Shown: positions 1-60,496 of the stretch, piece by piece | How the letters are laid out: the number at the start of each line of letters is the position of its first letter | How positions within the stretch are numbered: the stretch's first letter is position 1 | Translations under genes and position numbers: made by a program | Assembly: GCA_030625775.1 (NCBI GenBank) | Contig: DAOUQC010000018.1 | Span: 1 to 60,496 of the forward strand | Origin: Verrucomicrobiota bacterium | GTDB taxonomy: Bacteria; Verrucomicrobiota; Verrucomicrobiia; Verrucomicrobiales; DEV007 | Reading direction: 5' to 3' | Length of the DNA: 60,496 nucleotides | The notes under the pieces: generated by a model | Told to the model about the DNA's origin: nothing | Seen by the model: only the letters and a program-made list of their open reading frames with translations | Databases searched by the model: none

Positions 1-1
1 G

Positions 2-3000
2 GATGATGCAGACCAGTTGCTGCCTCCAGCAGGGACTTTGGCAGGCAATGAGGGAGCGATTAATATTACCACGACCAATGGAGGTAACGTGACGCTAAGA
101 GGTAGCCAGGCAGCGACTGGAGTTGGTGGAGATCATATCGACAGTTATGCACAAGTGGGGCACGGAGGTCATTTGACTTCAGGCGATCACAGTGGTGCGA
201 TTACAGTGGATAGCGCAGGTTCGGTTCTAGTGCAGGGAGGTGTTAATAGTGATGATGGTGAGGATCGAAATTATGCTCAAATCGGACATGGTGGAGACTC
301 TGCTGATGGGGATATGTCTGGGGTGATCACCCTGATGGCGGCACAGGATGTTGGTATCAGGGGAGGGCTGGGAACGTCCAGTTATGCCCAGGTAGGTCAC
401 GGTGGGAAGAAGGCCAAGGGTGATAAAGCCGGAGCAGTTTTAGTTACTGCGGTCGCTGGAAGTGTCGATATTGTAGCTGGGCAGGCGGGCAGTTCATACG
501 CTCAAATCGGGCATGGTGGGCATGAAGCCGATTTCACAACTGGAGCATTGGCTGGCGATCTGGTTTCGGTGATTGCAGGGACTGATGTCAATGTCATTGG
601 GGCCCAGTTGAACAATGTTAATGCTGCCGCGCAATCTTATGCACAGATAGGGCATGGAGGGCAATGGACTTTTGGCAACCATCTTTCCAATATCACCGTC
701 ACTGCGCAGGGTGGTTCCGTAACATTGAATGCTGGCCTAAGTAACCAGACGAGTGCACAAATTGGCCATGGAGGTTTGTTTAATGGCAATAATGGGGACT
801 TGGTTTATGCCAAGGGAGGCAGTCATTCCGGAGCTATTACGGTCACGGCTTTGAATGATGTGGCGGTCACAGGTGGTCAGCGTGAACGTGCTTATTCTCA
901 AATTGGTCATGGAGGGTTTGATCACGATGGCAATCAGAGTGGATTGATCACGGTCGTAGCAACTACAGGTGATGTGAATGTGAATGGGGGAACAGTGCTG
1001 GATGCGTATGGGCAAATTGGTCACGGCGGCGGCGAAGCTGCAGGCAGTAAAGGAGGAGCGATCAGTGTTACCAGTAGCGCCGGGGATATAGGGATTCGTG
1101 CAGGTAGTGCAGATGATACCTACAGTCAGATCGGGCATGGAGGAACAAATGCATCGGGTCGCTTGCAGGGCAATATTGCGGTGACCGCATCTGCAGGAGC
1201 TGTCACATTGGACTCTGCTTCGGGCGGGACAAGAGCCTATGCCCAGATTGGTCATGGAGGTGATAGCTCAAAGGGAGATAAAGGTGGTGTGGGGCAGATG
1301 ATTGCGGTGACGGCGGCCGATGATGTGCGCTTGCTTAGTGGTGGCAGTATCAGAGCTTATGCGCAGATCGGGCATGGTGGTTATGATGCAGATGCCGATT
1401 TGGTGGATCCCGCCGGTAACGTAGCGAACATCACGGTGATTGCGGGTTCGGATGGCAGTGGCTCGGTGCGCTTGTTGGGAGGTGGTGCTGTTGCTACAGG
1501 AACCAATAGATATGCCTACACCCAGATTGGAAATGGTGGGGCTGTGGCCGGTGGGGATCATGGAGGCTCAGTTTCAGTGACGGCTGCGGATGATGTTGAG
1601 CTGCATGCCGGAAATGCGCGTCGTGATTATTCCATGATTGGTCATGGAGGTTATAATTCGGACCGTTTTGTCGTGGGGCATACGGGAGCTATTGATGTCA
1701 CGGCTACCAATGGCTCGCTTACAATGGGATCCGGCTCAAGTGCAGCTGCATATAACTTCACCCAGATAGGACACGGGGGATTTTGGAGCGATGGGAACCA
1801 CGGGGGTAATATCACAGTGAGCAGTGGTGATGCGATTTCTTTGACCGGCGGCAACGGGTCTTTCAGCTTCAATCAGATTGGCCATGGTGGTTATGACCCG
1901 ACCGGGAGTATGAGTGGAGCCGTGTCAGTGACAGCCGTGAACGATATCAGTGTCTCGGGAGGTACGGCGTCGGCGGTTTTTGCGCAGATTGGGCATGGGG
2001 GGTATCTGGGTGATGGAAATCGCACAGGCGATGTTACGGTGGCCAGTACAGCAGGTGATATTACGGTGAATGGTGGCAGTGGTGCGAATTCCTATGCGCA
2101 GTTAGGGCATGGAGGTGCCGGTAGTAATGGTGCCATGGGTGGTAAGATTGATGTGATTGCTTCGCAGGATGTTTTGTTGACGGGTGTGGATACCACTGAT
2201 CAGTATGCGATGATAGGGCATGGTTTTCCTGGCATGGCAGGATCAGCATCAGGTGATGTGTGGGTGCGAGCGGGGCGTGATGTAACTTTGATGAATAGTT
2301 TCATTGGTCACCGGACGGGAACTTATAGCAGTGGCAACACTTGGGTTGGTGTAGGGCAAACTTTGACGGCAGACGCAAATAGCCAGTTCAACAGTGCTGC
2401 CAATGGAGTGGGAGGGGAGTTACGTTTTTACATTGATAATGCAAGCCCGACCACCGGGGATGCTGTGAATGCGGCGACTTTGCTCAACGGGGTGGCGCAT
2501 GGAGCGTCCTTGTTCCCGAACGCCGTAGGTGCCTATACCTTTGGGAATGGTCCTTACGCTTCAGCGGCGCAGTTGGTGAATGGTAATTTCGCTTATTACA
2601 CACCCAACTGGCAGGGTTATTTCAACTATGAGGTTGATGGGACTGATGCGGGAAATATTGTAGCGGCTTTGGGAAGTGGTGAGGTGATTCTTTCACGGGA
2701 ATTGGGACAGCTTACTTTCGGAGCGCTGCCGGATGTGGATGGGGATAATATCCAGTATATCAATGTGAATTCAGCTATCAGTTTTAACTCGGCAAATGCG
2801 CTGACTTTCCGTGCGACGGGAAACATCAATTTCAATGCAGGGGTTCAGAACGCAGGAGCAGGTGCGATTAATGTGGCTGCCGGATGGGATGGAACGACGG
2901 ATGCTTTCATCGCACCTCCGGGAACCATTCCTGCACCGGGAACTCCTCCAGGGCTGAGTGATTTTTCATTGATCCTGGCAGATGTGAATGCCTGGGGGAA

Positions 3001-6000
3001 TAACAATGGATTGGTGCGTATTGGCGATGGCTTGCAGGCGGCAGGAGTTGGAGTGGGTTCCCTGACTGGTCAAAGCAGTGTGATGGGCTACGGAGTGAGC
3101 TTGACGGGTAGTGGAGGGGGATTTGCGAAGATTGGATATACAGGCGCGGCATCAGGTAATATTGTGGTTTATGCCAAAGACACGGTGACTCTCACAGGGG
3201 GAAGCAGATATGATAATGCTCACGCTCAAATTGGTCATGGAGGTTATATTGTCGCGGGAGATAAGAACGGAAATATTACGGTTGATGCTGGAAACGGGGT
3301 GTTCTTAATGGCTGGGGATCCTGCTGGAACCGGACGTTTTGCATCTGCACAGATTGGTCATGGAGGACGGGGTACCGCAGGTGGTAATGATCTGGCTGGA
3401 GATATTACAGTGAGTGGAGGAACGGGTGCTGTGAGTTTGATTGCCGGACAGGTGCTGGGAACTCAAGATTTCAGATCTGCACAGATTGGACATGGGGGGG
3501 CGCATGACGCCGCAGGTGATTTTAGCGGAAATATCCGTGTGACTGGCAGTGAGGTGAATTTGGCCGGGGGTGCCAGAGGCTCCAATTATGCCAGGATTGG
3601 ACATGGAGGGTGGACATCGGGAGCAAATACAGGGACTCGCAGTGGATATATTTTTGTTAGTACGCCTGGTGAGATATCAATCGATCCTTCCTCAGGGGTG
3701 GCGCAAATTGGTCATCACAATGAGGATGCTGTCGGGACGATTTTTAATGCTAACGTCACTATTGAAGGTTCGTCGATGGATGACATTGTGGGGGATGCGT
3801 TCAGCAACGTGTTTGATGTAAGCTCTGCTACTGGTAATATGCTGCAGGCGGATCTGGCAGGTGGTGATGTGACGCTACATGCAACGGGAACGGGTGGGTT
3901 GTGGATGAACTCATCAGGAAACGTGCTGTATAGCAGTGGAAACGACTTTAATATTCTTTCGGAGTATGATGTTTATATCACCAACGACATCCTGAATAGA
4001 GGAGATGGAGCCGTTAATATAGTAGCAGGATGGGATCCTTCCGTAGCTCCTTTGGCGAGTCCGACAGGCATTATCGCGAATGTGGATATGGATGCGGATA
4101 TCTTTGCTGTAGCTGGAGCTTTTGGAAATAATGGCGGTGACGTTTTTGTTGGAATTGCAGCAGATGGTCTGGGCACGGATACCGGTGCGGCGGCAGATAC
4201 AAATCTCGCTGTGGCCAGTCGCGTTGGTGAAACCAATGTGGCGGGACGTGATGTTAATGTGTGGTCAACGCCTTTGGATACGTCGCGCAGTGGTCGTAAG
4301 TTTGCGATGATTGGTTACAACCGTAATTATTCGGGGAATTCGGCATTGCTGGATGTGAGTGGGGCCATTCGTGTGGAAGCGAATAATGATGTTAATATAA
4401 CGGCTAATAAATTCGCAGTGGGAGCAGAAGGATACCCTGGTTGGAACGACAGTCCGACTAATCTGACTGGCAATCTTGGTTATGGGGCTTTTGCGAAAAT
4501 TGGCCATGGTGGACGGGACTCCCTGAGGACATCGCATTTGAGTGGAGATATCACAGTGGAGGCGGGGCGTGATGTGCTGGCGCAAGGGGGTAAAACCCGG
4601 GAAAATTTTGTGATGATTGGTCATGGGGGGTATGACAATAAACAAGATCTAAATACGGCTACTGCAACCATTGGAGCGGCAGCGATCACGGTCACTGCCG
4701 GGAGGAACGTGAATTTTAAGGGAGGAATAGGGAACGGGGCTTATGCTCAAATCGGGAACGGCGGTTACAATCATGTTGTTAATGATTTCACGGCAAGTGA
4801 TATTTTGGTGACAGCTACTGGAGACATTGTTTTTCACGGGGGCTCGGGTGGCAGTGCCAGCGGCTCCATTTCTTATGCCCAGTTGGGACATGGGGGCTAC
4901 GACTCTGATTTAACCAATGCGGCGATTGCCGGAGGGCAGGGGTTTGCTGGCAATATTTCGGTGAATGCGGGTGGTAAGCTTGAATTCCTGGGTGGGGATG
5001 ATTCGAGCAATTACGCTAAATTGGGCAATGGTGGGACTTATACAAATGGTCAGCATTCGGGTAATGTGACGGTCACTTCAGGTGGAGATATTGATTTCAT
5101 CGGAGGAAGTGGAGGGCAGGCTTCGGCACAGATTGGTCATGGAGGGTTCCGTGCTGATGGATCACATACCGGGAATATTAATGTGACGGCAAACGGTGCA
5201 GGGGGGCTTACTTTTACCGCAGGAAGTGGGTCGCAGGCGATGGCTCAAATTGGTCATGGGGGCTACGAAGCTGACGGCAATCATCTGGGTAACATTGTAG
5301 TAAACTCAGGGACAGGGGGAATCAATTTTACCGCATCAACGCTGGGTTATTTTGCTCATGCCATGATAGGTCATGGAGGACGTGATGTCGGTTTGAGTGG
5401 GCCGGGAGATAAGACAGGTGATATCACAGTGACATCTGCGGGTGGAGGAATTACTTTCTCTGCGGGAGGGGTGAATGCTTCCAATCGCTATGCACACGCC
5501 CAGCTTGGGCACGGGGGCTATGGAAATGCAGTGGTTGGGAATTATAGTGGAGATATTGCAGTGACCGCCAATGGTGGAGGAGCGGTGGCTTTCACTGGTG
5601 GAGGAAGTTATGGAGACTATGTGATGCTGGGTCATGGTGGTTTCGGAGCAGGGACAGGGATCGACGGGGATATGTCAGGCAATATTAATGTGACAGCGGA
5701 TGCCGGTATTAGCTTTACCGGAGGAAGCAATAGATACACTTTTGCGATTCTGGGGCATGGAGGTCGTGATAACGATGGAGTGAAGGGGGGAGCAAGTCAG
5801 GTGATCAATGTGACCTCGAATACAGGATCGATTAACTTTTCTGCTGGCACTGGGACAGAGCGCTCTTATGCACAATTGGGACATGGTGGGGACGAATCAC
5901 AAGGGAACGCAGAGGCGGCGATCACCGTTAGTGCTGCGCAGGGAGGCATTGCTTTTTCAGCGGGGAATGGTACCCGCAGTTACGTGCAAATCGGTCATGG

Positions 6001-9000
6001 CGGGCGTAATGCCGATGGGGATTTTACGGGAGCTGTCACTGTCGCTTCTCAGGGGGATATTGCCTTCAGTGGAGGCAATGGAAACAGTGATGCTTATGCT
6101 CAAATTGGTCATGGAGGCCGATTGGCATCAGGTGTGCAGGGTGGTGATATTTCCGTAGTTAGTTCTGCTGGCGGTATTCTTTTCTCAGCAGGCACTGCGA
6201 CAACCAGTTCTGCAAAAATTGGACATGGTGGTGATGAAGCTGGCGGGAATAAATCGGGGGGTATCAAAGTGGATGCGCAGGGCGGAAATATCGAGTTTCG
6301 GGCTGGTGGTGGGGATCGAGCTTTTGCCCAGCTCGGTCACGGTTCGACCAATGCTTCTGGTGTGATAACGGGCGATATAGACGTGGATGCCACAGGTGAT
6401 GTGATTTTTGCGACAGGAAGTGGTGGCGCGGGTAACTGGAAATACGCGCAGTTGGGTCACGGTGGTTATAATAGCGATGGCAACAAGACTGGGGCGATTG
6501 AGGTGAATGCCGGTGGAGCGCTTACTTTCAGCTCAGTGGGAGTTACGGGTACCAGGGGATTCACTCAACTGGGTCATGGAGGAAGATCCGTGGGAGGAAG
6601 TTTGAGCGGGATCATTGCGGTTCAAGCGGGAGCTGATGTGACTTTTGCTGCGGGTGGTTTTGAAGATGCTTATTCTCAACTGGGGCATGGTGGAACCAGT
6701 GCGAGTGGCGCCAAGACAGGGAATATAACGGTCGTGGGTGGAGGTGATGTGGTATTGACTGCCGGGCAGGCCGTTGCGGCTTACGCTCAGATTGGTCATG
6801 GTGGTAAGAGCGCAAGTGGAGCTGCGGATGGTTCTATTCGCATAGATTCGGCTAAGAAAGTGTCCTTAACGGGAGGAAGCAGCTCGACGGATTTGGATCA
6901 GGTATATGCCCAGATTGGTCACGGCGGTTTTGATAATAACAGCAATCTTGGCAAAGCCGGGGATCAGATCATTGTGATTGCCCAAGAGGGGATCGCTGTG
7001 ACGGGTGGGACGACAACTAATGGTGGTGCGGTTGGTTATTATGCCCAAATTGGTAACGGGGGGTATGAATCCGACGGAGTGCTGACCGGTGACATTTTCT
7101 TGAACTATGATCCGCTGACAGGCATGGTTGCAGGTGGTGGTGATCTGGTTCTCAATGGGGGAAGCGGTGCTCACGGAACTTACGCACAAGTGGGGCATGG
7201 CGGACGTAATCTGGAGGGAGCCAAGGTGGGCAATATCCTGATTGGCCGGGTGGACAATGTGACTTTGATTGGTGGAAGTAATTTTAATTATGCCCAGATT
7301 GGTCATGGGGGTGATGATAACAGTGATGCGCTGGATGGGAATGGCAATGCAACGGGTTCGATAGAAGTGAACGCGGTCGCAGGGAAGGTGACTCTTACGG
7401 CAGGCAGTGGGAATAATTCCTACGCCCAGATTGGTCATGGTGGAGAGCGCAATGATGCTGATTTCAGTGGGGCGGTTATCGTGAATGCCAGCGCCGGGGT
7501 TGAAGCGACTGCCGGCGGGGCCACTTCCTACGCGCAGATCGGACATGGCGGAGTGAACGCTGATGGTGACCACAGTGGGGCAATCACGGTGAATGCCGGT
7601 GCGGGAAATATTGTCTTTACCGCAGGGGCGGGCAGTAACGCCTACGCACAAATTGGCCACGGAGGGACAGATACAGCGGGGGCAATCTCTAATGCTCTGA
7701 TTTCGGTTGATACGGCGGGTGCGATTGATTTGAATGCGGGTTCCGGGGGCAGCGCTTATGCCCAGATTGGTCATGGTGGTTACAATACAATGACGATGAC
7801 CGTGACCAGCTCGAATATCCTGATCAATACGGCAGCTGGATCCGGAACCGGAGATATCACTTTGGATGGAGGCGGGGTGAACAGTTATGCACAGATCGGA
7901 CATGGGGGCGCACGCAGCGACGGCAACGCTAATTTTGGAACCAAGTCCGGTGATATTACGATCGACAAGGTGGCCAATATTGTTCTGACGGGAGGAACAA
8001 GCACCGACTCTTATACCCAGATTGGGCACGGCGGTGAAGGTGGCTTGGGAACAGGAACGGCGGCAGCCCTTTCGGGTGAACTTATTTTGAATGCAGCAGG
8101 TGATCTGCTTGTGAATGGCGGCGGTGGGGCTGACGCCTATTCCCAGATTGGTCATGGTGGTGATATGGCCCAAGGGGATACCAGTGGTAAAATTACGGTC
8201 ACAGTGGGCGGTGCAGTGGATCTGAGTGCGGGTGGTGGAGGTGATGCTTATGCGCAGTTAGGTCACGGTGGTCATGCCAATAATGCTAATCACGGCGTGG
8301 TTGGTGATGTGACCCGGGTGATTGCCAACTCGCTTAACTTCGATGGTGGTACAGGAAGCGGAGCTTATGCTCAACTCGGTAACGGCGGGCATCAGGCTGA
8401 TGGAAACTTCAGCGGAGATGTGTTGGTGAATGTTGACGGAACGACTGGACTGCCGATAGCGGGTGGTGGGGCGTTGACGATGGACGCGGGTTCCAATTCA
8501 AATACCTATGTGCAAATTGGGCATGGGGGGGCGAATGACAATTCCGGCACCAATGTCAAAGCGGGTGATGTGGCTGTAGGGCAGATTGCTTCAATCTCTA
8601 TGAACGGGGGAGGTGGAGTTGACTCTTTTGCCCAGATTGGTCATGGAGGTGATGAAAATAATGGGGCGGCGACTGGATCGGTGGTGGTGGTCTCTGCAGG
8701 TTTGGTGAAAGCCGCAGGGGGAACGGGAAGTGACTCTTATGCCCAGATTGGTCATGGTGGGCATGATGCCAATGGTAATCTTGGTGCCGCAGGCAATATC
8801 CTGGTAGTGATCGGCAATGGCATCGATTTGGACGGTGGAACCACAGGTGAGCGAGCTTATTCCCAGATTGGCTTTGGTGGTTACAATGCCGATGGCACAC
8901 TTGTGGCTGAGGTTTTTGTGAATTTTGATCCATTGCTGAGCAATGCTCCGTTGGGTGGCGGAGCGATTACTCTGGATGGAGGGGGAGCAAGTCACACCTA

Positions 9001-12000
9001 TGCACAGATAGGACACGGTGGGCGTATTAATTCGGGTACCAAAACAGGCAACCTTCGTATTGGGGTGGCTACGGACGTATCACTCGATGGGGGAAGCGGG
9101 GGAAGTGCATATGCCCAGATCGGCCATGGGGGGGATAATGCCGGGGGGAATGCTACGGGAGATATTCGGATTGATCTCAGCGGTAACATGAACGTAAGCG
9201 CCAGCACGGGGGCGGGAGATTTTGCCATGGCCCAGATTGGGCACGGCGGGCAGACGGTTTCAGGAACGCATACGGGCAGGATCGATATTGTCTCCAGTGG
9301 TGCTGGCGGAACTCTGGATATTTTGGGTGGAGGAGGTGGTACCTTTAATTCTGCCCGTATCGGCCATGGTGGCACGGGAACCATTGCAGGCGTGAGCAAT
9401 GGAGATGCTGATGACGCAATCATCACGACTTTTGGTGGGGATATTTCCGTGATCGGGGGCACGGTGAATAATGCTTACGCCCAGATTGGTATGGGGGGAT
9501 TGGCTAATAGCGGAAGTCATCGGGCTGATATTGCCGTGACTTCAACCGGTGGAGATGTGATCGTGACCGGCAATGCCGTGGCAGGGGCTGGAGTCGATGA
9601 CAACTATGCTCAGATTGGCAATGGCGGCGCTCAGCAGACATCAACCAGCCGGGGCAATATCACCGTCAGTGCGCTTAGTGGTTCTGTAGTGCTAACTGCT
9701 GGAGGAGGTAATGCTCCAGCAGAGACCTCCAACTACGCGCAGATTGGAAATGGTGGGCATGAAAACCGCGGTAATCACGGTGATGCCAGCGAAACTATTT
9801 TAGTGGATGTTCAATCGGTAACGCTGCTTGGCGGCACGACGGGAGCCGGAGAATCCTACGCGCAGATTGGTAATGGTGGTTATGGGGCAGTGGGAAATCA
9901 CAGTGCGATGGTGAAAGTCCTGGCAAGTGCAGGAAACATCACCGCAACGGCAGGAACGACAGCTGGCTCTTATGTTCAGATTGGTAACGGTGGCATGCTT
10001 GCTGCTGGAAGTCACAGCGGAGTGGTGAGTGCTCGGGCAAGCGGAGCGATCACATTCACCGGTGGAGCTACAGATGCTTATGCGCAATTTGGCCACGGCG
10101 GACGTCAGGCTCGCGGGGATCACAGTGGTCGTTTGGAAATGCTGACACAGTCGATCACATTTGCGGGGGGAAGCGGGGATCGGGCTTATGCTCAGTTTGG
10201 TCACGGAGGACACGATGCGGATTTGGGAGGGGCGGCAACGGCAGGCAATACCGGTAACGTCAGTCTGGCCGCAACTTCGGGTAATATCAGCTTCAGTGGT
10301 GGAGCGGGCGTGCAGACATACGCACAGCTTGGTCACGGAGGTTATGATACAACAGGTTCCAATTCCGGAAATATTGTCGCCCGTTCGGGCGGGGATCTGC
10401 TGATCACCCCGGGCACAGGTGACGGGGCGTATTCTCAACTTGGTCACGGAGGAACGAATGCAGCAGGCGATGCCGGGCACGCAGGGGCTATCACCTTGAG
10501 TGCAGGCACCTTTGATCTGGATCTGCAGTTCAATGGAGCAGTGGCCAATCGCGATTTTACCGATGTGTTTGATGTGAACATGGATGGAGTGATCGACGCT
10601 GCGGATGTGGTGAATATCACTGATAGCACAGTGATCGGTGTGCGGGTAGGCGTGGTCAATCCCGGGGACGCAGCGGGTATCGGGTCTTATGTACAGGTCG
10701 GACATGGAGGACTTGGTGCGACGGGTAATCATGGTGGGGTGGATCCGGTGGCCAACGGAATTTTACTGGAAAGCACCGGAGGACTGTTGCTGCATGGTGG
10801 AGACAACACCTCCACCAGTGCGCAGATCGGCCATGGTGGACAGAACGCAACGGGAGCCCAGTCCGGACGGATCAAAATCGGAGTCGAGAATGGCATCATC
10901 GTGCAAGGAGGAACGGGGGCACAATCTTTCGCCCAGATCGGTTTGGGAGGGATGGACAACGATGGGGATAAAAACGGTATGATCGTGGTATTCTCCCGCC
11001 TGGGAGATATCAACGTGACAGGTGGAACCGTCGCCGACGCCTACGGCCAGATCGGGCACGGAGGATTGAACAGCGATGGCGACTTCCTGCACGAAGATCT
11101 TGGGCTGTTTGTACAATCGGGTTGGAATACGACGCCGGTGGCCGGGCCGCCTGCGGCTGATCTGACCGTGACCTCCAATACCGGGTACGGAATGATCGGT
11201 AGTGGAGATGCAGGGCCTTCGGGAACGGGTGACCGCATTGGTTTGATCTTCACCAGCTCCACCGGAAATACAACGGACAACGGACAGATAGGTCACTTGA
11301 CAGCAGGGGGAGCGATTCAGTCATCGGGCTCGGTTAATTTGACCCTGGGAGACTACACCATTGGAACCACAGGTTTTTATAAAGAAAGTGGAGCCCAGGT
11401 TGCCGCCCGGGTGATCACGGCGGACTACATGGTGGGAGCCGCTGGTTCGGTTTTTGTGAACCAAGACGTGACTTTTGCCAGTGGCAATGATCTGACCCTG
11501 GCGGCTAGCGATAATATTTTCGTCAATGCATCGATTCAGAATAATCAAGCCGCCGGAGGAGGTTCGGTGAACCTGATTGCAGGCTGGGATGGGATGACCG
11601 GAATCGGGGTGGATCCATTCATCTATGCGAACATTCCACCAGCAGGATTCACTTTTGATCCGGCGTTGGTGGAAGCCGATCCGGCCTCGTATGGCATTGG
11701 AGATGGCGTTACCCAAGGCTTGATTCGATTCGGCGACGGCGCCCAGACTTCCGCATTGGCGGTGGGATCACGCAGTGGCCAGACTCGAGTGCTGGGGCAC
11801 ACCCTGGATATGAACGCCGGAGCTGGAAATGGAGACTTTGTCCAGATCGGATTCCGCACCAGCGCAGGCAATGCCGGAGCCACAGGAGCTATCACTGTTG
11901 AGATGAAGGGTGGCATCACTATGGATGGTGGGGCTATGAGTGGCGCTTCGGCACAGATCGGTCATGGTTCGGCCTATCTGGCGGATGGAGATTTGAGTGG

Positions 12001-13567
12001 CGATATCCAGGTGAGGACTGATGGAACCGTTCCAGGTAGCATCATGATCAATGGCGGAGCCGGACTGGATACCTACGGGCAGATTGGTCACGGTGGAGTG
12101 CAGAACACTGGCAACAAGAGTGGTTCGATCCTGGTACAAGCAAGCGACGGTGACATAGTCCTGACTTCCGGTGCAGGTGAAAAAGCCTCCAGCCAGATCG
12201 GTCATGGAGGCACCAATGCCGGGGCTTCGACCATGCTGGGCAATGGAGGAGACTTGATCGAAGTGATCGCAGGCAACGATGTGTTATTAAGAGCATCGGA
12301 TGCAGGTCTGCGAGCCTATTCACAGATTGGCAACGGAGGATTTAATGCCGATGCACCGTTTTTGGCGGGAGATGTGAGGGTGCTGGCTGGCAACGAGATA
12401 GGCCTCAGTGCTGGAGCGGCTCGACAAGCCTTTGTTCAGATTGGGCTTGGTGGGGGTGCCAGTGACGGAGCTAAAACTGGAGTTATCATCGTGGATGCCG
12501 GTGATGGAGCAGCCGCAGGTAATGTGAACCTGGCCCGGGGAGCGGGTGATGATGCTTTTGCCAAGATCGGTCACGGAGACCAGGCCTTCACCAGTGGAGC
12601 CGTCGGCAGTGCGAGTGGCACTATTGATGGAGATATCCAGGTTACGGCGGGAGAAAGCCTGACATCAGTCGGTGGAATGATCGGCCACGTGGATGACAGC
12701 CTGGGTGGCCCGGCTGTGGTCAACAGTGGAAGCACCTATGTGGCAGTGAGCCGCAACGATTTTATTCCCGATACAATGGAGACTGGAGACGGGATGCTAA
12801 CTGCAGATGCGATGAGTGTGTTCTCGTCTGCTCCAGGAGGGGAACTGCGTTTTTACCTGCCACGTCGTGACAGCAATCAGGTAGCAGCAGGAGTCCTGCT
12901 CAACGGCACCTCGTATGTGGGAGGGTTGAGCGACCCGGCACTGCAGCGTTCGGATGAGTTTTCGGCGGCTTTTGGAGAGCACACCAACTTGAACACTGCC
13001 GCAACAAATGCAGCAAGCCTGGCTCTGACACTTGACCCTATTGATATGGCTAGTTATTCAACTTCAATGGGTAACTACAGTTTTTACTTTGATAACATCA
13101 ATGTGAATGTGCCGCCACCAGTGGTGCCTCCGGTGGAGCAGCCAGTGGTGCCACCAGTAGTGCCCCCGATCTTTGTGACGATTGACGGACAGCTCAATTT
13201 CAACCAGGGAGTGTTCGGCCCGGGATCGCCCTTTGTGCCGGTGGGCCCCTTTGTGATTGGTCTCACCGATGACTACTTCAATTCCGACACCCAGCGCAAT
13301 GATCTGGTGATGTTCGATACCGGAGACAAAAACGGTTGGACTGACGGCATCGGGCCGTGGACATCAAGTTTCGAGGTGGTGTTCCCAAGTGTTGAAGGTG
13401 GTGCCGGTTGGAGCAGTTATACGGTGTATGGTGATCCAAGCTTCACCGTGGGAACTTACGGCTTCGGCTTTGACGGGATCAACAATGCACCCGAGATGGA
13501 CGACGAATTACGTCGTATGCTCGAGAACCTGGAAGCTGAACTGGCCGAGTTGCGAGGCGGGGAGTGA
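2..13567 (+). CDS. Giant beta-strand repeat surface protein (5' partial)
   Basis: The frame is open from the first bases (D-D-A-D-Q precede the first possible start, a TTG at 17), so the gene almost certainly begins upstream. About 4,520 residues are visible. They consist of about 80 units of 35-60 residues, each with a [YFS]-A-Q-[IL]-G-H-G-G core and short beta-type stretches such as G-x-I-x-V-x-A. The composition is Gly, Ala, Asp, Asn and Thr rich with almost no Cys, as in secreted beta-solenoid adhesins of the filamentous-haemagglutinin type. Non-repeat interludes lie near residues 760-1050, 1230-1480, 3700-3960 and 4215-4516. A dockerin/EF-hand-like D-x-N-x-D-G-x-I-D loop is near residue 3515. 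The C-terminus has a Pro/Val-rich linker (about residues 4360-4380), then a roughly 130-residue domain ending in a charged helix. I see no LPXTG motif or obvious autotransporter barrel. A large adhesin or matrix protein is the best inference; the repeat does not match a family I can name. Confidence 0.85.
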   Translation, partial: DDADQLLPPAGTLAGNEGAINITTTNGGNVTLRGSQAATGVGGDHIDSYAQVGHGGHLTSGDHSGAITVDSAGSVLVQGGVNSDDGEDRNYAQIGHGGDSADGDMSGVITLMAAQDVGIRGGLGTSSYAQVGHGGKKAKGDKAGAVLVTAVAGSVDIVAGQAGSSYAQIGHGGHEADFTTGALAGDLVSVIAGTDVNVIGAQLNNVNAAAQSYAQIGHGGQWTFGNHLSNITVTAQGGSVTLNAGLSNQTSAQIGHGGLFNGNNGDLVYAKGGSHSGAITVTALNDVAVTGGQRERAYSQIGHGGFDHDGNQSGLITVVATTGDVNVNGGTVLDAYGQIGHGGGEAAGSKGGAISVTSSAGDIGIRAGSADDTYSQIGHGGTNASGRLQGNIAVTASAGAVTLDSASGGTRAYAQIGHGGDSSKGDKGGVGQMIAVTAADDVRLLSGGSIRAYAQIGHGGYDADADLVDPAGNVANITVIAGSDGSGSVRLLGGGAVATGTNRYAYTQIGNGGAVAGGDHGGSVSVTAADDVELHAGNARRDYSMIGHGGYNSDRFVVGHTGAIDVTATNGSLTMGSGSSAAAYNFTQIGHGGFWSDGNHGGNITVSSGDAISLTGGNGSFSFNQIGHGGYDPTGSMSGAVSVTAVNDISVSGGTASAVFAQIGHGGYLGDGNRTGDVTVASTAGDITVNGGSGANSYAQLGHGGAGSNGAMGGKIDVIASQDVLLTGVDTTDQYAMIGHGFPGMAGSASGDVWVRAGRDVTLMNSFIGHRTGTYSSGNTWVGVGQTLTADANSQFNSAANGVGGELRFYIDNASPTTGDAVNAATLLNGVAHGASLFPNAVGAYTFGNGPYASAAQLVNGNFAYYTPNWQGYFNYEVDGTDAGNIVAALGSGEVILSRELGQLTFGALPDVDGDNIQYINVNSAISFNSANALTFRATGNINFNAGVQNAGAGAINVAAGWDGTTDAFIAPPGTIPAPGTPPGLSDFSLILADVNAWGNNNGLVRIGDGLQAAGVGVGSLTGQSSVMGYGVSLTGSGGGFAKIGYTGAASGNIVVYAKDTVTLTGGSRYDNAHAQIGHGGYIVAGDKNGNITVDAGNGVFLMAGDPAGTGRFASAQIGHGGRGTAGGNDLAGDITVSGGTGAVSLIAGQVLGTQDFRSAQIGHGGAHDAAGDFSGNIRVTGSEVNLAGGARGSNYARIGHGGWTSGANTGTRSGYIFVSTPGEISIDPSSGVAQIGHHNEDAVGTIFNANVTIEGSSMDDIVGDAFSNVFDVSSATGNMLQADLAGGDVTLHATGTGGLWMNSSGNVLYSSGNDFNILSEYDVYITNDILNRGDGAVNIVAGWDPSVAPLASPTGIIANVDMDADIFAVAGAFGNNGGDVFVGIAADGLGTDTGAAADTNLAVASRVGETNVAGRDVNVWSTPLDTSRSGRKFAMIGYNRNYSGNSALLDVSGAIRVEANNDVNITANKFAVGAEGYPGWNDSPTNLTGNLGYGAFAKIGHGGRDSLRTSHLSGDITVEAGRDVLAQGGKTRENFVMIGHGGYDNKQDLNTATATIGAAAITVTAGRNVNFKGGIGNGAYAQIGNGGYNHVVNDFTASDILVTATGDIVFHGGSGGSASGSISYAQLGHGGYDSDLTNAAIAGGQGFAGNISVNAGGKLEFLGGDDSSNYAKLGNGGTYTNGQHSGNVTVTSGGDIDFIGGSGGQASAQIGHGGFRADGSHTGNINVTANGAGGLTFTAGSGSQAMAQIGHGGYEADGNHLGNIVVNSGTGGINFTASTLGYFAHAMIGHGGRDVGLSGPGDKTGDITVTSAGGGITFSAGGVNASNRYAHAQLGHGGYGNAVVGNYSGDIAVTANGGGAVAFTGGGSYGDYVMLGHGGFGAGTGIDGDMSGNINVTADAGISFTGGSNRYTFAILGHGGRDNDGVKGGASQVINVTSNTGSINFSAGTGTERSYAQLGHGGDESQGNAEAAITVSAAQGGIAFSAGNGTRSYVQIGHGGRNADGDFTGAVTVASQGDIAFSGGNGNSDAYAQIGHGGRLASGVQGGDISVVSSAGGILFSAGTATTSSAKIGHGGDEAGGNKSGGIKVDAQGGNIEFRAGGGDRAFAQLGHGSTNASGVITGDIDVDATGDVIFATGSGGAGNWKYAQLGHGGYNSDGNKTGAIEVNAGGALTFSSVGVTGTRGFTQLGHGGRSVGGSLSGIIAVQAGADVTFAAGGFEDAYSQLGHGGTSASGAKTGNITVVGGGDVVLTAGQAVAAYAQIGHGGKSASGAADGSIRIDSAKKVSLTGGSSSTDLDQVYAQIGHGGFDNNSNLGKAGDQIIVIAQEGIAVTGGTTTNGGAVGYYAQIGNGGYESDGVLTGDIFLNYDPLTGMVAGGGDLVLNGGSGAHGTYAQVGHGGRNLEGAKVGNILIGRVDNVTLIGGSNFNYAQIGHGGDDNSDALDGNGNATGSIEVNAVAGKVTLTAGSGNNSYAQIGHGGERNDADFSGAVIVNASAGVEATAGGATSYAQIGHGGVNADGDHSGAITVNAGAGNIVFTAGAGSNAYAQIGHGGTDTAGAISNALISVDTAGAIDLNAGSGGSAYAQIGHGGYNTMTMTVTSSNILINTAAGSGTGDITLDGGGVNSYAQIGHGGARSDGNANFGTKSGDITIDKVANIVLTGGTSTDSYTQIGHGGEGGLGTGTAAALSGELILNAAGDLLVNGGGGADAYSQIGHGGDMAQGDTSGKITVTVGGAVDLSAGGGGDAYAQLGHGGHANNANHGVVGDVTRVIANSLNFDGGTGSGAYAQLGNGGHQADGNFSGDVLVNVDGTTGLPIAGGGALTMDAGSNSNTYVQIGHGGANDNSGTNVKAGDVAVGQIASISMNGGGGVDSFAQIGHGGDENNGAATGSVVVVSAGLVKAAGGTGSDSYAQIGHGGHDANGNLGAAGNILVVIGNGIDLDGGTTGERAYSQIGFGGYNADGTLVAEVFVNFDPLLSNAPLGGGAITLDGGGASHTYAQIGHGGRINSGTKTGNLRIGVATDVSLDGGSGGSAYAQIGHGGDNAGGNATGDIRIDLSGNMNVSASTGAGDFAMAQIGHGGQTVSGTHTGRIDIVSSGAGGTLDILGGGGGTFNSARIGHGGTGTIAGVSNGDADDAIITTFGGDISVIGGTVNNAYAQIGMGGLANSGSHRADIAVTSTGGDVIVTGNAVAGAGVDDNYAQIGNGGAQQTSTSRGNITVSALSGSVVLTAGGGNAPAETSNYAQIGNGGHENRGNHGDASETILVDVQSVTLLGGTTGAGESYAQIGNGGYGAVGNHSAMVKVLASAGNITATAGTTAGSYVQIGNGGMLAAGSHSGVVSARASGAITFTGGATDAYAQFGHGGRQARGDHSGRLEMLTQSITFAGGSGDRAYAQFGHGGHDADLGGAATAGNTGNVSLAATSGNISFSGGAGVQTYAQLGHGGYDTTGSNSGNIVARSGGDLLITPGTGDGAYSQLGHGGTNAAGDAGHAGAITLSAGTFDLDLQFNGAVANRDFTDVFDVNMDGVIDAADVVNITDSTVIGVRVGVVNPGDAAGIGSYVQVGHGGLGATGNHGGVDPVANGILLESTGGLLLHGGDNTSTSAQIGHGGQNATGAQSGRIKIGVENGIIVQGGTGAQSFAQIGLGGMDNDGDKNGMIVVFSRLGDINVTGGTVADAYGQIGHGGLNSDGDFLHEDLGLFVQSGWNTTPVAGPPAADLTVTSNTGYGMIGSGDAGPSGTGDRIGLIFTSSTGNTTDNGQIGHLTAGGAIQSSGSVNLTLGDYTIGTTGFYKESGAQVAARVITADYMVGAAGSVFVNQDVTFASGNDLTLAASDNIFVNASIQNNQAAGGGSVNLIAGWDGMTGIGVDPFIYANIPPAGFTFDPALVEADPASYGIGDGVTQGLIRFGDGAQTSALAVGSRSGQTRVLGHTLDMNAGAGNGDFVQIGFRTSAGNAGATGAITVEMKGGITMDGGAMSGASAQIGHGSAYLADGDLSGDIQVRTDGTVPGSIMINGGAGLDTYGQIGHGGVQNTGNKSGSILVQASDGDIVLTSGAGEKASSQIGHGGTNAGASTMLGNGGDLIEVIAGNDVLLRASDAGLRAYSQIGNGGFNADAPFLAGDVRVLAGNEIGLSAGAARQAFVQIGLGGGASDGAKTGVIIVDAGDGAAAGNVNLARGAGDDAFAKIGHGDQAFTSGAVGSASGTIDGDIQVTAGESLTSVGGMIGHVDDSLGGPAVVNSGSTYVAVSRNDFIPDTMETGDGMLTADAMSVFSSAPGGELRFYLPRRDSNQVAAGVLLNGTSYVGGLSDPALQRSDEFSAAFGEHTNLNTAATNAASLALTLDPIDMASYSTSMGNYSFYFDNINVNVPPPVVPPVEQPVVPPVVPPIFVTIDGQLNFNQGVFGPGSPFVPVGPFVIGLTDDYFNSDTQRNDLVMFDTGDKNGWTDGIGPWTSSFEVVFPSVEGGAGWSSYTVYGDPSFTVGTYGFGFDGINNAPEMDDELRRMLENLEAELAELRGGE
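146..12580 (+). repeat. Array of about 80 Y-A-Q-I-G-H-G-G coding repeats
   Basis: By hand count, 82 sites match [YFSHM]-[AVSTG]-[QKMR]-[ILVF]-G-[HNLFM]-G within the giant protein. The motif recurs every 35-60 residues. The DNA behind it is also repetitive, with many near-copies of gcccagattggtcatggtgg. Variants cluster: IGNGG occurs in four consecutive units near 9610-10000, and QLGHGG in runs near 5500-5900 and 6320-6690. This points to local duplication or gene conversion. The array is interrupted between about 2290-3210 and 3700-4490, and becomes sparse after 11090. Confidence 0.9.
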
Positions 13568-13703
13568 ACTTGGATGGCTGGCTATCTCTGCAAATCCGTG
13601 CTACCTGGAAGTGTTACGTCTCGATTTGTCATTGAAATATTTTTGGAGGATTCTCGCGCTTTCATTTAGTGAATTGAGGGTATATGCTTACTCATCTAGA
13701 AAG

Positions 13704-16700
13704 ATGAAAGTATTGAAATATTTCTTATCAGCTTCGGTTGTGTGTTGCTTGTCTGCACTCACTCTTTCCGCCGAGGAAAACTTGTTGAAAACCTTTCCTT
13801 TAAAGGATGCTCCCGCAGAATTTGAGGGGACAAGATTTGATCTGCTATCACCGGAGAAATCGGGGGTTTCCCATGTTAATTTGATTGATACCAAACATCC
13901 GATGAAGCGGGTTTATCATTCGAGTTCTGCCTGCGGAGGAGTTGCCATCGGTGATATTGATCTGGATGGAAAGGTTGACTTTTTTGCATCCAATGGTCCC
14001 CGGTCCAACTCTTTGTATCTGCAGACGGGGGAGATGGTATTTCAAAATGCGGCTGAAGCGCAGGCGGTGACGGGAGGAGATGGTGCCTGGGGAGTGGGTG
14101 TGTCGCTGATCGATATCGACAACGATGGGGATTTGGATATATACGTGGTGAACTATGATCATCCGAATCAACTGTTTGTAAATCAGTTGATTAATAAGGA
14201 TGGCAAGAGGTCGAAGGCGGGTTTGAGTTTTATTGAACAAGCCAAGGAGTTTGGTTTGGATGCGGTGGATGGGAGTATCGAGGGGGCTTTTTGCGATTTT
14301 GATCGTGATGGGGATCTGGATATGTATCTACTGACGCATCAGGTGTATCGCGATGGGGGGCGTCCGAAAGATCCGGTGCCTTTGATGAAGGCGAAGGATG
14401 GCCGTCCCGAGGTGATTGAAAAATGGCAGCGTTGGTTTCGTGTGGATCATCAGGAGCACGGGCCAAAAGGTGAGGTGATGTATACCGAAAGAGGGCGTCC
14501 TGATCGCTTGTATCGCAATGATAATGGGAAATTTGTCGAGATCACTGAGGCTGCAGGGATCGCCACTGGACCGCGTTGGGGAAACTCGGTGACCTGGTGG
14601 GATTATAATCACGATGGCTGGCCGGATATATATGTGGGCAACGATTTTTCAGATCCCGATTATTTGTATCGAAATAATGGAGACGGTACTTTTACCGAGA
14701 GTGCACGTCCGGCGCTGCGGCATACTACCTGGTTCAGCATGGGGGCTGCACAGACGGATTTGAATAATGACGGGCTGATCGATTTTCTGGTGGCTGACAT
14801 GATGCCGTCGACGCATTTCATGCAGAAGGCATCCATGGCTTCGATGGGTTCACGCTTGAAGAGATTGCTGGTGGTCCCAGGGGCCCGGCAACTGATGCGA
14901 AATGCGCTGCATTTGAATACCGGAACCGATTATATGATGGAAGCGGGTTACCTGTCCGGGGTAGCGCAGACAGAGTGGACCTGGGCGATACGGAGTGCGG
15001 ATTTTGATAACGATGGTAATACAGACTTGTTTTTTACCAATGGCATTCCCCGGCAGTTCAATCATTCCGATGTGGCTCCGAGTTTCAATCACGCGATGTT
15101 GGTGGGGAAAAACAAATGGGATTATTACGAAAAAACATCGGAGCGCCGTGAGCAGAACATGGCGTATCAGAATCAGGGGGGGCTGAAATTTGAGAATGTA
15201 AGCAAAAAGTGGGGCTTGGATCATGTGAGTATGAGTTACGGCGCATCGATAGGCGATTTGAATGGGGATGGTTGGCAGGATATGATTGTGGCGAATCTGG
15301 AAGATCCTCTTTCAGTGTATGTCAATCGTGGGGGGATAGGCCATCGGGTGGTGGTGGAACTACAGGGGAGTGAGAGCAATCGGCAGGGGATCGGAAGCCT
15401 GGTGACTATAGAAATGGCAGATGGGGGAAAGCAGGTGCGCCAGCTGTTGCCGACTGGCGGATTTATGGATGGTGATGAAGCACGGGTTCATTTTGGTCTG
15501 GGCGCAGAGAAAAAAATAGCCCGATTGAAAATCGAATGGCCGAGCGGAAGGGTTCAGGAGTTCAAAGGCCTGGCCGCCAACCAACGCTATGTGATCACCG
15601 AGCCCAGCACGGGGGAAGTAGAAAAAAAACCTGCAGTTGAGAAGATTGGTTTGAAATCACCGATGTTTGTTGAATCCAGTGCCTTGAAGGGTTTCGGAGT
15701 CGAGGAAAAAGAATTTGATGACTACGAACGTCAGTCGCTCTTACCCTTGGGTTTGTCGCAGTTGGGACCTGGCCAGGCATGGGCCGACGTGGATGGCGAT
15801 GGCGATGATGATTTTTATCTGGGAGGTTCGAGTGGCCAGGCGGGGCGATTGTTTATCAATCAAACGGAGTCTGGATCCAATCAGGCATTACTGGTGCCAA
15901 GACCGGTGGTAGTTTTTGGCGAAGACGCGGCTTATGAGGACATGGGGATGCTGTTTTTTGATGCGGACAGTGATGGGGATTTGGATCTTTATGTGGTGAG
16001 CGGCAGTATTGAATGTGAGCCTGGAGATAAGATTCTTCAGGACCGTCTGTATCTGAATGACGGAAAGGGAGATTTTTTCAGAGCACCGGTGGGGGCAGTT
16101 CCAGAGGCACGTGAAAGTGGAAGTGTTGTAGTGGGGGCTGATTTTGACAGGGATGGGGATGTGGATCTTTTTGTCGGGAGTCGTTCGGTTCCCGGCAAGT
16201 ATCCGGTGATTCCGACCAGCGTTTTGTTGAAAAATGAAGGGGGGAAGTTTGTAGATTCAACGGCTGGAGTTTCTCCAGGGCTTGAAAAAACAGGCTTGGT
16301 GACGGGAGCCCTGTGGTCGGATGTAGATTCTGACGGTTGGATTGATCTGGTAGTGACACATGATTGGGGTTTGGTGAAAATTTATCGGAATCGGCAGGGT
16401 ATTTTAAAAGATGAGACAGTTCAGAGCGGCATCGGCAAGGAGTTTGGGTGGTGGAATGGAATTGCCGCCAGAGACATTGATAACGATGGTGATGTGGATT
16501 TTGTGGTGACTAATTACGGTTTGAATACCCAATACAAGGCTTCGCTGACCTCTCCTGAACTGATTTTTTATGGTGATTTTGATAAGACCGGAAAAGCGCA
16601 TATCCTCGAGGCTAACTTTGAGGGGGAGGTTTGTTTTCCTCGTCGGGGATTCAGTTGCACCAGTCTTGCGATGCCAATGATTGGCGATAAAATGCAGACT

Positions 16701-17453
16701 TATACTAAGTTTGCCAGTGCTTCCCTGTCGCAGATTATCCCCATTGATCGTTTGTCTGACGGGTTAAGGCATCGCATCAATACTCTCGAATCGAGTGTAT
16801 TGATGAATGATGGAGAGGGCCATTTTCAAGTCGTGAAACTCCCTCATTTGGCACAAGCCTCACCGGGTTTTGGAGTGGTGCTCAGTGATGTGGATCTGGA
16901 TGGCAAGGTGGATTGTTATATGGTACAGAATTTTTTCAATCCCCAGGTTGAGACAGGGCCTTTCGACAGTGGCTTGAGTCTGTTGCTGCGCGGAACAGGA
17001 GATCCTGAAAAACCGTTTGAAGCGGTGTGGCCTGCGAAGAGTGGCTTGCTGGTTCCCGGGGATGCCAAGAGCTTAGCCGTGGTTGATTTGAATAGGGATG
17101 GTCGAGAAGATTTTATTGTTGGAGTGAACAATGCGGATCCCCAGGTGTTTATTAATGCAGTTCCTTTGAAGGCAGTTCATCCGCTGCGGATCCAGTTGAT
17201 TGGAGCCAAGGGGAATCCGCAAGCTCTTGGCGCACGGGTTACGGTGAAAGCTCCGGGTGCAAAATCGCAAACAGCTGAAATTTATGGAGGGGGCAGTTAT
17301 TTGACTCAATCGAGCGACGATTTAATTTTTGCTGTGCCAGAAGTGGAGGGGCAAAAGGGGGAGATTTTACTCGAAATCCGTTGGCCGGACGGTGGTATCA
17401 CTTCGACAAAGTGTGATGCGGCGACACAGTCGCTGTCGATCAAGAGGAAGTGA
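13704..17453 (+). CDS. Secreted FG-GAP/VCBS repeat protein with ASPIC-UnbV domains
   Basis: The frame stays open upstream into the giant gene, but the ATG at 13704 gives a clean signal peptide (M-K-V-L-K-Y-F-L then a hydrophobic stretch to L-S-A-E-E) and about 1,249 residues. At least 14 calcium-binding FG-GAP loops of the form D-x-D-x-D-G-x-x-D are visible, for example DIDNDGDLDIYV, DFDRDGDLDMYL and DVDGDGDDDFYL, as expected of one or two beta-propellers. An ASPIC/UnbV domain follows the first propeller at about residues 548-632, and a second related domain forms the C-terminus (P-L-R-I-Q-L to the end). This is the CRTAC1-like architecture common in Verrucomicrobia, Planctomycetes and Bacteroidetes. 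Its role is unproven; extracellular binding or adhesion is likely. It starts 136 bp after the giant gene and converges on the cyclo-ligase gene with only 18 bp between stops. Confidence 0.88.
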   Translation: MKVLKYFLSASVVCCLSALTLSAEENLLKTFPLKDAPAEFEGTRFDLLSPEKSGVSHVNLIDTKHPMKRVYHSSSACGGVAIGDIDLDGKVDFFASNGPRSNSLYLQTGEMVFQNAAEAQAVTGGDGAWGVGVSLIDIDNDGDLDIYVVNYDHPNQLFVNQLINKDGKRSKAGLSFIEQAKEFGLDAVDGSIEGAFCDFDRDGDLDMYLLTHQVYRDGGRPKDPVPLMKAKDGRPEVIEKWQRWFRVDHQEHGPKGEVMYTERGRPDRLYRNDNGKFVEITEAAGIATGPRWGNSVTWWDYNHDGWPDIYVGNDFSDPDYLYRNNGDGTFTESARPALRHTTWFSMGAAQTDLNNDGLIDFLVADMMPSTHFMQKASMASMGSRLKRLLVVPGARQLMRNALHLNTGTDYMMEAGYLSGVAQTEWTWAIRSADFDNDGNTDLFFTNGIPRQFNHSDVAPSFNHAMLVGKNKWDYYEKTSERREQNMAYQNQGGLKFENVSKKWGLDHVSMSYGASIGDLNGDGWQDMIVANLEDPLSVYVNRGGIGHRVVVELQGSESNRQGIGSLVTIEMADGGKQVRQLLPTGGFMDGDEARVHFGLGAEKKIARLKIEWPSGRVQEFKGLAANQRYVITEPSTGEVEKKPAVEKIGLKSPMFVESSALKGFGVEEKEFDDYERQSLLPLGLSQLGPGQAWADVDGDGDDDFYLGGSSGQAGRLFINQTESGSNQALLVPRPVVVFGEDAAYEDMGMLFFDADSDGDLDLYVVSGSIECEPGDKILQDRLYLNDGKGDFFRAPVGAVPEARESGSVVVGADFDRDGDVDLFVGSRSVPGKYPVIPTSVLLKNEGGKFVDSTAGVSPGLEKTGLVTGALWSDVDSDGWIDLVVTHDWGLVKIYRNRQGILKDETVQSGIGKEFGWWNGIAARDIDNDGDVDFVVTNYGLNTQYKASLTSPELIFYGDFDKTGKAHILEANFEGEVCFPRRGFSCTSLAMPMIGDKMQTYTKFASASLSQIIPIDRLSDGLRHRINTLESSVLMNDGEGHFQVVKLPHLAQASPGFGVVLSDVDLDGKVDCYMVQNFFNPQVETGPFDSGLSLLLRGTGDPEKPFEAVWPAKSGLLVPGDAKSLAVVDLNRDGREDFIVGVNNADPQVFINAVPLKAVHPLRIQLIGAKGNPQALGARVTVKAPGAKSQTAEIYGGGSYLTQSSDDLIFAVPEVEGQKGEILLEIRWPDGGITSTKCDAATQSLSIKRK

Positions 17454-17471
17454 ATTTCATGGAGGTAGGAG

Positions 17472-18068
17472 TCAGGATTCAGTAGTTAGAATGCCAGATT
17501 CGGTGACGATGGCATCGACTCTCTGGTCATGGCTTTCCTCGGGGACAGATGTCAATTGGCAGTCAAAGCAGATGCCAATGGTGATCACTGAATGATTGGG
17601 CCTGGCTCTCAGATCTTTGATGAGGCGATCATAAAAGCCTTTCCCTTTTCCCAGACGCGCTCCGGTGACCGGGTCGAAGGCCAGTCCGGGAAGTAGAATT
17701 ATTCTCAAATCCTGTCGGGGGAAGAGGGGGCAATCTGTTGGGGAGGGCTCTTGTATCCTGGCGTAAGCAGGGATCAATTCTACTTGGTTTTGGACTTGTC
17801 GGATTTCGAGTTGTGAACCGATTACACGGGGAAAACAAAACGATTGAAGCTTCACTCGTTTTTCAAACAGGGGGAATAAATCAGGTTCGCCCGGGAGTGA
17901 CGCAAAGGTGAGTACAGGGTCGGCCGTTTTGAAATAATCCGAATGTTCCAGATGATGGCAGAGCTGACGGGATTTTGTTTTTTGCTCTTCAATGGAGAGG
18001 ACGTGGAGTTGCTTGCGAATCCGTGATCTCAAAGAAGATTTTTCGTCAGCTTTCATTGCTCGATTCAT
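17472..18068 (-). CDS. 5-formyltetrahydrofolate cyclo-ligase
   Basis: This 198-residue protein matches the 5-FCL/MTHFS family (E. coli YgfA), which uses ATP to convert 5-formyl-THF to 5,10-methenyl-THF. The family signature G-A-R-L-G-K-G-K-G-F-Y-D-R is at residues 136-148, preceded by L-L-P-G-L-A-F-D. An N-terminal basic helix (K-S-S-L-R-S-R-I-R-K) matches the family's usual start, and the length is typical. Its start codon overlaps the stop of the M48 peptidase gene (ATGA, 18065-18068), so translation is probably coupled. It is cytoplasmic and likely a housekeeping folate enzyme. Confidence 0.9.
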   Translation of the reverse strand: MNRAMKADEKSSLRSRIRKQLHVLSIEEQKTKSRQLCHHLEHSDYFKTADPVLTFASLPGEPDLFPLFEKRVKLQSFCFPRVIGSQLEIRQVQNQVELIPAYARIQEPSPTDCPLFPRQDLRIILLPGLAFDPVTGARLGKGKGFYDRLIKDLRARPNHSVITIGICFDCQLTSVPEESHDQRVDAIVTESGILTTES

Positions 18069-18892
18069 GGCCTTTGGTATTCAGCCAATGCCCGGGGGAG
18101 GAACCGTTCCAAAGCATTGATGCGGGTGCTGTCGAGAGGGTGGGTGCTCAGGAATTCCGGCTTGCGTCCACTGCCTTTACTGAGTTTAAAATTGGCAAAG
18201 CGTATCCATAGGTTGACGGCTTCCCGTGGGTCATACCCGGTGCGGGCCATGTAGAGTGCCCCGAGACGATCGGCTTCCAGTTCCTGTCCCCGGGAAAAGC
18301 GTAAGGAATTTAAAGTGCCTACTCCTCCGAGGGCACCTGCAGTGGCTGCACGTTGGCCGGTGGACATATCGGTGTTGCTGGCGATGATGCCGTAAGCAGC
18401 TGCGCCGGCGATTGCGGTGGCGATGTTTCCAGTCATTCTTTCTCCTGCATGGCTGGCGACAACATGGGCCACTTCATGACCGATTACGGTGGCCAGGCCG
18501 GCATCGGTTTTGGTGATCTGAAAAAGCCCACTGTTGACCCCGACTTTACCTCCGGGAAAAGCAAAGGCATTGGGTTCAGGGTCATCAAAAACAATGAATT
18601 CCCATTGAGCATTGGGAACCGGCATTACGTGGCTGAGTCGTTTTCCGACTCTTCTGACTTGCTCCTTGTAGGCTGAATGGCTGGACAGCTTTTTGGATTG
18701 TTTTAGTTTGTTGAACTCATCAAAGCCCATTTGTGCAAGTCGGGCCTGTTTTTCAGGGGAGCTGTAAAAGTTGAACTGTTGGCGTCCGCTGTCTGGAACG
18801 ACCGTGCAGGAAAACAAGGACAGTATCGACAGCACAGCAAACAAATACCTGGCGCAGGAAAGGAAACGCTTACGAGTAGCCGGTTGATCCAT
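18065..18892 (-). CDS. M48-family zinc metallopeptidase, lipoprotein
   Basis: The 275-residue protein has a lipoprotein-like signal sequence with a lipobox-type L-F-S-C at Cys29. It carries the M48 catalytic motif H-E-V-A-H at residues 139-143 and the third zinc ligand region E-L-E-A-D at 204-208. This is the architecture of small periplasmic peptidases such as LoiP/YcaL and BepA, which degrade misfolded envelope proteins, but it lacks the TPR tail of BepA. A Gly/Ala-rich stretch (G-N-I-A-T-A-I-A-G-A-A-A) between the motifs is typical of the subgroup. It is followed by the overlapping cyclo-ligase gene. A role in envelope quality control is inferred from the family. Confidence 0.9.
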   Translation of the reverse strand: MDQPATRKRFLSCARYLFAVLSILSLFSCTVVPDSGRQQFNFYSSPEKQARLAQMGFDEFNKLKQSKKLSSHSAYKEQVRRVGKRLSHVMPVPNAQWEFIVFDDPEPNAFAFPGGKVGVNSGLFQITKTDAGLATVIGHEVAHVVASHAGERMTGNIATAIAGAAAYGIIASNTDMSTGQRAATAGALGGVGTLNSLRFSRGQELEADRLGALYMARTGYDPREAVNLWIRFANFKLSKGSGRKPEFLSTHPLDSTRINALERFLPRALAEYQRP

Positions 18893-18933
18893 TGGGACAA
18901 GATAATCGAAGTGAATATCAAAGTGCGGACTTA

Positions 18934-19476
18934 TCAGGTCTTCGGGCGAACGACAATTTTGGATCCGTTTGCCTCGATAACCACGACGGGGGTTCCTTGA
19001 TCAATAAAGCCGGACTCGGCGATCACATCCAGTTTCCGGCCTTCAATCAAAGCTTTCCCTGATGGGCCCAGATCGGTGAGGGTCTCACCGTCCTGATTGA
19101 GCAGTGATTTTTTTTCATCGGCAGTTTGTGATTTTTCCGAAGTCTGGGTGAGGATCAAGCGCTTCATACCCGGCAGGTGGTCAAAATATTTCATCCAGTA
19201 ATAAAAGGCAACGCAGGTTGTTACGAGGATGGCCAAAGTGACCAGCAGACCAGCGTTGAAACCATAGTCGGCAAAAGTGATGATGCAGGCGGCTATCAAA
19301 CAGAGGGCACCGATGAAACCAACGATTCCTCCAGGAAGAAAAAGCTCGAGGAGAATGGCGGCAGTGCCGATTAAGATGAGGGCGATAATAAGGGTCACGT
19401 TATGAAGGGGACAGGGGACAAATTGTTTCAGCTGAATATAAACGATTTTTTCCTTCTGGGTAAGAAGAAAATTCAC
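18934..19476 (-). CDS. NfeD-like short membrane protein
   Basis: This protein of up to 180 residues has closely spaced transmembrane segments (L-I-I-A-L-I-L-I-G-T-A, then G-G-I-V-G-F-I-G-A-L-C-L-I-A, then L-L-V-T-L-A-I-L-V-T-T) and a C-terminal soluble OB-fold-like domain of about 60 residues (G-P-S-G-K-A-L-I-E-G-R-K-L-D-V). The E-L-F-L-P-G-G motif after the first helix is characteristic of NfeD proteins. No stomatin/SPFH partner is adjacent. The first start is a GTG at 19476; a GTG nearer the first helix (about 19399) is possible, and neither has a good ribosome binding site. It lies 15 bp after the IclR gene and 41 bp before the peptidase, so an operon is plausible. Confidence 0.82.
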   Translation of the reverse strand: MNFLLTQKEKIVYIQLKQFVPCPLHNVTLIIALILIGTAAILLELFLPGGIVGFIGALCLIAACIITFADYGFNAGLLVTLAILVTTCVAFYYWMKYFDHLPGMKRLILTQTSEKSQTADEKKSLLNQDGETLTDLGPSGKALIEGRKLDVIAESGFIDQGTPVVVIEANGSKIVVRPKT

Positions 19477-19491
19477 GATGTATTTTCCGCT

Positions 19492-20238
19492 TCAAGATTC
19501 AGCTTTCCAGCCGAGGGGTCCAGCAGCTTCATGAGCGTGACGAATAACGGAATTGCTTAGAGACTTAATGTCAGCGGCTTTTATTCGTGAGGTTGGCCCG
19601 CCGCACATCAAGGCTATGAAATTGGGTCGATGATTGCAGGGAAGAGGTGCCGCGATGACGTAGCGGTCTGCCGTTTTTTCAACGGCATAGCCCAGTTTAC
19701 GGATAGTTGCTAATTCAGCTAACAGCGATTTGGGTGAGGGGAGGGGCTTGAATCCTGACTTCTGGTCAAACTCAAGGCACTCGAGAACATAATCCTCCTC
19801 GCAGGATGCTAGAATGGTTTTTCCGCAAATATCATTCCATGGCAAACAACGTGTGCCAACGCGGCCACCCAGACGAATTTCCTGGTTGGATACAGCGTCA
19901 TGCAAATAGGAGAGGTGTCCCAGATGGTAGTGGGCGGCAGAAGCGGTTTCATCTGTTTCCCGCTTGAGTGCTTCGACGTGGGGGATCACGGCTTGCCGGA
20001 CAGGCATGCGGGCCTGGAGAATCTGACCAAGTTCGAAGAGGCGTAAACCGAGGTCGTGGCGACCATCTGAAAGCACACGCACGTATTCCTGGGATTTTAA
20101 GGTGCTCAACAGCCGGGACACTCCGCTTTTGTCCATTTTCAGCATGCGGCTCAGTTCCATCACGCCAAGGGGGCCTGCATCTCCCAGAGCGTCGAGAACG
20201 TTCATTGCTTTAACGAGTGTGCCTACCTGACCTTTCAT
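19492..20238 (-). CDS. IclR-family transcriptional regulator
   Basis: The 248-residue protein has an N-terminal winged helix-turn-helix (about residues 7-65: T-L-V-K-A-M-N-V-L-D, then G-V-M-E-L-S-R-M-L-K-M-D-K-S-G-V-S-R-L-L) and a C-terminal IclR effector-binding domain (Y-L-H-D-A-V then R-L-G-G-R-V-G-T-R-C-L-P, ending A-A-P-L-P and I-R-H-A-H-E-A-A). These regulators commonly control catabolic genes next to them. This one is divergent from the beta-propeller/sialidase cluster, with about 58 bp between the two starts, and that cluster is its most likely target. The NfeD, M48 and cyclo-ligase genes follow on the same strand. Confidence 0.92.
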   Translation of the reverse strand: MKGQVGTLVKAMNVLDALGDAGPLGVMELSRMLKMDKSGVSRLLSTLKSQEYVRVLSDGRHDLGLRLFELGQILQARMPVRQAVIPHVEALKRETDETASAAHYHLGHLSYLHDAVSNQEIRLGGRVGTRCLPWNDICGKTILASCEEDYVLECLEFDQKSGFKPLPSPKSLLAELATIRKLGYAVEKTADRYVIAAPLPCNHRPNFIALMCGGPTSRIKAADIKSLSNSVIRHAHEAAGPLGWKAES

Positions 20239-20296
20239 GGGAAAAGATTACAATTATTTGTTGCGTAATGCAAGAGGCTATTTTAAATATAGCAAC
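20239..20296. promoter_or_regulatory. Divergent promoter region with candidate IclR operator
   Basis: This short spacer separates the IclR start (20238, minus) from the first propeller gene start (20297, plus). It holds an imperfect palindrome, TTGCGTAATGCAA, at 20261-20273 (one mismatched pair around the central A). IclR-type proteins bind such short A/T-centred dyads. An AT-rich stretch at 20279-20290 (tattttaaatat) could contain a -10 element for the rightward gene, with TTGCGT or TTGTTG as a weak -35. Operator and promoter are inferred from position and symmetry only. Confidence 0.4.
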
Positions 20297-21700
20297 ATGA
20301 ACTCAGGTGCCCCTCATTTGCTATTTGTGGTAATGACCATTTTTTCCCTTCAGGGGAGTGTGCACTCACTGTTGGCAGCAGAGCAATCGAGCAGGACTAC
20401 GGGTGTCCTTGATATTGGCAGTCGGCTTGAATTGTTTGTGGATAATCAATTGATTGATACCATTGACGGTTTGTCACTACGTCTGCATGAACCGTACCGG
20501 CAGCCTAAACCCAAGAGCCCTCTGCCGGTTAATTATGGGACCGTAATCAAGGATGGTGATCTTTTCCGTGCTTATTACCGGGATTATCGCAAGGGATATG
20601 CGGGTAAAAAATTCGATGGAAATCCTGGTGAAATCACCTGTTATGCTGAAAGTAAGGATGGACATGAGTGGTCTTTTCCCAAATTGGACATATTTGATAT
20701 CGAGGGCTCAATGGGGCGGAATGTGATCTGGAGTGGAGGAGATAAATGCAGTCATAATTTTTCACCATTCCTCGATATTCGTCGAGGTGTGCCGAAAAAA
20801 CAGAAGTTCAAAGCTCTGGCGGGGATTCATCCGGACGGGGTATTTGCATTTGAATCGGAAGATGGAATTCATTGGAAAAAAATTCAGGATAAAGCAGTAA
20901 TCAGCTCGGAAAAATTTGCCTTTGACTCGCAGAGCATTGCGTTCTGGTCAGTTGTGGAAAATGCCTATGTTTGCTATTTTCGCTCATGGCAAACGCCGCA
21001 TGGTAAACTTCGGACAATAAGCCGGACCACTTCCAAGGATTTTCTGAACTGGACGGAAGCGATTGCCACCAATCCAAATCTTCCGGGGGAGCATCTTTAC
21101 ACCAGTCAACTGCACCCTTACTTTAGGGCACCTCATATTTATATTGCGATAGCAACTCGTTTCATGCAGGAGCGAGGCAGCTCGACGGATCTCCTGTTTA
21201 TGTCATCACGAGCTGGTTCAGCTCGCTTTGACCGCCTCTTTACAGAAGCATTTATTCGTCCCGGTATGGATGAAGAGCGCTGGGGCAACCGCTCAAATTA
21301 TGCGGCTTTGAATATTGTTCCTACTGCGAGGGGAGAGATGTCAATCTACCATAAGGACGGCTATCGTTACGCACTCAGGACGGACGGATTCATCTCTGTG
21401 AATGCTGGTGCGGACAAAGGTGAATTTCTGACGAAGCCGGTGAGATTTTTGGGTTCTCAGTTGCGGGTGAACTACAGCACATCAGCAGCTGGAAGTCTGC
21501 AAGTTGAGATTCAAGATAAAAATGGGGCCGTACTTCCGGGTTTCCAGTTGGCTGACTGCAAGGTGCTGACGGGGGATAATATAGAGCAGCGAGTGGCGTG
21601 GAAGGGGACACCGGATTTAGCGGGAATATCCAATAAACCTGTGAGGCTTCGTTTTGTAATGACTGAAGCAGATTTGTATTCGTTAAAATTTTCAGATTGA
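20297..21700 (+). CDS. Secreted glycoside-hydrolase-like beta-propeller protein, paralogue 1
   Basis: The frame is open upstream to 20237, but the ATG at 20297 gives a signal peptide (M-N-S-G-A-P-H-L-L-F-V-V then A-A-E-Q) and 467 residues, and avoids overlap with the IclR gene. The mature protein starts with L-D-I-G-S-R-L-E-L-F-V-D, shared with the next three genes. Short blades follow, with A-E-S-K-D-G-H-E-W-S and E-S-E-D-G-I-H-W-K-K, resembling five-bladed propellers of GH32/43/62-like enzymes. A C-terminal beta domain (L-R-V-N-Y-S-T-S-A-A-G-S-L-Q-V-E-I) ends in L-R-F-V-M-T-E-A-D-L-Y-S-L-K-F. Catalytic residues cannot be assigned from sequence alone. An extracytoplasmic glycan-hydrolase role is inferred from fold and neighbours. 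It is probably the first gene of the cluster. Confidence 0.72.
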   Translation: MNSGAPHLLFVVMTIFSLQGSVHSLLAAEQSSRTTGVLDIGSRLELFVDNQLIDTIDGLSLRLHEPYRQPKPKSPLPVNYGTVIKDGDLFRAYYRDYRKGYAGKKFDGNPGEITCYAESKDGHEWSFPKLDIFDIEGSMGRNVIWSGGDKCSHNFSPFLDIRRGVPKKQKFKALAGIHPDGVFAFESEDGIHWKKIQDKAVISSEKFAFDSQSIAFWSVVENAYVCYFRSWQTPHGKLRTISRTTSKDFLNWTEAIATNPNLPGEHLYTSQLHPYFRAPHIYIAIATRFMQERGSSTDLLFMSSRAGSARFDRLFTEAFIRPGMDEERWGNRSNYAALNIVPTARGEMSIYHKDGYRYALRTDGFISVNAGADKGEFLTKPVRFLGSQLRVNYSTSAAGSLQVEIQDKNGAVLPGFQLADCKVLTGDNIEQRVAWKGTPDLAGISNKPVRLRFVMTEADLYSLKFSD

Positions 21701-21742
21701 TAATGGCGTTAACTCAAGATTGAAAAAATAAAAGACTCCCCT

Positions 21743-23137
21743 ATGAAAGATCTCATTCCCAGAACAGCCGTTATATTGATTTTTGCTTCCTCATCCGTGT
21801 TCGCCTCCGAGCCGGTAAAACTTGGTAATCGACTTGAGCTTTTTGTCGACGATCACCTCATCGAGAAGATGACAGGGGATGTGAAACAGCATTTGATGAA
21901 GCCTGAGCCGAAGGAGGTTGTTCTGGTGACGGATTCTCCCTGGGAAGGCAATACCAGCGGTTATTACAGCTTTTTTAAGGACGGTGACTTGTTTCGTACG
22001 GTTTATCGAGGCTGGCAGCATGACGACAAAATGAAAGCTGAGCATAAGGAGGTCACTTGTTATGCTGAAAGCAAAGATGGTATCTACTGGACCAAGCCGA
22101 ATCTGGGGCTGTTCGAATGGAAGGGTTTGAAAGAAAACAACATCATCTGGTTGGGGGCGGGCACACACAATTTCACAGCTTTTCGCGATGATAATCCTAG
22201 CGCACCCGCGGAGGGGCGTTACAAAGCACTCGGCGGCTTGGCTGGAGGGGTGGCGATGTTCCAGTCACCTGACTGTAAAAGATGGAAACTGGTTCAGGAC
22301 AAGCCGGTCATCACCGATGGTGCCTTCGATGCACAGAACCTGGCGTTTTGGGATACTGATCGAAATGAATACCGGGCTTACTGGAGGATTTTCACCAAAG
22401 GCGTCACGACGAAGAAAAAATGGAAACCCGAAGGTTTTCGCGCCATTCGCACAGCGACTTCCAAGGATTTCAAGACTTGGGCAAACCAGGCTGATTTGAC
22501 CTATGGTGAGGATACGCCTGCTCAGCATCTCTACAGCAACGCTATTCAGAAGTATTTCAGGGCGCCGCAGCTCTTTATTGGTTTTCCCACCCGTTATCTT
22601 CCTAAAGAAGGTCAGCGGGTTGAGCCGGTTTTGATGTCGAGTAGAGACGGGGTGAAGTTTAACCGCTGGGGAGACCCAGTGATTACAGAAGACGCCCCGA
22701 AAGACCGGAAAGGCAATCGTTCCAATTATATGACATGGGGAATGTTCCAACTTCCGGGCAAACCCAAGGAGCTTTCGGTGTATGCTACGGAAAATTATTA
22801 CGAGCGGACTCCGGGGCGGGTGCGGCGTTTTGCCTATCGTGTTGATGGCTTTGTGGCTATGCGGGGAGGAGAGAAGGGTGGTGACGTACTGACCAAGCCA
22901 TTGCAATACGAAGGTAAGAATCTGCTGATGAACTACGTCGTTCGCGAAGGCGGTTCGCTGACAGTTGAAGTGCTTGATGAATTGGGCAAGGTGATTGGAA
23001 AATCAAAACCTCTGCAAGGGGATGCTGTCGACGGCGTGGTTGAATGGGAGAAAGCTCCGGGTCTCGATAAAGGAGTGGTTCAGTTGCGGTTATCGATCCA
23101 AAATGCGGACGTCTTTTCGTTGAAGTTTTCTAACTGA
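21743..23137 (+). CDS. Secreted glycoside-hydrolase-like beta-propeller protein, paralogue 2
   Basis: This 464-residue protein has a clear signal peptide (M-K-D-L-I-P-R-T-A-V-I-L-I-F-A to V-F-A-S-E). It keeps the family opening L-G-N-R-L-E-L-F-V-D-D-H-L-I-E, the C-Y-A-E-S-K-D-G-I-Y-W blade and the A-F-D-A-Q-N-L-A-F-W motif. The C-terminal domain reads L-M-N-Y-V-V-R-E-G-G-S-L-T-V-E-V and ends in A-D-V-F-S-L-K-F-S-N. It is the most divergent of the four, with K-P-E-P-K-E-V replacing the R-P-D-D-E-G type segment, so it may act on a different linkage. It starts 42 bp after paralogue 1 and has no good ribosome binding site; the leader is A-rich. Function is inferred from fold and context. Confidence 0.72.
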   Translation: MKDLIPRTAVILIFASSSVFASEPVKLGNRLELFVDDHLIEKMTGDVKQHLMKPEPKEVVLVTDSPWEGNTSGYYSFFKDGDLFRTVYRGWQHDDKMKAEHKEVTCYAESKDGIYWTKPNLGLFEWKGLKENNIIWLGAGTHNFTAFRDDNPSAPAEGRYKALGGLAGGVAMFQSPDCKRWKLVQDKPVITDGAFDAQNLAFWDTDRNEYRAYWRIFTKGVTTKKKWKPEGFRAIRTATSKDFKTWANQADLTYGEDTPAQHLYSNAIQKYFRAPQLFIGFPTRYLPKEGQRVEPVLMSSRDGVKFNRWGDPVITEDAPKDRKGNRSNYMTWGMFQLPGKPKELSVYATENYYERTPGRVRRFAYRVDGFVAMRGGEKGGDVLTKPLQYEGKNLLMNYVVREGGSLTVEVLDELGKVIGKSKPLQGDAVDGVVEWEKAPGLDKGVVQLRLSIQNADVFSLKFSN

Positions 23138-23168
23138 GTTTGTTTCCAAGTAAACCCTTCCTATTGAG

Positions 23169-25109
23169 ATGAAAAATCAAGCGGCATTCATTGTATTTTT
23201 TATGATTTCTCTCGGCTTCGCTTCCGGTGCCGAGAAGGGGAATCTGGTCAGCAATCCGGGCTTCGAGAAATCGGAGGCGGGCAGCAAGGTTCCATCAGGA
23301 TGGACGGTAGTACGCGGTGGATTTAAAACCGCAAATGATGGTGGGCACACGGGTGATCGTTATTTGCGCATGGTCGACCCGGATTCAAAAACGAGCTTGT
23401 CGTTAGCGGCGCGTCGGGTGACTGCTCGACCGGGTGGTAATTACACGGCGTCGGCCTGGATGCGGGTCGCCGACAAAGGGCGGCCGGGCGTATATATCAA
23501 TTTTTACAATGCCCAGGGTTCGCGTCTTCATAGCGTGCATGCGCGCACGGAGGCTTCGCCGAAGGGGTGGGTGCTGGTGAAAATAAGTGCCACGGCCCCT
23601 GAGGAAACTGCCAACGTTTCTCTCAGTTTGTATTCGTTCGCAGGAGATAAAGGGACTTTTGATTTTGATGACGTGACATTAAGTGTCGAAGGCGGACGTG
23701 ACCCTTTTGCAGGGGCTAACTTGAAAGGAAAAATCAGCGAAGTGGTCGATATCGCATCACGTCGAGAACTGTTTATGGACCACTTCCTGATCGATCAGAT
23801 GGAAGGCGCGCGTTTGGAGATGAATCGTCCGGATGACGAAGGAGTGGTTCTGAAATTCGACAAAGCCTGGGAAGGTCCTTTTTGTGGTTATTGCACGATC
23901 ATCAAAACTGAAACAGGATACAGTGTCTATTATCGAGGTAAAGTTGGAGCCGGTAAAGATGGTGATACAGGTGAAGTGACATGTGTTGCTAAGTCCAAGG
24001 ATGGCATTAACTGGGTTCGACCAAAATTGAATCTGTATGAGGTGGACGGTCATCGTGATAATAATGTCGTTCTGGCCCGAAATGCGCCCTACAGCCATAA
24101 TTTTTCGCCATGGCTGGATACTCGGCCTGGGGTTCCAAAAGATCAGCGTTACAAAGCTCTTGCGGGTATTCACTCATCGGGGATTGCTTTATTTGTTTCA
24201 CCAGATGGACTGAGTTGGAAGATTCTGAAAGAGAAGATTCTTACCAGCAAGGACTTTGCTTTTGATAGTCAGGCCTGCGCCTTTTGGTCGGAGTCTGAGA
24301 AGCAGTATGTCTGCTATTTTCGCACCTGGAAAAACAAGGTGCGCTGGGTCTCACGATCTACGAGCAAAGATGCTCTCACTTGGACGGATCCCGTTGAGAT
24401 GACTTTTGGGGATGCACCTGCAGAGCATCTTTATACCAATCAAACGCAGCCCTATTTCCGTGCGCCTCACTTATACCTGTCAACGGCAGCCCGGTTCATG
24501 CCTGGTCGCCAGGTGGTAACGGATGAACAAGCTCAAAAGATCAATGTGAATCCGAAGTATTTCAAAGACACGTCTGATGCCGTGCTGATTACTTCCCGTG
24601 GCGGCAGTGTTTATGACAGGACTTTTCTAACCAGTTTTATTCGTCCCGGGATCGGTGCGAAAAACTGGGTGTCGCGAACCAATTATCCGGCTTTGAACGT
24701 GGTGCAGACTGGACCTGCTGAGATGTCGGTATACGTTAATCAGGACTACGCGCAACCGACTGCGCATCTGCGTCGTTATTCGCTGCGCTTGGATGGATTT
24801 GCCTCGGTGCGGGCTGAGTATAGCGGTGGAGAATTACTCACAAGGCCATTCACCTATACTGGCAAGCAACTATCGATCAACTTCGCCACCTCGGCAGCAG
24901 GCTCGGTTCGTGTAGAAATCCAGACAGTTGAAGGTAAGCCGATCCCTGGTTTCACAGCGATGGAATGTCGTGAGCAGATCGGCAATGAAATTGATCGAAC
25001 GGTGTCGTGGAACTCAGGAAGTGATGTATCCGCTCTCGCTGGCAAACCCGTTCGGCTACGTTTTGTGATGAAAGATGCGGATATTTTTGCACTGAAATTT
25101 TCACACTAG
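23169..25109 (+). CDS. Secreted CBM-like domain plus beta-propeller hydrolase-like protein, paralogue 3
   Basis: This 646-residue protein has a signal peptide (M-K-N-Q-A-A-F-I-V-F-F-M to G-A-E-K). An extra N-terminal domain at about residues 24-175 (N-L-V-S-N-P-G-F-E, then Y-T-A-S-A-W-M-R-V, then F-D-F-D-D-V-T-L) resembles CBM4/9-type carbohydrate-binding modules. The shared propeller starts at I-A-S-R-R-E-L-F-M-D-H-F-L-I-D. It has C-V-A-K-S-K-D-G-I-N-W and D-F-A-F-D-S-Q-A-C-A-F-W motifs and a long insert with F-M-P-G-R-Q-V-V. The C-terminal domain (I-N-F-A-T-S-A-A-G-S-V-R-V-E-I) is nearly the same as in the next gene, so the two are recent duplicates apart from the extra module. The binding module suggests attachment to a polymeric or surface-bound glycan. 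Confidence 0.75.
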   Translation: MKNQAAFIVFFMISLGFASGAEKGNLVSNPGFEKSEAGSKVPSGWTVVRGGFKTANDGGHTGDRYLRMVDPDSKTSLSLAARRVTARPGGNYTASAWMRVADKGRPGVYINFYNAQGSRLHSVHARTEASPKGWVLVKISATAPEETANVSLSLYSFAGDKGTFDFDDVTLSVEGGRDPFAGANLKGKISEVVDIASRRELFMDHFLIDQMEGARLEMNRPDDEGVVLKFDKAWEGPFCGYCTIIKTETGYSVYYRGKVGAGKDGDTGEVTCVAKSKDGINWVRPKLNLYEVDGHRDNNVVLARNAPYSHNFSPWLDTRPGVPKDQRYKALAGIHSSGIALFVSPDGLSWKILKEKILTSKDFAFDSQACAFWSESEKQYVCYFRTWKNKVRWVSRSTSKDALTWTDPVEMTFGDAPAEHLYTNQTQPYFRAPHLYLSTAARFMPGRQVVTDEQAQKINVNPKYFKDTSDAVLITSRGGSVYDRTFLTSFIRPGIGAKNWVSRTNYPALNVVQTGPAEMSVYVNQDYAQPTAHLRRYSLRLDGFASVRAEYSGGELLTRPFTYTGKQLSINFATSAAGSVRVEIQTVEGKPIPGFTAMECREQIGNEIDRTVSWNSGSDVSALAGKPVRLRFVMKDADIFALKFSH

Positions 25110-25165
25110 ATGAATATCCTGACGGGTCAGGACTATTTGTAAATCACCCCCCACTACAAAACCTA

Positions 25166-26647
25166 ATGAAAAACCAAAGTGCTAGATTTCAAAAATTGCT
25201 CATAGTGAGTGCTTTGTGTTTGCAGGGCAGCTTGAGTTTGATTTTTGCCGCTGACTTATCGGTTAATGATTCCAAGGCTCTGGATATCGGATCCCGTCGT
25301 GAACTGTTTGTAGACCATTTCCTGATCGATCGGATGCAGGATACTCGTTTGTCGTTACATCACCCTAAAGATGAAGGTTCTGTGATGAAATTTGACAAGC
25401 CCTGGGAGGGATTGTTCTGCATTTACAGCACGGTAATCAAGGATGGTTCGAAGTATCGTTTGTTCTATCGTGGAATGCCGGCAACGGGTCACAACAAAAG
25501 TAATGAAGTGACATGCATCGCTGAAAGCACGGATGGGATTCATTGGGAGAAACCGGACGTGGGAATCTACGAGATTCGCGGAAGCAAGAAAAATAATGTT
25601 ATTCTTGCCGGCCATCGTGCTTGCCATAACTTGTCGCCCTTCATCGACACCAACCCGAAGGTGAAAAAAACCGAGCGTTACAAAGCGATGGGGGGAACCG
25701 GCAAGCCGGGATTGATTGCGCTTGCCTCTCCAGACGGTGTTCACTGGAAAGAGATACAGAAGGATCCCGTTCTTACAAAGGGGGCCTTTGATTCACAAAA
25801 CGTTGCGTTCTGGTCGGAAACAGAAAAGCAATACGTCTGCTATTTTCGGGTTTTCAGCGATGGTATTCGACGCATATCCCGTTCGACGAGCAAGGACTTC
25901 ATTCATTGGAGTGACCCGGTGATGATGGCTTACCGGCACCATGGAGGTGAAGCGCCAATTGAGCATCTTTACACCAGTCAGACCCACCCTTATTTTCGTG
26001 CACCGCATATTTATATTTCGACGGCAGCTAGATTCATGCCGGGACGGCAGGTTCTAAGCAAAGAACAGGCGAAGGAAATCAATGTGAATCCCAGTTATTT
26101 CAAGGACACCTCGGATTCGATTTTACAATCAACACGTGGCGACGGCTATTATGATCGCACTTTTCTAAGTAGTTTCATTTCTCCGGGGATTGGCGCATCG
26201 AACTGGGTGTCGCGAACCAATTATCCGGCCTTGAACGTGGTGCAGACGAGCCCGACCGAGATGTCGGTTTATGTGAATGCGGATTATGCGCAGCCAACTG
26301 CCTACTTGCGACGCTATTCCATGCGCTTGGACGGGTTTGCTTCAGTGCGAGCTGATTATAAAGGCGGTGAGTTTATCACCAAAGCACTCAAATTTTCCGG
26401 TAAACAGTTGGAGATCAATTTTGCAACGTCCGCTGCGGGAGGGGTAAGGGTGGAAATTCAGGATCAAAGTGGCCAGGCAATTCCAGGGTTTGCCTTGGCT
26501 GACGCTCGTGAGCAGATCGGTAATGAAATTGATCGTGTGCTTTCTTGGAACAGTGGAAGCGATGTTTCATCACTGGCTGGAAAACCCGTGCGTCTACGTT
26601 TTGTGATGAAAGACGCAGATATTTTTGCGCTGAAATTTTCAAAATAA
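25166..26647 (+). CDS. Secreted glycoside-hydrolase-like beta-propeller protein, paralogue 4
   Basis: The 493-residue protein has a signal peptide (M-K-N-Q-S-A-R-F-Q-K-L-L-I-V to I-F-A-A-D). Its propeller begins at L-D-I-G-S-R-R-E-L-F-V-D-H-F-L-I-D. It shares long blocks with paralogue 3, including the F-M-P-G-R-Q-V insert, the N-W-V-S-R-T-N-Y-P-A-L-N-V-V-Q-T segment and the C-terminal G-K-P-V-R-L-R-F-V-M-K-D-A-D-I-F-A-L-K-F. It lacks the N-terminal binding module, so it looks like a duplicate that lost or never gained it. It is 56 bp downstream of paralogue 3 and 33 bp upstream of the first sialidase gene. Enzymatic activity is inferred, not demonstrated by motifs. Confidence 0.74.
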   Translation: MKNQSARFQKLLIVSALCLQGSLSLIFAADLSVNDSKALDIGSRRELFVDHFLIDRMQDTRLSLHHPKDEGSVMKFDKPWEGLFCIYSTVIKDGSKYRLFYRGMPATGHNKSNEVTCIAESTDGIHWEKPDVGIYEIRGSKKNNVILAGHRACHNLSPFIDTNPKVKKTERYKAMGGTGKPGLIALASPDGVHWKEIQKDPVLTKGAFDSQNVAFWSETEKQYVCYFRVFSDGIRRISRSTSKDFIHWSDPVMMAYRHHGGEAPIEHLYTSQTHPYFRAPHIYISTAARFMPGRQVLSKEQAKEINVNPSYFKDTSDSILQSTRGDGYYDRTFLSSFISPGIGASNWVSRTNYPALNVVQTSPTEMSVYVNADYAQPTAYLRRYSMRLDGFASVRADYKGGEFITKALKFSGKQLEINFATSAAGGVRVEIQDQSGQAIPGFALADAREQIGNEIDRVLSWNSGSDVSSLAGKPVRLRFVMKDADIFALKFSK

Positions 26648-26680
26648 AATCAATCTCTCACTCAAAACCCTAAAGATAAA

Positions 26681-27904
26681 ATGAAAAATACAGCCATAAA
26701 AAACACATCTACAGAACATGCGCCAGAACTTACTCGTCGGTGCTGGCTGGGTCAGTCAGCTGTGCTTGGATCCGGGTTTTTGTTTGGTCTTCAATCTGGA
26801 AATGCAGCTGCGCCGAAAGCAACAATTCAAGAAATCAAAATCATTTCCAAGCAGCCGGAATTTTATAATGGTTGGCCAACTGTTGCACGTCGAAAAAACG
26901 GGCAACTGTTGGTGACCTGGTCTGGTGGACGTGTCGGTCACATTTGTCCTTTCGGACGAGTAGAAATGATGACTTCAATTGATGATGGTAAAACCTGGAC
27001 CTGGCCGAGAGTATTGCTGGATACAAATATTGATGATCGAGATGCCGGGGTGTTGGAGACGGTTAAGGGCACTTTGATTGTCACGACTTTTACTTCGCTC
27101 GAATATCAGAAGGATCACTACTTTGGGGCAGAGAAGTGGGGGCATAAGGATGACCCGGCGTGGATTGCCGCTCATGCCCGAATTCCTGACGACAAAAAGC
27201 GTGAAGCTCAGCTAGGAGAGTGGGCGATACGTTCGACGGATGGGGGCTTGTCTTGGTCTAAGCCGCTCGCAACGATTGTAAATTCACCACACGGACCAAC
27301 TCAGTTGGCAGATGGGCGTTTGCTGTATGTGGGTAAACGCTTGTGGAAAGGGTCGACAGTTACGACGTCGGAAATGCAAAAAATGAGTGTTGTCGAATCT
27401 ACGGATGATGGCAAGACCTGGAAATGGCTGGCCGATATTCCAAGTCGTCCGGGAGACACGGTTAACAGAGACTACCATGAGTTGCATGCGGTAGAGGCTG
27501 CAGATGGCAGTATTATCACCCAGATTCGCAATCACAATAAAGCCAACAGCGGGGAAACCCTGCAGACAGAATCCAGTGATGGAGGCAAAACCTGGAGTGT
27601 TCCACACTCGATCGGAGTATCTGGTTTTCCGTCGTTCCTGACCCGGCTCAAGGATGATCGCCTGTTGATGACCTATGGTTACCGCCTAAAGCCGTATGGC
27701 AATCAGGCGCGAGTGAGCGAAGACAACGGCAAGACTTGGTCGGAGCCTATCATCATCTCAGATGATGGTGCATCGACTGATATAGGCTACCCTTCAACCG
27801 TACAGTTGGAGGACGGCTCCCTGCTGACCATTTGGTATGAGGCCCCAAAAGCGAAAGAGTCACTCAATGCTGTGTTACGCCAAGCACACTGGACATTATC
27901 TTAG
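26681..27904 (+). CDS. Tat-exported sialidase-like protein (BNR/Asp-box), copy 1
   Basis: This 407-residue protein has a twin-arginine type leader (L-T-R-R-C-W-L-G-Q-S-A-V-L-G-S-G-F) ending near G-N-A-A-A-P. Five Asp-box motifs (S-x-D-x-G-x-[TS]-W) mark a six-bladed sialidase propeller: S-I-D-D-G-K-T-W, S-T-D-G-G-L-S-W, S-T-D-D-G-K-T-W, S-S-D-G-G-K-T-W and S-E-D-N-G-K-T-W. An arginine in V-A-R-R-K-N-G early in the domain fits the first of the three arginines of a sialidase active site. This class of exo-sialidase-like proteins (GH33 and relatives) removes terminal sialic acids, although many PVC members are uncharacterised. It follows the propeller genes by 33 bp and is duplicated immediately downstream. 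Confidence 0.8.
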   Translation: MKNTAIKNTSTEHAPELTRRCWLGQSAVLGSGFLFGLQSGNAAAPKATIQEIKIISKQPEFYNGWPTVARRKNGQLLVTWSGGRVGHICPFGRVEMMTSIDDGKTWTWPRVLLDTNIDDRDAGVLETVKGTLIVTTFTSLEYQKDHYFGAEKWGHKDDPAWIAAHARIPDDKKREAQLGEWAIRSTDGGLSWSKPLATIVNSPHGPTQLADGRLLYVGKRLWKGSTVTTSEMQKMSVVESTDDGKTWKWLADIPSRPGDTVNRDYHELHAVEAADGSIITQIRNHNKANSGETLQTESSDGGKTWSVPHSIGVSGFPSFLTRLKDDRLLMTYGYRLKPYGNQARVSEDNGKTWSEPIIISDDGASTDIGYPSTVQLEDGSLLTIWYEAPKAKESLNAVLRQAHWTLS

Positions 27905-27953
27905 TTAATACTTGTTGTAAGCCCCTTCACCTAGTCACCCCATTGCAAAAAAA

Positions 27954-29171
27954 ATGAAAAACACACCTATAAAAAATACATCCACAAGACATGCACCAGA
28001 ACTCACCCGTCGGCGCTGGCTGGGTCAGTCAGCTGTGCTCGGATCCGGATTCTTGTTTGGTATCCAGTCTGGAAATGCTGCTGCGCCGAAAGCAACGATT
28101 CTGGGTGTCAAAACCATTTCCAAGCAGCCGGAATTTTATAACGGTTGGTCGACAGTAGCACGGAGAAAAAATGGAGAACTGTTGGTGACCTGGTCAGGCG
28201 GGCGAGTCGGTCATATTTGTCCTTTTGGACGTGTGGAGATGATGACCTCGTTTGACGATGGTAAAACCTGGACCTGGCCGAGAACGCTGTTGGATACCGA
28301 TATTGATGATCGTGATTCAGGTGTGATGGAGACTGAAAAAGGAAGCTTGATCGTCACGACTTTTACATCACTCGCTTATCTGAGGGCTGGTTATTTTGGG
28401 GGTGAAAAGGGGAAATATAATAATGATCCAGCCTGGATCGCGGCGCATGCACGGATCCAGGATGATGCAGTGCGCGAAGCGCAGTTAGGTGAGTTTTCGA
28501 TTCGGTCAACGGACGGGGGATTGTCCTGGTCCAAGCCGATTGATACAATTGTGAATTCACCTCATGGTCCGACTCAGCTTGCTGATGGACGTTTGCTCTA
28601 TGTGGGAAAACAGTTATGGAAGGGGCCGATTGACAAGTGGTCAGAAAAGAAAAAAATTGGTGTTGCCGAATCTACGGATGATGGCAAGACTTGGAAATGG
28701 CTGGCGGATATCCCAAGTCGACCGGGTGATTTGGTCAACAGTGCCTACCATGAATTGCATGCAGTGGAAGCAGCAGATGGCACCATCATTGCCCAGATCC
28801 GCAATCACAATAAAGCAAACAAAGGGGAAACCTTGCAAACAGAGTCTTCTGATGGTGGCAAAACCTGGAGCGTACCACATTCAATCGGGGTATGGGGCTT
28901 GCCTTCGTTCCTGACCCGGCTCAAGGATGACCGCCTGTTGATGACCTATGGTTACCGTCGCAAACCCTATGGCAACCAGGCCCGGGTGAGTGGTGATAAC
29001 GGCAAGACCTGGTCGGAGCCGATCACCATCTCTGGCGATGGTGTGTCGGGTGATTTGGGTTATCCTTCAACTGTGCAGTTGGATGACGGATCATTGTTGA
29101 CCATCTGGTATGAGAATCCAAAAGACTCACCCAATGCCGTGTTGCGTCAGGCTCGCTGGGTTTTAAATTAA
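27954..29171 (+). CDS. Tat-exported sialidase-like protein (BNR/Asp-box), copy 2
   Basis: This is a 405-residue tandem duplicate of the preceding gene. Protein and DNA are near-identical over long blocks, including the leader (L-T-R-R-R-W-L-G-Q-S-A-V-L-G-S-G-F, a better twin-arginine motif), the G-R-V-G-H-I-C-P-F-G-R-V-E-M-M segment and five Asp boxes. Differences cluster in two places: one between Asp boxes 1 and 2 (A-Y-L-R-A-G-Y-F-G-G-E-K-G-K versus E-Y-Q-K-D-H-Y-F-G-A-E-K-W-G), the other around G-P-I-D-K-W-S-E-K-K. These surface loops may tune specificity. It lies 49 bp after copy 1 with an A-rich leader. A third copy survives only as a fragment at 31675. Confidence 0.8.
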   Translation: MKNTPIKNTSTRHAPELTRRRWLGQSAVLGSGFLFGIQSGNAAAPKATILGVKTISKQPEFYNGWSTVARRKNGELLVTWSGGRVGHICPFGRVEMMTSFDDGKTWTWPRTLLDTDIDDRDSGVMETEKGSLIVTTFTSLAYLRAGYFGGEKGKYNNDPAWIAAHARIQDDAVREAQLGEFSIRSTDGGLSWSKPIDTIVNSPHGPTQLADGRLLYVGKQLWKGPIDKWSEKKKIGVAESTDDGKTWKWLADIPSRPGDLVNSAYHELHAVEAADGTIIAQIRNHNKANKGETLQTESSDGGKTWSVPHSIGVWGLPSFLTRLKDDRLLMTYGYRRKPYGNQARVSGDNGKTWSEPITISGDGVSGDLGYPSTVQLDDGSLLTIWYENPKDSPNAVLRQARWVLN

Positions 29172-29195
29172 CTGTTATTGCCGTAATAAATGAAC

Positions 29196-29212
29196 CCCCG
29201 GCTACACCGGGG
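29196..29212. other. GC-rich hairpin between sialidase 2 and the ceramidase-like gene
   Basis: CCCCGG and CCGGGG arms pair perfectly around a five-base loop (ctaca), 25 bp after the sialidase stop. No run of T follows, so it is not a standard intrinsic terminator; it could be a processing or stability element. The remaining spacer to 29292 is AT-rich near the next start and holds no gene. Confidence 0.45.
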
Positions 29213-29292
29213 TGGCTCCAAGAATTTGACTTGTACCGAGGCCTCTCTGTTTTGCCAATGACAGTATTTTAAAATGAATAAAAACAAAAGTT

Positions 29293-30855
29293 ATGAAACA
29301 GTTTTTTTTGCGTAAGTCCCTTGTTATTTTATTTCTGCTCCTTTGTGTAGGCAGTGCGACACTTTGGGGAGGAGAAAAAAAACAGGAACTTCGGCTCAAA
29401 GTTGCGGCAATTCGTTTTAGCACAAATGTCGAAATTGGTGATCCAACTTATGGGAGAACTGGCAGCGAGGTGAAAAGGGTGGCAGAACCTTTAAAAACTA
29501 CCGTATTGCTCTTCGAGGATGGTGGTCTTCGTATTTGCATAGTAGCTACCGATACATTCTCGAACAGCATACCCCTGAACCGTTACTTGCAAGATATCCT
29601 GGCTAAGGAGCTCAAAATGCAGCAAGACCATGTGTTGGTGTTTTCATCGCATAATCATAGTGTAGCAAAAATTGCCTATTCCGGAGATGTGGCAGGCTAC
29701 CATTACCCAGGCACGTATGACCATACGCCTGAAGAGATAAAACTCACTTCAATGGGTGAGAAATTGGTAAGTCAACTAGGTGATTCTGCTCGCCGTCTAC
29801 CCAATATGCTCGAGCCGGTTAGTGTGTGGTATGCAGAGGAGTCGGAGGGACGAATTACCTATAATCGTAAGGGGCACCGCGCTGATGGCTCTACGTATCT
29901 AATGCGGGAAAAAGACCGTCAGCTTATTGGTAAGGATTTTTCCGGTGATATTGATCGACAGGCCCCTGTGCTTGTATTTAAAAATGCAAAAGGCCAAGCA
30001 GTGGCCGGATTGGTGCAATTTACAGGCCATCCTGTTACTAGCTACCATCCCGAAAAGCTCGTAATATCCGGTGATTTTCCTCAAACGGCTACCGATATTG
30101 TTGCCAGGGCACTGTCGGATGGAGATGAACCTGTGCCAGTGGGGTTTATACAAGGTTGTGCCGGTGATGTGAATTCAAAGGAGATGTTTTACGGGGGAGT
30201 AGAGCGGGCACAAGAATTTGGGCGAATGCTTGGTGAGACTTATGCCAAAGCTTTAAAAAAACTCAAATCTTCGGAGCGCCAGGGCATGGGCTATGGCGTA
30301 GAAACCGTGCATGTGCCGTTGGAACAGCTTCCTTCCAAGGAAATGCTTGAAACTGAAATTGAGGAAATGCGTGATTTTATTGGACGTGCAAAGACCGGAG
30401 ATCAAAATACACTCGGCTGTGTCGGGATGAATTTTCCACGAAGCTTATCCCCTGAATACCGAGCAGCTCTTGTCGGGATGATGCTGCCATGGAGCGAATG
30501 GGGGTTGGAACTGCGGCGTACGAATAATAGCGATACGGTGATGAAAACACTCGACATGTCTATCTATGTTATTCGTCTGGGTGACGTGGGTATTGTCGGA
30601 ATGCCTTGTGAACCATTCCAGGGGATAGGTCGTCGAATTCGACAGCTGTCACCGTTGCCTTTAACCATTCCTTGTGGCTACACTAACGGCTCGCATGGTT
30701 ATATTACGGATTCACCCAATACGGGGGATGCAGAATACATGAGTGCCTTTTATCGCTACACAAAATTTCGTCCCCCACTGCGCAAGCCGGCTGGTGATGT
30801 GCTGGCCAATCACGCAGTTGAGATCCTGAAGAGGCTGAACAAAATCTCAGAATAG
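29293..30855 (+). CDS. Secreted neutral/alkaline ceramidase-like protein
   Basis: The 520-residue protein has a signal peptide (M-K-Q-F-F-L-R-K-S-L-V-I-L-F-L-L-L to W-G-G-E). The N-terminal domain matches the neutral/alkaline non-lysosomal ceramidase-like family. It has S-S-H-N-H-S at residues 118-123 (zinc-ligand region, H-x-H), G-H-P-V-T-S at 245-250 (third His region) and G-C-A-G-D-V-N at 288-294. True ceramidases carry the nucleophile Ser in G-D-V-S-P-N; here the same place reads G-D-V-N-S-K, so ceramide hydrolysis cannot be assumed. Many PVC genomes have such divergent members near sugar-degradation genes. It follows the sialidases on the same strand, 121 bp downstream, and precedes an acyltransferase gene by 30 bp. 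Confidence 0.78.
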   Translation: MKQFFLRKSLVILFLLLCVGSATLWGGEKKQELRLKVAAIRFSTNVEIGDPTYGRTGSEVKRVAEPLKTTVLLFEDGGLRICIVATDTFSNSIPLNRYLQDILAKELKMQQDHVLVFSSHNHSVAKIAYSGDVAGYHYPGTYDHTPEEIKLTSMGEKLVSQLGDSARRLPNMLEPVSVWYAEESEGRITYNRKGHRADGSTYLMREKDRQLIGKDFSGDIDRQAPVLVFKNAKGQAVAGLVQFTGHPVTSYHPEKLVISGDFPQTATDIVARALSDGDEPVPVGFIQGCAGDVNSKEMFYGGVERAQEFGRMLGETYAKALKKLKSSERQGMGYGVETVHVPLEQLPSKEMLETEIEEMRDFIGRAKTGDQNTLGCVGMNFPRSLSPEYRAALVGMMLPWSEWGLELRRTNNSDTVMKTLDMSIYVIRLGDVGIVGMPCEPFQGIGRRIRQLSPLPLTIPCGYTNGSHGYITDSPNTGDAEYMSAFYRYTKFRPPLRKPAGDVLANHAVEILKRLNKISE

Positions 30856-30885
30856 CAGTTGGAATGCTCACAAGTGCGAAGCCGC

Positions 30886-31590
30886 ATGTTGGAGGATTTA
30901 TCTAGAGTAGCGCAGATGCAGCAAGAAAGTTATTACGAAATTGGTGAGCGGGCCCAGGTTGATGAAGATGTTGTACTTGGCTATCGTTACAAGGGCGATA
31001 GCCACCCCACACGCATCGGTGATGATGCGGTTATCCGATCGGGTTCGATCATTTATGCGAATACAAACATTGGTGATCGTTTTTCGTGTGGTCATCAGGT
31101 TTTGATCCGTGCTGAAGTGACTATCGGTAATCGCGTGGTTGTTCATCACCAAACGATATTGGAAGGGCATATTCGAATCGGCTATGGAGTGAAGATCATG
31201 GCGGGCGTTTATATGCCCAGTCAGACAATTCTAGGTGACATGGTTTTCATTGGTCCTGGTGTGACGATTTTGAACGATAAACGTCCTATGCGGGGCAAGC
31301 CGAAGCTCAGCGGTGTGACTATTGAAGATTATGTTATGATCGGTGGTAATGTTACACTCTGTCCAGGAGTCACGGTAGGAGCCCGTTCATTCGTGGCGGC
31401 TGGATCCGTAGTGACAAAAAATGTTCCTCCTGACGTACTGGCTAGCGGAGTGCCTGCTCAATTTCAACCGTTGCCTGAATCACTTGCCGGAGGGAATCAG
31501 CCGGATAATTTACTCCCTCAAACTGATCTATGGGGGAACCGTGATGATAACTCTTGGCGAGAGGAATTCAATGTTTCTAATCCAGGGTAA
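30886..31590 (+). CDS. Left-handed beta-helix (hexapeptide) acyltransferase
   Basis: This protein of about 234 residues is built of hexapeptide repeats ([LIV]-G-x-x-x-x), such as I-G-D-D-A-V, I-G-N-R-V-V, I-G-Y-G-V-K, I-G-G-N-V-T and V-G-A-R-S-F. It ends in the typical A-A-G-S-V-V-T-K-N-V-P-P-D-V-L-A-S-G-V-P-A-Q closing motif of sugar O- or N-acyltransferases. The frame extends to a TTG at 30859; I prefer the ATG at 30886, though neither has a convincing ribosome binding site. It sits 30 bp after the ceramidase-like gene, so co-transcription is likely. Acetyl-CoA-dependent modification of a nucleotide sugar or free sugar is a family inference; the substrate is unknown. Confidence 0.82.
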   Translation: MLEDLSRVAQMQQESYYEIGERAQVDEDVVLGYRYKGDSHPTRIGDDAVIRSGSIIYANTNIGDRFSCGHQVLIRAEVTIGNRVVVHHQTILEGHIRIGYGVKIMAGVYMPSQTILGDMVFIGPGVTILNDKRPMRGKPKLSGVTIEDYVMIGGNVTLCPGVTVGARSFVAAGSVVTKNVPPDVLASGVPAQFQPLPESLAGGNQPDNLLPQTDLWGNRDDNSWREEFNVSNPG

Positions 31591-31674
31591 GAAACATTTA
31601 AATGCTTAACTGAAAATGCTAATAATGGAAATTTGATTTAAGTCGTTGGGTAAGAATGAGAGTGAAGATCTCGT

Positions 31675-31782
31675 ATGACGACGGTGCAGTTGGATGACGG
31701 AGCCTTGTTGGACATCTGGTATGAGGATCCGAATGGCTTGCCCGCTGCCGTATTGAGACAGGCTTGCCGGACATTAGAATGA
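31675..31782 (+). pseudogene. C-terminal relic of a third sialidase gene
   Basis: The 35 codons read T-V-Q-L-D-D-G-A-L-L-D-I-W-Y-E-D-P followed by A-A-V-L-R-Q-A-C-R-T-L-E and a stop. They align with the last residues of both intact sialidases (T-V-Q-L-D-D-G-S-L-L-T-I-W-Y-E and N-A-V-L-R-Q-A). The reading frame is intact, but everything upstream of it is missing. The bases before it (31591-31674) show no sialidase similarity. This indicates a deletion or recombination that removed a third tandem copy after, or during, arrival of the ceramidase-like and acyltransferase genes. Confidence 0.85.
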
Positions 31783-31784
31783 TG

Positions 31785-32107
31785 ATGAGGTTTATATTCC
31801 CAATTTTGTATTTATGCGTTTCTTCGGTAAATGTTTTTGCCGAAGAGTTCTATGTGACAGTTGATTGGTTTTACCACAGCTTTGCTGTGGGAGTGACTCT
31901 GTGATTTTCTCCGGTCCCGGAAGGGGTCGAGCCACGGGGCTGGCTTCCGTGCCCAGGCGATTGGCAGGGGTGTAAACCGTTGTTCTATTTTGCCTTCGAG
32001 GAGAGCCCCGGGCAGCTGCACGTGCTGAAACGCCCCGTCGCCGCCACGGCATCACTGGTAATCGGGGAGCATTTGGCGGAGCGGGTGCTTACGGGCTTGG
32101 AGGGTTA
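31785..32107 (+). pseudogene. Decayed secreted-protein gene interrupted by TGA
   Basis: Starting at one of three consecutive ATGs (31779-31787), the frame encodes a good signal peptide (M-R-F-I-F-P-I-L-Y-L-C-V-S-S-V to V-F-A-E-E), then F-Y-V-T-V-D. That opening is common at the start of right-handed beta-helix proteins. TGA at 31902 ends it after 39 residues. The same frame then continues without a stop to TAA at 32105-32107, reading G-V-E-P-R-G-W-L-P and, at its end, H-L-A-E-R-V-L-T-G-L-E-G, with much more GC-rich third positions. I do not recognise that part, and the two halves probably come from different sources. The simplest reading is a truncated gene fused by deletion to unrelated DNA. 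It ends just over the stop of the dehydrogenase gene on the other strand. Confidence 0.5.
31874..31890. other. Perfect hairpin in decayed region
   Basis: CCACAGC and GCTGTGG arms (7 bp, perfect) flank a TTT loop. It is followed at once by the short palindrome GAGTGACTC (31891-31899). It lies where the signal-peptide ORF loses recognisable homology and base composition changes, so it may mark a recombination junction or the end of a mobile repeat. There is no T-tract, so a terminator is less likely. Confidence 0.5.
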
Positions 32108-35050
32108 ACACAAAGCGTCCCGTAGCACTTCTGCGGGATGAAGGGCGTGGCGGCCGGTGCCGTCGTGGATCTGATGGCGGCATGAGGTGCCGGGGGCGGC
32201 GATGACAGTGCTGCCATTTTTTTCTGTTGAGCGGATGGCGGGGAAGAGCACCAGTTCACCGATTTTCATTGAGATATCATAGTGCTCCTGTTCATATCCG
32301 AAGGATCCAGCCATCCCGCAGCAGCCGCTGGGGATGACCTCGACATTGTAGTTTTCCGGCAGGCTCAGCGCGATAGCCGATGCTTCGGTTCCGGCCAGGG
32401 CTTTCTGGAAACAGTGGCCGTGGAAATGGATAGTGCGGTGTTCACTGGTGAAGGCTTTGGCAGAGATGCGTCCGGCCTCTGCTTCGCGGGCTATGAACTC
32501 CTCCAGCATCAGGCAGTGGGGTGCGATTCGTTCGGCGGTTTTTTTCGTCTCTGGTTCGGATAGATCGAGGGCTTCGTCGCGGAAGGTGAGGATGGCCGAG
32601 GGTTCGATGCCGATCAGCGGTTGATCGTTGGAAACGCAGTCTCCGAGTTGGCGGAGGTTCTCATTGATGATGGACTTTGCTCTTCTAACAAAACCTTTCG
32701 AGAGCCAGGTTCGGGCACTTTCGACATGGGGCGGGATGTCGACCGCATATCCGAGGTGTTCGAGCAGTTCGATACTGGCAATTCCAATTTGGACGTCATT
32801 GAAGTTGGTGAATTCATCATTAAAAAACCACACGCGACCAACAGTTCCCGCATTGGGATGGGGAGTGTGGTTCTGGAACCAGCGGGCAAGGGTGGTCTTC
32901 GGAAGCAGGGGAATGGTGCGATCCGGGTGAAATCCGCTCAGGCGATTAAGAAGACGCTGGAGGGGTCTGTTTCCAAAGAGTAAATTCCATGCCCAGGGAG
33001 CCAGTGAGGCGAGTCGTTGTATTGTGGTAAAGTTGGCGATGAGACGGGAACGCAGGGGGCTGCCGTTGGAATCGTAGTAGTGTTGTTGGAATTCGGCCTT
33101 GAGCTTGGCCATGTCCACAGTGGAAGGGCACTCCTTTTTGCAGCCTTTGCACGACAGGCAGAGGTCGAGAACTTCCTTGAGGTTTTCGTTGTCGAAGGGG
33201 TTCTCTTTCTGCGATTGAGTGAGCACATTACGCAACATATTTGCCCGGGCACGCGTTGTATTTTTTTCATCGCGGGTTGCCATGTAGCTGGGGCACATCG
33301 TTCCTCCAGCGAGGTGGATTTTGCGGCAATCGCCCGAGCCATTACACATTTCAGCAGCACGCAACACACCGTGGGTAGCCGTCCAGTCGAATAATGTTTC
33401 GATTTCGGGTGTTGCTGCATCAGGTGCATAGCGCAGATGTTCATCCATCGGCGGGGTATTGACAATTTTTCCAGGGTTGAAAATATTGCCGGGATCCCAA
33501 CAACGCTTTACCTGTTCAACCAGGGCGTAGTTCTGTTCGCCGATCATTTGCTTGAGAAACTCACCGCGCAGGCGGCCATCGCCATGTTCGCCGGAGAGGG
33601 AGCCACGATAGCGTTTAACCAGATCGGCGATGGTTTGCGCAATCTCCCGGAATTGTTTGTGGCCTTCGGCAGTTTTCAGGTTGAGGATGGGGCGCAAGTG
33701 AATTTCGCCGGAGCCAGCGTGAGCGTAGTGGACACATGCGAGCCCGAAGCGTTCTTTCAGCTGGCGGTTGAACTCGGCGATATATTCTGGAAGATCCGAG
33801 ACATCCACTGCGGTGTCTTCGATCACAGGGGCAGGTTTTTCATCGCCCGGAGTATTAGACATCAGCCCGAGGCCGGCTTTGCGAAGGCTCCAGATTTTTT
33901 CTGTATCTTCACCGAAGAGGACAGGAAAAGCGTAACCGCAGTCTGCCGCCCGCATTTCTGTTTCAATCCGGTCGGTGACGGCAAGCACTTCTGCCTCCGA
34001 TTTGCTGCGGATCTCGATTACGAGGATGGCGCCAGGCGAGCCTTCGAGGAAGAATCGATTTTTCCGGTGTTCTAGACTGCGTTTGGTACAATCAAGGATG
34101 AAGCGGTCGATGAGTTCGCAGGCAAAACAGTCGTATTGCACTGCAATTTGGGTAGCTCGCAACGCTTCGTCCACAGTTTCAAAATGGGCACAGAGCAAGC
34201 CGGCCACCGGCGGCGGAAGTGGATTACAGTGAAGTTTGATTTCAGTGATGAAGCAGAGAGTTCCCTCGCTGCCTGCAATGAGTTTGGCGAAGTTGAAGGG
34301 TTTGTCGCTCGCTGGGTCGAAACACGACGCATCCATAAGCAGGTCGAGAGCATAGCCGGTGTTGCGTCGGGGAATGGATGCTTTGGGGAACTCGCGCACG
34401 ATTTCAGCACGAACTGCTGTTGCTATAAGCATTTTTCGGATCTGCTGGTAGAGACGGGTTTCCAGTGTATCCGGGCCATCGCATTTCAATTCGAATTCCT
34501 CGGCGGTGAGAGATCCAAAAACTGCTTTTGATCCGTCGGAGAGTAAAGCGTTTACCTCCAGAATGTGATCGCGGACGCTGCCGTATTTGATAGAGTTTGA
34601 ACCGCAGGAATTATTTCCCAGCATGCCGCCCATCATGGCACGGTTCTGGGTTGAGGTTTCCGGTCCAAAGAGCAGGCCGTGGGGGTGCAAGGCGCGGTTT
34701 AACTCGTTACGTATGACACCTGCTTGGACCTTTGCCCAGCCTTCTGCCGGGTTGATTTCAAGGATGTTGGTGAAGTGGCGCGATACGTCAACCACGATGC
34801 CGTTTCCGACCACTTGTCCGGCAAGCGAGGTTCCGGCGGCTCTCGGAATGAGTCCGACACAGTGGTTTACCGCAAAGTCGATCAGCACTTTGAGATCGGC
34901 TTCCGTGTGTGGGATTGCCACAGCCAGCGGCATTTCCTGATAAGCGGATGCGTCAGTCGCATAAATCGTGCGCATTAGCACTCCAGTATGCAGCTCGCCA
35001 TCGAGGCGGGAAGCGAGGTTCTCAATCTGCATTGTGTTCGGGACGGCCAT
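32105..35050 (-). CDS. FAD-linked 2-hydroxyacid dehydrogenase fused to Fe-S/CCG domains (YdiJ-like)
   Basis: This 981-residue protein is a GlcD-type flavoprotein fused to a GlpC/GlcF-type Fe-S module. The FAD-binding PCMH domain shows I-P-R-A-A-G-T-S-L-A-G-Q and F-G-P-E-T-S-T-Q-N-R. The FAD-oxidase C-terminal domain follows, with L-S-G-E-H-G-D-G-R-L-R near residue 480. Two 4Fe-4S motifs come next: M-C-N-G-S-G-D-C-R with T-M-C-P-S-Y, and C-L-S-C-K-G-C-K-K-E-C-P at about residues 628-640. The C-terminal cysteine-rich part has H-G-H-C-F-Q-K and G-C-C-G-M-A-G-S-F near 870-910. Size and order match E. coli YdiJ, a D-2-hydroxyglutarate dehydrogenase, and related D-lactate dehydrogenases. It is probably membrane-associated and feeds electrons to the respiratory chain; the exact substrate is uncertain. 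Confidence 0.9.
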   Translation of the reverse strand: MAVPNTMQIENLASRLDGELHTGVLMRTIYATDASAYQEMPLAVAIPHTEADLKVLIDFAVNHCVGLIPRAAGTSLAGQVVGNGIVVDVSRHFTNILEINPAEGWAKVQAGVIRNELNRALHPHGLLFGPETSTQNRAMMGGMLGNNSCGSNSIKYGSVRDHILEVNALLSDGSKAVFGSLTAEEFELKCDGPDTLETRLYQQIRKMLIATAVRAEIVREFPKASIPRRNTGYALDLLMDASCFDPASDKPFNFAKLIAGSEGTLCFITEIKLHCNPLPPPVAGLLCAHFETVDEALRATQIAVQYDCFACELIDRFILDCTKRSLEHRKNRFFLEGSPGAILVIEIRSKSEAEVLAVTDRIETEMRAADCGYAFPVLFGEDTEKIWSLRKAGLGLMSNTPGDEKPAPVIEDTAVDVSDLPEYIAEFNRQLKERFGLACVHYAHAGSGEIHLRPILNLKTAEGHKQFREIAQTIADLVKRYRGSLSGEHGDGRLRGEFLKQMIGEQNYALVEQVKRCWDPGNIFNPGKIVNTPPMDEHLRYAPDAATPEIETLFDWTATHGVLRAAEMCNGSGDCRKIHLAGGTMCPSYMATRDEKNTTRARANMLRNVLTQSQKENPFDNENLKEVLDLCLSCKGCKKECPSTVDMAKLKAEFQQHYYDSNGSPLRSRLIANFTTIQRLASLAPWAWNLLFGNRPLQRLLNRLSGFHPDRTIPLLPKTTLARWFQNHTPHPNAGTVGRVWFFNDEFTNFNDVQIGIASIELLEHLGYAVDIPPHVESARTWLSKGFVRRAKSIINENLRQLGDCVSNDQPLIGIEPSAILTFRDEALDLSEPETKKTAERIAPHCLMLEEFIAREAEAGRISAKAFTSEHRTIHFHGHCFQKALAGTEASAIALSLPENYNVEVIPSGCCGMAGSFGYEQEHYDISMKIGELVLFPAIRSTEKNGSTVIAAPGTSCRHQIHDGTGRHALHPAEVLRDALC

Positions 35051-35066
35051 TGCGCTATTGGATACA

Positions 35067-35102
35067 AATCAAATGACGACTTTCAATCAAATGACGACTT
35101 TC
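35067..35102. repeat. Perfect 18-bp tandem duplication upstream of the dehydrogenase
   Basis: aatcaaatgacgactttc occurs twice head to tail, 16 bp before the dehydrogenase start (minus strand). It sits in the 162-bp gap between that gene and the rightward small gene at 35213. A direct repeat here could be a duplicated regulator site or a replication slip. The rest of the gap holds no gene. Confidence 0.7.
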
Positions 35103-35212
35103 GCAGATTGAGTTATCAAAACAAGGAAAACAGATTGAGATCGACAATTCTGCCAGACTTGTGTCGGTGAGATGATCTTGACGTAGCGGGCAATCTATGC
35201 GAATTTCTTAAC

Positions 35213-35611
35213 GTGCGTAATTTCCGGCGAACTATAGGTTTTGTTTTTATCCTCGCCCTTTTTTTGGGCAGCGGGCCGAATGGGGCGTGCAGTATCTGGA
35301 GCGTTGCCGGGATTGATCACGACCATCATGAGGGGGAAGAGATGGTTGTTCTGTATGAGGAGGCCGATCATTGTGAAGAGCCTTCGGTGCCTTGTAACGA
35401 TGCAAACAAAGAATTGCCCGATCTCCAGTTTTCGATTCCTGCAGAGTCCCAGAAAGAGTTTTCCAATCCGCTGATTGGCATCATTCCCGCACCTGCGACT
35501 GAATTTAAGGCGGCGCTCACAGAGTCGCGTTTTGAGCCTTTGTTTTTCTACGAGTCCGTTCGACTCTCGCCTGTCAGTCAACGGGTAGTTTTCTGTCGTT
35601 TTCTTATTTGA
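35213..35611 (+). CDS. Small secreted His/Cys/acid-rich protein at head of efflux operon
   Basis: The 132-residue protein starts with GTG at 35213. A hydrophobic signal (R-R-T-I-G-F-V-F-I-L-A-L-F-L-G) precedes a cluster of possible metal ligands: D-H-D-H-H-E-G-E-E, then E-E-A-D-H-C-E-E and V-P-C-N-D. No family is recognised. Small metal-rich periplasmic proteins often precede Czc/Cus genes, so a metal-binding or sensing role is inferred from composition and from lying 95 bp upstream of the TolC-family gene. Start choice is moderately uncertain because no strong ribosome binding site is visible. Confidence 0.65.
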   Translation: MRNFRRTIGFVFILALFLGSGPNGACSIWSVAGIDHDHHEGEEMVVLYEEADHCEEPSVPCNDANKELPDLQFSIPAESQKEFSNPLIGIIPAPATEFKAALTESRFEPLFFYESVRLSPVSQRVVFCRFLI

Positions 35612-35706
35612 CGGCGCTTCCAAGCCCGTTGTCACGCTGATGTTTTGGTGTGCCTGTGTCTCTGTGCTGATTGTGCGGGGATTGTTTTTCCCTTGGAACT
35701 ATCGTC

Positions 35707-36999
35707 ATGAAATGTAGAAAATTATTAAATATTGTTGTCGTCCTATGCTTGCTGAATGCTGCCAACCTGGCTGCAGGGGAGACATTGTCATTATCACTTG
35801 AGCAGGTTATTGAGCTGGCGCTGGAGAAGAATCGTGATCTTCATATTGCCTCTCTGGAAATTGAGCGGGCCAAATCGAGATCACGGTGGTCCGGGCGCTT
35901 GGATAATCCAGGGTTGGAAATTTCGGGAGCCAATGATTTTATTGGATTGGATGAAGGGGAAGCAGTTCTTGAACTGGCTTTTGTTCAGAAATTTCCGCTG
36001 ACCTCCAGGCTCAAAGATGAGAAGAAAGTGCGTGCGGTACAAGTGTTGCTTGCCCAAACCGAACTGGCAGAAAATCGACGGGTTCTGGCATACGAGGTGC
36101 ATAATCTGGCGGTGAAATTGCTCGCTGGAAAAATCACCCGGGCTGGACAGGAAAGACTGATCAATCTGAACAAGGAAATTTCTGATTCACTCCACAAACG
36201 GGCACAGATGGGAGAAGCTTCAAAGCTGGATGTCACCCAAATGCGATTGAATGGACGGTCGCTGGATCGTGGGGCTTCAGCTCTCGATGCACAAATGGCG
36301 AAGTTGCAAATGCAATTGAAGGAAAAGTTAAATCTTAACCCGGATCAAGTCATTGACTTAAAGGGGGTTTTGAAGCTTCCGGGTTCGGCGCCAGTGGGAA
36401 AAGTCAATTTCGATGCGGTGTTGCAGAACCGTCCTGACTATCTAGCGGCTTTGGTTGAGGCGGATGTGGCTCGGGCGGAACTGGTGCTTCAAAAAGCGAA
36501 ACGTTGGGAGGATGTGGGAGTGAGCCTTCTTGCTGTGAGTGACAAATCTGAAGACGAACCTGTTGGTCTTGACCGTAATACATTCCTTGGCATTGGTTTT
36601 TCCATTCCCTTGCCGCTGCGCAAGCGAAATCAGGAGGCGGTCGAAGTGGCGGGCATTAACATAGATGCGTCGGTTCGCAAAGGTGATGCAAAGAAGTTTG
36701 TGATCGAGAACGAGCTGGCTACAGTATTGCAGGTTCGCGCTGCTGCCTGGAAGCTCGCCAGCGAAGCTGTCGGGAAAGATGCCCGCCTGGCGAATGAAAA
36801 TTTCGAAGCATTTAAAACAGCTTATCAAAACGGCCAGGTGGGTATAATCCAAGTGCAGAGAGCCCAGGAGCAATTGATCAAACTGGAAACCACCGCTTTA
36901 GAGCTTCAGCGGAAATATCACCTCGCAGACGCGGCGGTGCGATTTGTTCGAGGTTCATACCAGGGTTTACGGATTCCATTCCCAAGTCCATCCAAATAG
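35707..36999 (+). CDS. TolC/CzcC-family outer-membrane efflux protein
   Basis: The frame opens at 35671, but the ATG at 35707 gives a proper signal peptide (M-K-C-R-K-L-L-N-I-V-V-V-L-C-L-L to A-A-G-E) and 430 residues. Two internally similar helical halves are typical of TolC proteins: L-S-L-E-Q-V-I-E-L-A-L-E-K-N-R-D-L at the start of the mature protein, and V-L-Q-N-R-P-D-Y-L-A-A-L-V-E-A-D midway. It forms the outer-membrane exit duct of the tripartite pump encoded with the next two genes (adaptor at 37032, RND pump at 38202). Metal efflux is inferred from the pump type. Confidence 0.9.
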   Translation: MKCRKLLNIVVVLCLLNAANLAAGETLSLSLEQVIELALEKNRDLHIASLEIERAKSRSRWSGRLDNPGLEISGANDFIGLDEGEAVLELAFVQKFPLTSRLKDEKKVRAVQVLLAQTELAENRRVLAYEVHNLAVKLLAGKITRAGQERLINLNKEISDSLHKRAQMGEASKLDVTQMRLNGRSLDRGASALDAQMAKLQMQLKEKLNLNPDQVIDLKGVLKLPGSAPVGKVNFDAVLQNRPDYLAALVEADVARAELVLQKAKRWEDVGVSLLAVSDKSEDEPVGLDRNTFLGIGFSIPLPLRKRNQEAVEVAGINIDASVRKGDAKKFVIENELATVLQVRAAAWKLASEAVGKDARLANENFEAFKTAYQNGQVGIIQVQRAQEQLIKLETTALELQRKYHLADAAVRFVRGSYQGLRIPFPSPSK

Positions 37000-37031
37000 G
37001 TGATTCACATAATTTGTTCCTCATTGATTTT

Positions 37032-38198
37032 ATGAAATATTTGCATCCAACTTTTACCTTATTGGTATCTGCTTTATTCTCAGGTGCGCTGTTTGCCCAG
37101 GAAAGCGGTGATTCCAACCGAGAGGCGGCTACGGTCATTCTTGATGAAACTGCAGTAAAAAACCTGCGTATTGAAACGATCGTGGCCGAAGAGCGCGAGT
37201 TCGAAACAACCGTTTTTGCGATCGGTCGGATTGAAGAGATACCTGCAAACCGTTTTGCAATATCTTCTAGAATATCCGGTAAGACGGTCGAGGTGAACGC
37301 CTTTGTAGGTGACCACGTCAAGAAGGGGCAGGTAATGGTGAAGGTCGAAAGCCGTCTGCCGGGTGATCCTCCGCCGATCATTTCCCTGAAAGCGAGTCAC
37401 GACGGATTGGTGATCGATTCCCATGTTCGCATCGGTCAGCCGGTAGATCCGGAAGCGGAATTGCTCGACATCACGGATCGCTCGGAAATGTGGGCAATCG
37501 CTAAAATTCCAGAGCAAGCGGCGTCGGGAGTGAAAATCGGGACCAAAGCTCACATTCGGATTCCGGCTCTTGGAGGGGTATTGATTGAAGCTACCGTTCT
37601 TCGTTATGGAGTGACAGCTGACCGTGAGGCAGGAACGATTGAGGGAATTTTTAAAATTCCGAATCCCGATGGAAGATTGTATCCGGGAATGCGTGCGGAG
37701 TTTTCCATTGTGATCAGTAGTCGCTCCGATGTTCTGGCAGTGCCACGGGCCTCGGTTCAGGGGGATCCTACGAAGCGCGTGGTTTATGTGAAGGACTTTG
37801 AGCTACCCAACGCTTTTGTCCGTGTGCCGGTGCACTTGGGTGAGCAGAACGAGGAATACGTGGAAGTGATCAACGGGGTTTTTCCAGGGGATGACGTCGT
37901 CACCCAAGGCTCGTATTCGCTGGGTTTCGCGGGTGATGGAAGTGGTATTTCGCTGAAAGAGGCGCTTGATGCGGCTCATGGTCATGAGCACAACGAAGAC
38001 GGGTCGGAACTCACCGACGATCAAAAGGAAAATAAAGGCAGCGGAAAAACTGAAAACGATCAAGGGGGGGGTGAAGCGCAGAGTGGCCTACTTGGGAGCA
38101 ACAAAGCGCTGTTGATCTACGGAGGCATCATGACATTGATCACCCTGCTATTGGCTCAGCAGTTGTGGAATAAACGTAAAACCACCCCATCTGCTTAA
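37032..38198 (+). CDS. CzcB/CusB-type periplasmic adaptor with C-terminal membrane segment
   Basis: The ATG at 37032 opens a 388-residue protein with a signal peptide (M-K-Y-L-H-P-T-F-T-L-L-V-S to L-F-A-Q-E). It has the membrane-fusion-protein order: I-E-E-I-P-A-N and I-S-G-K-T-V-E-V, then a lipoyl-like segment (H-D-G-L-V-I-D-S-H-V-R-I-G-Q-P-V), then beta-barrel and membrane-proximal domains (L-Y-P-G-M-R-A-E-F). Two things are unusual. A His/acid-rich tail (A-A-H-G-H-E-H-N-E-D-G) runs into a Lys/Glu/Gly-rich linker, and a C-terminal hydrophobic segment (A-L-L-I-Y-G-G-I-M-T-L-I-T-L-L-L-A) precedes a basic end. This suggests a second membrane anchor not seen in standard adaptors. The next gene starts 3 bp downstream. 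Confidence 0.88.
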   Translation: MKYLHPTFTLLVSALFSGALFAQESGDSNREAATVILDETAVKNLRIETIVAEEREFETTVFAIGRIEEIPANRFAISSRISGKTVEVNAFVGDHVKKGQVMVKVESRLPGDPPPIISLKASHDGLVIDSHVRIGQPVDPEAELLDITDRSEMWAIAKIPEQAASGVKIGTKAHIRIPALGGVLIEATVLRYGVTADREAGTIEGIFKIPNPDGRLYPGMRAEFSIVISSRSDVLAVPRASVQGDPTKRVVYVKDFELPNAFVRVPVHLGEQNEEYVEVINGVFPGDDVVTQGSYSLGFAGDGSGISLKEALDAAHGHEHNEDGSELTDDQKENKGSGKTENDQGGGEAQSGLLGSNKALLIYGGIMTLITLLLAQQLWNKRKTTPSA

Positions 38199-38201
38199 AT
38201 T

Positions 38202-41200
38202 ATGCTGAACGCATTGATTAGATTTTCTCTCGCACAACGAGCCCTCATTCTGGCGGTGGCTTTGGTGTTGCTTGTGCTCGGGGTGAAAAAAGTTATCGAA
38301 TTGCCGGTGGAGGTTTTGCCGGATCTCACCAAACCAACGGTCACAATTTTAACCGAAGCTCCGGGTTACGCACCCGAAGAAGTAGAAACCTTGATTACGA
38401 TTCCGCTCGAGAACACTCTGATGGGTGTGACGGGAGTGAGTCGATTGCGTTCGACCAATGACATCTCCTTGTCGCTTATTTTTGTGGAGTTTGACTGGGA
38501 CACCGACATCTACCAGGCGCGTCAGTTTGTGCAGGAACGGCTTACCGGGGCGGCGGAAGTGCTTCCCGAAGGCGTGACCCCCTACATGGCGCCGGTGAGC
38601 TCGCTGATGGGGGACATTCTCTTGATTGGCTTGAGGGATCCTACTGGTAAAACAAGTCCGAGGGATTTGCGTGCGATTGCCGATTGGGGAATCGGACGAC
38701 GCTTCCAAGCGATTCCCGGCATTGCCGAAGTGTTGGCGATGGGTGGGGGAGTAAAACAAATCCAAGTGCAACCGGATCCGGAAAACATGCTGGCTTTGGG
38801 GGTATCTTTCGAGCAGATCCGTGATGCTGCCGGTAACGCGGTGAAAAATACCACCGGGGGATTTCTTACCGAACAGTCTCAGGAGATCATGGTACGCAAT
38901 CTTGCCATGACGACGGATCTCGATGCCATTGGCGATACGGTGGTGAGTTATCAGAATGATCGACCGATTCGAATCAAGGATGTTGCGTCAGTCGTTTGGG
39001 ATGTTGAGGCGATGCGGGGTGATGCGGGAATGGGAAGCAAAGAAGGTGTGAATGATCCCGATGCAGAGGTCAAAGGGGATCCTGGCATCATTCTCAGCGT
39101 GCGCAAATCGCCGGGTTTTGATACCAATGGTCTTACCGATGAAGTGGAGGCGGCAATGGCTGACCTGGCCGAATCGCTGCCTGAAGGAGTTGAGCTGATA
39201 ACACTCTATCGCCAGGCCGATTTCATTGCTTTATCGATAGGTAATCTGGAAGAAGCACTGCGTGATGGGGCGATCATGGTGGCGGTCGTGCTGTTGGTAT
39301 TTCTGTTTAACATTCGAGTGACGCTGATTACCCTGACCGCAATTCCACTGTCGTTGGCGATTACGATCATCATTTTTGATCTCTTCGATCTCAGTGTGAA
39401 TTCGATGACGCTGGGAGGCTTGGCTGTTGCCATCGGTATGGTGGTGGATGATGCGATTGTCGATGTGGAGAATGTTTTTAGAAGGCTGGGTGAAAATGCG
39501 AAGCTTGAAAAACCAGAATCAAAACTGGAGGTTATTGCACTTGCTTCTGCAGAGGTTCGTTCTTCCATTTTTTACGCTACGGTACTCATTATCCTGGTTT
39601 TCCTTCCACTGCTTGCGCTCAGTGGAGTTGAGGGACGCTTGTTCACTCCTATCGCGATTTCGACTATTGTCAGCATGGCGGCATCGTTTGTGGTTTCCCT
39701 GACCGTCATCCCTGTGCTGAGTTATTATTTGCTTAATCCAAAGCCTGGCAAGAAACACACGGATGGAGTGATCGTTCGTTTTCTCAAGGAAGCGTTCAGG
39801 GTGACCTGGCTCAAGCTTTCCCTCTCGCAGCCTTTTCTCGTTTTTGCAGGAACCGGGGCCTTGCTGGTATTCAGTTATCTGGCTTATACGAAAATGGGGG
39901 GGAATTTTCTCCCACCTTTCAGGGAGCCTACCGCTGTGGTGGCGATGACCACTGCTCCGGGGACTTCGCTGAAAACCACGACGGAATTGTCGATCACCGC
40001 CCAGGATCTGTTGTTACAGATTCCCGAAGTGAGAACCGTTGGATACCGGGTTGGTCGGGCCGAACGCGGGGACCATGTGGTGCCTGTTTCCACGGTAGAA
40101 TTTGAAGTTGATTTCGAAGAATCGGAAGAGCGCACCCGGGACGAAGTGGTGGCGGAAATTCGGACTGTTTTGCGTGGGATTCCGGGCACATTTAGCGCGA
40201 TCAGTACGCCGCTCGCCGACCGCATTGGCCACATGTTGAGTGGAGTTTCGGCAAAAATTGCGGTGAAAATTTATGGGCCGGATCTGATCGAATTGCGCCG
40301 TCTTGGAACGGAAATTGCCGAGATTGCGCGGGCGATTCCCGGGTTGGAGGAAGCCCGCACTGAGCAACAGGCGCCGATTCCACAATTGCGGATCGAAGTG
40401 GATCGCAAACGTGCCCTCGCTTACGGAGTGACGCCCGGGGAATTGAATGAGGAGCTTGCAGCCTTGATGGGAGGTGAGGTGGTCGCTGAGGTTTATGAAG
40501 GTCAGCGGGTTTATGATCTGGTGGTTCGATTGCCGGTTGAGTGGCGGGAAAATCCGGATCGATTGAAGAATCTCTACATTGATACCCAGAGCGGTCAGCG
40601 CATTCCCTTGAGTTATGTTGCTGAAATACACCAAGCCACCGGACCGAATACTATCCTGCGTGAAAATACTCAGCGACGCTTTGTGGTTTCGATCAATCCA
40701 ACTATTGATGATCTCAATTCGGTCGTCGAACAGCTTCAGCGTGAGGTTAAGAGTCAGGTCAAGCTTCCGGATGCTTATTCGATCTCATTTGAAGGGGAGT
40801 ATCAAGCGCAACAGGAAGCTTCGCGGACGATTCTGGTAATGTCGGTAGTAATTCTTCTGGTCGTTGTTTTTCTTCTCTACAGTTATTTTCAGAATTTCAG
40901 TTTTGTTCTATTGGCTCTCACCAATATCCCGATTTCCCTGATCGGAGCGATTCTGTATACCCGTTACACCCTGGATAATATCAGCATTGCCACTCTGGTT
41001 GGTTTTATTGCGATCACGGGTATTGCGGCGAGAAACAATATCATGATGATATCGCACTACCTGCATCTCATGCGTCATGAGGGGGAGGGTTTCACCCGGC
41101 AGATGGTCGAGCGTGGTACTTTGGAGCGGCTGGTTCCTATATTGATGACAGCTCTTGCAACCGGCATCGCGTTATTGCCTTTGATCCTTGCTGCGGACGA

Positions 41201-41360
41201 ACCCGGTAAGGAGATTCTCAATCCTGTGGCGATTGTCATTGTCGGGGGGCTTTTCAGTTCCACCTTTTTAGGACTTGGGATTACGCCTGCGATTTTCTAT
41301 ACTTTTTGTCGTAAGGCAGCGGATAAATCGCTGAAGGCAAAAGCGCCGGCGACAGGGTAG
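38202..41360 (+). CDS. CzcA/CusA-like RND efflux pump
   Basis: The 1,052-residue protein is a full-length RND transporter with TM1 at residues 12-30 and two large periplasmic loops. The early motif L-P-D-L-T-K-P-T-V-T-I is typical of heavy-metal efflux members. In TM4 it reads G-M-V-V-D-D-A-I-V-D-V-E-N, with D416, D417 and E423. Classical CzcA has D-F-G-x-x-V-D-G-A and CusA-type pumps have V-D-A-A, while the D-D pair resembles AcrB-type pumps. The metal range therefore cannot be read off. The clustering of TolC-like, adaptor and pump genes with metal-ligand-rich small proteins still favours metal export across both membranes. Confidence 0.92.
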   Translation: MLNALIRFSLAQRALILAVALVLLVLGVKKVIELPVEVLPDLTKPTVTILTEAPGYAPEEVETLITIPLENTLMGVTGVSRLRSTNDISLSLIFVEFDWDTDIYQARQFVQERLTGAAEVLPEGVTPYMAPVSSLMGDILLIGLRDPTGKTSPRDLRAIADWGIGRRFQAIPGIAEVLAMGGGVKQIQVQPDPENMLALGVSFEQIRDAAGNAVKNTTGGFLTEQSQEIMVRNLAMTTDLDAIGDTVVSYQNDRPIRIKDVASVVWDVEAMRGDAGMGSKEGVNDPDAEVKGDPGIILSVRKSPGFDTNGLTDEVEAAMADLAESLPEGVELITLYRQADFIALSIGNLEEALRDGAIMVAVVLLVFLFNIRVTLITLTAIPLSLAITIIIFDLFDLSVNSMTLGGLAVAIGMVVDDAIVDVENVFRRLGENAKLEKPESKLEVIALASAEVRSSIFYATVLIILVFLPLLALSGVEGRLFTPIAISTIVSMAASFVVSLTVIPVLSYYLLNPKPGKKHTDGVIVRFLKEAFRVTWLKLSLSQPFLVFAGTGALLVFSYLAYTKMGGNFLPPFREPTAVVAMTTAPGTSLKTTTELSITAQDLLLQIPEVRTVGYRVGRAERGDHVVPVSTVEFEVDFEESEERTRDEVVAEIRTVLRGIPGTFSAISTPLADRIGHMLSGVSAKIAVKIYGPDLIELRRLGTEIAEIARAIPGLEEARTEQQAPIPQLRIEVDRKRALAYGVTPGELNEELAALMGGEVVAEVYEGQRVYDLVVRLPVEWRENPDRLKNLYIDTQSGQRIPLSYVAEIHQATGPNTILRENTQRRFVVSINPTIDDLNSVVEQLQREVKSQVKLPDAYSISFEGEYQAQQEASRTILVMSVVILLVVVFLLYSYFQNFSFVLLALTNIPISLIGAILYTRYTLDNISIATLVGFIAITGIAARNNIMMISHYLHLMRHEGEGFTRQMVERGTLERLVPILMTALATGIALLPLILAADEPGKEILNPVAIVIVGGLFSSTFLGLGITPAIFYTFCRKAADKSLKAKAPATG

Positions 41361-41416
41361 GTGGAAGGAGTCAGAAGGTAGAATTTAGGAGTTAGAATCA
41401 GAAAAACACACATATT

Positions 41417-41914
41417 ATGAAAATACAGACACACAGACTGCTTTCGATAGCGGCAATCATTGCAACAGGTATCTCATTTACAATCGCCGGCACTTCGGTG
41501 CGTGCTGATGACAAGGGCAAACCTGGTCACAGTCATGAAAAGAAAGTGGCGGGACCGAATGGCGGGAGATTGGTCACTTCAGTGAAACCGCATTTGGAGT
41601 TTTTTGTGACCAAGGATCGCAAAATAAAGATCACGGCGGTGGATCATCACAACAAGCCAACCGCTATAACCGGGCAAAGTGTGAAAGTATCCGGTGGAAG
41701 TCGGCTGTTCCCCGCCCGGATGAAGTTTGAGAAAAAAAATGGAGTTCTCATCTCAAGCAATGCTTTCCCTGAAGGTAAAAAGCTTCCGGTGGTTGTTCAG
41801 ATCAAGGTCACGCCGGAATCAAAGACTGTGATCGAGAAGTTTTATCTTAATCAGAGCACCTGCCCGGAATGCAAACTTGAGGAGTATGCCTGTATTTGCG
41901 GGCATCATAATTAG
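41417..41914 (+). CDS. Small secreted protein with Cys/His metal-binding tail
   Basis: The 165-residue protein has a signal peptide (M-K-I-Q-T-H-R-L-L-S-I-A-A to S-V-R-A-D-D). A G-H-S-H-E-K-K segment leads into G-P-N-G-G-R-L, a motif also found at the N-terminus of some CzcB-type adaptors. A small beta domain follows (H-L-E-F-F-V-T-K-D-R-K-I-K-I-T), and the C-terminus C-P-E-C-K-L-E-E-Y-A-C-I-C-G-H-H-N offers four Cys and two His. It lies 56 bp after the pump gene and probably belongs to the operon as a periplasmic metal carrier or sensor (inference). I know of no named family for the whole protein. Confidence 0.72.
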   Translation: MKIQTHRLLSIAAIIATGISFTIAGTSVRADDKGKPGHSHEKKVAGPNGGRLVTSVKPHLEFFVTKDRKIKITAVDHHNKPTAITGQSVKVSGGSRLFPARMKFEKKNGVLISSNAFPEGKKLPVVVQIKVTPESKTVIEKFYLNQSTCPECKLEEYACICGHHN

Positions 41915-42004
41915 GGGGAGGTATTGGGGAAAAGGTGAAGTGTCGCAGGGGGGGCTTGTTTTGATACCGATTGCGTAAGACCCGTCTGCAAATGCGATTC
42001 TTTC

Positions 42005-42074
42005 GTAGGACAGATTTCCATATCTGTCTTGTGATACGTACACTTACCCAGACAGATATGGAAATCTGCCCTAC
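42005..42074. repeat. REP-like palindromic element, copy A
   Basis: Two 25-bp arms (42005-42029 and 42050-42074) are inverted repeats with one mismatch and a 20-bp loop. Each arm contains the core CAGATTTCCATATCTG, itself an imperfect palindrome. The loop includes TACGTA. A related, more degenerate copy lies near 57235-57290. It occupies the 224-bp space between the convergent metal operon and VWA operon, so it could also serve as a bidirectional terminator. The element resembles dispersed REP/BIME or small MITE families. Confidence 0.8.
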
Positions 42075-42138
42075 AATTGAAGCCTGAAAAGGTGGTCGAG
42101 AAAATGACTGCCTACGAGACTCCTTGATGAGGTTTAGT

Positions 42139-44859
42139 TCACTTCCCCCGTCGTTTGGCCCGGGCAAAGCGGGAGCGGGCGGATTTGGGAGGAGTGGATG
42201 GTGGGGGCGTAAGTTCTTCAGGAGGGGGGGAGGATTCAAGTTTAGCTTCTGGTGCTGATTTTTGGGCGGGTTGATTATCATCAGCCTTTTTGCTTTTTGT
42301 TTTTCGGACACGAGCCGTGACGAGAGATGCTAGGGAAAGTTGTGGCATTTGCCAACCGGTGCGGGTGATGAGGGCATCAAGGATAATGCCAATCAGCAGG
42401 AGGGTGAGTAACCAGGGTTGAATCGATGCGTAGTCGCGGCGCAGGGGTTTTTGCCAGGCATCGGATAAGTCGATCAAAGCCCGTCCATTGCTGGAGGTCG
42501 AGAGCGTTTTCAGTTCTTCTATTCTTTCTGTGTTGAAAGCCCACTCCGTACTTGAACCCACTACTAGCGGGCCAAAAGGCAGGGCTTGCTGATTTGAAAT
42601 CCGGATGGCCCCACGGACAGGTTGGCCTTCTGCCAAATCAGTGCGCAGGGAATAATGTTCGGGGGAGATTCTTTCCCAGATGAGTTCCCGGGTTTGCGGA
42701 GTTCCGGTGAGGCCTTCGCTGAGAATGAGTTTTGGAGGAGTGGTGGTAAATTGATCCCCCCAGGTTTTGTCGTCATAGAGCAAGTCGATGGTGAGCTCGG
42801 TGCCTTTGAGATGGGTTCGAATTCCAATGCCCGGGGGGACCTGTTCGCCCATCAACCAACGGTTCAAGGTCTGCATGAAATCTCCGACTGCCGGCCAGTC
42901 CCGGACTTTCCGGGAAAATTCTCCACCCAGTGGGAAAGAGATGGCCGCCGTGCGTCCGATGCCTCGTCGACCTGTGGCGACCAGGGGGGCAGTGTATTCA
43001 TCGGCGGATTTCAGCGAGGCGGTATCGCCATCCCTCAGGTAACTCAGGTTATAACCATCGATGGTGGCGGGCCACTTCATATTCTGGTTCGAAATTTCAA
43101 ACCATCCTCCGGTGGTTTTGGTGTTCAGGGGCTCGTCGATGAAGGTGGAGCGAGCTACGGTTACTGTTTCTTGGGCGAATATATTGGGAAGGCTGGCAGG
43201 GTCCGTAGTGAAAAAAATACGCCCATTACCTCGTTTGGCCACATCTTCGATAAAGGCGGCGTCGGGATCAGCGCGGGTACCTAAGCCGATCACGCTGACA
43301 CTACCCCCGTTAGAGGTGATCTGCTTGAGCAGGGATTTGTATTGCCCGGGTTGCTCCGAGTCGGCGGCATCGGTGAACAGGATCATATGCCGTTGTCCGG
43401 CTTCGGCCTTGTTGAGGGAGTTCCAGCCAGCTTTCAATCCTTCGTAAACAAAGATGCCACCACCCATGCTTTTGATCGACCGAGCGCGATTGATGATGTC
43501 TCCACGTCCGGCTTCCACGTTGATCAAGGGGACAATTTCATGCGCAGTGCTGTCCACGGCGTAGATAGTGATGAGATCCTGGGAGCCGAGAAGCTCCACG
43601 GCCCGGGCAGCGCCTTCATTGGCCAGTTGCATCTTTGTCTGGCCACCGGCAGTGGTCATGGCCATCGAGCCGGAACGATCCATCACAATGGCCATGGCGA
43701 CTGACAGTTTACGGTGCTCACTTTTGAGCTCCATGGAAACTGGAAGCAGTGGATCAACGGGGCTGTCGAAATACCCACCGGAACCAAAGCTGTGTTTTCC
43801 ACCGACCATGAGGAATCCGCCGCCTTGTTGGGTAATAAAAAAATCGAGAGCCTTCAGAAAACTTTGCGGGATTTCGTGAGCGGGCACGTTGTTGAAAATC
43901 ACATTTTTGCAGCCGCTGAGTTGTCCGATTTTTAATAGGGCGGGTTCCTGTACAACCTGAACATCAAAACCCTGGTTTTGCAGAATGTTGATCAGTGGAT
44001 CCTTGATGTAATTGGTAACAAGAATAATGCGAGGGCCGGAGTGTACTTCGATCCAGTTTTCATAGCGGTTGTTTCCCGGGTAGGCATCTGTTTGGGGAGA
44101 GATCCTTGCTTCGTATTGGAACGAACCTCCACGGGTAATGCGGTCGGTGAATTTCAAGCTTCCGCTGCCTTGGAAAATTTTCACCGTGTTATCTGCGAGC
44201 TTTTCTTGATTACGATAGATGGTGATCGGAACATCACCGTCACGGTTGCCAATGACTTTGACCTCCATCAGAAAGGGCTCGCCGATTTGACTGCGGTTGG
44301 GAATGTTGAGATGAGTGATTTGGTAGTCCACGCTGTCTTCGGCGCTCAATAGCCGGTAATCGAGGGGGATTGACAGTTTTGCGAGTTTTTCACCGATACC
44401 GGACAGGGGTTCAGTGCTGTATCCGTCAGTGAAAATGAGTATCCGGCTGCGTTTTTTCCGGTCAGCCAGGGCAATTACGTCTTCCAGGGCGAGGGCTGTA
44501 CGGGTCAAGTTTCGCTGACCTGGATAAACGGTCGTTTCTGTATTCGATTGGGTGACGACTTCAGAGGCGTAGTCAACGAAGTTCAGTTTGTCTGCTTTTG
44601 AGGGGCGCGATTTTTCGAGCAAACGCCGCCACTCGGCAATGTTCTGGTCAACGATGTCAGCAGCTGAAGATGAGCGGTCGACGAGAACCCAGAGATCGAG
44701 TCCGTCCTTCAGACGTTTGATCTGCGGGTCGACCAGGATCAGGGTGATGAGAAGCAGTGGGATGAAACGCCGGGGCCGCCATAAGTCGAGAGGCCGGAAA
44801 TACCAGCCGATGACCGCAAATACGGGCAGTAGCAGAAACCATTGGGGTGAGAAGAACAT
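42139..44859 (-). CDS. Membrane protein with two von Willebrand A domains
   Basis: The frame opens at a GTG at 44889, but the ATG at 44859 places the start right before the first membrane segment (M-F-F-S-P-Q-W-F-L-L-L-P-V-F-A-V-I-G-W), giving 906 residues. Two N-terminal TM segments lead to a first VWA domain (L-V-D-R-S-S-S, about residue 61). A glutamine-amidotransferase-like domain follows (I-I-L-V-T-N-Y, G-G-G-F-L-M-V-G-G), then a second VWA domain with an intact MIDAS (D-R-S-G-S-M, about 394-399). A C-terminal TM segment and a Lys/Pro/Arg-rich tail end the protein. Such proteins pair with MoxR ATPases, probably in assembly or remodelling at the envelope. It is the last gene of the minus-strand cluster. 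Confidence 0.86.
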   Translation of the reverse strand: MFFSPQWFLLLPVFAVIGWYFRPLDLWRPRRFIPLLLITLILVDPQIKRLKDGLDLWVLVDRSSSAADIVDQNIAEWRRLLEKSRPSKADKLNFVDYASEVVTQSNTETTVYPGQRNLTRTALALEDVIALADRKKRSRILIFTDGYSTEPLSGIGEKLAKLSIPLDYRLLSAEDSVDYQITHLNIPNRSQIGEPFLMEVKVIGNRDGDVPITIYRNQEKLADNTVKIFQGSGSLKFTDRITRGGSFQYEARISPQTDAYPGNNRYENWIEVHSGPRIILVTNYIKDPLINILQNQGFDVQVVQEPALLKIGQLSGCKNVIFNNVPAHEIPQSFLKALDFFITQQGGGFLMVGGKHSFGSGGYFDSPVDPLLPVSMELKSEHRKLSVAMAIVMDRSGSMAMTTAGGQTKMQLANEGAARAVELLGSQDLITIYAVDSTAHEIVPLINVEAGRGDIINRARSIKSMGGGIFVYEGLKAGWNSLNKAEAGQRHMILFTDAADSEQPGQYKSLLKQITSNGGSVSVIGLGTRADPDAAFIEDVAKRGNGRIFFTTDPASLPNIFAQETVTVARSTFIDEPLNTKTTGGWFEISNQNMKWPATIDGYNLSYLRDGDTASLKSADEYTAPLVATGRRGIGRTAAISFPLGGEFSRKVRDWPAVGDFMQTLNRWLMGEQVPPGIGIRTHLKGTELTIDLLYDDKTWGDQFTTTPPKLILSEGLTGTPQTRELIWERISPEHYSLRTDLAEGQPVRGAIRISNQQALPFGPLVVGSSTEWAFNTERIEELKTLSTSSNGRALIDLSDAWQKPLRRDYASIQPWLLTLLLIGIILDALITRTGWQMPQLSLASLVTARVRKTKSKKADDNQPAQKSAPEAKLESSPPPEELTPPPSTPPKSARSRFARAKRRGK

Positions 44860-44901
44860 TGGGAAGCTGTGGGAAGGAGGATTAACCACTGATGGTTAAA
44901 G

Positions 44902-46692
44902 TTAAGTAGCGTTCAGGGTTGTGGGGCGGGTGACAAAATACCAGCTGGTCAGCAGGCAGGCACAGAGGATGAGGATCCACATTTGCCATTGTGCATCTTG
45001 TTCTGTGTACTGGTCGATGAGGTCGGTTTCAGATTTGTTCAGGTCATTTCTGGAAGCAGCCTGTTGCAGGTCAGCCTCACGGGTATCGGCAAAGTGGGCG
45101 GCTCCACTGACTAGGGGGCTTCCGGTATCACCTTGAGAAATCGCAAAAAATCCAGGTTGTTCAGGTGCCCGAAGCCGAGCAGCGCGGTCAGGGATGTCCT
45201 GACTGAGTGTTTCCTGATTGATGGTGGTTGACAGGGTGAGCGGGGGGGCATTGTCGGATTGATCAAATGCCAGGTCAATGACCTGGGTGATTTCAAAATT
45301 AAGCTGGGAGGGGGCGATTTTTTTTCTCCTTACTGATTCGACAAAGCGGTGAATGGTGACCACAAAAGCAGGCAGGTGGGCGGCATTGGAAGACGCGAGA
45401 TCAAAGTTGAATATCAGCTTTGTTCCCCGGTCGTCCGGGCGGAGGAAGATCAGGGTGCGGTCATGTTGCCACAGCAGCGGGGTGTCTGTATCGAGCAAAG
45501 GCAGGCCGGCTGAGGATCGGGCTAACAAACCCTGCCAATTGAGATTCTCCAACAGGGGGTGATGCTCTGCATAGATCTGGCCTTGCAGGTAATTGGCTGG
45601 CAGGATGCTGCGATCAAGAAAAACAATGCCATGCCCTTTGTCCAGTGGAGCAGGATCCAGTGGTTTGTAGACGGCAATAAACAAGTCGGCGATTTGTTCC
45701 GGGGCTGGAGGAGAAGTTTGATCGAGAGATTCAAGCACTGGTTGCAGCAGAGGCTGGATCTCGGGAGTGAGCTTTGGAGCCAGGGTTACTTGTTTTTTTT
45801 CCGGCCGAATGAGGGGCATTTGGTCATCGAGAGCAAAGGCATCGTTTTCAATCCGTAAAGTGAATGAATCTGAATCATCGGGGAAAGCGCCTTGCAGAGA
45901 GCGGGTTTGGCTGGGGGCCAACTCGATAGGACGGGGGCTCGATTTTTGTGCATCCGTATGCAAAAACCAGGAGCGTTTTTGCTGTTGATCGGAGTAGTTG
46001 CGGACAAGAACCTTCCACAGCATTTGGCCATCATCTCTTGTTATCATGCGCACGCCGGCAAAACCAACATTGGGCGTGGGCTGGCCGATGGCAAGCAGTT
46101 GGGCGTCGTAGGCGAGATCTTCGATGAGATGATCGCTTACCATAATAAGGGTTCCTTCCGCACCGACAAGACTGCGGGCGATTCTCAGGGCCGGGGTGAA
46201 ATCGTGGGCAGTGGAGAGAGGTTTCCATGTTTCGAGGGCCTGGATGAGTTGGGCGCGGCTGGTGCCATTGAATACGGGTTGCTTGGAAAGGTGGGAATCC
46301 ACCACGACGTATTCAGTGTGGCTTACACTGCTGGCCAGGCGTCGCAGCTCAGTGTTCAATTCCTTGTAGAGATTATCGCGGAAGGTTTCCATCGAGGCCG
46401 AACTGTCGAGCACAATGGCGATGCGTTGAATGGCATTCGCTTTCATCCAGCGAGGCTGAACTAAAATCCAGGTCAAGAGGAGGATTGCCAACAGTTGAAG
46501 CCACAGGGGAATGGAGGAACGAAGGCGGTCAAATTGATTGCCTTTAACACTCTGGTGTTGCAAATGATCGAGCAGAAAGAGCGTGCTGATATGGACGACG
46601 GTAGATTTCTGCTGCAAAAAATGGATCAGGATAATAGCAGGAATGCCGAGTAGAGCCCAGAAGCCGAGAGGATTGGCGAAAGTAAATGGCAT
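44902..46692 (-). CDS. BatA-like membrane protein with VWA domain
   Basis: This 596-residue protein opens with the BatA N-terminal signature (F-A-N-P-L-G-F-W-A-L-L-G-I-P-A-I-I-L-I-H-F-L-Q-Q). A second TM at about residues 62-80 and a VWA domain with MIDAS D-S-S-A-S-M at 96-101 follow. A long extracytoplasmic region and a C-terminal TM (W-I-L-I-L-C-A-C-L-L-T-S-W-Y-F) complete it. It begins 4 bp after the DUF58 gene and is followed closely by the double-VWA gene. This is the usual MoxR-DUF58-BatA order of envelope-stress or aerotolerance-type clusters; the exact function is unknown. Confidence 0.88.
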   Translation of the reverse strand: MPFTFANPLGFWALLGIPAIILIHFLQQKSTVVHISTLFLLDHLQHQSVKGNQFDRLRSSIPLWLQLLAILLLTWILVQPRWMKANAIQRIAIVLDSSASMETFRDNLYKELNTELRRLASSVSHTEYVVVDSHLSKQPVFNGTSRAQLIQALETWKPLSTAHDFTPALRIARSLVGAEGTLIMVSDHLIEDLAYDAQLLAIGQPTPNVGFAGVRMITRDDGQMLWKVLVRNYSDQQQKRSWFLHTDAQKSSPRPIELAPSQTRSLQGAFPDDSDSFTLRIENDAFALDDQMPLIRPEKKQVTLAPKLTPEIQPLLQPVLESLDQTSPPAPEQIADLFIAVYKPLDPAPLDKGHGIVFLDRSILPANYLQGQIYAEHHPLLENLNWQGLLARSSAGLPLLDTDTPLLWQHDRTLIFLRPDDRGTKLIFNFDLASSNAAHLPAFVVTIHRFVESVRRKKIAPSQLNFEITQVIDLAFDQSDNAPPLTLSTTINQETLSQDIPDRAARLRAPEQPGFFAISQGDTGSPLVSGAAHFADTREADLQQAASRNDLNKSETDLIDQYTEQDAQWQMWILILCACLLTSWYFVTRPTTLNAT

Positions 46693-46696
46693 GAAT

Positions 46697-47578
46697 TTAA
46701 AATTCGATGGCTTTGGAGGGCAGGGCTTCGTATTGCAGGGAGCTTTGGAAGTCGGGTTCTGACGGAATGCGGGCCATCAGTAGTCCGTGTTTTCGGGCGA
46801 GGTTTTTCCAAAGATCGAAATGGCGTTGGTAGGCGCTGTAGTAGCGTTTTAATAAATGTCGTTCGATCCGGTGATGGTGGTGGGTTCCGGCCTCCGCTTC
46901 CACAAAATCGTAATTGCCGTCCCAAAGAGGGTGTTCTTCTTCGGCAATAAAGGGAGCCAGGAGAATGCCGCGTCCCCGGTCACGGGTGAGGGCGACTAAC
47001 ACGGTTTCCGGGTTGTCGCTGAAAAGCAGATCGCTGATGAGAATGCGCATCGATTGGGCCCGCAGGGGGACTTGCCCCAAATCAGGGGAAGCGGCTGCAG
47101 GGGTGGGGGAGAGTTGCCCGGCTTTTTCGAGCCAGGTGGAGCCGTGAATCATATCACTTTGAAAGTGAAGATATTCATTGCCTTTAACCACTGATACGGA
47201 CAGGGAGGCGCTTGCTTTGAGTGCAGCGTGAATGGTAAAGTAGAACAGTTCGAGGGCACGTATCCATTTGCTCTCCGTGACCTTCATTGACTCTGAGATG
47301 TCGAGAACGACATCAAGTGAAGGTCGGACTTCCTCACGATAGAGTTTCATGGAATAATTCCCGGTTCGTGCGTAGGCCTGCCAGTTGATATGGCGAGGGT
47401 CGTCACCGGGCATGTAAGAGCGGTGATCCTGGAAATCGAGGGAACTGCCGACCCCTGCTCCCTGGAAATCGCCCACCTGGCCACGCCACACCTGATGAGC
47501 TAGAGGGAGCTTGAATAGTTCGGCAAAGGTCTGGGCGCGGGCGCTGATCTCTGGGATTGATGGAGGGGAAGTAGCCAA
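46697..47578 (-). CDS. DUF58 domain protein
   Basis: The 293-residue protein carries the DUF58 core (R-S-Y-M-P-G-D-D-P-R-H-I-N-W, residues 53-66, then Y-A-R-T-G) and a VWA-like metal site D-I-S-E-S-M at 93-98. DUF58 proteins almost always travel with MoxR AAA+ ATPases and VWA proteins and are thought to be their partners. Its stop lies 4 bp before the BatA-like gene. A 74-bp spacer separates it from the permease gene upstream; the spacer includes a GTCCC/GGGAC inverted repeat and an aattagg direct repeat. It is cytoplasmic or peripheral, as no membrane segment is visible. Confidence 0.92.
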   Translation of the reverse strand: MATSPPSIPEISARAQTFAELFKLPLAHQVWRGQVGDFQGAGVGSSLDFQDHRSYMPGDDPRHINWQAYARTGNYSMKLYREEVRPSLDVVLDISESMKVTESKWIRALELFYFTIHAALKASASLSVSVVKGNEYLHFQSDMIHGSTWLEKAGQLSPTPAAASPDLGQVPLRAQSMRILISDLLFSDNPETVLVALTRDRGRGILLAPFIAEEEHPLWDGNYDFVEAEAGTHHHHRIERHLLKRYYSAYQRHFDLWKNLARKHGLLMARIPSEPDFQSSLQYEALPSKAIEF

Positions 47579-47652
47579 TTTAGATTTAGAATTAGGAGCT
47601 GAGTCCCGCAGCCGAGGGACGAGACCACCGGAGCTATACTGAACGAAGGCAA

Positions 47653-49134
47653 TTAGGAATTAGGAATTTTGGGATCAGGTGAAATTGAGGATGAGTCCGG
47701 CCCGGTAGAGGGTGAGTTATTTTTCTCGATCAGGGACTTTGAGTTACGGCGCATTTCTTTGTAAAGGGGGAGGGCTCGCCAGAATGGTATGGCGAGGCTG
47801 ATCAGGGTGAAGATGCTCGATGCGAGCAGGAAATAGAGAGGGTGACTTTTGCCTGCTGAATCGGTTAATGCGGCAAAGCAGATCGAGGGGATGGGCAGAC
47901 AGTAAAACAGGATATCACCGAGACTGGAAACTGCGTCACCAACAAAAGCGATGATCATAGTGACAACGGCGGTGCAACATTGAATCAGAACGTAGAGGCC
48001 GAACATTTGTCGGGATGTCGGAAAAAAGAGGTGGATGAAAATGAGCGGGTAAGTGATTGAACCTATCATGCTGACCAGCATGGCCGATTCCTTCATAGTC
48101 CATGGAGAGAGCATGAAAGACCTGCTCAGAAAAAAAGAAACAAGCAAGAGGCAAGTGCTGACAGCAAGGAATAGAATGCCGGTATGCCAGCCGGGAGTGA
48201 GCAGGTATTTCAGTGAGGGGAAGATGCGGCTTCGAGCAAAAGGACGGATTACGCTGGGAACGATGGAGGGGCGTTCGGTGATGGCGTCTATCCAGGCGAG
48301 ATTGATGACCAGGGTTGTGAGAGTAATCACTATTTTTCCATCGACGCCAACTAAAAGCAGTAGGATGACGGCAAGGGCAAAAACCAGTGAGATCAAGCGC
48401 TTTCGGGTGGCGTGGTTCTCGGCTTGGGATGCGATCTGACTGGCACCAAAATCGAGCAGAAAATAGATCAAGTAGAGCCCGGCAAGAACAAAACCACCGA
48501 CTCCCCACCAATTGCCAGAGGTGATGCCGCTGCTGAAGAAACTGGTTCCCCCGTAGGTACGACTAAAGGACAGGCCCACTACCCAGGAAAAAGCGAGGAC
48601 GCCGGTTGCACCGACAACAAAAGCACGCATCAAGACAGGGAAAGGTGAAAATCCTACGGTGAGCGCTGTCAATAAAGCCGAGGCAAAAAATGTGAAAAAT
48701 AAAATCAGGAATTCCTGAATAAGGTCGATACCGCCGAAAAAGTAGCGCATGGCGAGATAGGGCAGGATGCTGATGACCAGAAGGGTGGTTTGCGACATCA
48801 GGGATGCCCATTTTCCAAAGGTGATTCGCCATGCACTCAAGCGGGTGAGTTGGATCAGATCCAGAGTATTGTTCTGTATTTCAGAAGAAAGCGCATTGAA
48901 TCCCCGGATAGGCATCGCAATCAGAAGTGTTACCATCAGACAGGTCCAGAAAAAGCCGCCGGCAGTGCTTGCAGCTCCTTCGGAGGCGGCTCCGATGAAA
49001 ATCGTGAGGACCATGAACCCTTGCAATAGGATGAAGGATGTGGTGAACAGATTGGTTCGCAATCCCTGGCGAAGCTCCTTGACGAGCATCGGGCTTAGGT
49101 GGTTTGAGAAATCGCTTAGTGCAGTTGTGGCCAT
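47653..49134 (-). CDS. ABC-2-type transporter permease
   Basis: The 493-residue protein has about 12-13 hydrophobic segments. It starts with the ABC-2 permease-like P-M-L-V-K-E-L-R-Q-G-L-R, then N-L-F-T-T-S-F-I-L-L-Q-G. The segment N-N-T-L-D-L-I-Q-L-T-R-L-S is typical of the coupling region in gliding/Bat-cluster ABC permeases. It is preceded by its ATPase gene with 7 bp between them. Direction and substrate cannot be read from sequence; export of a lipid, glycan or protein component at the envelope is plausible. A Ser/Pro-rich tail ends the protein. Confidence 0.88.
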   Translation of the reverse strand: MATTALSDFSNHLSPMLVKELRQGLRTNLFTTSFILLQGFMVLTIFIGAASEGAASTAGGFFWTCLMVTLLIAMPIRGFNALSSEIQNNTLDLIQLTRLSAWRITFGKWASLMSQTTLLVISILPYLAMRYFFGGIDLIQEFLILFFTFFASALLTALTVGFSPFPVLMRAFVVGATGVLAFSWVVGLSFSRTYGGTSFFSSGITSGNWWGVGGFVLAGLYLIYFLLDFGASQIASQAENHATRKRLISLVFALAVILLLLVGVDGKIVITLTTLVINLAWIDAITERPSIVPSVIRPFARSRIFPSLKYLLTPGWHTGILFLAVSTCLLLVSFFLSRSFMLSPWTMKESAMLVSMIGSITYPLIFIHLFFPTSRQMFGLYVLIQCCTAVVTMIIAFVGDAVSSLGDILFYCLPIPSICFAALTDSAGKSHPLYFLLASSIFTLISLAIPFWRALPLYKEMRRNSKSLIEKNNSPSTGPDSSSISPDPKIPNS

Positions 49135-49141
49135 TGGGTGT

Positions 49142-50146
49142 TTAAGCTTCTACTTGTTCGCTGCTTGGGGCTGCCAGTGGAGGTGGAGATAATTTTTTTT
49201 CTTCGATTTCCTCCAGGATGTCGATGAAGGCATCTTCGAGTTTGCGCTCTTCACGGTGAAATTCAATGACAGGGAGGCCGTCCTTGATCATCCTGTTGAG
49301 GACCTCGGAAACGAGTCGGTCATCGATGGAATCCACTTCGATACGGGCTCCTTTTTTGAGACTTTCCTTGAGTTTTACGTGAGGGGACATTTGTGCCCAC
49401 TCAATTAGTTTCCCGGCATCACCATGAACTTCGACCTGGATGAGAGTGGTTCCGCTGTTGTCGCGCTTGAGGCTCTCCGCACTTCCCTGATGGATGATGC
49501 GGCCCTCGTTGATGAATAACAAACTGTCACACATCTCGGCGAGTTCGGAGAGGATGTGCGAGCTGATCAATACGGTTTTTCCATCTTCAGCGAGGATCCG
49601 GATCAAGTGTTTGAGCTCGACACGGGCTTTTGGATCAAGCCCGGCAGCGGGTTCGTCGAGAATCAGTACCTCCGGGTCATGCAGCAGGGCACGACCGAGA
49701 CAAAGACGTTGCCCCATTCCTTTGCTCAGGTTGTCTATAAGTCTTTCGGAAAGTGGGTTGAGGTCGGCGAAGTCCATCACGCCGGCGATGCGGTCGGCCC
49801 GTTCCTGACCTTCGAAGCCCAGGGCACGGGCAAAAAAATCGAGATACTCGATCACGGTCATGTGGTGATAGGTGCCAAAACTGTCAGGCATCCAGCCGAT
49901 TTTTGAACGGACTTTGGCTGGGTATTGCACCACATCGATACCTCCGACTTTGATAATGCCCCGGGTGGGGTAATCCAAGGTGGCGAGAATACGCATGGTG
50001 GTGGTTTTGCCTGCTCCATTGGCCCCGACAAAACCCACCACGGTTCCCGGGTTAATCTTAAAAGAAACCCCATCAACCGCTCTCAGGTTGCCGAAGTTTC
50101 GATGGAGGTCAATGACTTCAATGGCAGGTTGGACGGGCACAGTCAT
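49142..50146 (-). CDS. ABC transporter ATP-binding protein
   Basis: The 334-residue protein has Walker A G-A-N-G-A-G-K-T-T at residues 41-49, a signature L-S-K-G-M-G-Q-R at 140-147 and Walker B L-I-L-D-E-P at 161-166. The L-S-K-G-M variant is normal for ABC-2 exporters. A C-terminal region of about 110 residues (from about 225, I-Q-V-E-V-H-G-D-A-G) resembles the accessory domain seen in this group. Its start overlaps the stop of the upstream membrane protein (ATGA at 50143-50146), indicating coupled translation. It energises the permease encoded next. Confidence 0.93.
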   Translation of the reverse strand: MTVPVQPAIEVIDLHRNFGNLRAVDGVSFKINPGTVVGFVGANGAGKTTTMRILATLDYPTRGIIKVGGIDVVQYPAKVRSKIGWMPDSFGTYHHMTVIEYLDFFARALGFEGQERADRIAGVMDFADLNPLSERLIDNLSKGMGQRLCLGRALLHDPEVLILDEPAAGLDPKARVELKHLIRILAEDGKTVLISSHILSELAEMCDSLLFINEGRIIHQGSAESLKRDNSGTTLIQVEVHGDAGKLIEWAQMSPHVKLKESLKKGARIEVDSIDDRLVSEVLNRMIKDGLPVIEFHREERKLEDAFIDILEEIEEKKLSPPPLAAPSSEQVEA

Positions 50147-52062
50147 TTATTTGCAGGTTGGTCGTCAGAAGAGGATTGGCTGTCAGAGGAGGACTGATTC
50201 TCACTGGATCGTTTGATCACTGGCCCGAAAATCATAGCGTCGGAGTTGGTCCATTTGACAGAATCCAGGGTTTCGATGAAACCGATCTTGGGGTCATGGC
50301 TGGCGCTAAAAAAATGACCAGGACGAAAGGACATGCCACGGGTTTGTCTGCGAAAGGAATGGTCGCTGGTTTTGTTGTTGGGTCTTCCGGCGGAGAGAGG
50401 TTCGGAGAGCTGGTTCCACCATTTGCCCAGCTCACTTCGTGTGGAAGGTTCCAGGATGATTTCGCTGCCCGGCGGGATTGAAGAAGAGGGCGGTATTTTT
50501 GCTTTCCAGACGCGGCCTCCGTCGCCGACGTAAAACAGTTCGTCGACAGTGAATTCCAGACTTGAGAATAACTTGGGGGCTTGAGTGGGGGTGGTAGGTG
50601 AAATCATTTCAATACGCGAACGAGTGGGTTGCAGGCTTTGAATCACTTGAGCTTGTTCTCTCCGGCTTTGGAACCAATCGCCCTTGAGTTGGTCTTGTTT
50701 GAAAGAAAAGTGCAAAGGCTTGGAGTGAGGAATGCGAGGGCTCCAACGTGAATGAGGCAGCTGAACGGGAGCGATGAAGGATGCATCCTGGAGTCGGAAC
50801 CGGTCATTCAACATTACGCCCATGCGACTGATCTGCTCCTGAGTGATGTAGGCACGTTTTTCACTGGCGGCACTTTCCAGATCCATCACCAGCATGCGGC
50901 GCCCCTCACCGCCGATTCCATCTTCAAAAAGGATGAAGCCCAGCACGAGCAAGCCGGCAATAATGGAGATCAACGGGGTGGTGAAGAAGAGTCGATGGCG
51001 CTGCCCGGCTTTGGCAAAAACAAAAAGGTTTACCGGTCCTACGAGGATACTGAAAATTGTGAGGATCAGCATGACTAACAAGGGGTTGGATTTTTTGTAA
51101 CCAAAAATCTGCTGGAGTTTCCAGCCGTTACTGTAGGCGTGTTCGTAACTCGTGCGATTCTGGTTGGCGTTTTTCAGGGTGTTGTGAGTCTGGGCCAGCT
51201 TGACCTTTTTTCCGTCCCAGCCATGTAGTTCGATGGTGCCGTAGCTGTGGGGAACGCGGATGATGTTGCCGAGAACGGGTTTGCGATCAAAACCCAGAGC
51301 GCGGTAATCGAGCTGTTTGTCGCGGACTTCGGTATAGATCTGCAGAATACCGCCGAAACGGTTCCATTCGAGAATCGCTTGTTGCACTGCAGGCTGGATT
51401 TGAGTCCATTCATCGGCAGCAATCATCAGGGCGTCGTATCCCAGATAAGCCCTCCAGTCGGAAGGCAGCAGTTTGTTGTCACAACTGGAGGCAAATGGAA
51501 TGTTGGATGATGAGCTGCGGCTGCTACTTTTTTTACCTTTATTGTTCAGTTCTTTCAGGTAATTGCTCAACAGGGTGAGGTTACGGGCTGCTAATTTTTC
51601 ACTGATGATGATATTGGGCCAATTGTTTGGTAATTGCTCGTAATCGGATGCAGAAAGGTCAGCAAAGCCGCTGGCCCGGATCTGGATACTGGCCTGACGA
51701 TAGCGGGAATGCTGCCCGAGCCAACGAATAGGGACGAGGATATCCTGATTGATTTCCTGGCCTGCTTTGACTTTGATCTCGAAAGTAGAGGAGTAATAAA
51801 GTTCGCCTGAGTTTTGGAATTGCAACTGCCAGGTGCGGTCTTTCGAGCTGCCATTTTTTATCTGTACCCGGACGGGTTGGAACCCATGGGTGGGACCCTT
51901 GTCGAATGGACTGGTGAGCGAAATCCGGGAGTCTCCCGATTTGGGGTAGTTGTGTTGATAAATGGTTTTCTGGGCCGAGGCGTGGCCAGCTAGAAAATGA
52001 AAGACCCCCATTATCAGGGTAAGAATCAATAAGGTGGCAGAGGGACGTTTTCCGGTAATCAT
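50143..52062 (-). CDS. Large membrane protein of the MoxR/ABC cluster, unknown function
   Basis: The 639-residue protein has a signal peptide (L-L-I-L-T-L-I-M-G-V-F to H-A-S-A-Q), a large extracytoplasmic domain with beta-type stretches and a Ser-rich loop (K-K-S-S-S-R-S-S-S-S-N), then two TM segments (L-L-V-M-L-I-L-T-I-F-S-I-L-V-G and P-L-I-S-I-I-A-G-L-L-V-L-G-F) and a C-terminal soluble domain ending in Ser/Asp repeats. No family is recognised with confidence. Position between MoxR and the ABC ATPase, and the 4-bp overlap with the ATPase gene, suggest it is a structural partner of the transporter. Comparable proteins appear in other PVC MoxR clusters. Confidence 0.78.
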   Translation of the reverse strand: MITGKRPSATLLILTLIMGVFHFLAGHASAQKTIYQHNYPKSGDSRISLTSPFDKGPTHGFQPVRVQIKNGSSKDRTWQLQFQNSGELYYSSTFEIKVKAGQEINQDILVPIRWLGQHSRYRQASIQIRASGFADLSASDYEQLPNNWPNIIISEKLAARNLTLLSNYLKELNNKGKKSSSRSSSSNIPFASSCDNKLLPSDWRAYLGYDALMIAADEWTQIQPAVQQAILEWNRFGGILQIYTEVRDKQLDYRALGFDRKPVLGNIIRVPHSYGTIELHGWDGKKVKLAQTHNTLKNANQNRTSYEHAYSNGWKLQQIFGYKKSNPLLVMLILTIFSILVGPVNLFVFAKAGQRHRLFFTTPLISIIAGLLVLGFILFEDGIGGEGRRMLVMDLESAASEKRAYITQEQISRMGVMLNDRFRLQDASFIAPVQLPHSRWSPRIPHSKPLHFSFKQDQLKGDWFQSRREQAQVIQSLQPTRSRIEMISPTTPTQAPKLFSSLEFTVDELFYVGDGGRVWKAKIPPSSSIPPGSEIILEPSTRSELGKWWNQLSEPLSAGRPNNKTSDHSFRRQTRGMSFRPGHFFSASHDPKIGFIETLDSVKWTNSDAMIFGPVIKRSSENQSSSDSQSSSDDQPANK

Positions 52063-52105
52063 ACGAAGCAGGAGAAAGGAGTCAGAAGGTTCTAGGTTTT
52101 GGCTG

Positions 52106-53116
52106 CTAGGCAGTTGCTTCTTTTAATGACGCTGGGGTATCGAGGTCTTGCGTGGGGATTTCACTAAGCAGGTTTTCGACAACCACCCGGGCGGTGGTGC
52201 CGTCTATTCGTGTTTGGTATTCCAATACAATGCGGTGTTGCAAAACGGGTATGGCCACTGCCTTGACGTCTTCGAAGCTGGCATTGATGCGTCCCTGGAT
52301 CAAGGCGCGTGCTTTAGCGGCAGAGGCCAGGCTCAAGGCAGCACGTGGGCTGGCACCAAAGCGGATGCGTTCCGCAACTTCGGATTGACCGCTGTGGGTG
52401 CCGTCGACCAGTCGGGCGATGTAGTTGGCCACCACGTCCGGCAAATAAATTTCGCGCACCGCCTTCATGATGTCTGTCAGGGTTTGTGCGTTCATGACAG
52501 CTTCGACCTTTGGTTCGATACCGAGTTCACGTTGATTGACGATGCGTTCCAGAGTGTCAGCATTATTGCGTTGCACTTCGAGTTTGAAGAGAAAACGGTC
52601 GAGTTGTGCTTCGGGCAAAGGATAGGTGCCTTCCAGTTCAATCGGGTTCTGGGTGGCAAGGACAAAAAATGGAACCGGCAACTCATGGCTTTCACCGAGC
52701 ACCGTGACCCGTCGTTCCTGCATGGCTTCCAACAGGGCGGATTGGGTCTTCGGAGAAGCACGATTGATCTCATCGGCGAGAACCAGGTTGGCAAACAGCG
52801 GACCTGGTTGAAAAATAAATTCCCGTCCTTTGGGGGTTTCCTGCAGAACAGGATTTCCGGTGATGTCACCGGGTAACAGGTCGGGAGTGAATTGGATGCG
52901 TTTGGTTTCGATCTGGAGTGCTTTTGACAGGGATGTGACCAGTTCGGTTTTGCCCAGCCCCGGCAAGCCCTCAAGCAGGATGTGCCCCCGGGCCAACAAG
53001 CCGGTGATGGTGAGTTCGATGAGGTTTTCCTGGCCGAATAAAACGCCGTTCAGGGTGTCGCGCAGCTTGGCGATGTCGGCAGCGTGTTTTTGGATGTCTT
53101 TTTCAGAAATGGCCAT
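52106..53116 (-). CDS. MoxR-family AAA+ ATPase
   Basis: The 336-residue protein has Walker A G-L-P-G-L-G-K-T at residues 50-57, Walker B L-V-L-A-D-E-I-N-R-A at 111-120, sensor motif A-T-Q-N-P and the C-terminal AAA lid. MoxR ATPases act as chaperones for VWA-domain partners. The partners are present here: DUF58 at 46697, BatA/VWA at 44902 and double-VWA at 42139. It follows the coiled-coil protein gene by 33 bp and precedes the large membrane protein gene by 43 bp. No ambiguity in start or length. Confidence 0.95.
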   Translation of the reverse strand: MAISEKDIQKHAADIAKLRDTLNGVLFGQENLIELTITGLLARGHILLEGLPGLGKTELVTSLSKALQIETKRIQFTPDLLPGDITGNPVLQETPKGREFIFQPGPLFANLVLADEINRASPKTQSALLEAMQERRVTVLGESHELPVPFFVLATQNPIELEGTYPLPEAQLDRFLFKLEVQRNNADTLERIVNQRELGIEPKVEAVMNAQTLTDIMKAVREIYLPDVVANYIARLVDGTHSGQSEVAERIRFGASPRAALSLASAAKARALIQGRINASFEDVKAVAIPVLQHRIVLEYQTRIDGTTARVVVENLLSEIPTQDLDTPASLKEATA

Positions 53117-53149
53117 GAGTGGATTTCAACTTGGATTTGAGATGTAAAA

Positions 53150-54508
53150 TTATTGCTGTGGGCTTTTGAAGTAGCGTTTCAGTAATTCTTTTTCGGCAGG
53201 CAGGAGCGATTCTTTCCAGATGGTATTACCACCCTGGCCGGTGGACTTGACTGCTCCGGCTTGTTGGGGAGCGGTTTTGCTTTTGTCGATGTCGTGTTTG
53301 CTCTGTCCTTCTCCGACAAGGTCACCAGGTGCGGCTCGGGAGAGGTCGGGGTTTTGAACCGCCTCGAAATTCTGGGTGCCCAGATGCTGCGGGTCACCGA
53401 GACTGATGGGGGCTTCACCGGGACCACGACTGATGCCGCCTCGCCCGGGCCCTGTGCGGGAGCCATTGCCGTTCTGCTGCATGAGGTAAGCGATGAGGTC
53501 TCCCTCCTTGAGTCCGGGCAAATGGTTGCCTTTGCCGTGACCTGCTTTTTTGCTGGCTTGCGCGCCCTTTTTTAATTGTTTGCGCAGTTTGTCCATTTGT
53601 TCTTTGCTGAGCTGGTTCAAATTTTTCAGCTGGGAAGGGTCGATATTTTGCAGAGCTTGCATCATTTTTGAATTGAGCGGCAGCGAGCCTGTCTGGAGGT
53701 TTTTTATTGCTTGGCTGTATTCCTGGAGTAATTGGTTTTTTGTTCCATCACTCATCTGCTGGGAAAAATTCTGGAAGGCGTTCAAGTCGCGTTCAGCATG
53801 ACTGAGATCGGATCCAAGCTGTTCGATTTGTTTGCTGAGGCCGTCGCGTAAGCTGTCTGATGCCTCCATGCTGCTGTGACTGAACCAGTCGCTTTTGGGT
53901 TGGCCGCGGAGTTTTTCGATTTTTTCCTTCACCTCATTGAGGGCCTGTTCTTCTATGAGTTCGGTTTCCTCGAGCGTCTGCAACCAGTCTTCCATTTGCT
54001 CCCAGGCGAGGGGTTGGCTGGGGGGGGCTGAGGAGCTTCCTTGAATGACGGTTACCGGAATAAGGAATGCGGTGGTGACCACGGCGAAGGAGACGGCGAA
54101 AGGTGTGAGGATGCGGGGCCAATGCCAGTCGAGGCCTGAATTAATCGTCTGTGTCGAAGGGGTAGGAGGCCAGGCACCAATTCCGTGATCGGCAGTTGTT
54201 AAGGCATTGTGAAGGTGGAGTTGGTCCTCCAGACGGACGAAGGCATCTTGCTGCCGGACATAATGCTGCCGGGTAGTGAGCCAGGCAATAATTGCCAGAG
54301 TAATAAGCGCAATAGCAAAAGAGCTGAAGAGAATAAAGGTGGAAGGAGAGTTTTCGTTGCTGCGCAGGTAGAGAACGATTCCAGCCATGATAACGGAGAT
54401 CCCGACCAGTAGTGGGGTGAAGCGATCCAGCCACCAGGCGACATTGATCTTTGCCTGGGTTCGACGGGCGATAGTGCGCCAGGTTGTGGATATTTCCGTT
54501 TCAGACAT
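53150..54508 (-). CDS. Membrane-anchored coiled-coil protein heading the MoxR cluster
   Basis: The frame extends to 54607, but the ATG at 54508 (M-S-E-T-E-I-S-T-T-W) gives a compact 452-residue protein. Two TM segments lie near residues 30-80 (L-L-V-G-I-S-V-I-M-A-G-I-V-L and F-A-I-A-L-I-T-L-A-I-I-A-W), a third near 140 (V-S-F-A-V-V-T-T-A-F-L-I). A long coiled coil follows (L-E-E-T-E-L-I-E-E-Q-A-L-N-E-V-K-E, Gln-rich), then a Gly/Pro/Arg-rich tail. It resembles the large DUF4175-type or unnamed helical proteins found at the head of Bat clusters. The C-terminus is predicted to be disordered. Function is unknown. Confidence 0.78.
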   Translation of the reverse strand: MSETEISTTWRTIARRTQAKINVAWWLDRFTPLLVGISVIMAGIVLYLRSNENSPSTFILFSSFAIALITLAIIAWLTTRQHYVRQQDAFVRLEDQLHLHNALTTADHGIGAWPPTPSTQTINSGLDWHWPRILTPFAVSFAVVTTAFLIPVTVIQGSSSAPPSQPLAWEQMEDWLQTLEETELIEEQALNEVKEKIEKLRGQPKSDWFSHSSMEASDSLRDGLSKQIEQLGSDLSHAERDLNAFQNFSQQMSDGTKNQLLQEYSQAIKNLQTGSLPLNSKMMQALQNIDPSQLKNLNQLSKEQMDKLRKQLKKGAQASKKAGHGKGNHLPGLKEGDLIAYLMQQNGNGSRTGPGRGGISRGPGEAPISLGDPQHLGTQNFEAVQNPDLSRAAPGDLVGEGQSKHDIDKSKTAPQQAGAVKSTGQGGNTIWKESLLPAEKELLKRYFKSPQQ

Positions 54509-54685
54509 TGAATGGTGGATTATTACATAAAATCTAAGGTGATATTGGGTCGTCTGTAAAGAAAGGAATGGGACTTGGGGGCAATGAATGTGGTCATTAT
54601 TTATCACTCATTGTGTGCAGGTATTGGAATTCAGATGTGCATCTGCGCTATGGCGAATGCTAGGGGACTGGTCTAGCTTTCTAAT

Positions 54686-55555
54686 ATGCCAAATCCATGG
54701 ACCGGGGTCGGAAACCCTTACACAAGAAAAGAAGTCATTGACCGTTTGCAGGCTACCCTTGCAAAAGGTGAAGCCATCATCGCTGCCGGCGCAGGGAGCG
54801 GGATCAGTGCCAAGTTTATTGAAAAGGGGGGGGCGGATCTCATTATTATCTACAATTCCGGGCGCTACCGGATGATGGGGCATGGTTCGATTGCCGGTAT
54901 GATGGGTTATGGGGATGCTAATGCGACTGCGATGGAAATCGGCGAATTCGAGGTGTTGCCAGTGGTGGAAGAGATTCCGGTTATCTGCGGGGTTCATTGT
55001 ACGGATCCACGCCGCCGGATGTGGCACTGGTTGCAACAGGTACAGGCCATGGGGTTTTCTGGTATGAACAATTTCCCCACTCACACAATCATTGACGGGG
55101 ACTTCCGGCAGCAACTTGAAGAGACCGGGATGGGGGTTCATAAAGAAGTTGAGACGGTTGCTCTCGCCCGGAAGATGGATATTTTTTCCATCGTTTACGT
55201 AGCCTCACCCGCGGAAGCCAAGGCGATGGCCGAGGCGGGGGCAGATGTTATCATTGCCCATGTGGGTTGCACTGTCGGGGGTTCAATCGGGGTTACCACT
55301 GCGGCAATGTCACTGGAAGATGCGGCCAAGTCTACCCAGCTCATCATTGATGCCGGAAAGACGGTTCGTGATGATGTTATCTATCTTTCTCATGGAGGCC
55401 CGATCGCCACTCCGTCCGATGCCGCTTTTATCAACGAACGCACTGATGCCGTCGGCTTTGTCGGTGCCTCCAGTCTGGAGCGAATGGCGGTTGAAGAATC
55501 CCTGACAAGTTTGACCCGCGAATTCAAATCAATTCCACTCAAGCGCACGAGCTAG
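54686..55555 (+). CDS. PEP-hydrolase-like TIM-barrel protein (Tm-1 C-terminal half homologue)
   Basis: The 289-residue protein matches the PEP_hydrolase (PF09370) family: G-A-G-S-G-I-S-A-K-F-I-E-K-G-G-A-D, then I-Y-N-S-G-R-Y-R-M-M-G-H-G-S, then V-C-G-V-H-C-T-D-P type segments, N-N-F-P-T and I-A-H-V-G. It is cytoplasmic, with no signal peptide. The name comes from distant similarity and no reaction is settled. In plant Tm-1 proteins this domain is fused behind a UPF0261 domain. Here the UPF0261 gene follows 33 bp downstream, so the two proteins very likely function together. The upstream 177-bp divergent spacer to 54508 holds no gene. Confidence 0.86.
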   Translation: MPNPWTGVGNPYTRKEVIDRLQATLAKGEAIIAAGAGSGISAKFIEKGGADLIIIYNSGRYRMMGHGSIAGMMGYGDANATAMEIGEFEVLPVVEEIPVICGVHCTDPRRRMWHWLQQVQAMGFSGMNNFPTHTIIDGDFRQQLEETGMGVHKEVETVALARKMDIFSIVYVASPAEAKAMAEAGADVIIAHVGCTVGGSIGVTTAAMSLEDAAKSTQLIIDAGKTVRDDVIYLSHGGPIATPSDAAFINERTDAVGFVGASSLERMAVEESLTSLTREFKSIPLKRTS

Positions 55556-55588
55556 TCTTCATCACAAAGGACAAAGATAAACTCAGTC

Positions 55589-56809
55589 ATGAACAAACAA
55601 GCAAAAACCATTGCGGTTCTGGGAACTCTCGATTCGAAGGGGGAGGAACATGCTTTTGTAGCTGACTTGATTCGTCAACAAGGGCATCGGCCCTTGTTGA
55701 TTGACGTGGGTACCGGCGAGCCGGCGAGCATTCTTCCCGACATCAGCCGGGAAGAAGTGGCTGCAGCCGGGAGTATAGATCTTGCCGCTTTAATGGCCCG
55801 GAAAGATCGTGGGGAATGTGTCACTGCGATGAGCAAGGCCGCACCGAAGCTGCTGGCCAGGCTTGCCAGTGAGGGTAGGATACAAGGTGTTATCTCACTC
55901 GGAGGGGGAGGGGGGACATCTCTGGCCACCAGTGCAATGCGAGGGCTTCCGATTGGTTTTCCAAAGCTCATGGTTTCTACTTTGGCAAGTGGCAATACGG
56001 CTCACTACCTGGAGTCCAAAGATATCACCATGATGCCAAGCATTGTCGATGTGTCAGGGCTCAACCGGATTTCCAGAATGATTTTCACCCGTGCGGCCGG
56101 AGCCATTTGTGGCATGGTGGAGTCAGAGCTGCAAGCTTCGGATGACGAGCGACCGCTCATCGCTGCCAGCATGTTCGGCAATACTACGGAGTGTGTCGAT
56201 GCCGCTCGCAAGATCCTTGAACAAGCGGGTTATGAAGTGCTTGTTTTTCACGCCACGGGCACCGGAGGGAAGACCATGGAGACGCTGATTGCCGACGGTA
56301 TGGTCGCCGGCGTTCTCGATATAACCACTACTGAATGGGCGGATGAACTGCTGGGAGGAACCCTGACGGCGGGCCCGGGCAGGCTTGATGCCGCGGGCCG
56401 GGCAGGTGTTCCTGCGATTGTCACGCCGGGCTGCCTCGACATGGTAAACTTCGGTGGACGTGATACGGTTCCCAAGCATTACGAAGGGCGGAATTTTTAC
56501 ATCCACAATCCCCAGGTCACCCTGATGCGCACGACGCCTGGGGAATGTAGCCAGCTTGGAAAAATTCTTGCCGACAAGGTCAATGCCTACATTGCACCGG
56601 TCACTGTTCTTCTTCCGACTAAGGCGATCAGTATCATCAGTGCGGAAGGACAGGTTTTTTACGATCCAGAGGCCGATCAGGCACTTTTTTCGGCCATCAA
56701 GGAGAACCTCTCGCCAAATGTAGAGCTGCTCGAGGTGGACGCCGGGATTAATGCTCCAGAGTTTTCAAGAGCTTGTGCCGAGGCATTGTTGGGACACCTT
56801 AGCACTTAG
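55589..56809 (+). CDS. UPF0261 (Tm-1-like ATP-binding) protein
   Basis: The 406-residue protein opens with I-A-V-L-G-T-L-D-S-K-G-E-E-H, the UPF0261 hallmark, and contains I-S-L-G-G-G-G-G-T-S-L-A-T, V-S-T-L-A-S-G-N-T-A and V-S-G-L-N-R-I-S. These form an ATP-binding fold in the tomato Tm-1 N-terminal domain. It is 33 bp after the TIM-barrel gene and 38 bp before the Dabb gene. Family members occur widely in bacteria, often beside sugar or acid catabolism genes; the reaction is not established. Full length, no anomalies seen. Confidence 0.9.
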   Translation: MNKQAKTIAVLGTLDSKGEEHAFVADLIRQQGHRPLLIDVGTGEPASILPDISREEVAAAGSIDLAALMARKDRGECVTAMSKAAPKLLARLASEGRIQGVISLGGGGGTSLATSAMRGLPIGFPKLMVSTLASGNTAHYLESKDITMMPSIVDVSGLNRISRMIFTRAAGAICGMVESELQASDDERPLIAASMFGNTTECVDAARKILEQAGYEVLVFHATGTGGKTMETLIADGMVAGVLDITTTEWADELLGGTLTAGPGRLDAAGRAGVPAIVTPGCLDMVNFGGRDTVPKHYEGRNFYIHNPQVTLMRTTPGECSQLGKILADKVNAYIAPVTVLLPTKAISIISAEGQVFYDPEADQALFSAIKENLSPNVELLEVDAGINAPEFSRACAEALLGHLST

Positions 56810-56847
56810 AATTTTTATTCTCATATCATAACTATATAACTAAGAAT

Positions 56848-57150
56848 ATGTCTCAAGTAAAACATTACGGCTGCTTTCAGTTCAAGGCAGGAACCACTGC
56901 AGAACAAATAGCCGAATGTTTTGCCTCCATGGCGGGTATGGTTGGCAAAATTCCGGGTCTGCTCGATTTTAACTACGGGCCATACGATTCAGCCGAGGGT
57001 TTGAATGATGGATACACTCATGGTTTTATCATGACTTTCGAGAGTCCCCGGGCACGTGACGAATATTTGCCGCATCCGGTACACGAAGAGGTTAAGGAAG
57101 TTGTCGTGCCACACCTCGAGCGTCTGGTGGTGTTCGACTTCAATATGTAA
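56848..57150 (+). CDS. Dabb (stress-responsive A/B barrel) domain protein
   Basis: The 100-residue protein has the Dabb pattern: H-Y-G-C-F-Q-F-K-A-G-T-T at the N-terminus, P-G-L-L-D-F-N-Y-G-P in the middle, T-H-G-F-I-M-T-F-E-S and a terminal A-R-D-E-Y-L-P-H-P-V-H. Such small dimeric ferredoxin-like barrels bind or modify small metabolites. It follows the UPF0261 gene closely and is probably the last gene of this three-gene operon, since a repeat-bearing spacer comes next. Its specific role is unknown. Confidence 0.9.
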   Translation: MSQVKHYGCFQFKAGTTAEQIAECFASMAGMVGKIPGLLDFNYGPYDSAEGLNDGYTHGFIMTFESPRARDEYLPHPVHEEVKEVVVPHLERLVVFDFNM

Positions 57151-57234
57151 AGTCATGGGCATTGAACAAGGTTTCGGGGCTGGATGGCCTGTAGTGGGGT
57201 AGATTTGATTTCGTTTATTTCCACTGTAATCCGG

Positions 57235-57290
57235 TTCCATATCTGCTTTGGCAACTTACGCTTTCTCTCGCAAATATGGAAATTTGCCTC
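57235..57290. repeat. REP-like palindromic element, copy B (degenerate)
   Basis: ttccatatctgc at 57235-57246 and gcaaatatggaa at 57270-57281 are inverted (11 of 12). The right part continues into GCAAATATGGAAATTTGC, an internal palindrome. It has the same core layout as the element at 42005-42074 (a TTCCATAT-type centre flanked by complementary ends). It lies in the 245-bp gap between the Dabb and AraC genes, where I see nothing else. Confidence 0.6.
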
Positions 57291-57395
57291 ACGAAAATCA
57301 ACTATGCATCTGGGAGGGAACCCTCATTTTCATTCACACCCCTGAGCTGCTGCCTGGTTGAGTAGCAGTCGGGACTGTGCCACCATAGTGACTGG

Positions 57396-58274
57396 ATGGG
57401 AGAAGATTTTGAAAACGAGGATGTCGAGGTATTCGGTGAGTCCACCCGGTGGGAAGTGGTGCGTGCCGATACCGGGGATGAGCGGGCGTGGCTTGCCCGG
57501 GCACCGGTTTGCCCTCTTCTCAAGGCTCATCACATCGCCCATGCTGGACGCATGTGGGCCAGCCAGACCTTTCAAGTGATCCGGGCTGAAGCTTCGGGAA
57601 CTTTTGCTCTTATCGGGCTTGAAGGCGAAGGGGAGACCCTGATTGGTGGAAATTGGCACACGGTGGAATCGGGTGCGATTTGCCTGCTCCCGGCTTTTGC
57701 TTACACCGGCATCCGGGCCAAGAATAAGGAAGTCTGGAAATTTGCCTGGGTGCGCTATCGGGAGGAGCGGGAAAAAGCTCCGATCCTCTCTTCAAACAGT
57801 CCTGTGATTCATAAAGGAGTGGTTCTTCCCTTGAGTTGCGCCATAGCTGGTCTTGCCGCTGAGCTTGAGAATGAGGCTTCCGATCCGGCGACCCTTCACC
57901 ACTGGGTTGAACTGATTCATGGATTTGTTATCCAGGCGGCCCTTCCCTATCAAGGGGATGATCGTCTCTGGCGCGTTTGGGAAGAAGTTGAAAAAGACCT
58001 GGCTCGAAATTGGAAGTTGGTGGATTTGGGCAGGATAGCGCATCTCAGCCATGAGCACTTGCGTCGTCTTGCCCGGCAACAACTGGGGCGCAGTCCCGTT
58101 CAGCAAGTCACCTATCTCCGCATGCGGCGTGCGGTGGAGCTTCTCACCAGCAGCGATGATAAGATCGAGACTATCGCCTATGCGGTTGGTTACGAGAATC
58201 CCTTTACATTTTCAAATGCATTCAAGCGTTGGACTGGAAGACGACCGTCGGAATATCGGGGTGGCGGGGCTTGA
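57396..58274 (+). CDS. AraC-family transcriptional regulator
   Basis: The 292-residue protein has an N-terminal cupin-type sensing domain (W-A-S-Q-T-F-Q-V, then G-E-G-E-T-L-I-G, then I-C-L-L-P-A-F-A-Y-T-G-I) and a C-terminal double helix-turn-helix (L-G-R-I-A-H-L-S-H-E-H-L-R-R-L-A-R-Q, then I-E-T-I-A-Y-A-V-G-Y-E-N-P-F-T-F-S-N-A-F). The end, T-G-R-R-P-S-E-Y-R, is the standard AraC closing motif. It precedes the DUF1080 gene on the same strand by 159 bp and is likely to control it, or the metabolic genes to its left. Sugar-related ligands are usual for this subgroup. Confidence 0.92.
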   Translation: MGEDFENEDVEVFGESTRWEVVRADTGDERAWLARAPVCPLLKAHHIAHAGRMWASQTFQVIRAEASGTFALIGLEGEGETLIGGNWHTVESGAICLLPAFAYTGIRAKNKEVWKFAWVRYREEREKAPILSSNSPVIHKGVVLPLSCAIAGLAAELENEASDPATLHHWVELIHGFVIQAALPYQGDDRLWRVWEEVEKDLARNWKLVDLGRIAHLSHEHLRRLARQQLGRSPVQQVTYLRMRRAVELLTSSDDKIETIAYAVGYENPFTFSNAFKRWTGRRPSEYRGGGA

Positions 58275-58433
58275 TTATTGCTGCGACTGCATACCCGGTT
58301 TCACCTGGAATAAATTTGGGAAAATACGGCATACTGAATGCTCTTGTGGATTTGCAACATGGTGCTTCTGATTATTTGGATCGAACGGTATAGTGCTATC
58401 AAATCTCCTTGCACTGAAAAATCCGAATAAGCC

Positions 58434-60496
58434 ATGAAATCTCAAATTCTTTTCGCCCTAGCTGTTTTTTTCACCACAGGTCTTGCTGTTTTTTCTCAAG
58501 AGTCTTCCAAATCTGTCTCTATCTTCGATGGTAAGACTTTATCCGGCTGGGACTTCGAACCCGGCTTCTGGCGTGTCGAAAATGGCGTGATCACCGGTGG
58601 ATCGACGACTGAAAAGATCAAAGGTAATCATTTCATTAGTACCAAAAAAAGTTATCAAAATTTTGATCTGAAGCTGAAAATAAGATGCAGCGGTGATCCC
58701 AAAACGGGGATGATTAATAGTGGCATCCAGATTCGCAGCGTTCGTGTTCCGGGAGGGCATCACATGAGCGGATATCAGGTGGACTGCGGGAAGGGCTGGT
58801 TTGGTAAAATCTATGATGAATTTCGTCGCAATAAAGTCATTGCCGGTCCGATTGATGCAGCGGCAATTGACAAAGTTGTCGATGTTTATGGATGGAACGA
58901 ATATCGGATTCTTGCCGAGGGTCCACGCATCCAGGTATGGATCAACGGGGTGCATGCGATTGATTATACAGAGAAGGATCCGAACGTCGCTCTCGATGGG
59001 CAAATTGCTCCGCAGGTACATAGTGGGGGCATGTGTTTGGTCGAGGTGAAGGATGTAACCATCAAGGAGCTACCTGCCACAGCGAACGCGCCGACCTGGC
59101 AATCGCTTGGTGGTGCGGTGAAAGCTATCAAACAGGTGGCGCCTGCAAAAAAGCACAAAGCTGCCCCCAAAAAAACAGCCAAAAACCCTGCTTTGTACAA
59201 CAGCTTGAAAGGCGAGGCAAAAACAGCTGCCGAACAGCAGAAACTTTTTCATCTTCCCAAGGGATATGAGATCGAACTGGTCGTTCAGGAAAGTGCCGGG
59301 GTGGGTAAATTTATTTCCGTTTATTTCGATCAACGTGGCCGGATGTGGACACAAACGGCTTTCGAATATCCTGTGGATGCCAACGAAAACCCAGCGGTGG
59401 CCGAAGCACTTTATCAAGGCAAGGGCAAAGACAAGGTTCTTGTATACCCGCGTGAAGCACTCAACCAGGCCCTGCCTCCCGGGGGACTCAGCAAGCCAGT
59501 CGTTTTTGCCGACGGTCTTGCGATTCCACTTGGAATTTTACCCTGGGGAAATGGTGACACCTGTTACACCTTGCATGGGCATGATTTGCTTTTGCTGAAG
59601 GACAGCGATGGTGATGGCAAGTCCGACCAGCGTGAGGTGATCCTGACCGGATTTGGAATTCAGGACAGTCATCTTTTTCCCCATCAATTTACCCGCGCTC
59701 CCGGGGGCTGGATGTGGATGGCGCAGGGACTTTTTAATAACAGCGAGGTGCGACGCCCAGGTGGGGAGCAGACGATCCCGTTCCCCAAGTGTTCGATGGC
59801 CCGGATGCGTTTTGACGGCAGTGAGTTTGAAATCACCAGCACCGGGCCGAATAATATCTGGGGACTGGTCATGACGGGGGAAGGCGAGACCTTTATCCAG
59901 GAGGCCAATGACTATGGCTACTCAGTGATGGAATTTCATGACTACGCCTACTATCCCGGTGGCATGAAGGCGTTTCGCAAAAGCTATCAGCCGGAATTTC
60001 CCCCGAATAATCTGCGAATGGGGGGCACAGGGCTGAGTGGTCTTGCATTGGTCGAAAATGGTCCCGGGGTAAAGAGCGATGCAGAGTTGACTATGCTGGT
60101 CGCCAATCCCATCACATCAAAAATCAACGCCGTTGCCATGAAGCGCGATGGTTCGTATTGGAAAGTTGATCAGCTGCCCGATTTTGTGACCTGTGATGAT
60201 CCCTTTTTCCGTCCTGTCGGAATGACGCAGGGCCCCGATGGCTGCATCTACATTGTCGATTGGTACAACAAGATCATTTCACACAACGAAGTGCCTCGTA
60301 ATCACCCTGATCGCGACAAAACGCGTGGCCGGATTTGGAGGATCAAACCCACCGACAAGCAGGGCATTCACAAGATAGCCGATCTCACGACACTTCCCAC
60401 CGAAGACCTGCTTGCGATGCTAGGCACTGTTCCTACCGCGAGAGCCCACCTCGCGTGGCAGACCTTGGTGGATCGCCAGGACGACAAAATGGGGGC
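58434..60496 (+). CDS. Secreted DUF1080 plus PVC-type dehydrogenase-like protein (3' partial)
   Basis: The frame is open from ATG 58434 to the right edge, giving 687 visible residues. A signal peptide (M-K-S-Q-I-L-F-A-L-A-V-F-F to F-S-Q-E) leads to a DUF1080 domain (I-F-D-G-K-T-L-S-G-W-D at about 30-40, to about 205). That fold, a concanavalin-like lectin/glucanase sandwich, includes 3-keto-glycoside hydrolases. A Lys/Ala/Pro linker (about 225-250) follows, then a beta-propeller of the PVC-type membrane-bound dehydrogenase group (H-L-P-K-G-Y-E-I-E-L-V-V, D-S-D-G-D-G-K-S-D, G-P-D-G-C-I-Y-I-V-D-W-Y-N). Complete family members usually continue into HEAT repeats and a cytochrome c C-x-x-C-H motif, which would lie outside the window. 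An oxidative sugar pathway is suggested. It follows the AraC gene. Confidence 0.88.
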   Translation, partial: MKSQILFALAVFFTTGLAVFSQESSKSVSIFDGKTLSGWDFEPGFWRVENGVITGGSTTEKIKGNHFISTKKSYQNFDLKLKIRCSGDPKTGMINSGIQIRSVRVPGGHHMSGYQVDCGKGWFGKIYDEFRRNKVIAGPIDAAAIDKVVDVYGWNEYRILAEGPRIQVWINGVHAIDYTEKDPNVALDGQIAPQVHSGGMCLVEVKDVTIKELPATANAPTWQSLGGAVKAIKQVAPAKKHKAAPKKTAKNPALYNSLKGEAKTAAEQQKLFHLPKGYEIELVVQESAGVGKFISVYFDQRGRMWTQTAFEYPVDANENPAVAEALYQGKGKDKVLVYPREALNQALPPGGLSKPVVFADGLAIPLGILPWGNGDTCYTLHGHDLLLLKDSDGDGKSDQREVILTGFGIQDSHLFPHQFTRAPGGWMWMAQGLFNNSEVRRPGGEQTIPFPKCSMARMRFDGSEFEITSTGPNNIWGLVMTGEGETFIQEANDYGYSVMEFHDYAYYPGGMKAFRKSYQPEFPPNNLRMGGTGLSGLALVENGPGVKSDAELTMLVANPITSKINAVAMKRDGSYWKVDQLPDFVTCDDPFFRPVGMTQGPDGCIYIVDWYNKIISHNEVPRNHPDRDKTRGRIWRIKPTDKQGIHKIADLTTLPTEDLLAMLGTVPTARAHLAWQTLVDRQDDKMG

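Follow-up and report, generated by a model that had tools for sequence, protein, structure and literature searches.

The window analysed here, a stretch of 60,496 nucleotides from a Verrucomicrobiota bacterium, opens with a giant open reading frame (ORF) that probably encodes a giant two-partner-secretion (TPS) exoprotein of the FHA-like kind, whose passenger would fold as a beta-helix of an undescribed repeat with an internal, structural His ladder. The first base of the window is also that of contig C28, in a 4.88-Mb genome of 158 contigs, so that the product of this ORF, whose 5' end is cut by the contig edge, is seen without its N-terminus (Table 1). In the model that we favour, a unit of about 38 residues (YAQIGHGG..A.GD.SG.I.V...GD..L.GG) would form one wide coil, with the GHGG His sitting at a turn, directed towards the core next to the SGxI-strand Ile and stacking on its counterpart of the next coil at about 4.8 Å. 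The His ladder could be replaced run by run by ladders of Asn, Gln or small/aliphatic residues, and it would most likely stabilise the turn and hold the coils in register, like the Asn ladders known from other beta-helices. By analogy with TPS relatives, the most likely role of the protein would be that of a long surface or secreted adhesion fibre.

Table 1. Features along the giant ORF (positions in the window)
Feature	Position	Strand
Putative giant exoprotein ORF, 4521 aa, 5'-truncated at contig edge	2..13567	+
Array 1, 18 units, end approximate	140..2310	+
Linker 1; AlphaFold2 model partly confident	2311..3214	+
Array 2, 4 units, end approximate	3215..3700	+
Second linker, limits approximate	3701..4483	+
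Array 3, 50 units, end approximate	4484..10540	+
8-unit segment modelled as beta-helix (pLDDT 91.9, pTM 0.91)	5861..6775	+
DVNMDGVIDAAD loop, which we take to be an EF-hand/dockerin-like motif, insert between units	10571..10624	+
4 units past the EF-hand-like insert	10682..11179	+
Final units (array 4), end approximate; one more, degenerate unit ahead of it in the HMM set	11942..12680	+
Repeat-free C-terminal tail: proline-rich stretch, then acidic end	12681..13567	+

The GHGG repeat reported in the initial annotation was confirmed by two counts. A regular expression with the His position left free hit 85 places in the window protein, one of them plainly spurious; the 84 units kept carry H (68), N (11), L (2), F, M or S (1 each) at that position. 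One of these units sits 13 residues past its neighbour and is absent from the set found with a repeat HMM, which comprises 83 units (H 68, N 10, F 2, L 2, M 1) in five blocks of 18, 4, 50, 4 and 7. The exact string GHGG is found 64 times, whereas 200 residue shuffles average 1.1 (maximum 5). Between HMM units, 78 spacings are of 60 residues or fewer (range 36–53, median 39), and the four longer gaps (86, 254, 301 and 339 residues from motif to motif by the regular expression) correspond to three linkers and to the 86-residue spacing that holds the EF-hand-like loop. To call the His nearly invariant was somewhat strong, as it is present in about 81% of the units with Asn as its main substitute. 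Linker 1 with its flanking units (2207–3601) shows 47% and 46% identity to two segments of one related locus (L065), and a tail comparable to the C-terminal tail of the window protein is present in several relatives.

In the libraries searched, the repeat has no name, and the initial annotation had not recognised it as a named family either; membership of a described haemagglutinin repeat family, which would have told against that annotation, did not emerge. The window protein matched no Pfam family at E≤1, which includes PF02415 (chlamydial Pmp repeats) and the curated models of FHA-type haemagglutinin repeats, and it gave no curated NCBIfam match, with a single chance-level one at E 0.7. Neither the protein nor profiles of the unit or of 8-unit blocks matched PDB sequences, and none of the literature consulted describes the GHGG repeat. 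A CdiA-like polymorphic toxin with a C-terminal toxin domain was also considered; the whole protein gave no Pfam domain and, in NCBIfam, only the match at E 0.7, which still leaves room for such a domain.

Relatives were collected by scanning genomes with the pattern [DRF][ANS]YxQ[ILF]G[HN]GG. Of 150 stretches that were confirmed, the best 80 were kept, and these correspond to 57 loci in 30 assemblies (by accession prefix), of which 21 are titled as Verrucomicrobiota groups and nine as others, namely Gamma- and Alphaproteobacteria, Armatimonadetes, Planctomycetaceae, Ca. Theseobacter (Auribacterota), Caldilineaceae and Anaerolineae; misbinning of repeat loci is possible because nearly all of the assemblies are MAGs. 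The longest open frames among the repeat ORFs of relatives reach 8266 aa. The repeat was matched in 18 of the 57 genomes examined among kin of the window genome: 17 of the 36 in its own family (its own genome counted) and one of the 21 elsewhere in the order. When genomes were drawn evenly over the phylum, the window genome was alone among 288 at E≤1e-6 (with at most 26 candidates scored per genome), and a search of plasmids and phages gave no match. The repeat has a patchy distribution that centres on the family of the window genome. Repeat ORFs at three loci (L065, L070 and L079), and less closely at a fourth (L038), have a near-alike C-terminus ending in ACQ; these loci come from alphaproteobacterial and Anaerolineae MAGs, suggesting misbinning or transfer.

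By sequence, the relatives of the window protein are mostly TPS exoproteins. An NPNG-like motif was found in 20 of the 23 relative ORFs whose 5' end lies inside the locus, a count that includes one ORF twice (L053 = L073) and that, like the linker comparison above and the unit, lag, covariation and insertion counts and the calcium-loop and volume tests below, covers ORFs with >30% His at the ladder position, so that His percentages are conditional on this choice. Loci L001–L023 were excluded from the NPNG, unit-composition, covariation and ladder-site analyses. The three ORFs without the motif are those of L034 (NENG), L055 (which starts within the array) and L048 (none). The last, at 9278–12955 of its locus on a 1.16-Mb Caldilineaceae contig, has a DxDGDG-rich C-terminal part. 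PF05860 was found in all three relatives searched with Pfam. A TpsB-like gene of the ShlB/POTRA_2 type is present at 12 of 60 loci, two of these being the query loci C113 and C18 of the window genome, and many loci end at contig edges. The TpsB-like genes share their strand with the adjoining repeat or TPS ORF, and the two lie 2.3 kb apart in L045.

The window genome itself has three TPS domains, on contigs C113, C10 and C18. On C113 a repeat paralogue is followed by TpsB, while those of C10 (L082) and C18 (L083) are TPS-domain N-termini that run off the contig ends, with a TpsB ahead of the one on C18. The window protein could have its missing start in either of these two; no exact overlap was found between the start of C28 and the ends of C10 or C18. 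The N-terminus of the window protein and its TpsB partner are not on its contig, the upstream side lying beyond the contig edge, and secretion of the TPS type is therefore putative for the window protein and inferred by analogy. A repetitive beta-helix passenger, which is a feature of TpsA proteins, is predicted for it.

The downstream neighbour of the giant ORF is an FG-GAP/ASPIC gene, an ORF at 13389–17453 that contains FG-GAP repeats as well as two ASPIC/UnbV stretches and whose true start is probably internal, ahead of a signal-like stretch. Further along the window, an IclR-type regulator adjoins ORFs among which are a weak GH32-like match, just under the cut-off of Pfam, and a pair of BNR-repeat proteins (19492–29171); three ORFs at 20237–25109 gave no Pfam match at E≤0.001. 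An RND efflux set of OEP, HlyD-like adaptor and AcrB-type pump lies at 35671–41360.

AlphaFold2 predicted a confident beta-helix for eight consecutive units (scores in Table 1), with an alignment input of nine partly overlapping segments, all from the window protein. This prediction supports the beta-solenoid that had been suggested from the letters. Foldseek gave no match of the 8-unit model to the PDB at E≤0.001. When the matches of Foldseek itself were re-examined with VIA-align, the top beta-helices were the SRRP adhesin (Z 15.7) and HxuA (Z 15.3), with HMW1 at Z 14.2 (rmsd 2.1 Å) and FHA at Z 12.3; unrelated beta-helices such as pectate lyases, polygalacturonases and tailspikes score Z 9–13, and the ranking gives the fold class of the model and not a function. 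The model that joins linker 1 to an array is partly confident (mean pLDDT 68.5). A very long stiff fibre, also put forward in the initial annotation, is plausible by analogy to FHA; with the linker modelled at this low confidence, an uninterrupted rod stays conjectural. A beta-helix rises 4.8 Å per coil, and 84 units would come to about 40 nm, plus the linkers and the missing start.

Covariation was measured as the mean excess mutual information over within-ORF permutations, in 2499 neighbour pairs from the 2954 of 3038 units in which the first motif Gly is present. The strongest excess is between a column and the same column of the next unit (0.064), followed by offset -25 (0.029), which is the core pair of columns 31 and 6, and by offsets 1–2 (0.0175–0.022); other offsets give about 0.005–0.011. 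The core columns compensate in size, F31 going with L6 and L31 with I6, and some couplings are directional: column 5 of one unit with column 3 of the next gives 0.142 (z 67) versus 0.006 (z 2.6) reversed, and column 33 with column 4 of the next gives 0.049 versus -0.001. Insertions within units fall mainly after columns 11, 15, 19 and 25, and the length-variable loops there would project outward and bear the surface functions.

At the ladder site itself, the 3038 HMM units have H in 81%, N in 12% and a charged residue in 0.1% (ORFs preselected for >30% His, three of 59 removed as duplicates). The site couples to its counterpart in the following unit, as well as to columns 21, 19, 17 and 18; I or V fills column 21 in 94% of units, and a charged residue in none. 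A count free of the His filter, in 59 of the 62 ORFs with at least five units (same loci, window not included), gave 2994 units with H in 2344, N in 359, small/aliphatic residues in 197, Q in 91 and others in three. Compared with permutation, like neighbours are in excess (HH z 13.7, NN z 11.3, QQ z 6.2, small/aliphatic pairs z 12.8), and H is depleted next to N (z -13.3), to small/aliphatic residues (z -16.5) and to Q (z -4.8). In these 59 ORFs Thr occupies column 21 in 41% of Gln units versus 1% of His units. The C113 paralogue (L081, 4999–16578) reads YAQLGQGG in most units, and Gln fills the ladder site in 31 of its 44 units; Thr at column 21 accompanies 19 of these Gln residues, and His units flank most of the Gln runs. 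Volume compensation between the His site and the rest of the unit was tested at 13 positions; H and N units differ at motif positions 17 (p 0.0064), 21 (p 0.003) and 1 (p 0.034), all uncorrected, and no clear trend was seen. A calcium loop formed by Asp/Asn at motif positions 10, 12 and 16 was rejected, with no co-occurrence at p<0.05 in 366 units of 37 aa; this test and the volume test left out units of fewer than 12 residues. A buried, stacked, structural position fits these data on the ladder site best, and we infer the burial of the side chain in the window protein from the lack of charge and the couplings of the site, and the stacking from the covariation and the fold spans, which support the stacked His of the initial annotation.

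An arrangement in which each unit makes two FHA-type coils of 19 residues, leaving the His about 9.6 Å apart and out of contact, is unlikely. It was our own initial reading, suggested by the 19-residue offset between the AlphaFold2 strands of one unit (residues 2–6 and 21–25) and by the arithmetic of 38 = 2 x 19, and it was dropped on the evidence of span and covariation. Residues 8–193 of 3t9g, presumably about 8 coils, align over model residues 1–292 (of 305) at 3.4 Å, and since targets of about 8 coils span almost the entire 8-unit model, this fits one coil per unit. Columns of one unit that lie 19 residues apart show an excess of 0.0068, which is background, while the same column of the next unit dominates, so that, of the one or two turns suggested earlier, one is most likely. 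It is very unlikely that the agreement between neighbours reflects segmental duplication or regional drift rather than contact between coils. Regional effects do exist: clustering at the Ile site (column 6) decays slowly over lags, columns 31–31 and 31–6 are still coupled at lag 5, which is a regional effect, and the class that is neither H nor N is enriched about 3x at lags 1–4 and still 2.4x at lag 8. N also occurs next to small/aliphatic residues more often than expected (71 versus 38.4, z 6.0), often at the borders of small/aliphatic runs, and with the regional class this means that the clustering is not purely due to contact of like with like. Asn–Asn neighbours, however, are enriched 2.38x at lag 1 (z 11.7) and only 1.0–1.1x at lags 2–4, and in the 1672 neighbour pairs with <40% identity nine of ten column pairs keep z of at least 7, the self-coupling of the His column being 0.139, while column 3–3 drops to z 3. 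The directional couplings off the diagonal would not be expected from duplication.

An exposed face of His that binds metal ions, as the initial annotation had inferred, is highly improbable. As many as 16 His units follow one another in the window protein, and 40 in L070, which would give a dense array of imidazoles if they were exposed, but the site is almost never charged and co-varies with the core Ile of column 21, and the window protein has no Cys. Because the site turns to Gln, Asn or aliphatic residues (Ala, Leu or Ile) along entire runs, with Gln predominating in the C113 paralogue from the same genome, a conserved metal ligand is unlikely, and so is metal binding by the His ladder. 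A functional surface formed by a flat, nearly uncharged stripe of Tyr and Gln at columns 3 and 5, for binding of polysaccharide or lateral self-association, is a somewhat better candidate, though still a doubtful one. Column 3 is Y or F in 91% of units and column 5 is Q or M in 87%, with charged residues in 0.0% and 4.4%, and Q5 pairs with Y3 of the next unit as M5 does with F3. Against this, the loop at column 13 may cover the stripe, column 13 co-varies weakly with columns 3 and 5, and the ligand is purely conjectural. We see only a slim chance that a buried stack of dozens of neutral imidazoles makes the fibre acid-sensitive, as a pH switch for unfolding or release, or even serves as a proton relay over the length of the fibre, in which case paralogues with a Gln ladder from the same cell would be the pH-insensitive counterpart.

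The preferred reading, a TPS passenger of one coil per unit with a buried ladder, is likely to be new in its repeat and known in its setting, a beta-helix within the TPS kind. TpsA proteins are described as large, mostly beta-helical exoproteins, and loops and motifs outside the helix are believed to carry the adherence functions of FHA (PMC5422565), which the title of Makhov 1994, cited there, presents as a 50-nm rod of 19-residue repeats. With FHA, HMW1/HxuA and EtpA (of Bordetella, Haemophilus and ETEC) the relatives of the window protein have in common an N-terminal TPS domain with an NPNG-like motif, in part of the loci an adjoining TpsB-like gene, and a predicted beta-helical repeat passenger. 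Unlike these FHA-type exoproteins, the window protein has no Pfam match, and in place of the 19-residue repeats of FHA it most likely fits one unit of about 38 residues into each coil, with GHGG at the turn and His, Gln or Asn as the ladder residue. In EtpA, the repeat region is required for binding of the blood-group A glycan (PMC11463764). The closest published analogue by mechanism that we found is the predicted buried Asn ladder of chlamydial Pmp passengers, whose FxxN and GGA(I,V,L) motifs are predicted to be fully buried in each rung with loops pointing outward (PMC10715098). Both proteins would thus combine a short, repeated, buried motif with a ladder and outward loops, each by prediction, although the Pmp proteins are autotransporters and not TPS proteins, have another motif and use Asn instead of His. 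A ladder of His and Tyr also runs along the FNIP/FGxxFN leucine-rich repeat protein Crov588, a viral protein of the LRR fold whose His line the concave side, at which a polyoxotungstate cluster was bound (PMC9525666). It resembles the window protein in having a ladder with His along a repeat protein and differs in its viral origin, LRR fold and surface His.

The family represented here is missing from the copies of Pfam, NCBIfam and the PDB sequences that were searched, and its open frames are as long as 8266 aa. Its thousands of units supply covariation for a fold that is hard to align, and they show blockwise swapping among His, Gln, Asn and small/aliphatic residues at the ladder position of a predicted beta-helix. 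With natural paralogues from a single genome, what side-chain ladders do in beta-helices can be put to the test.
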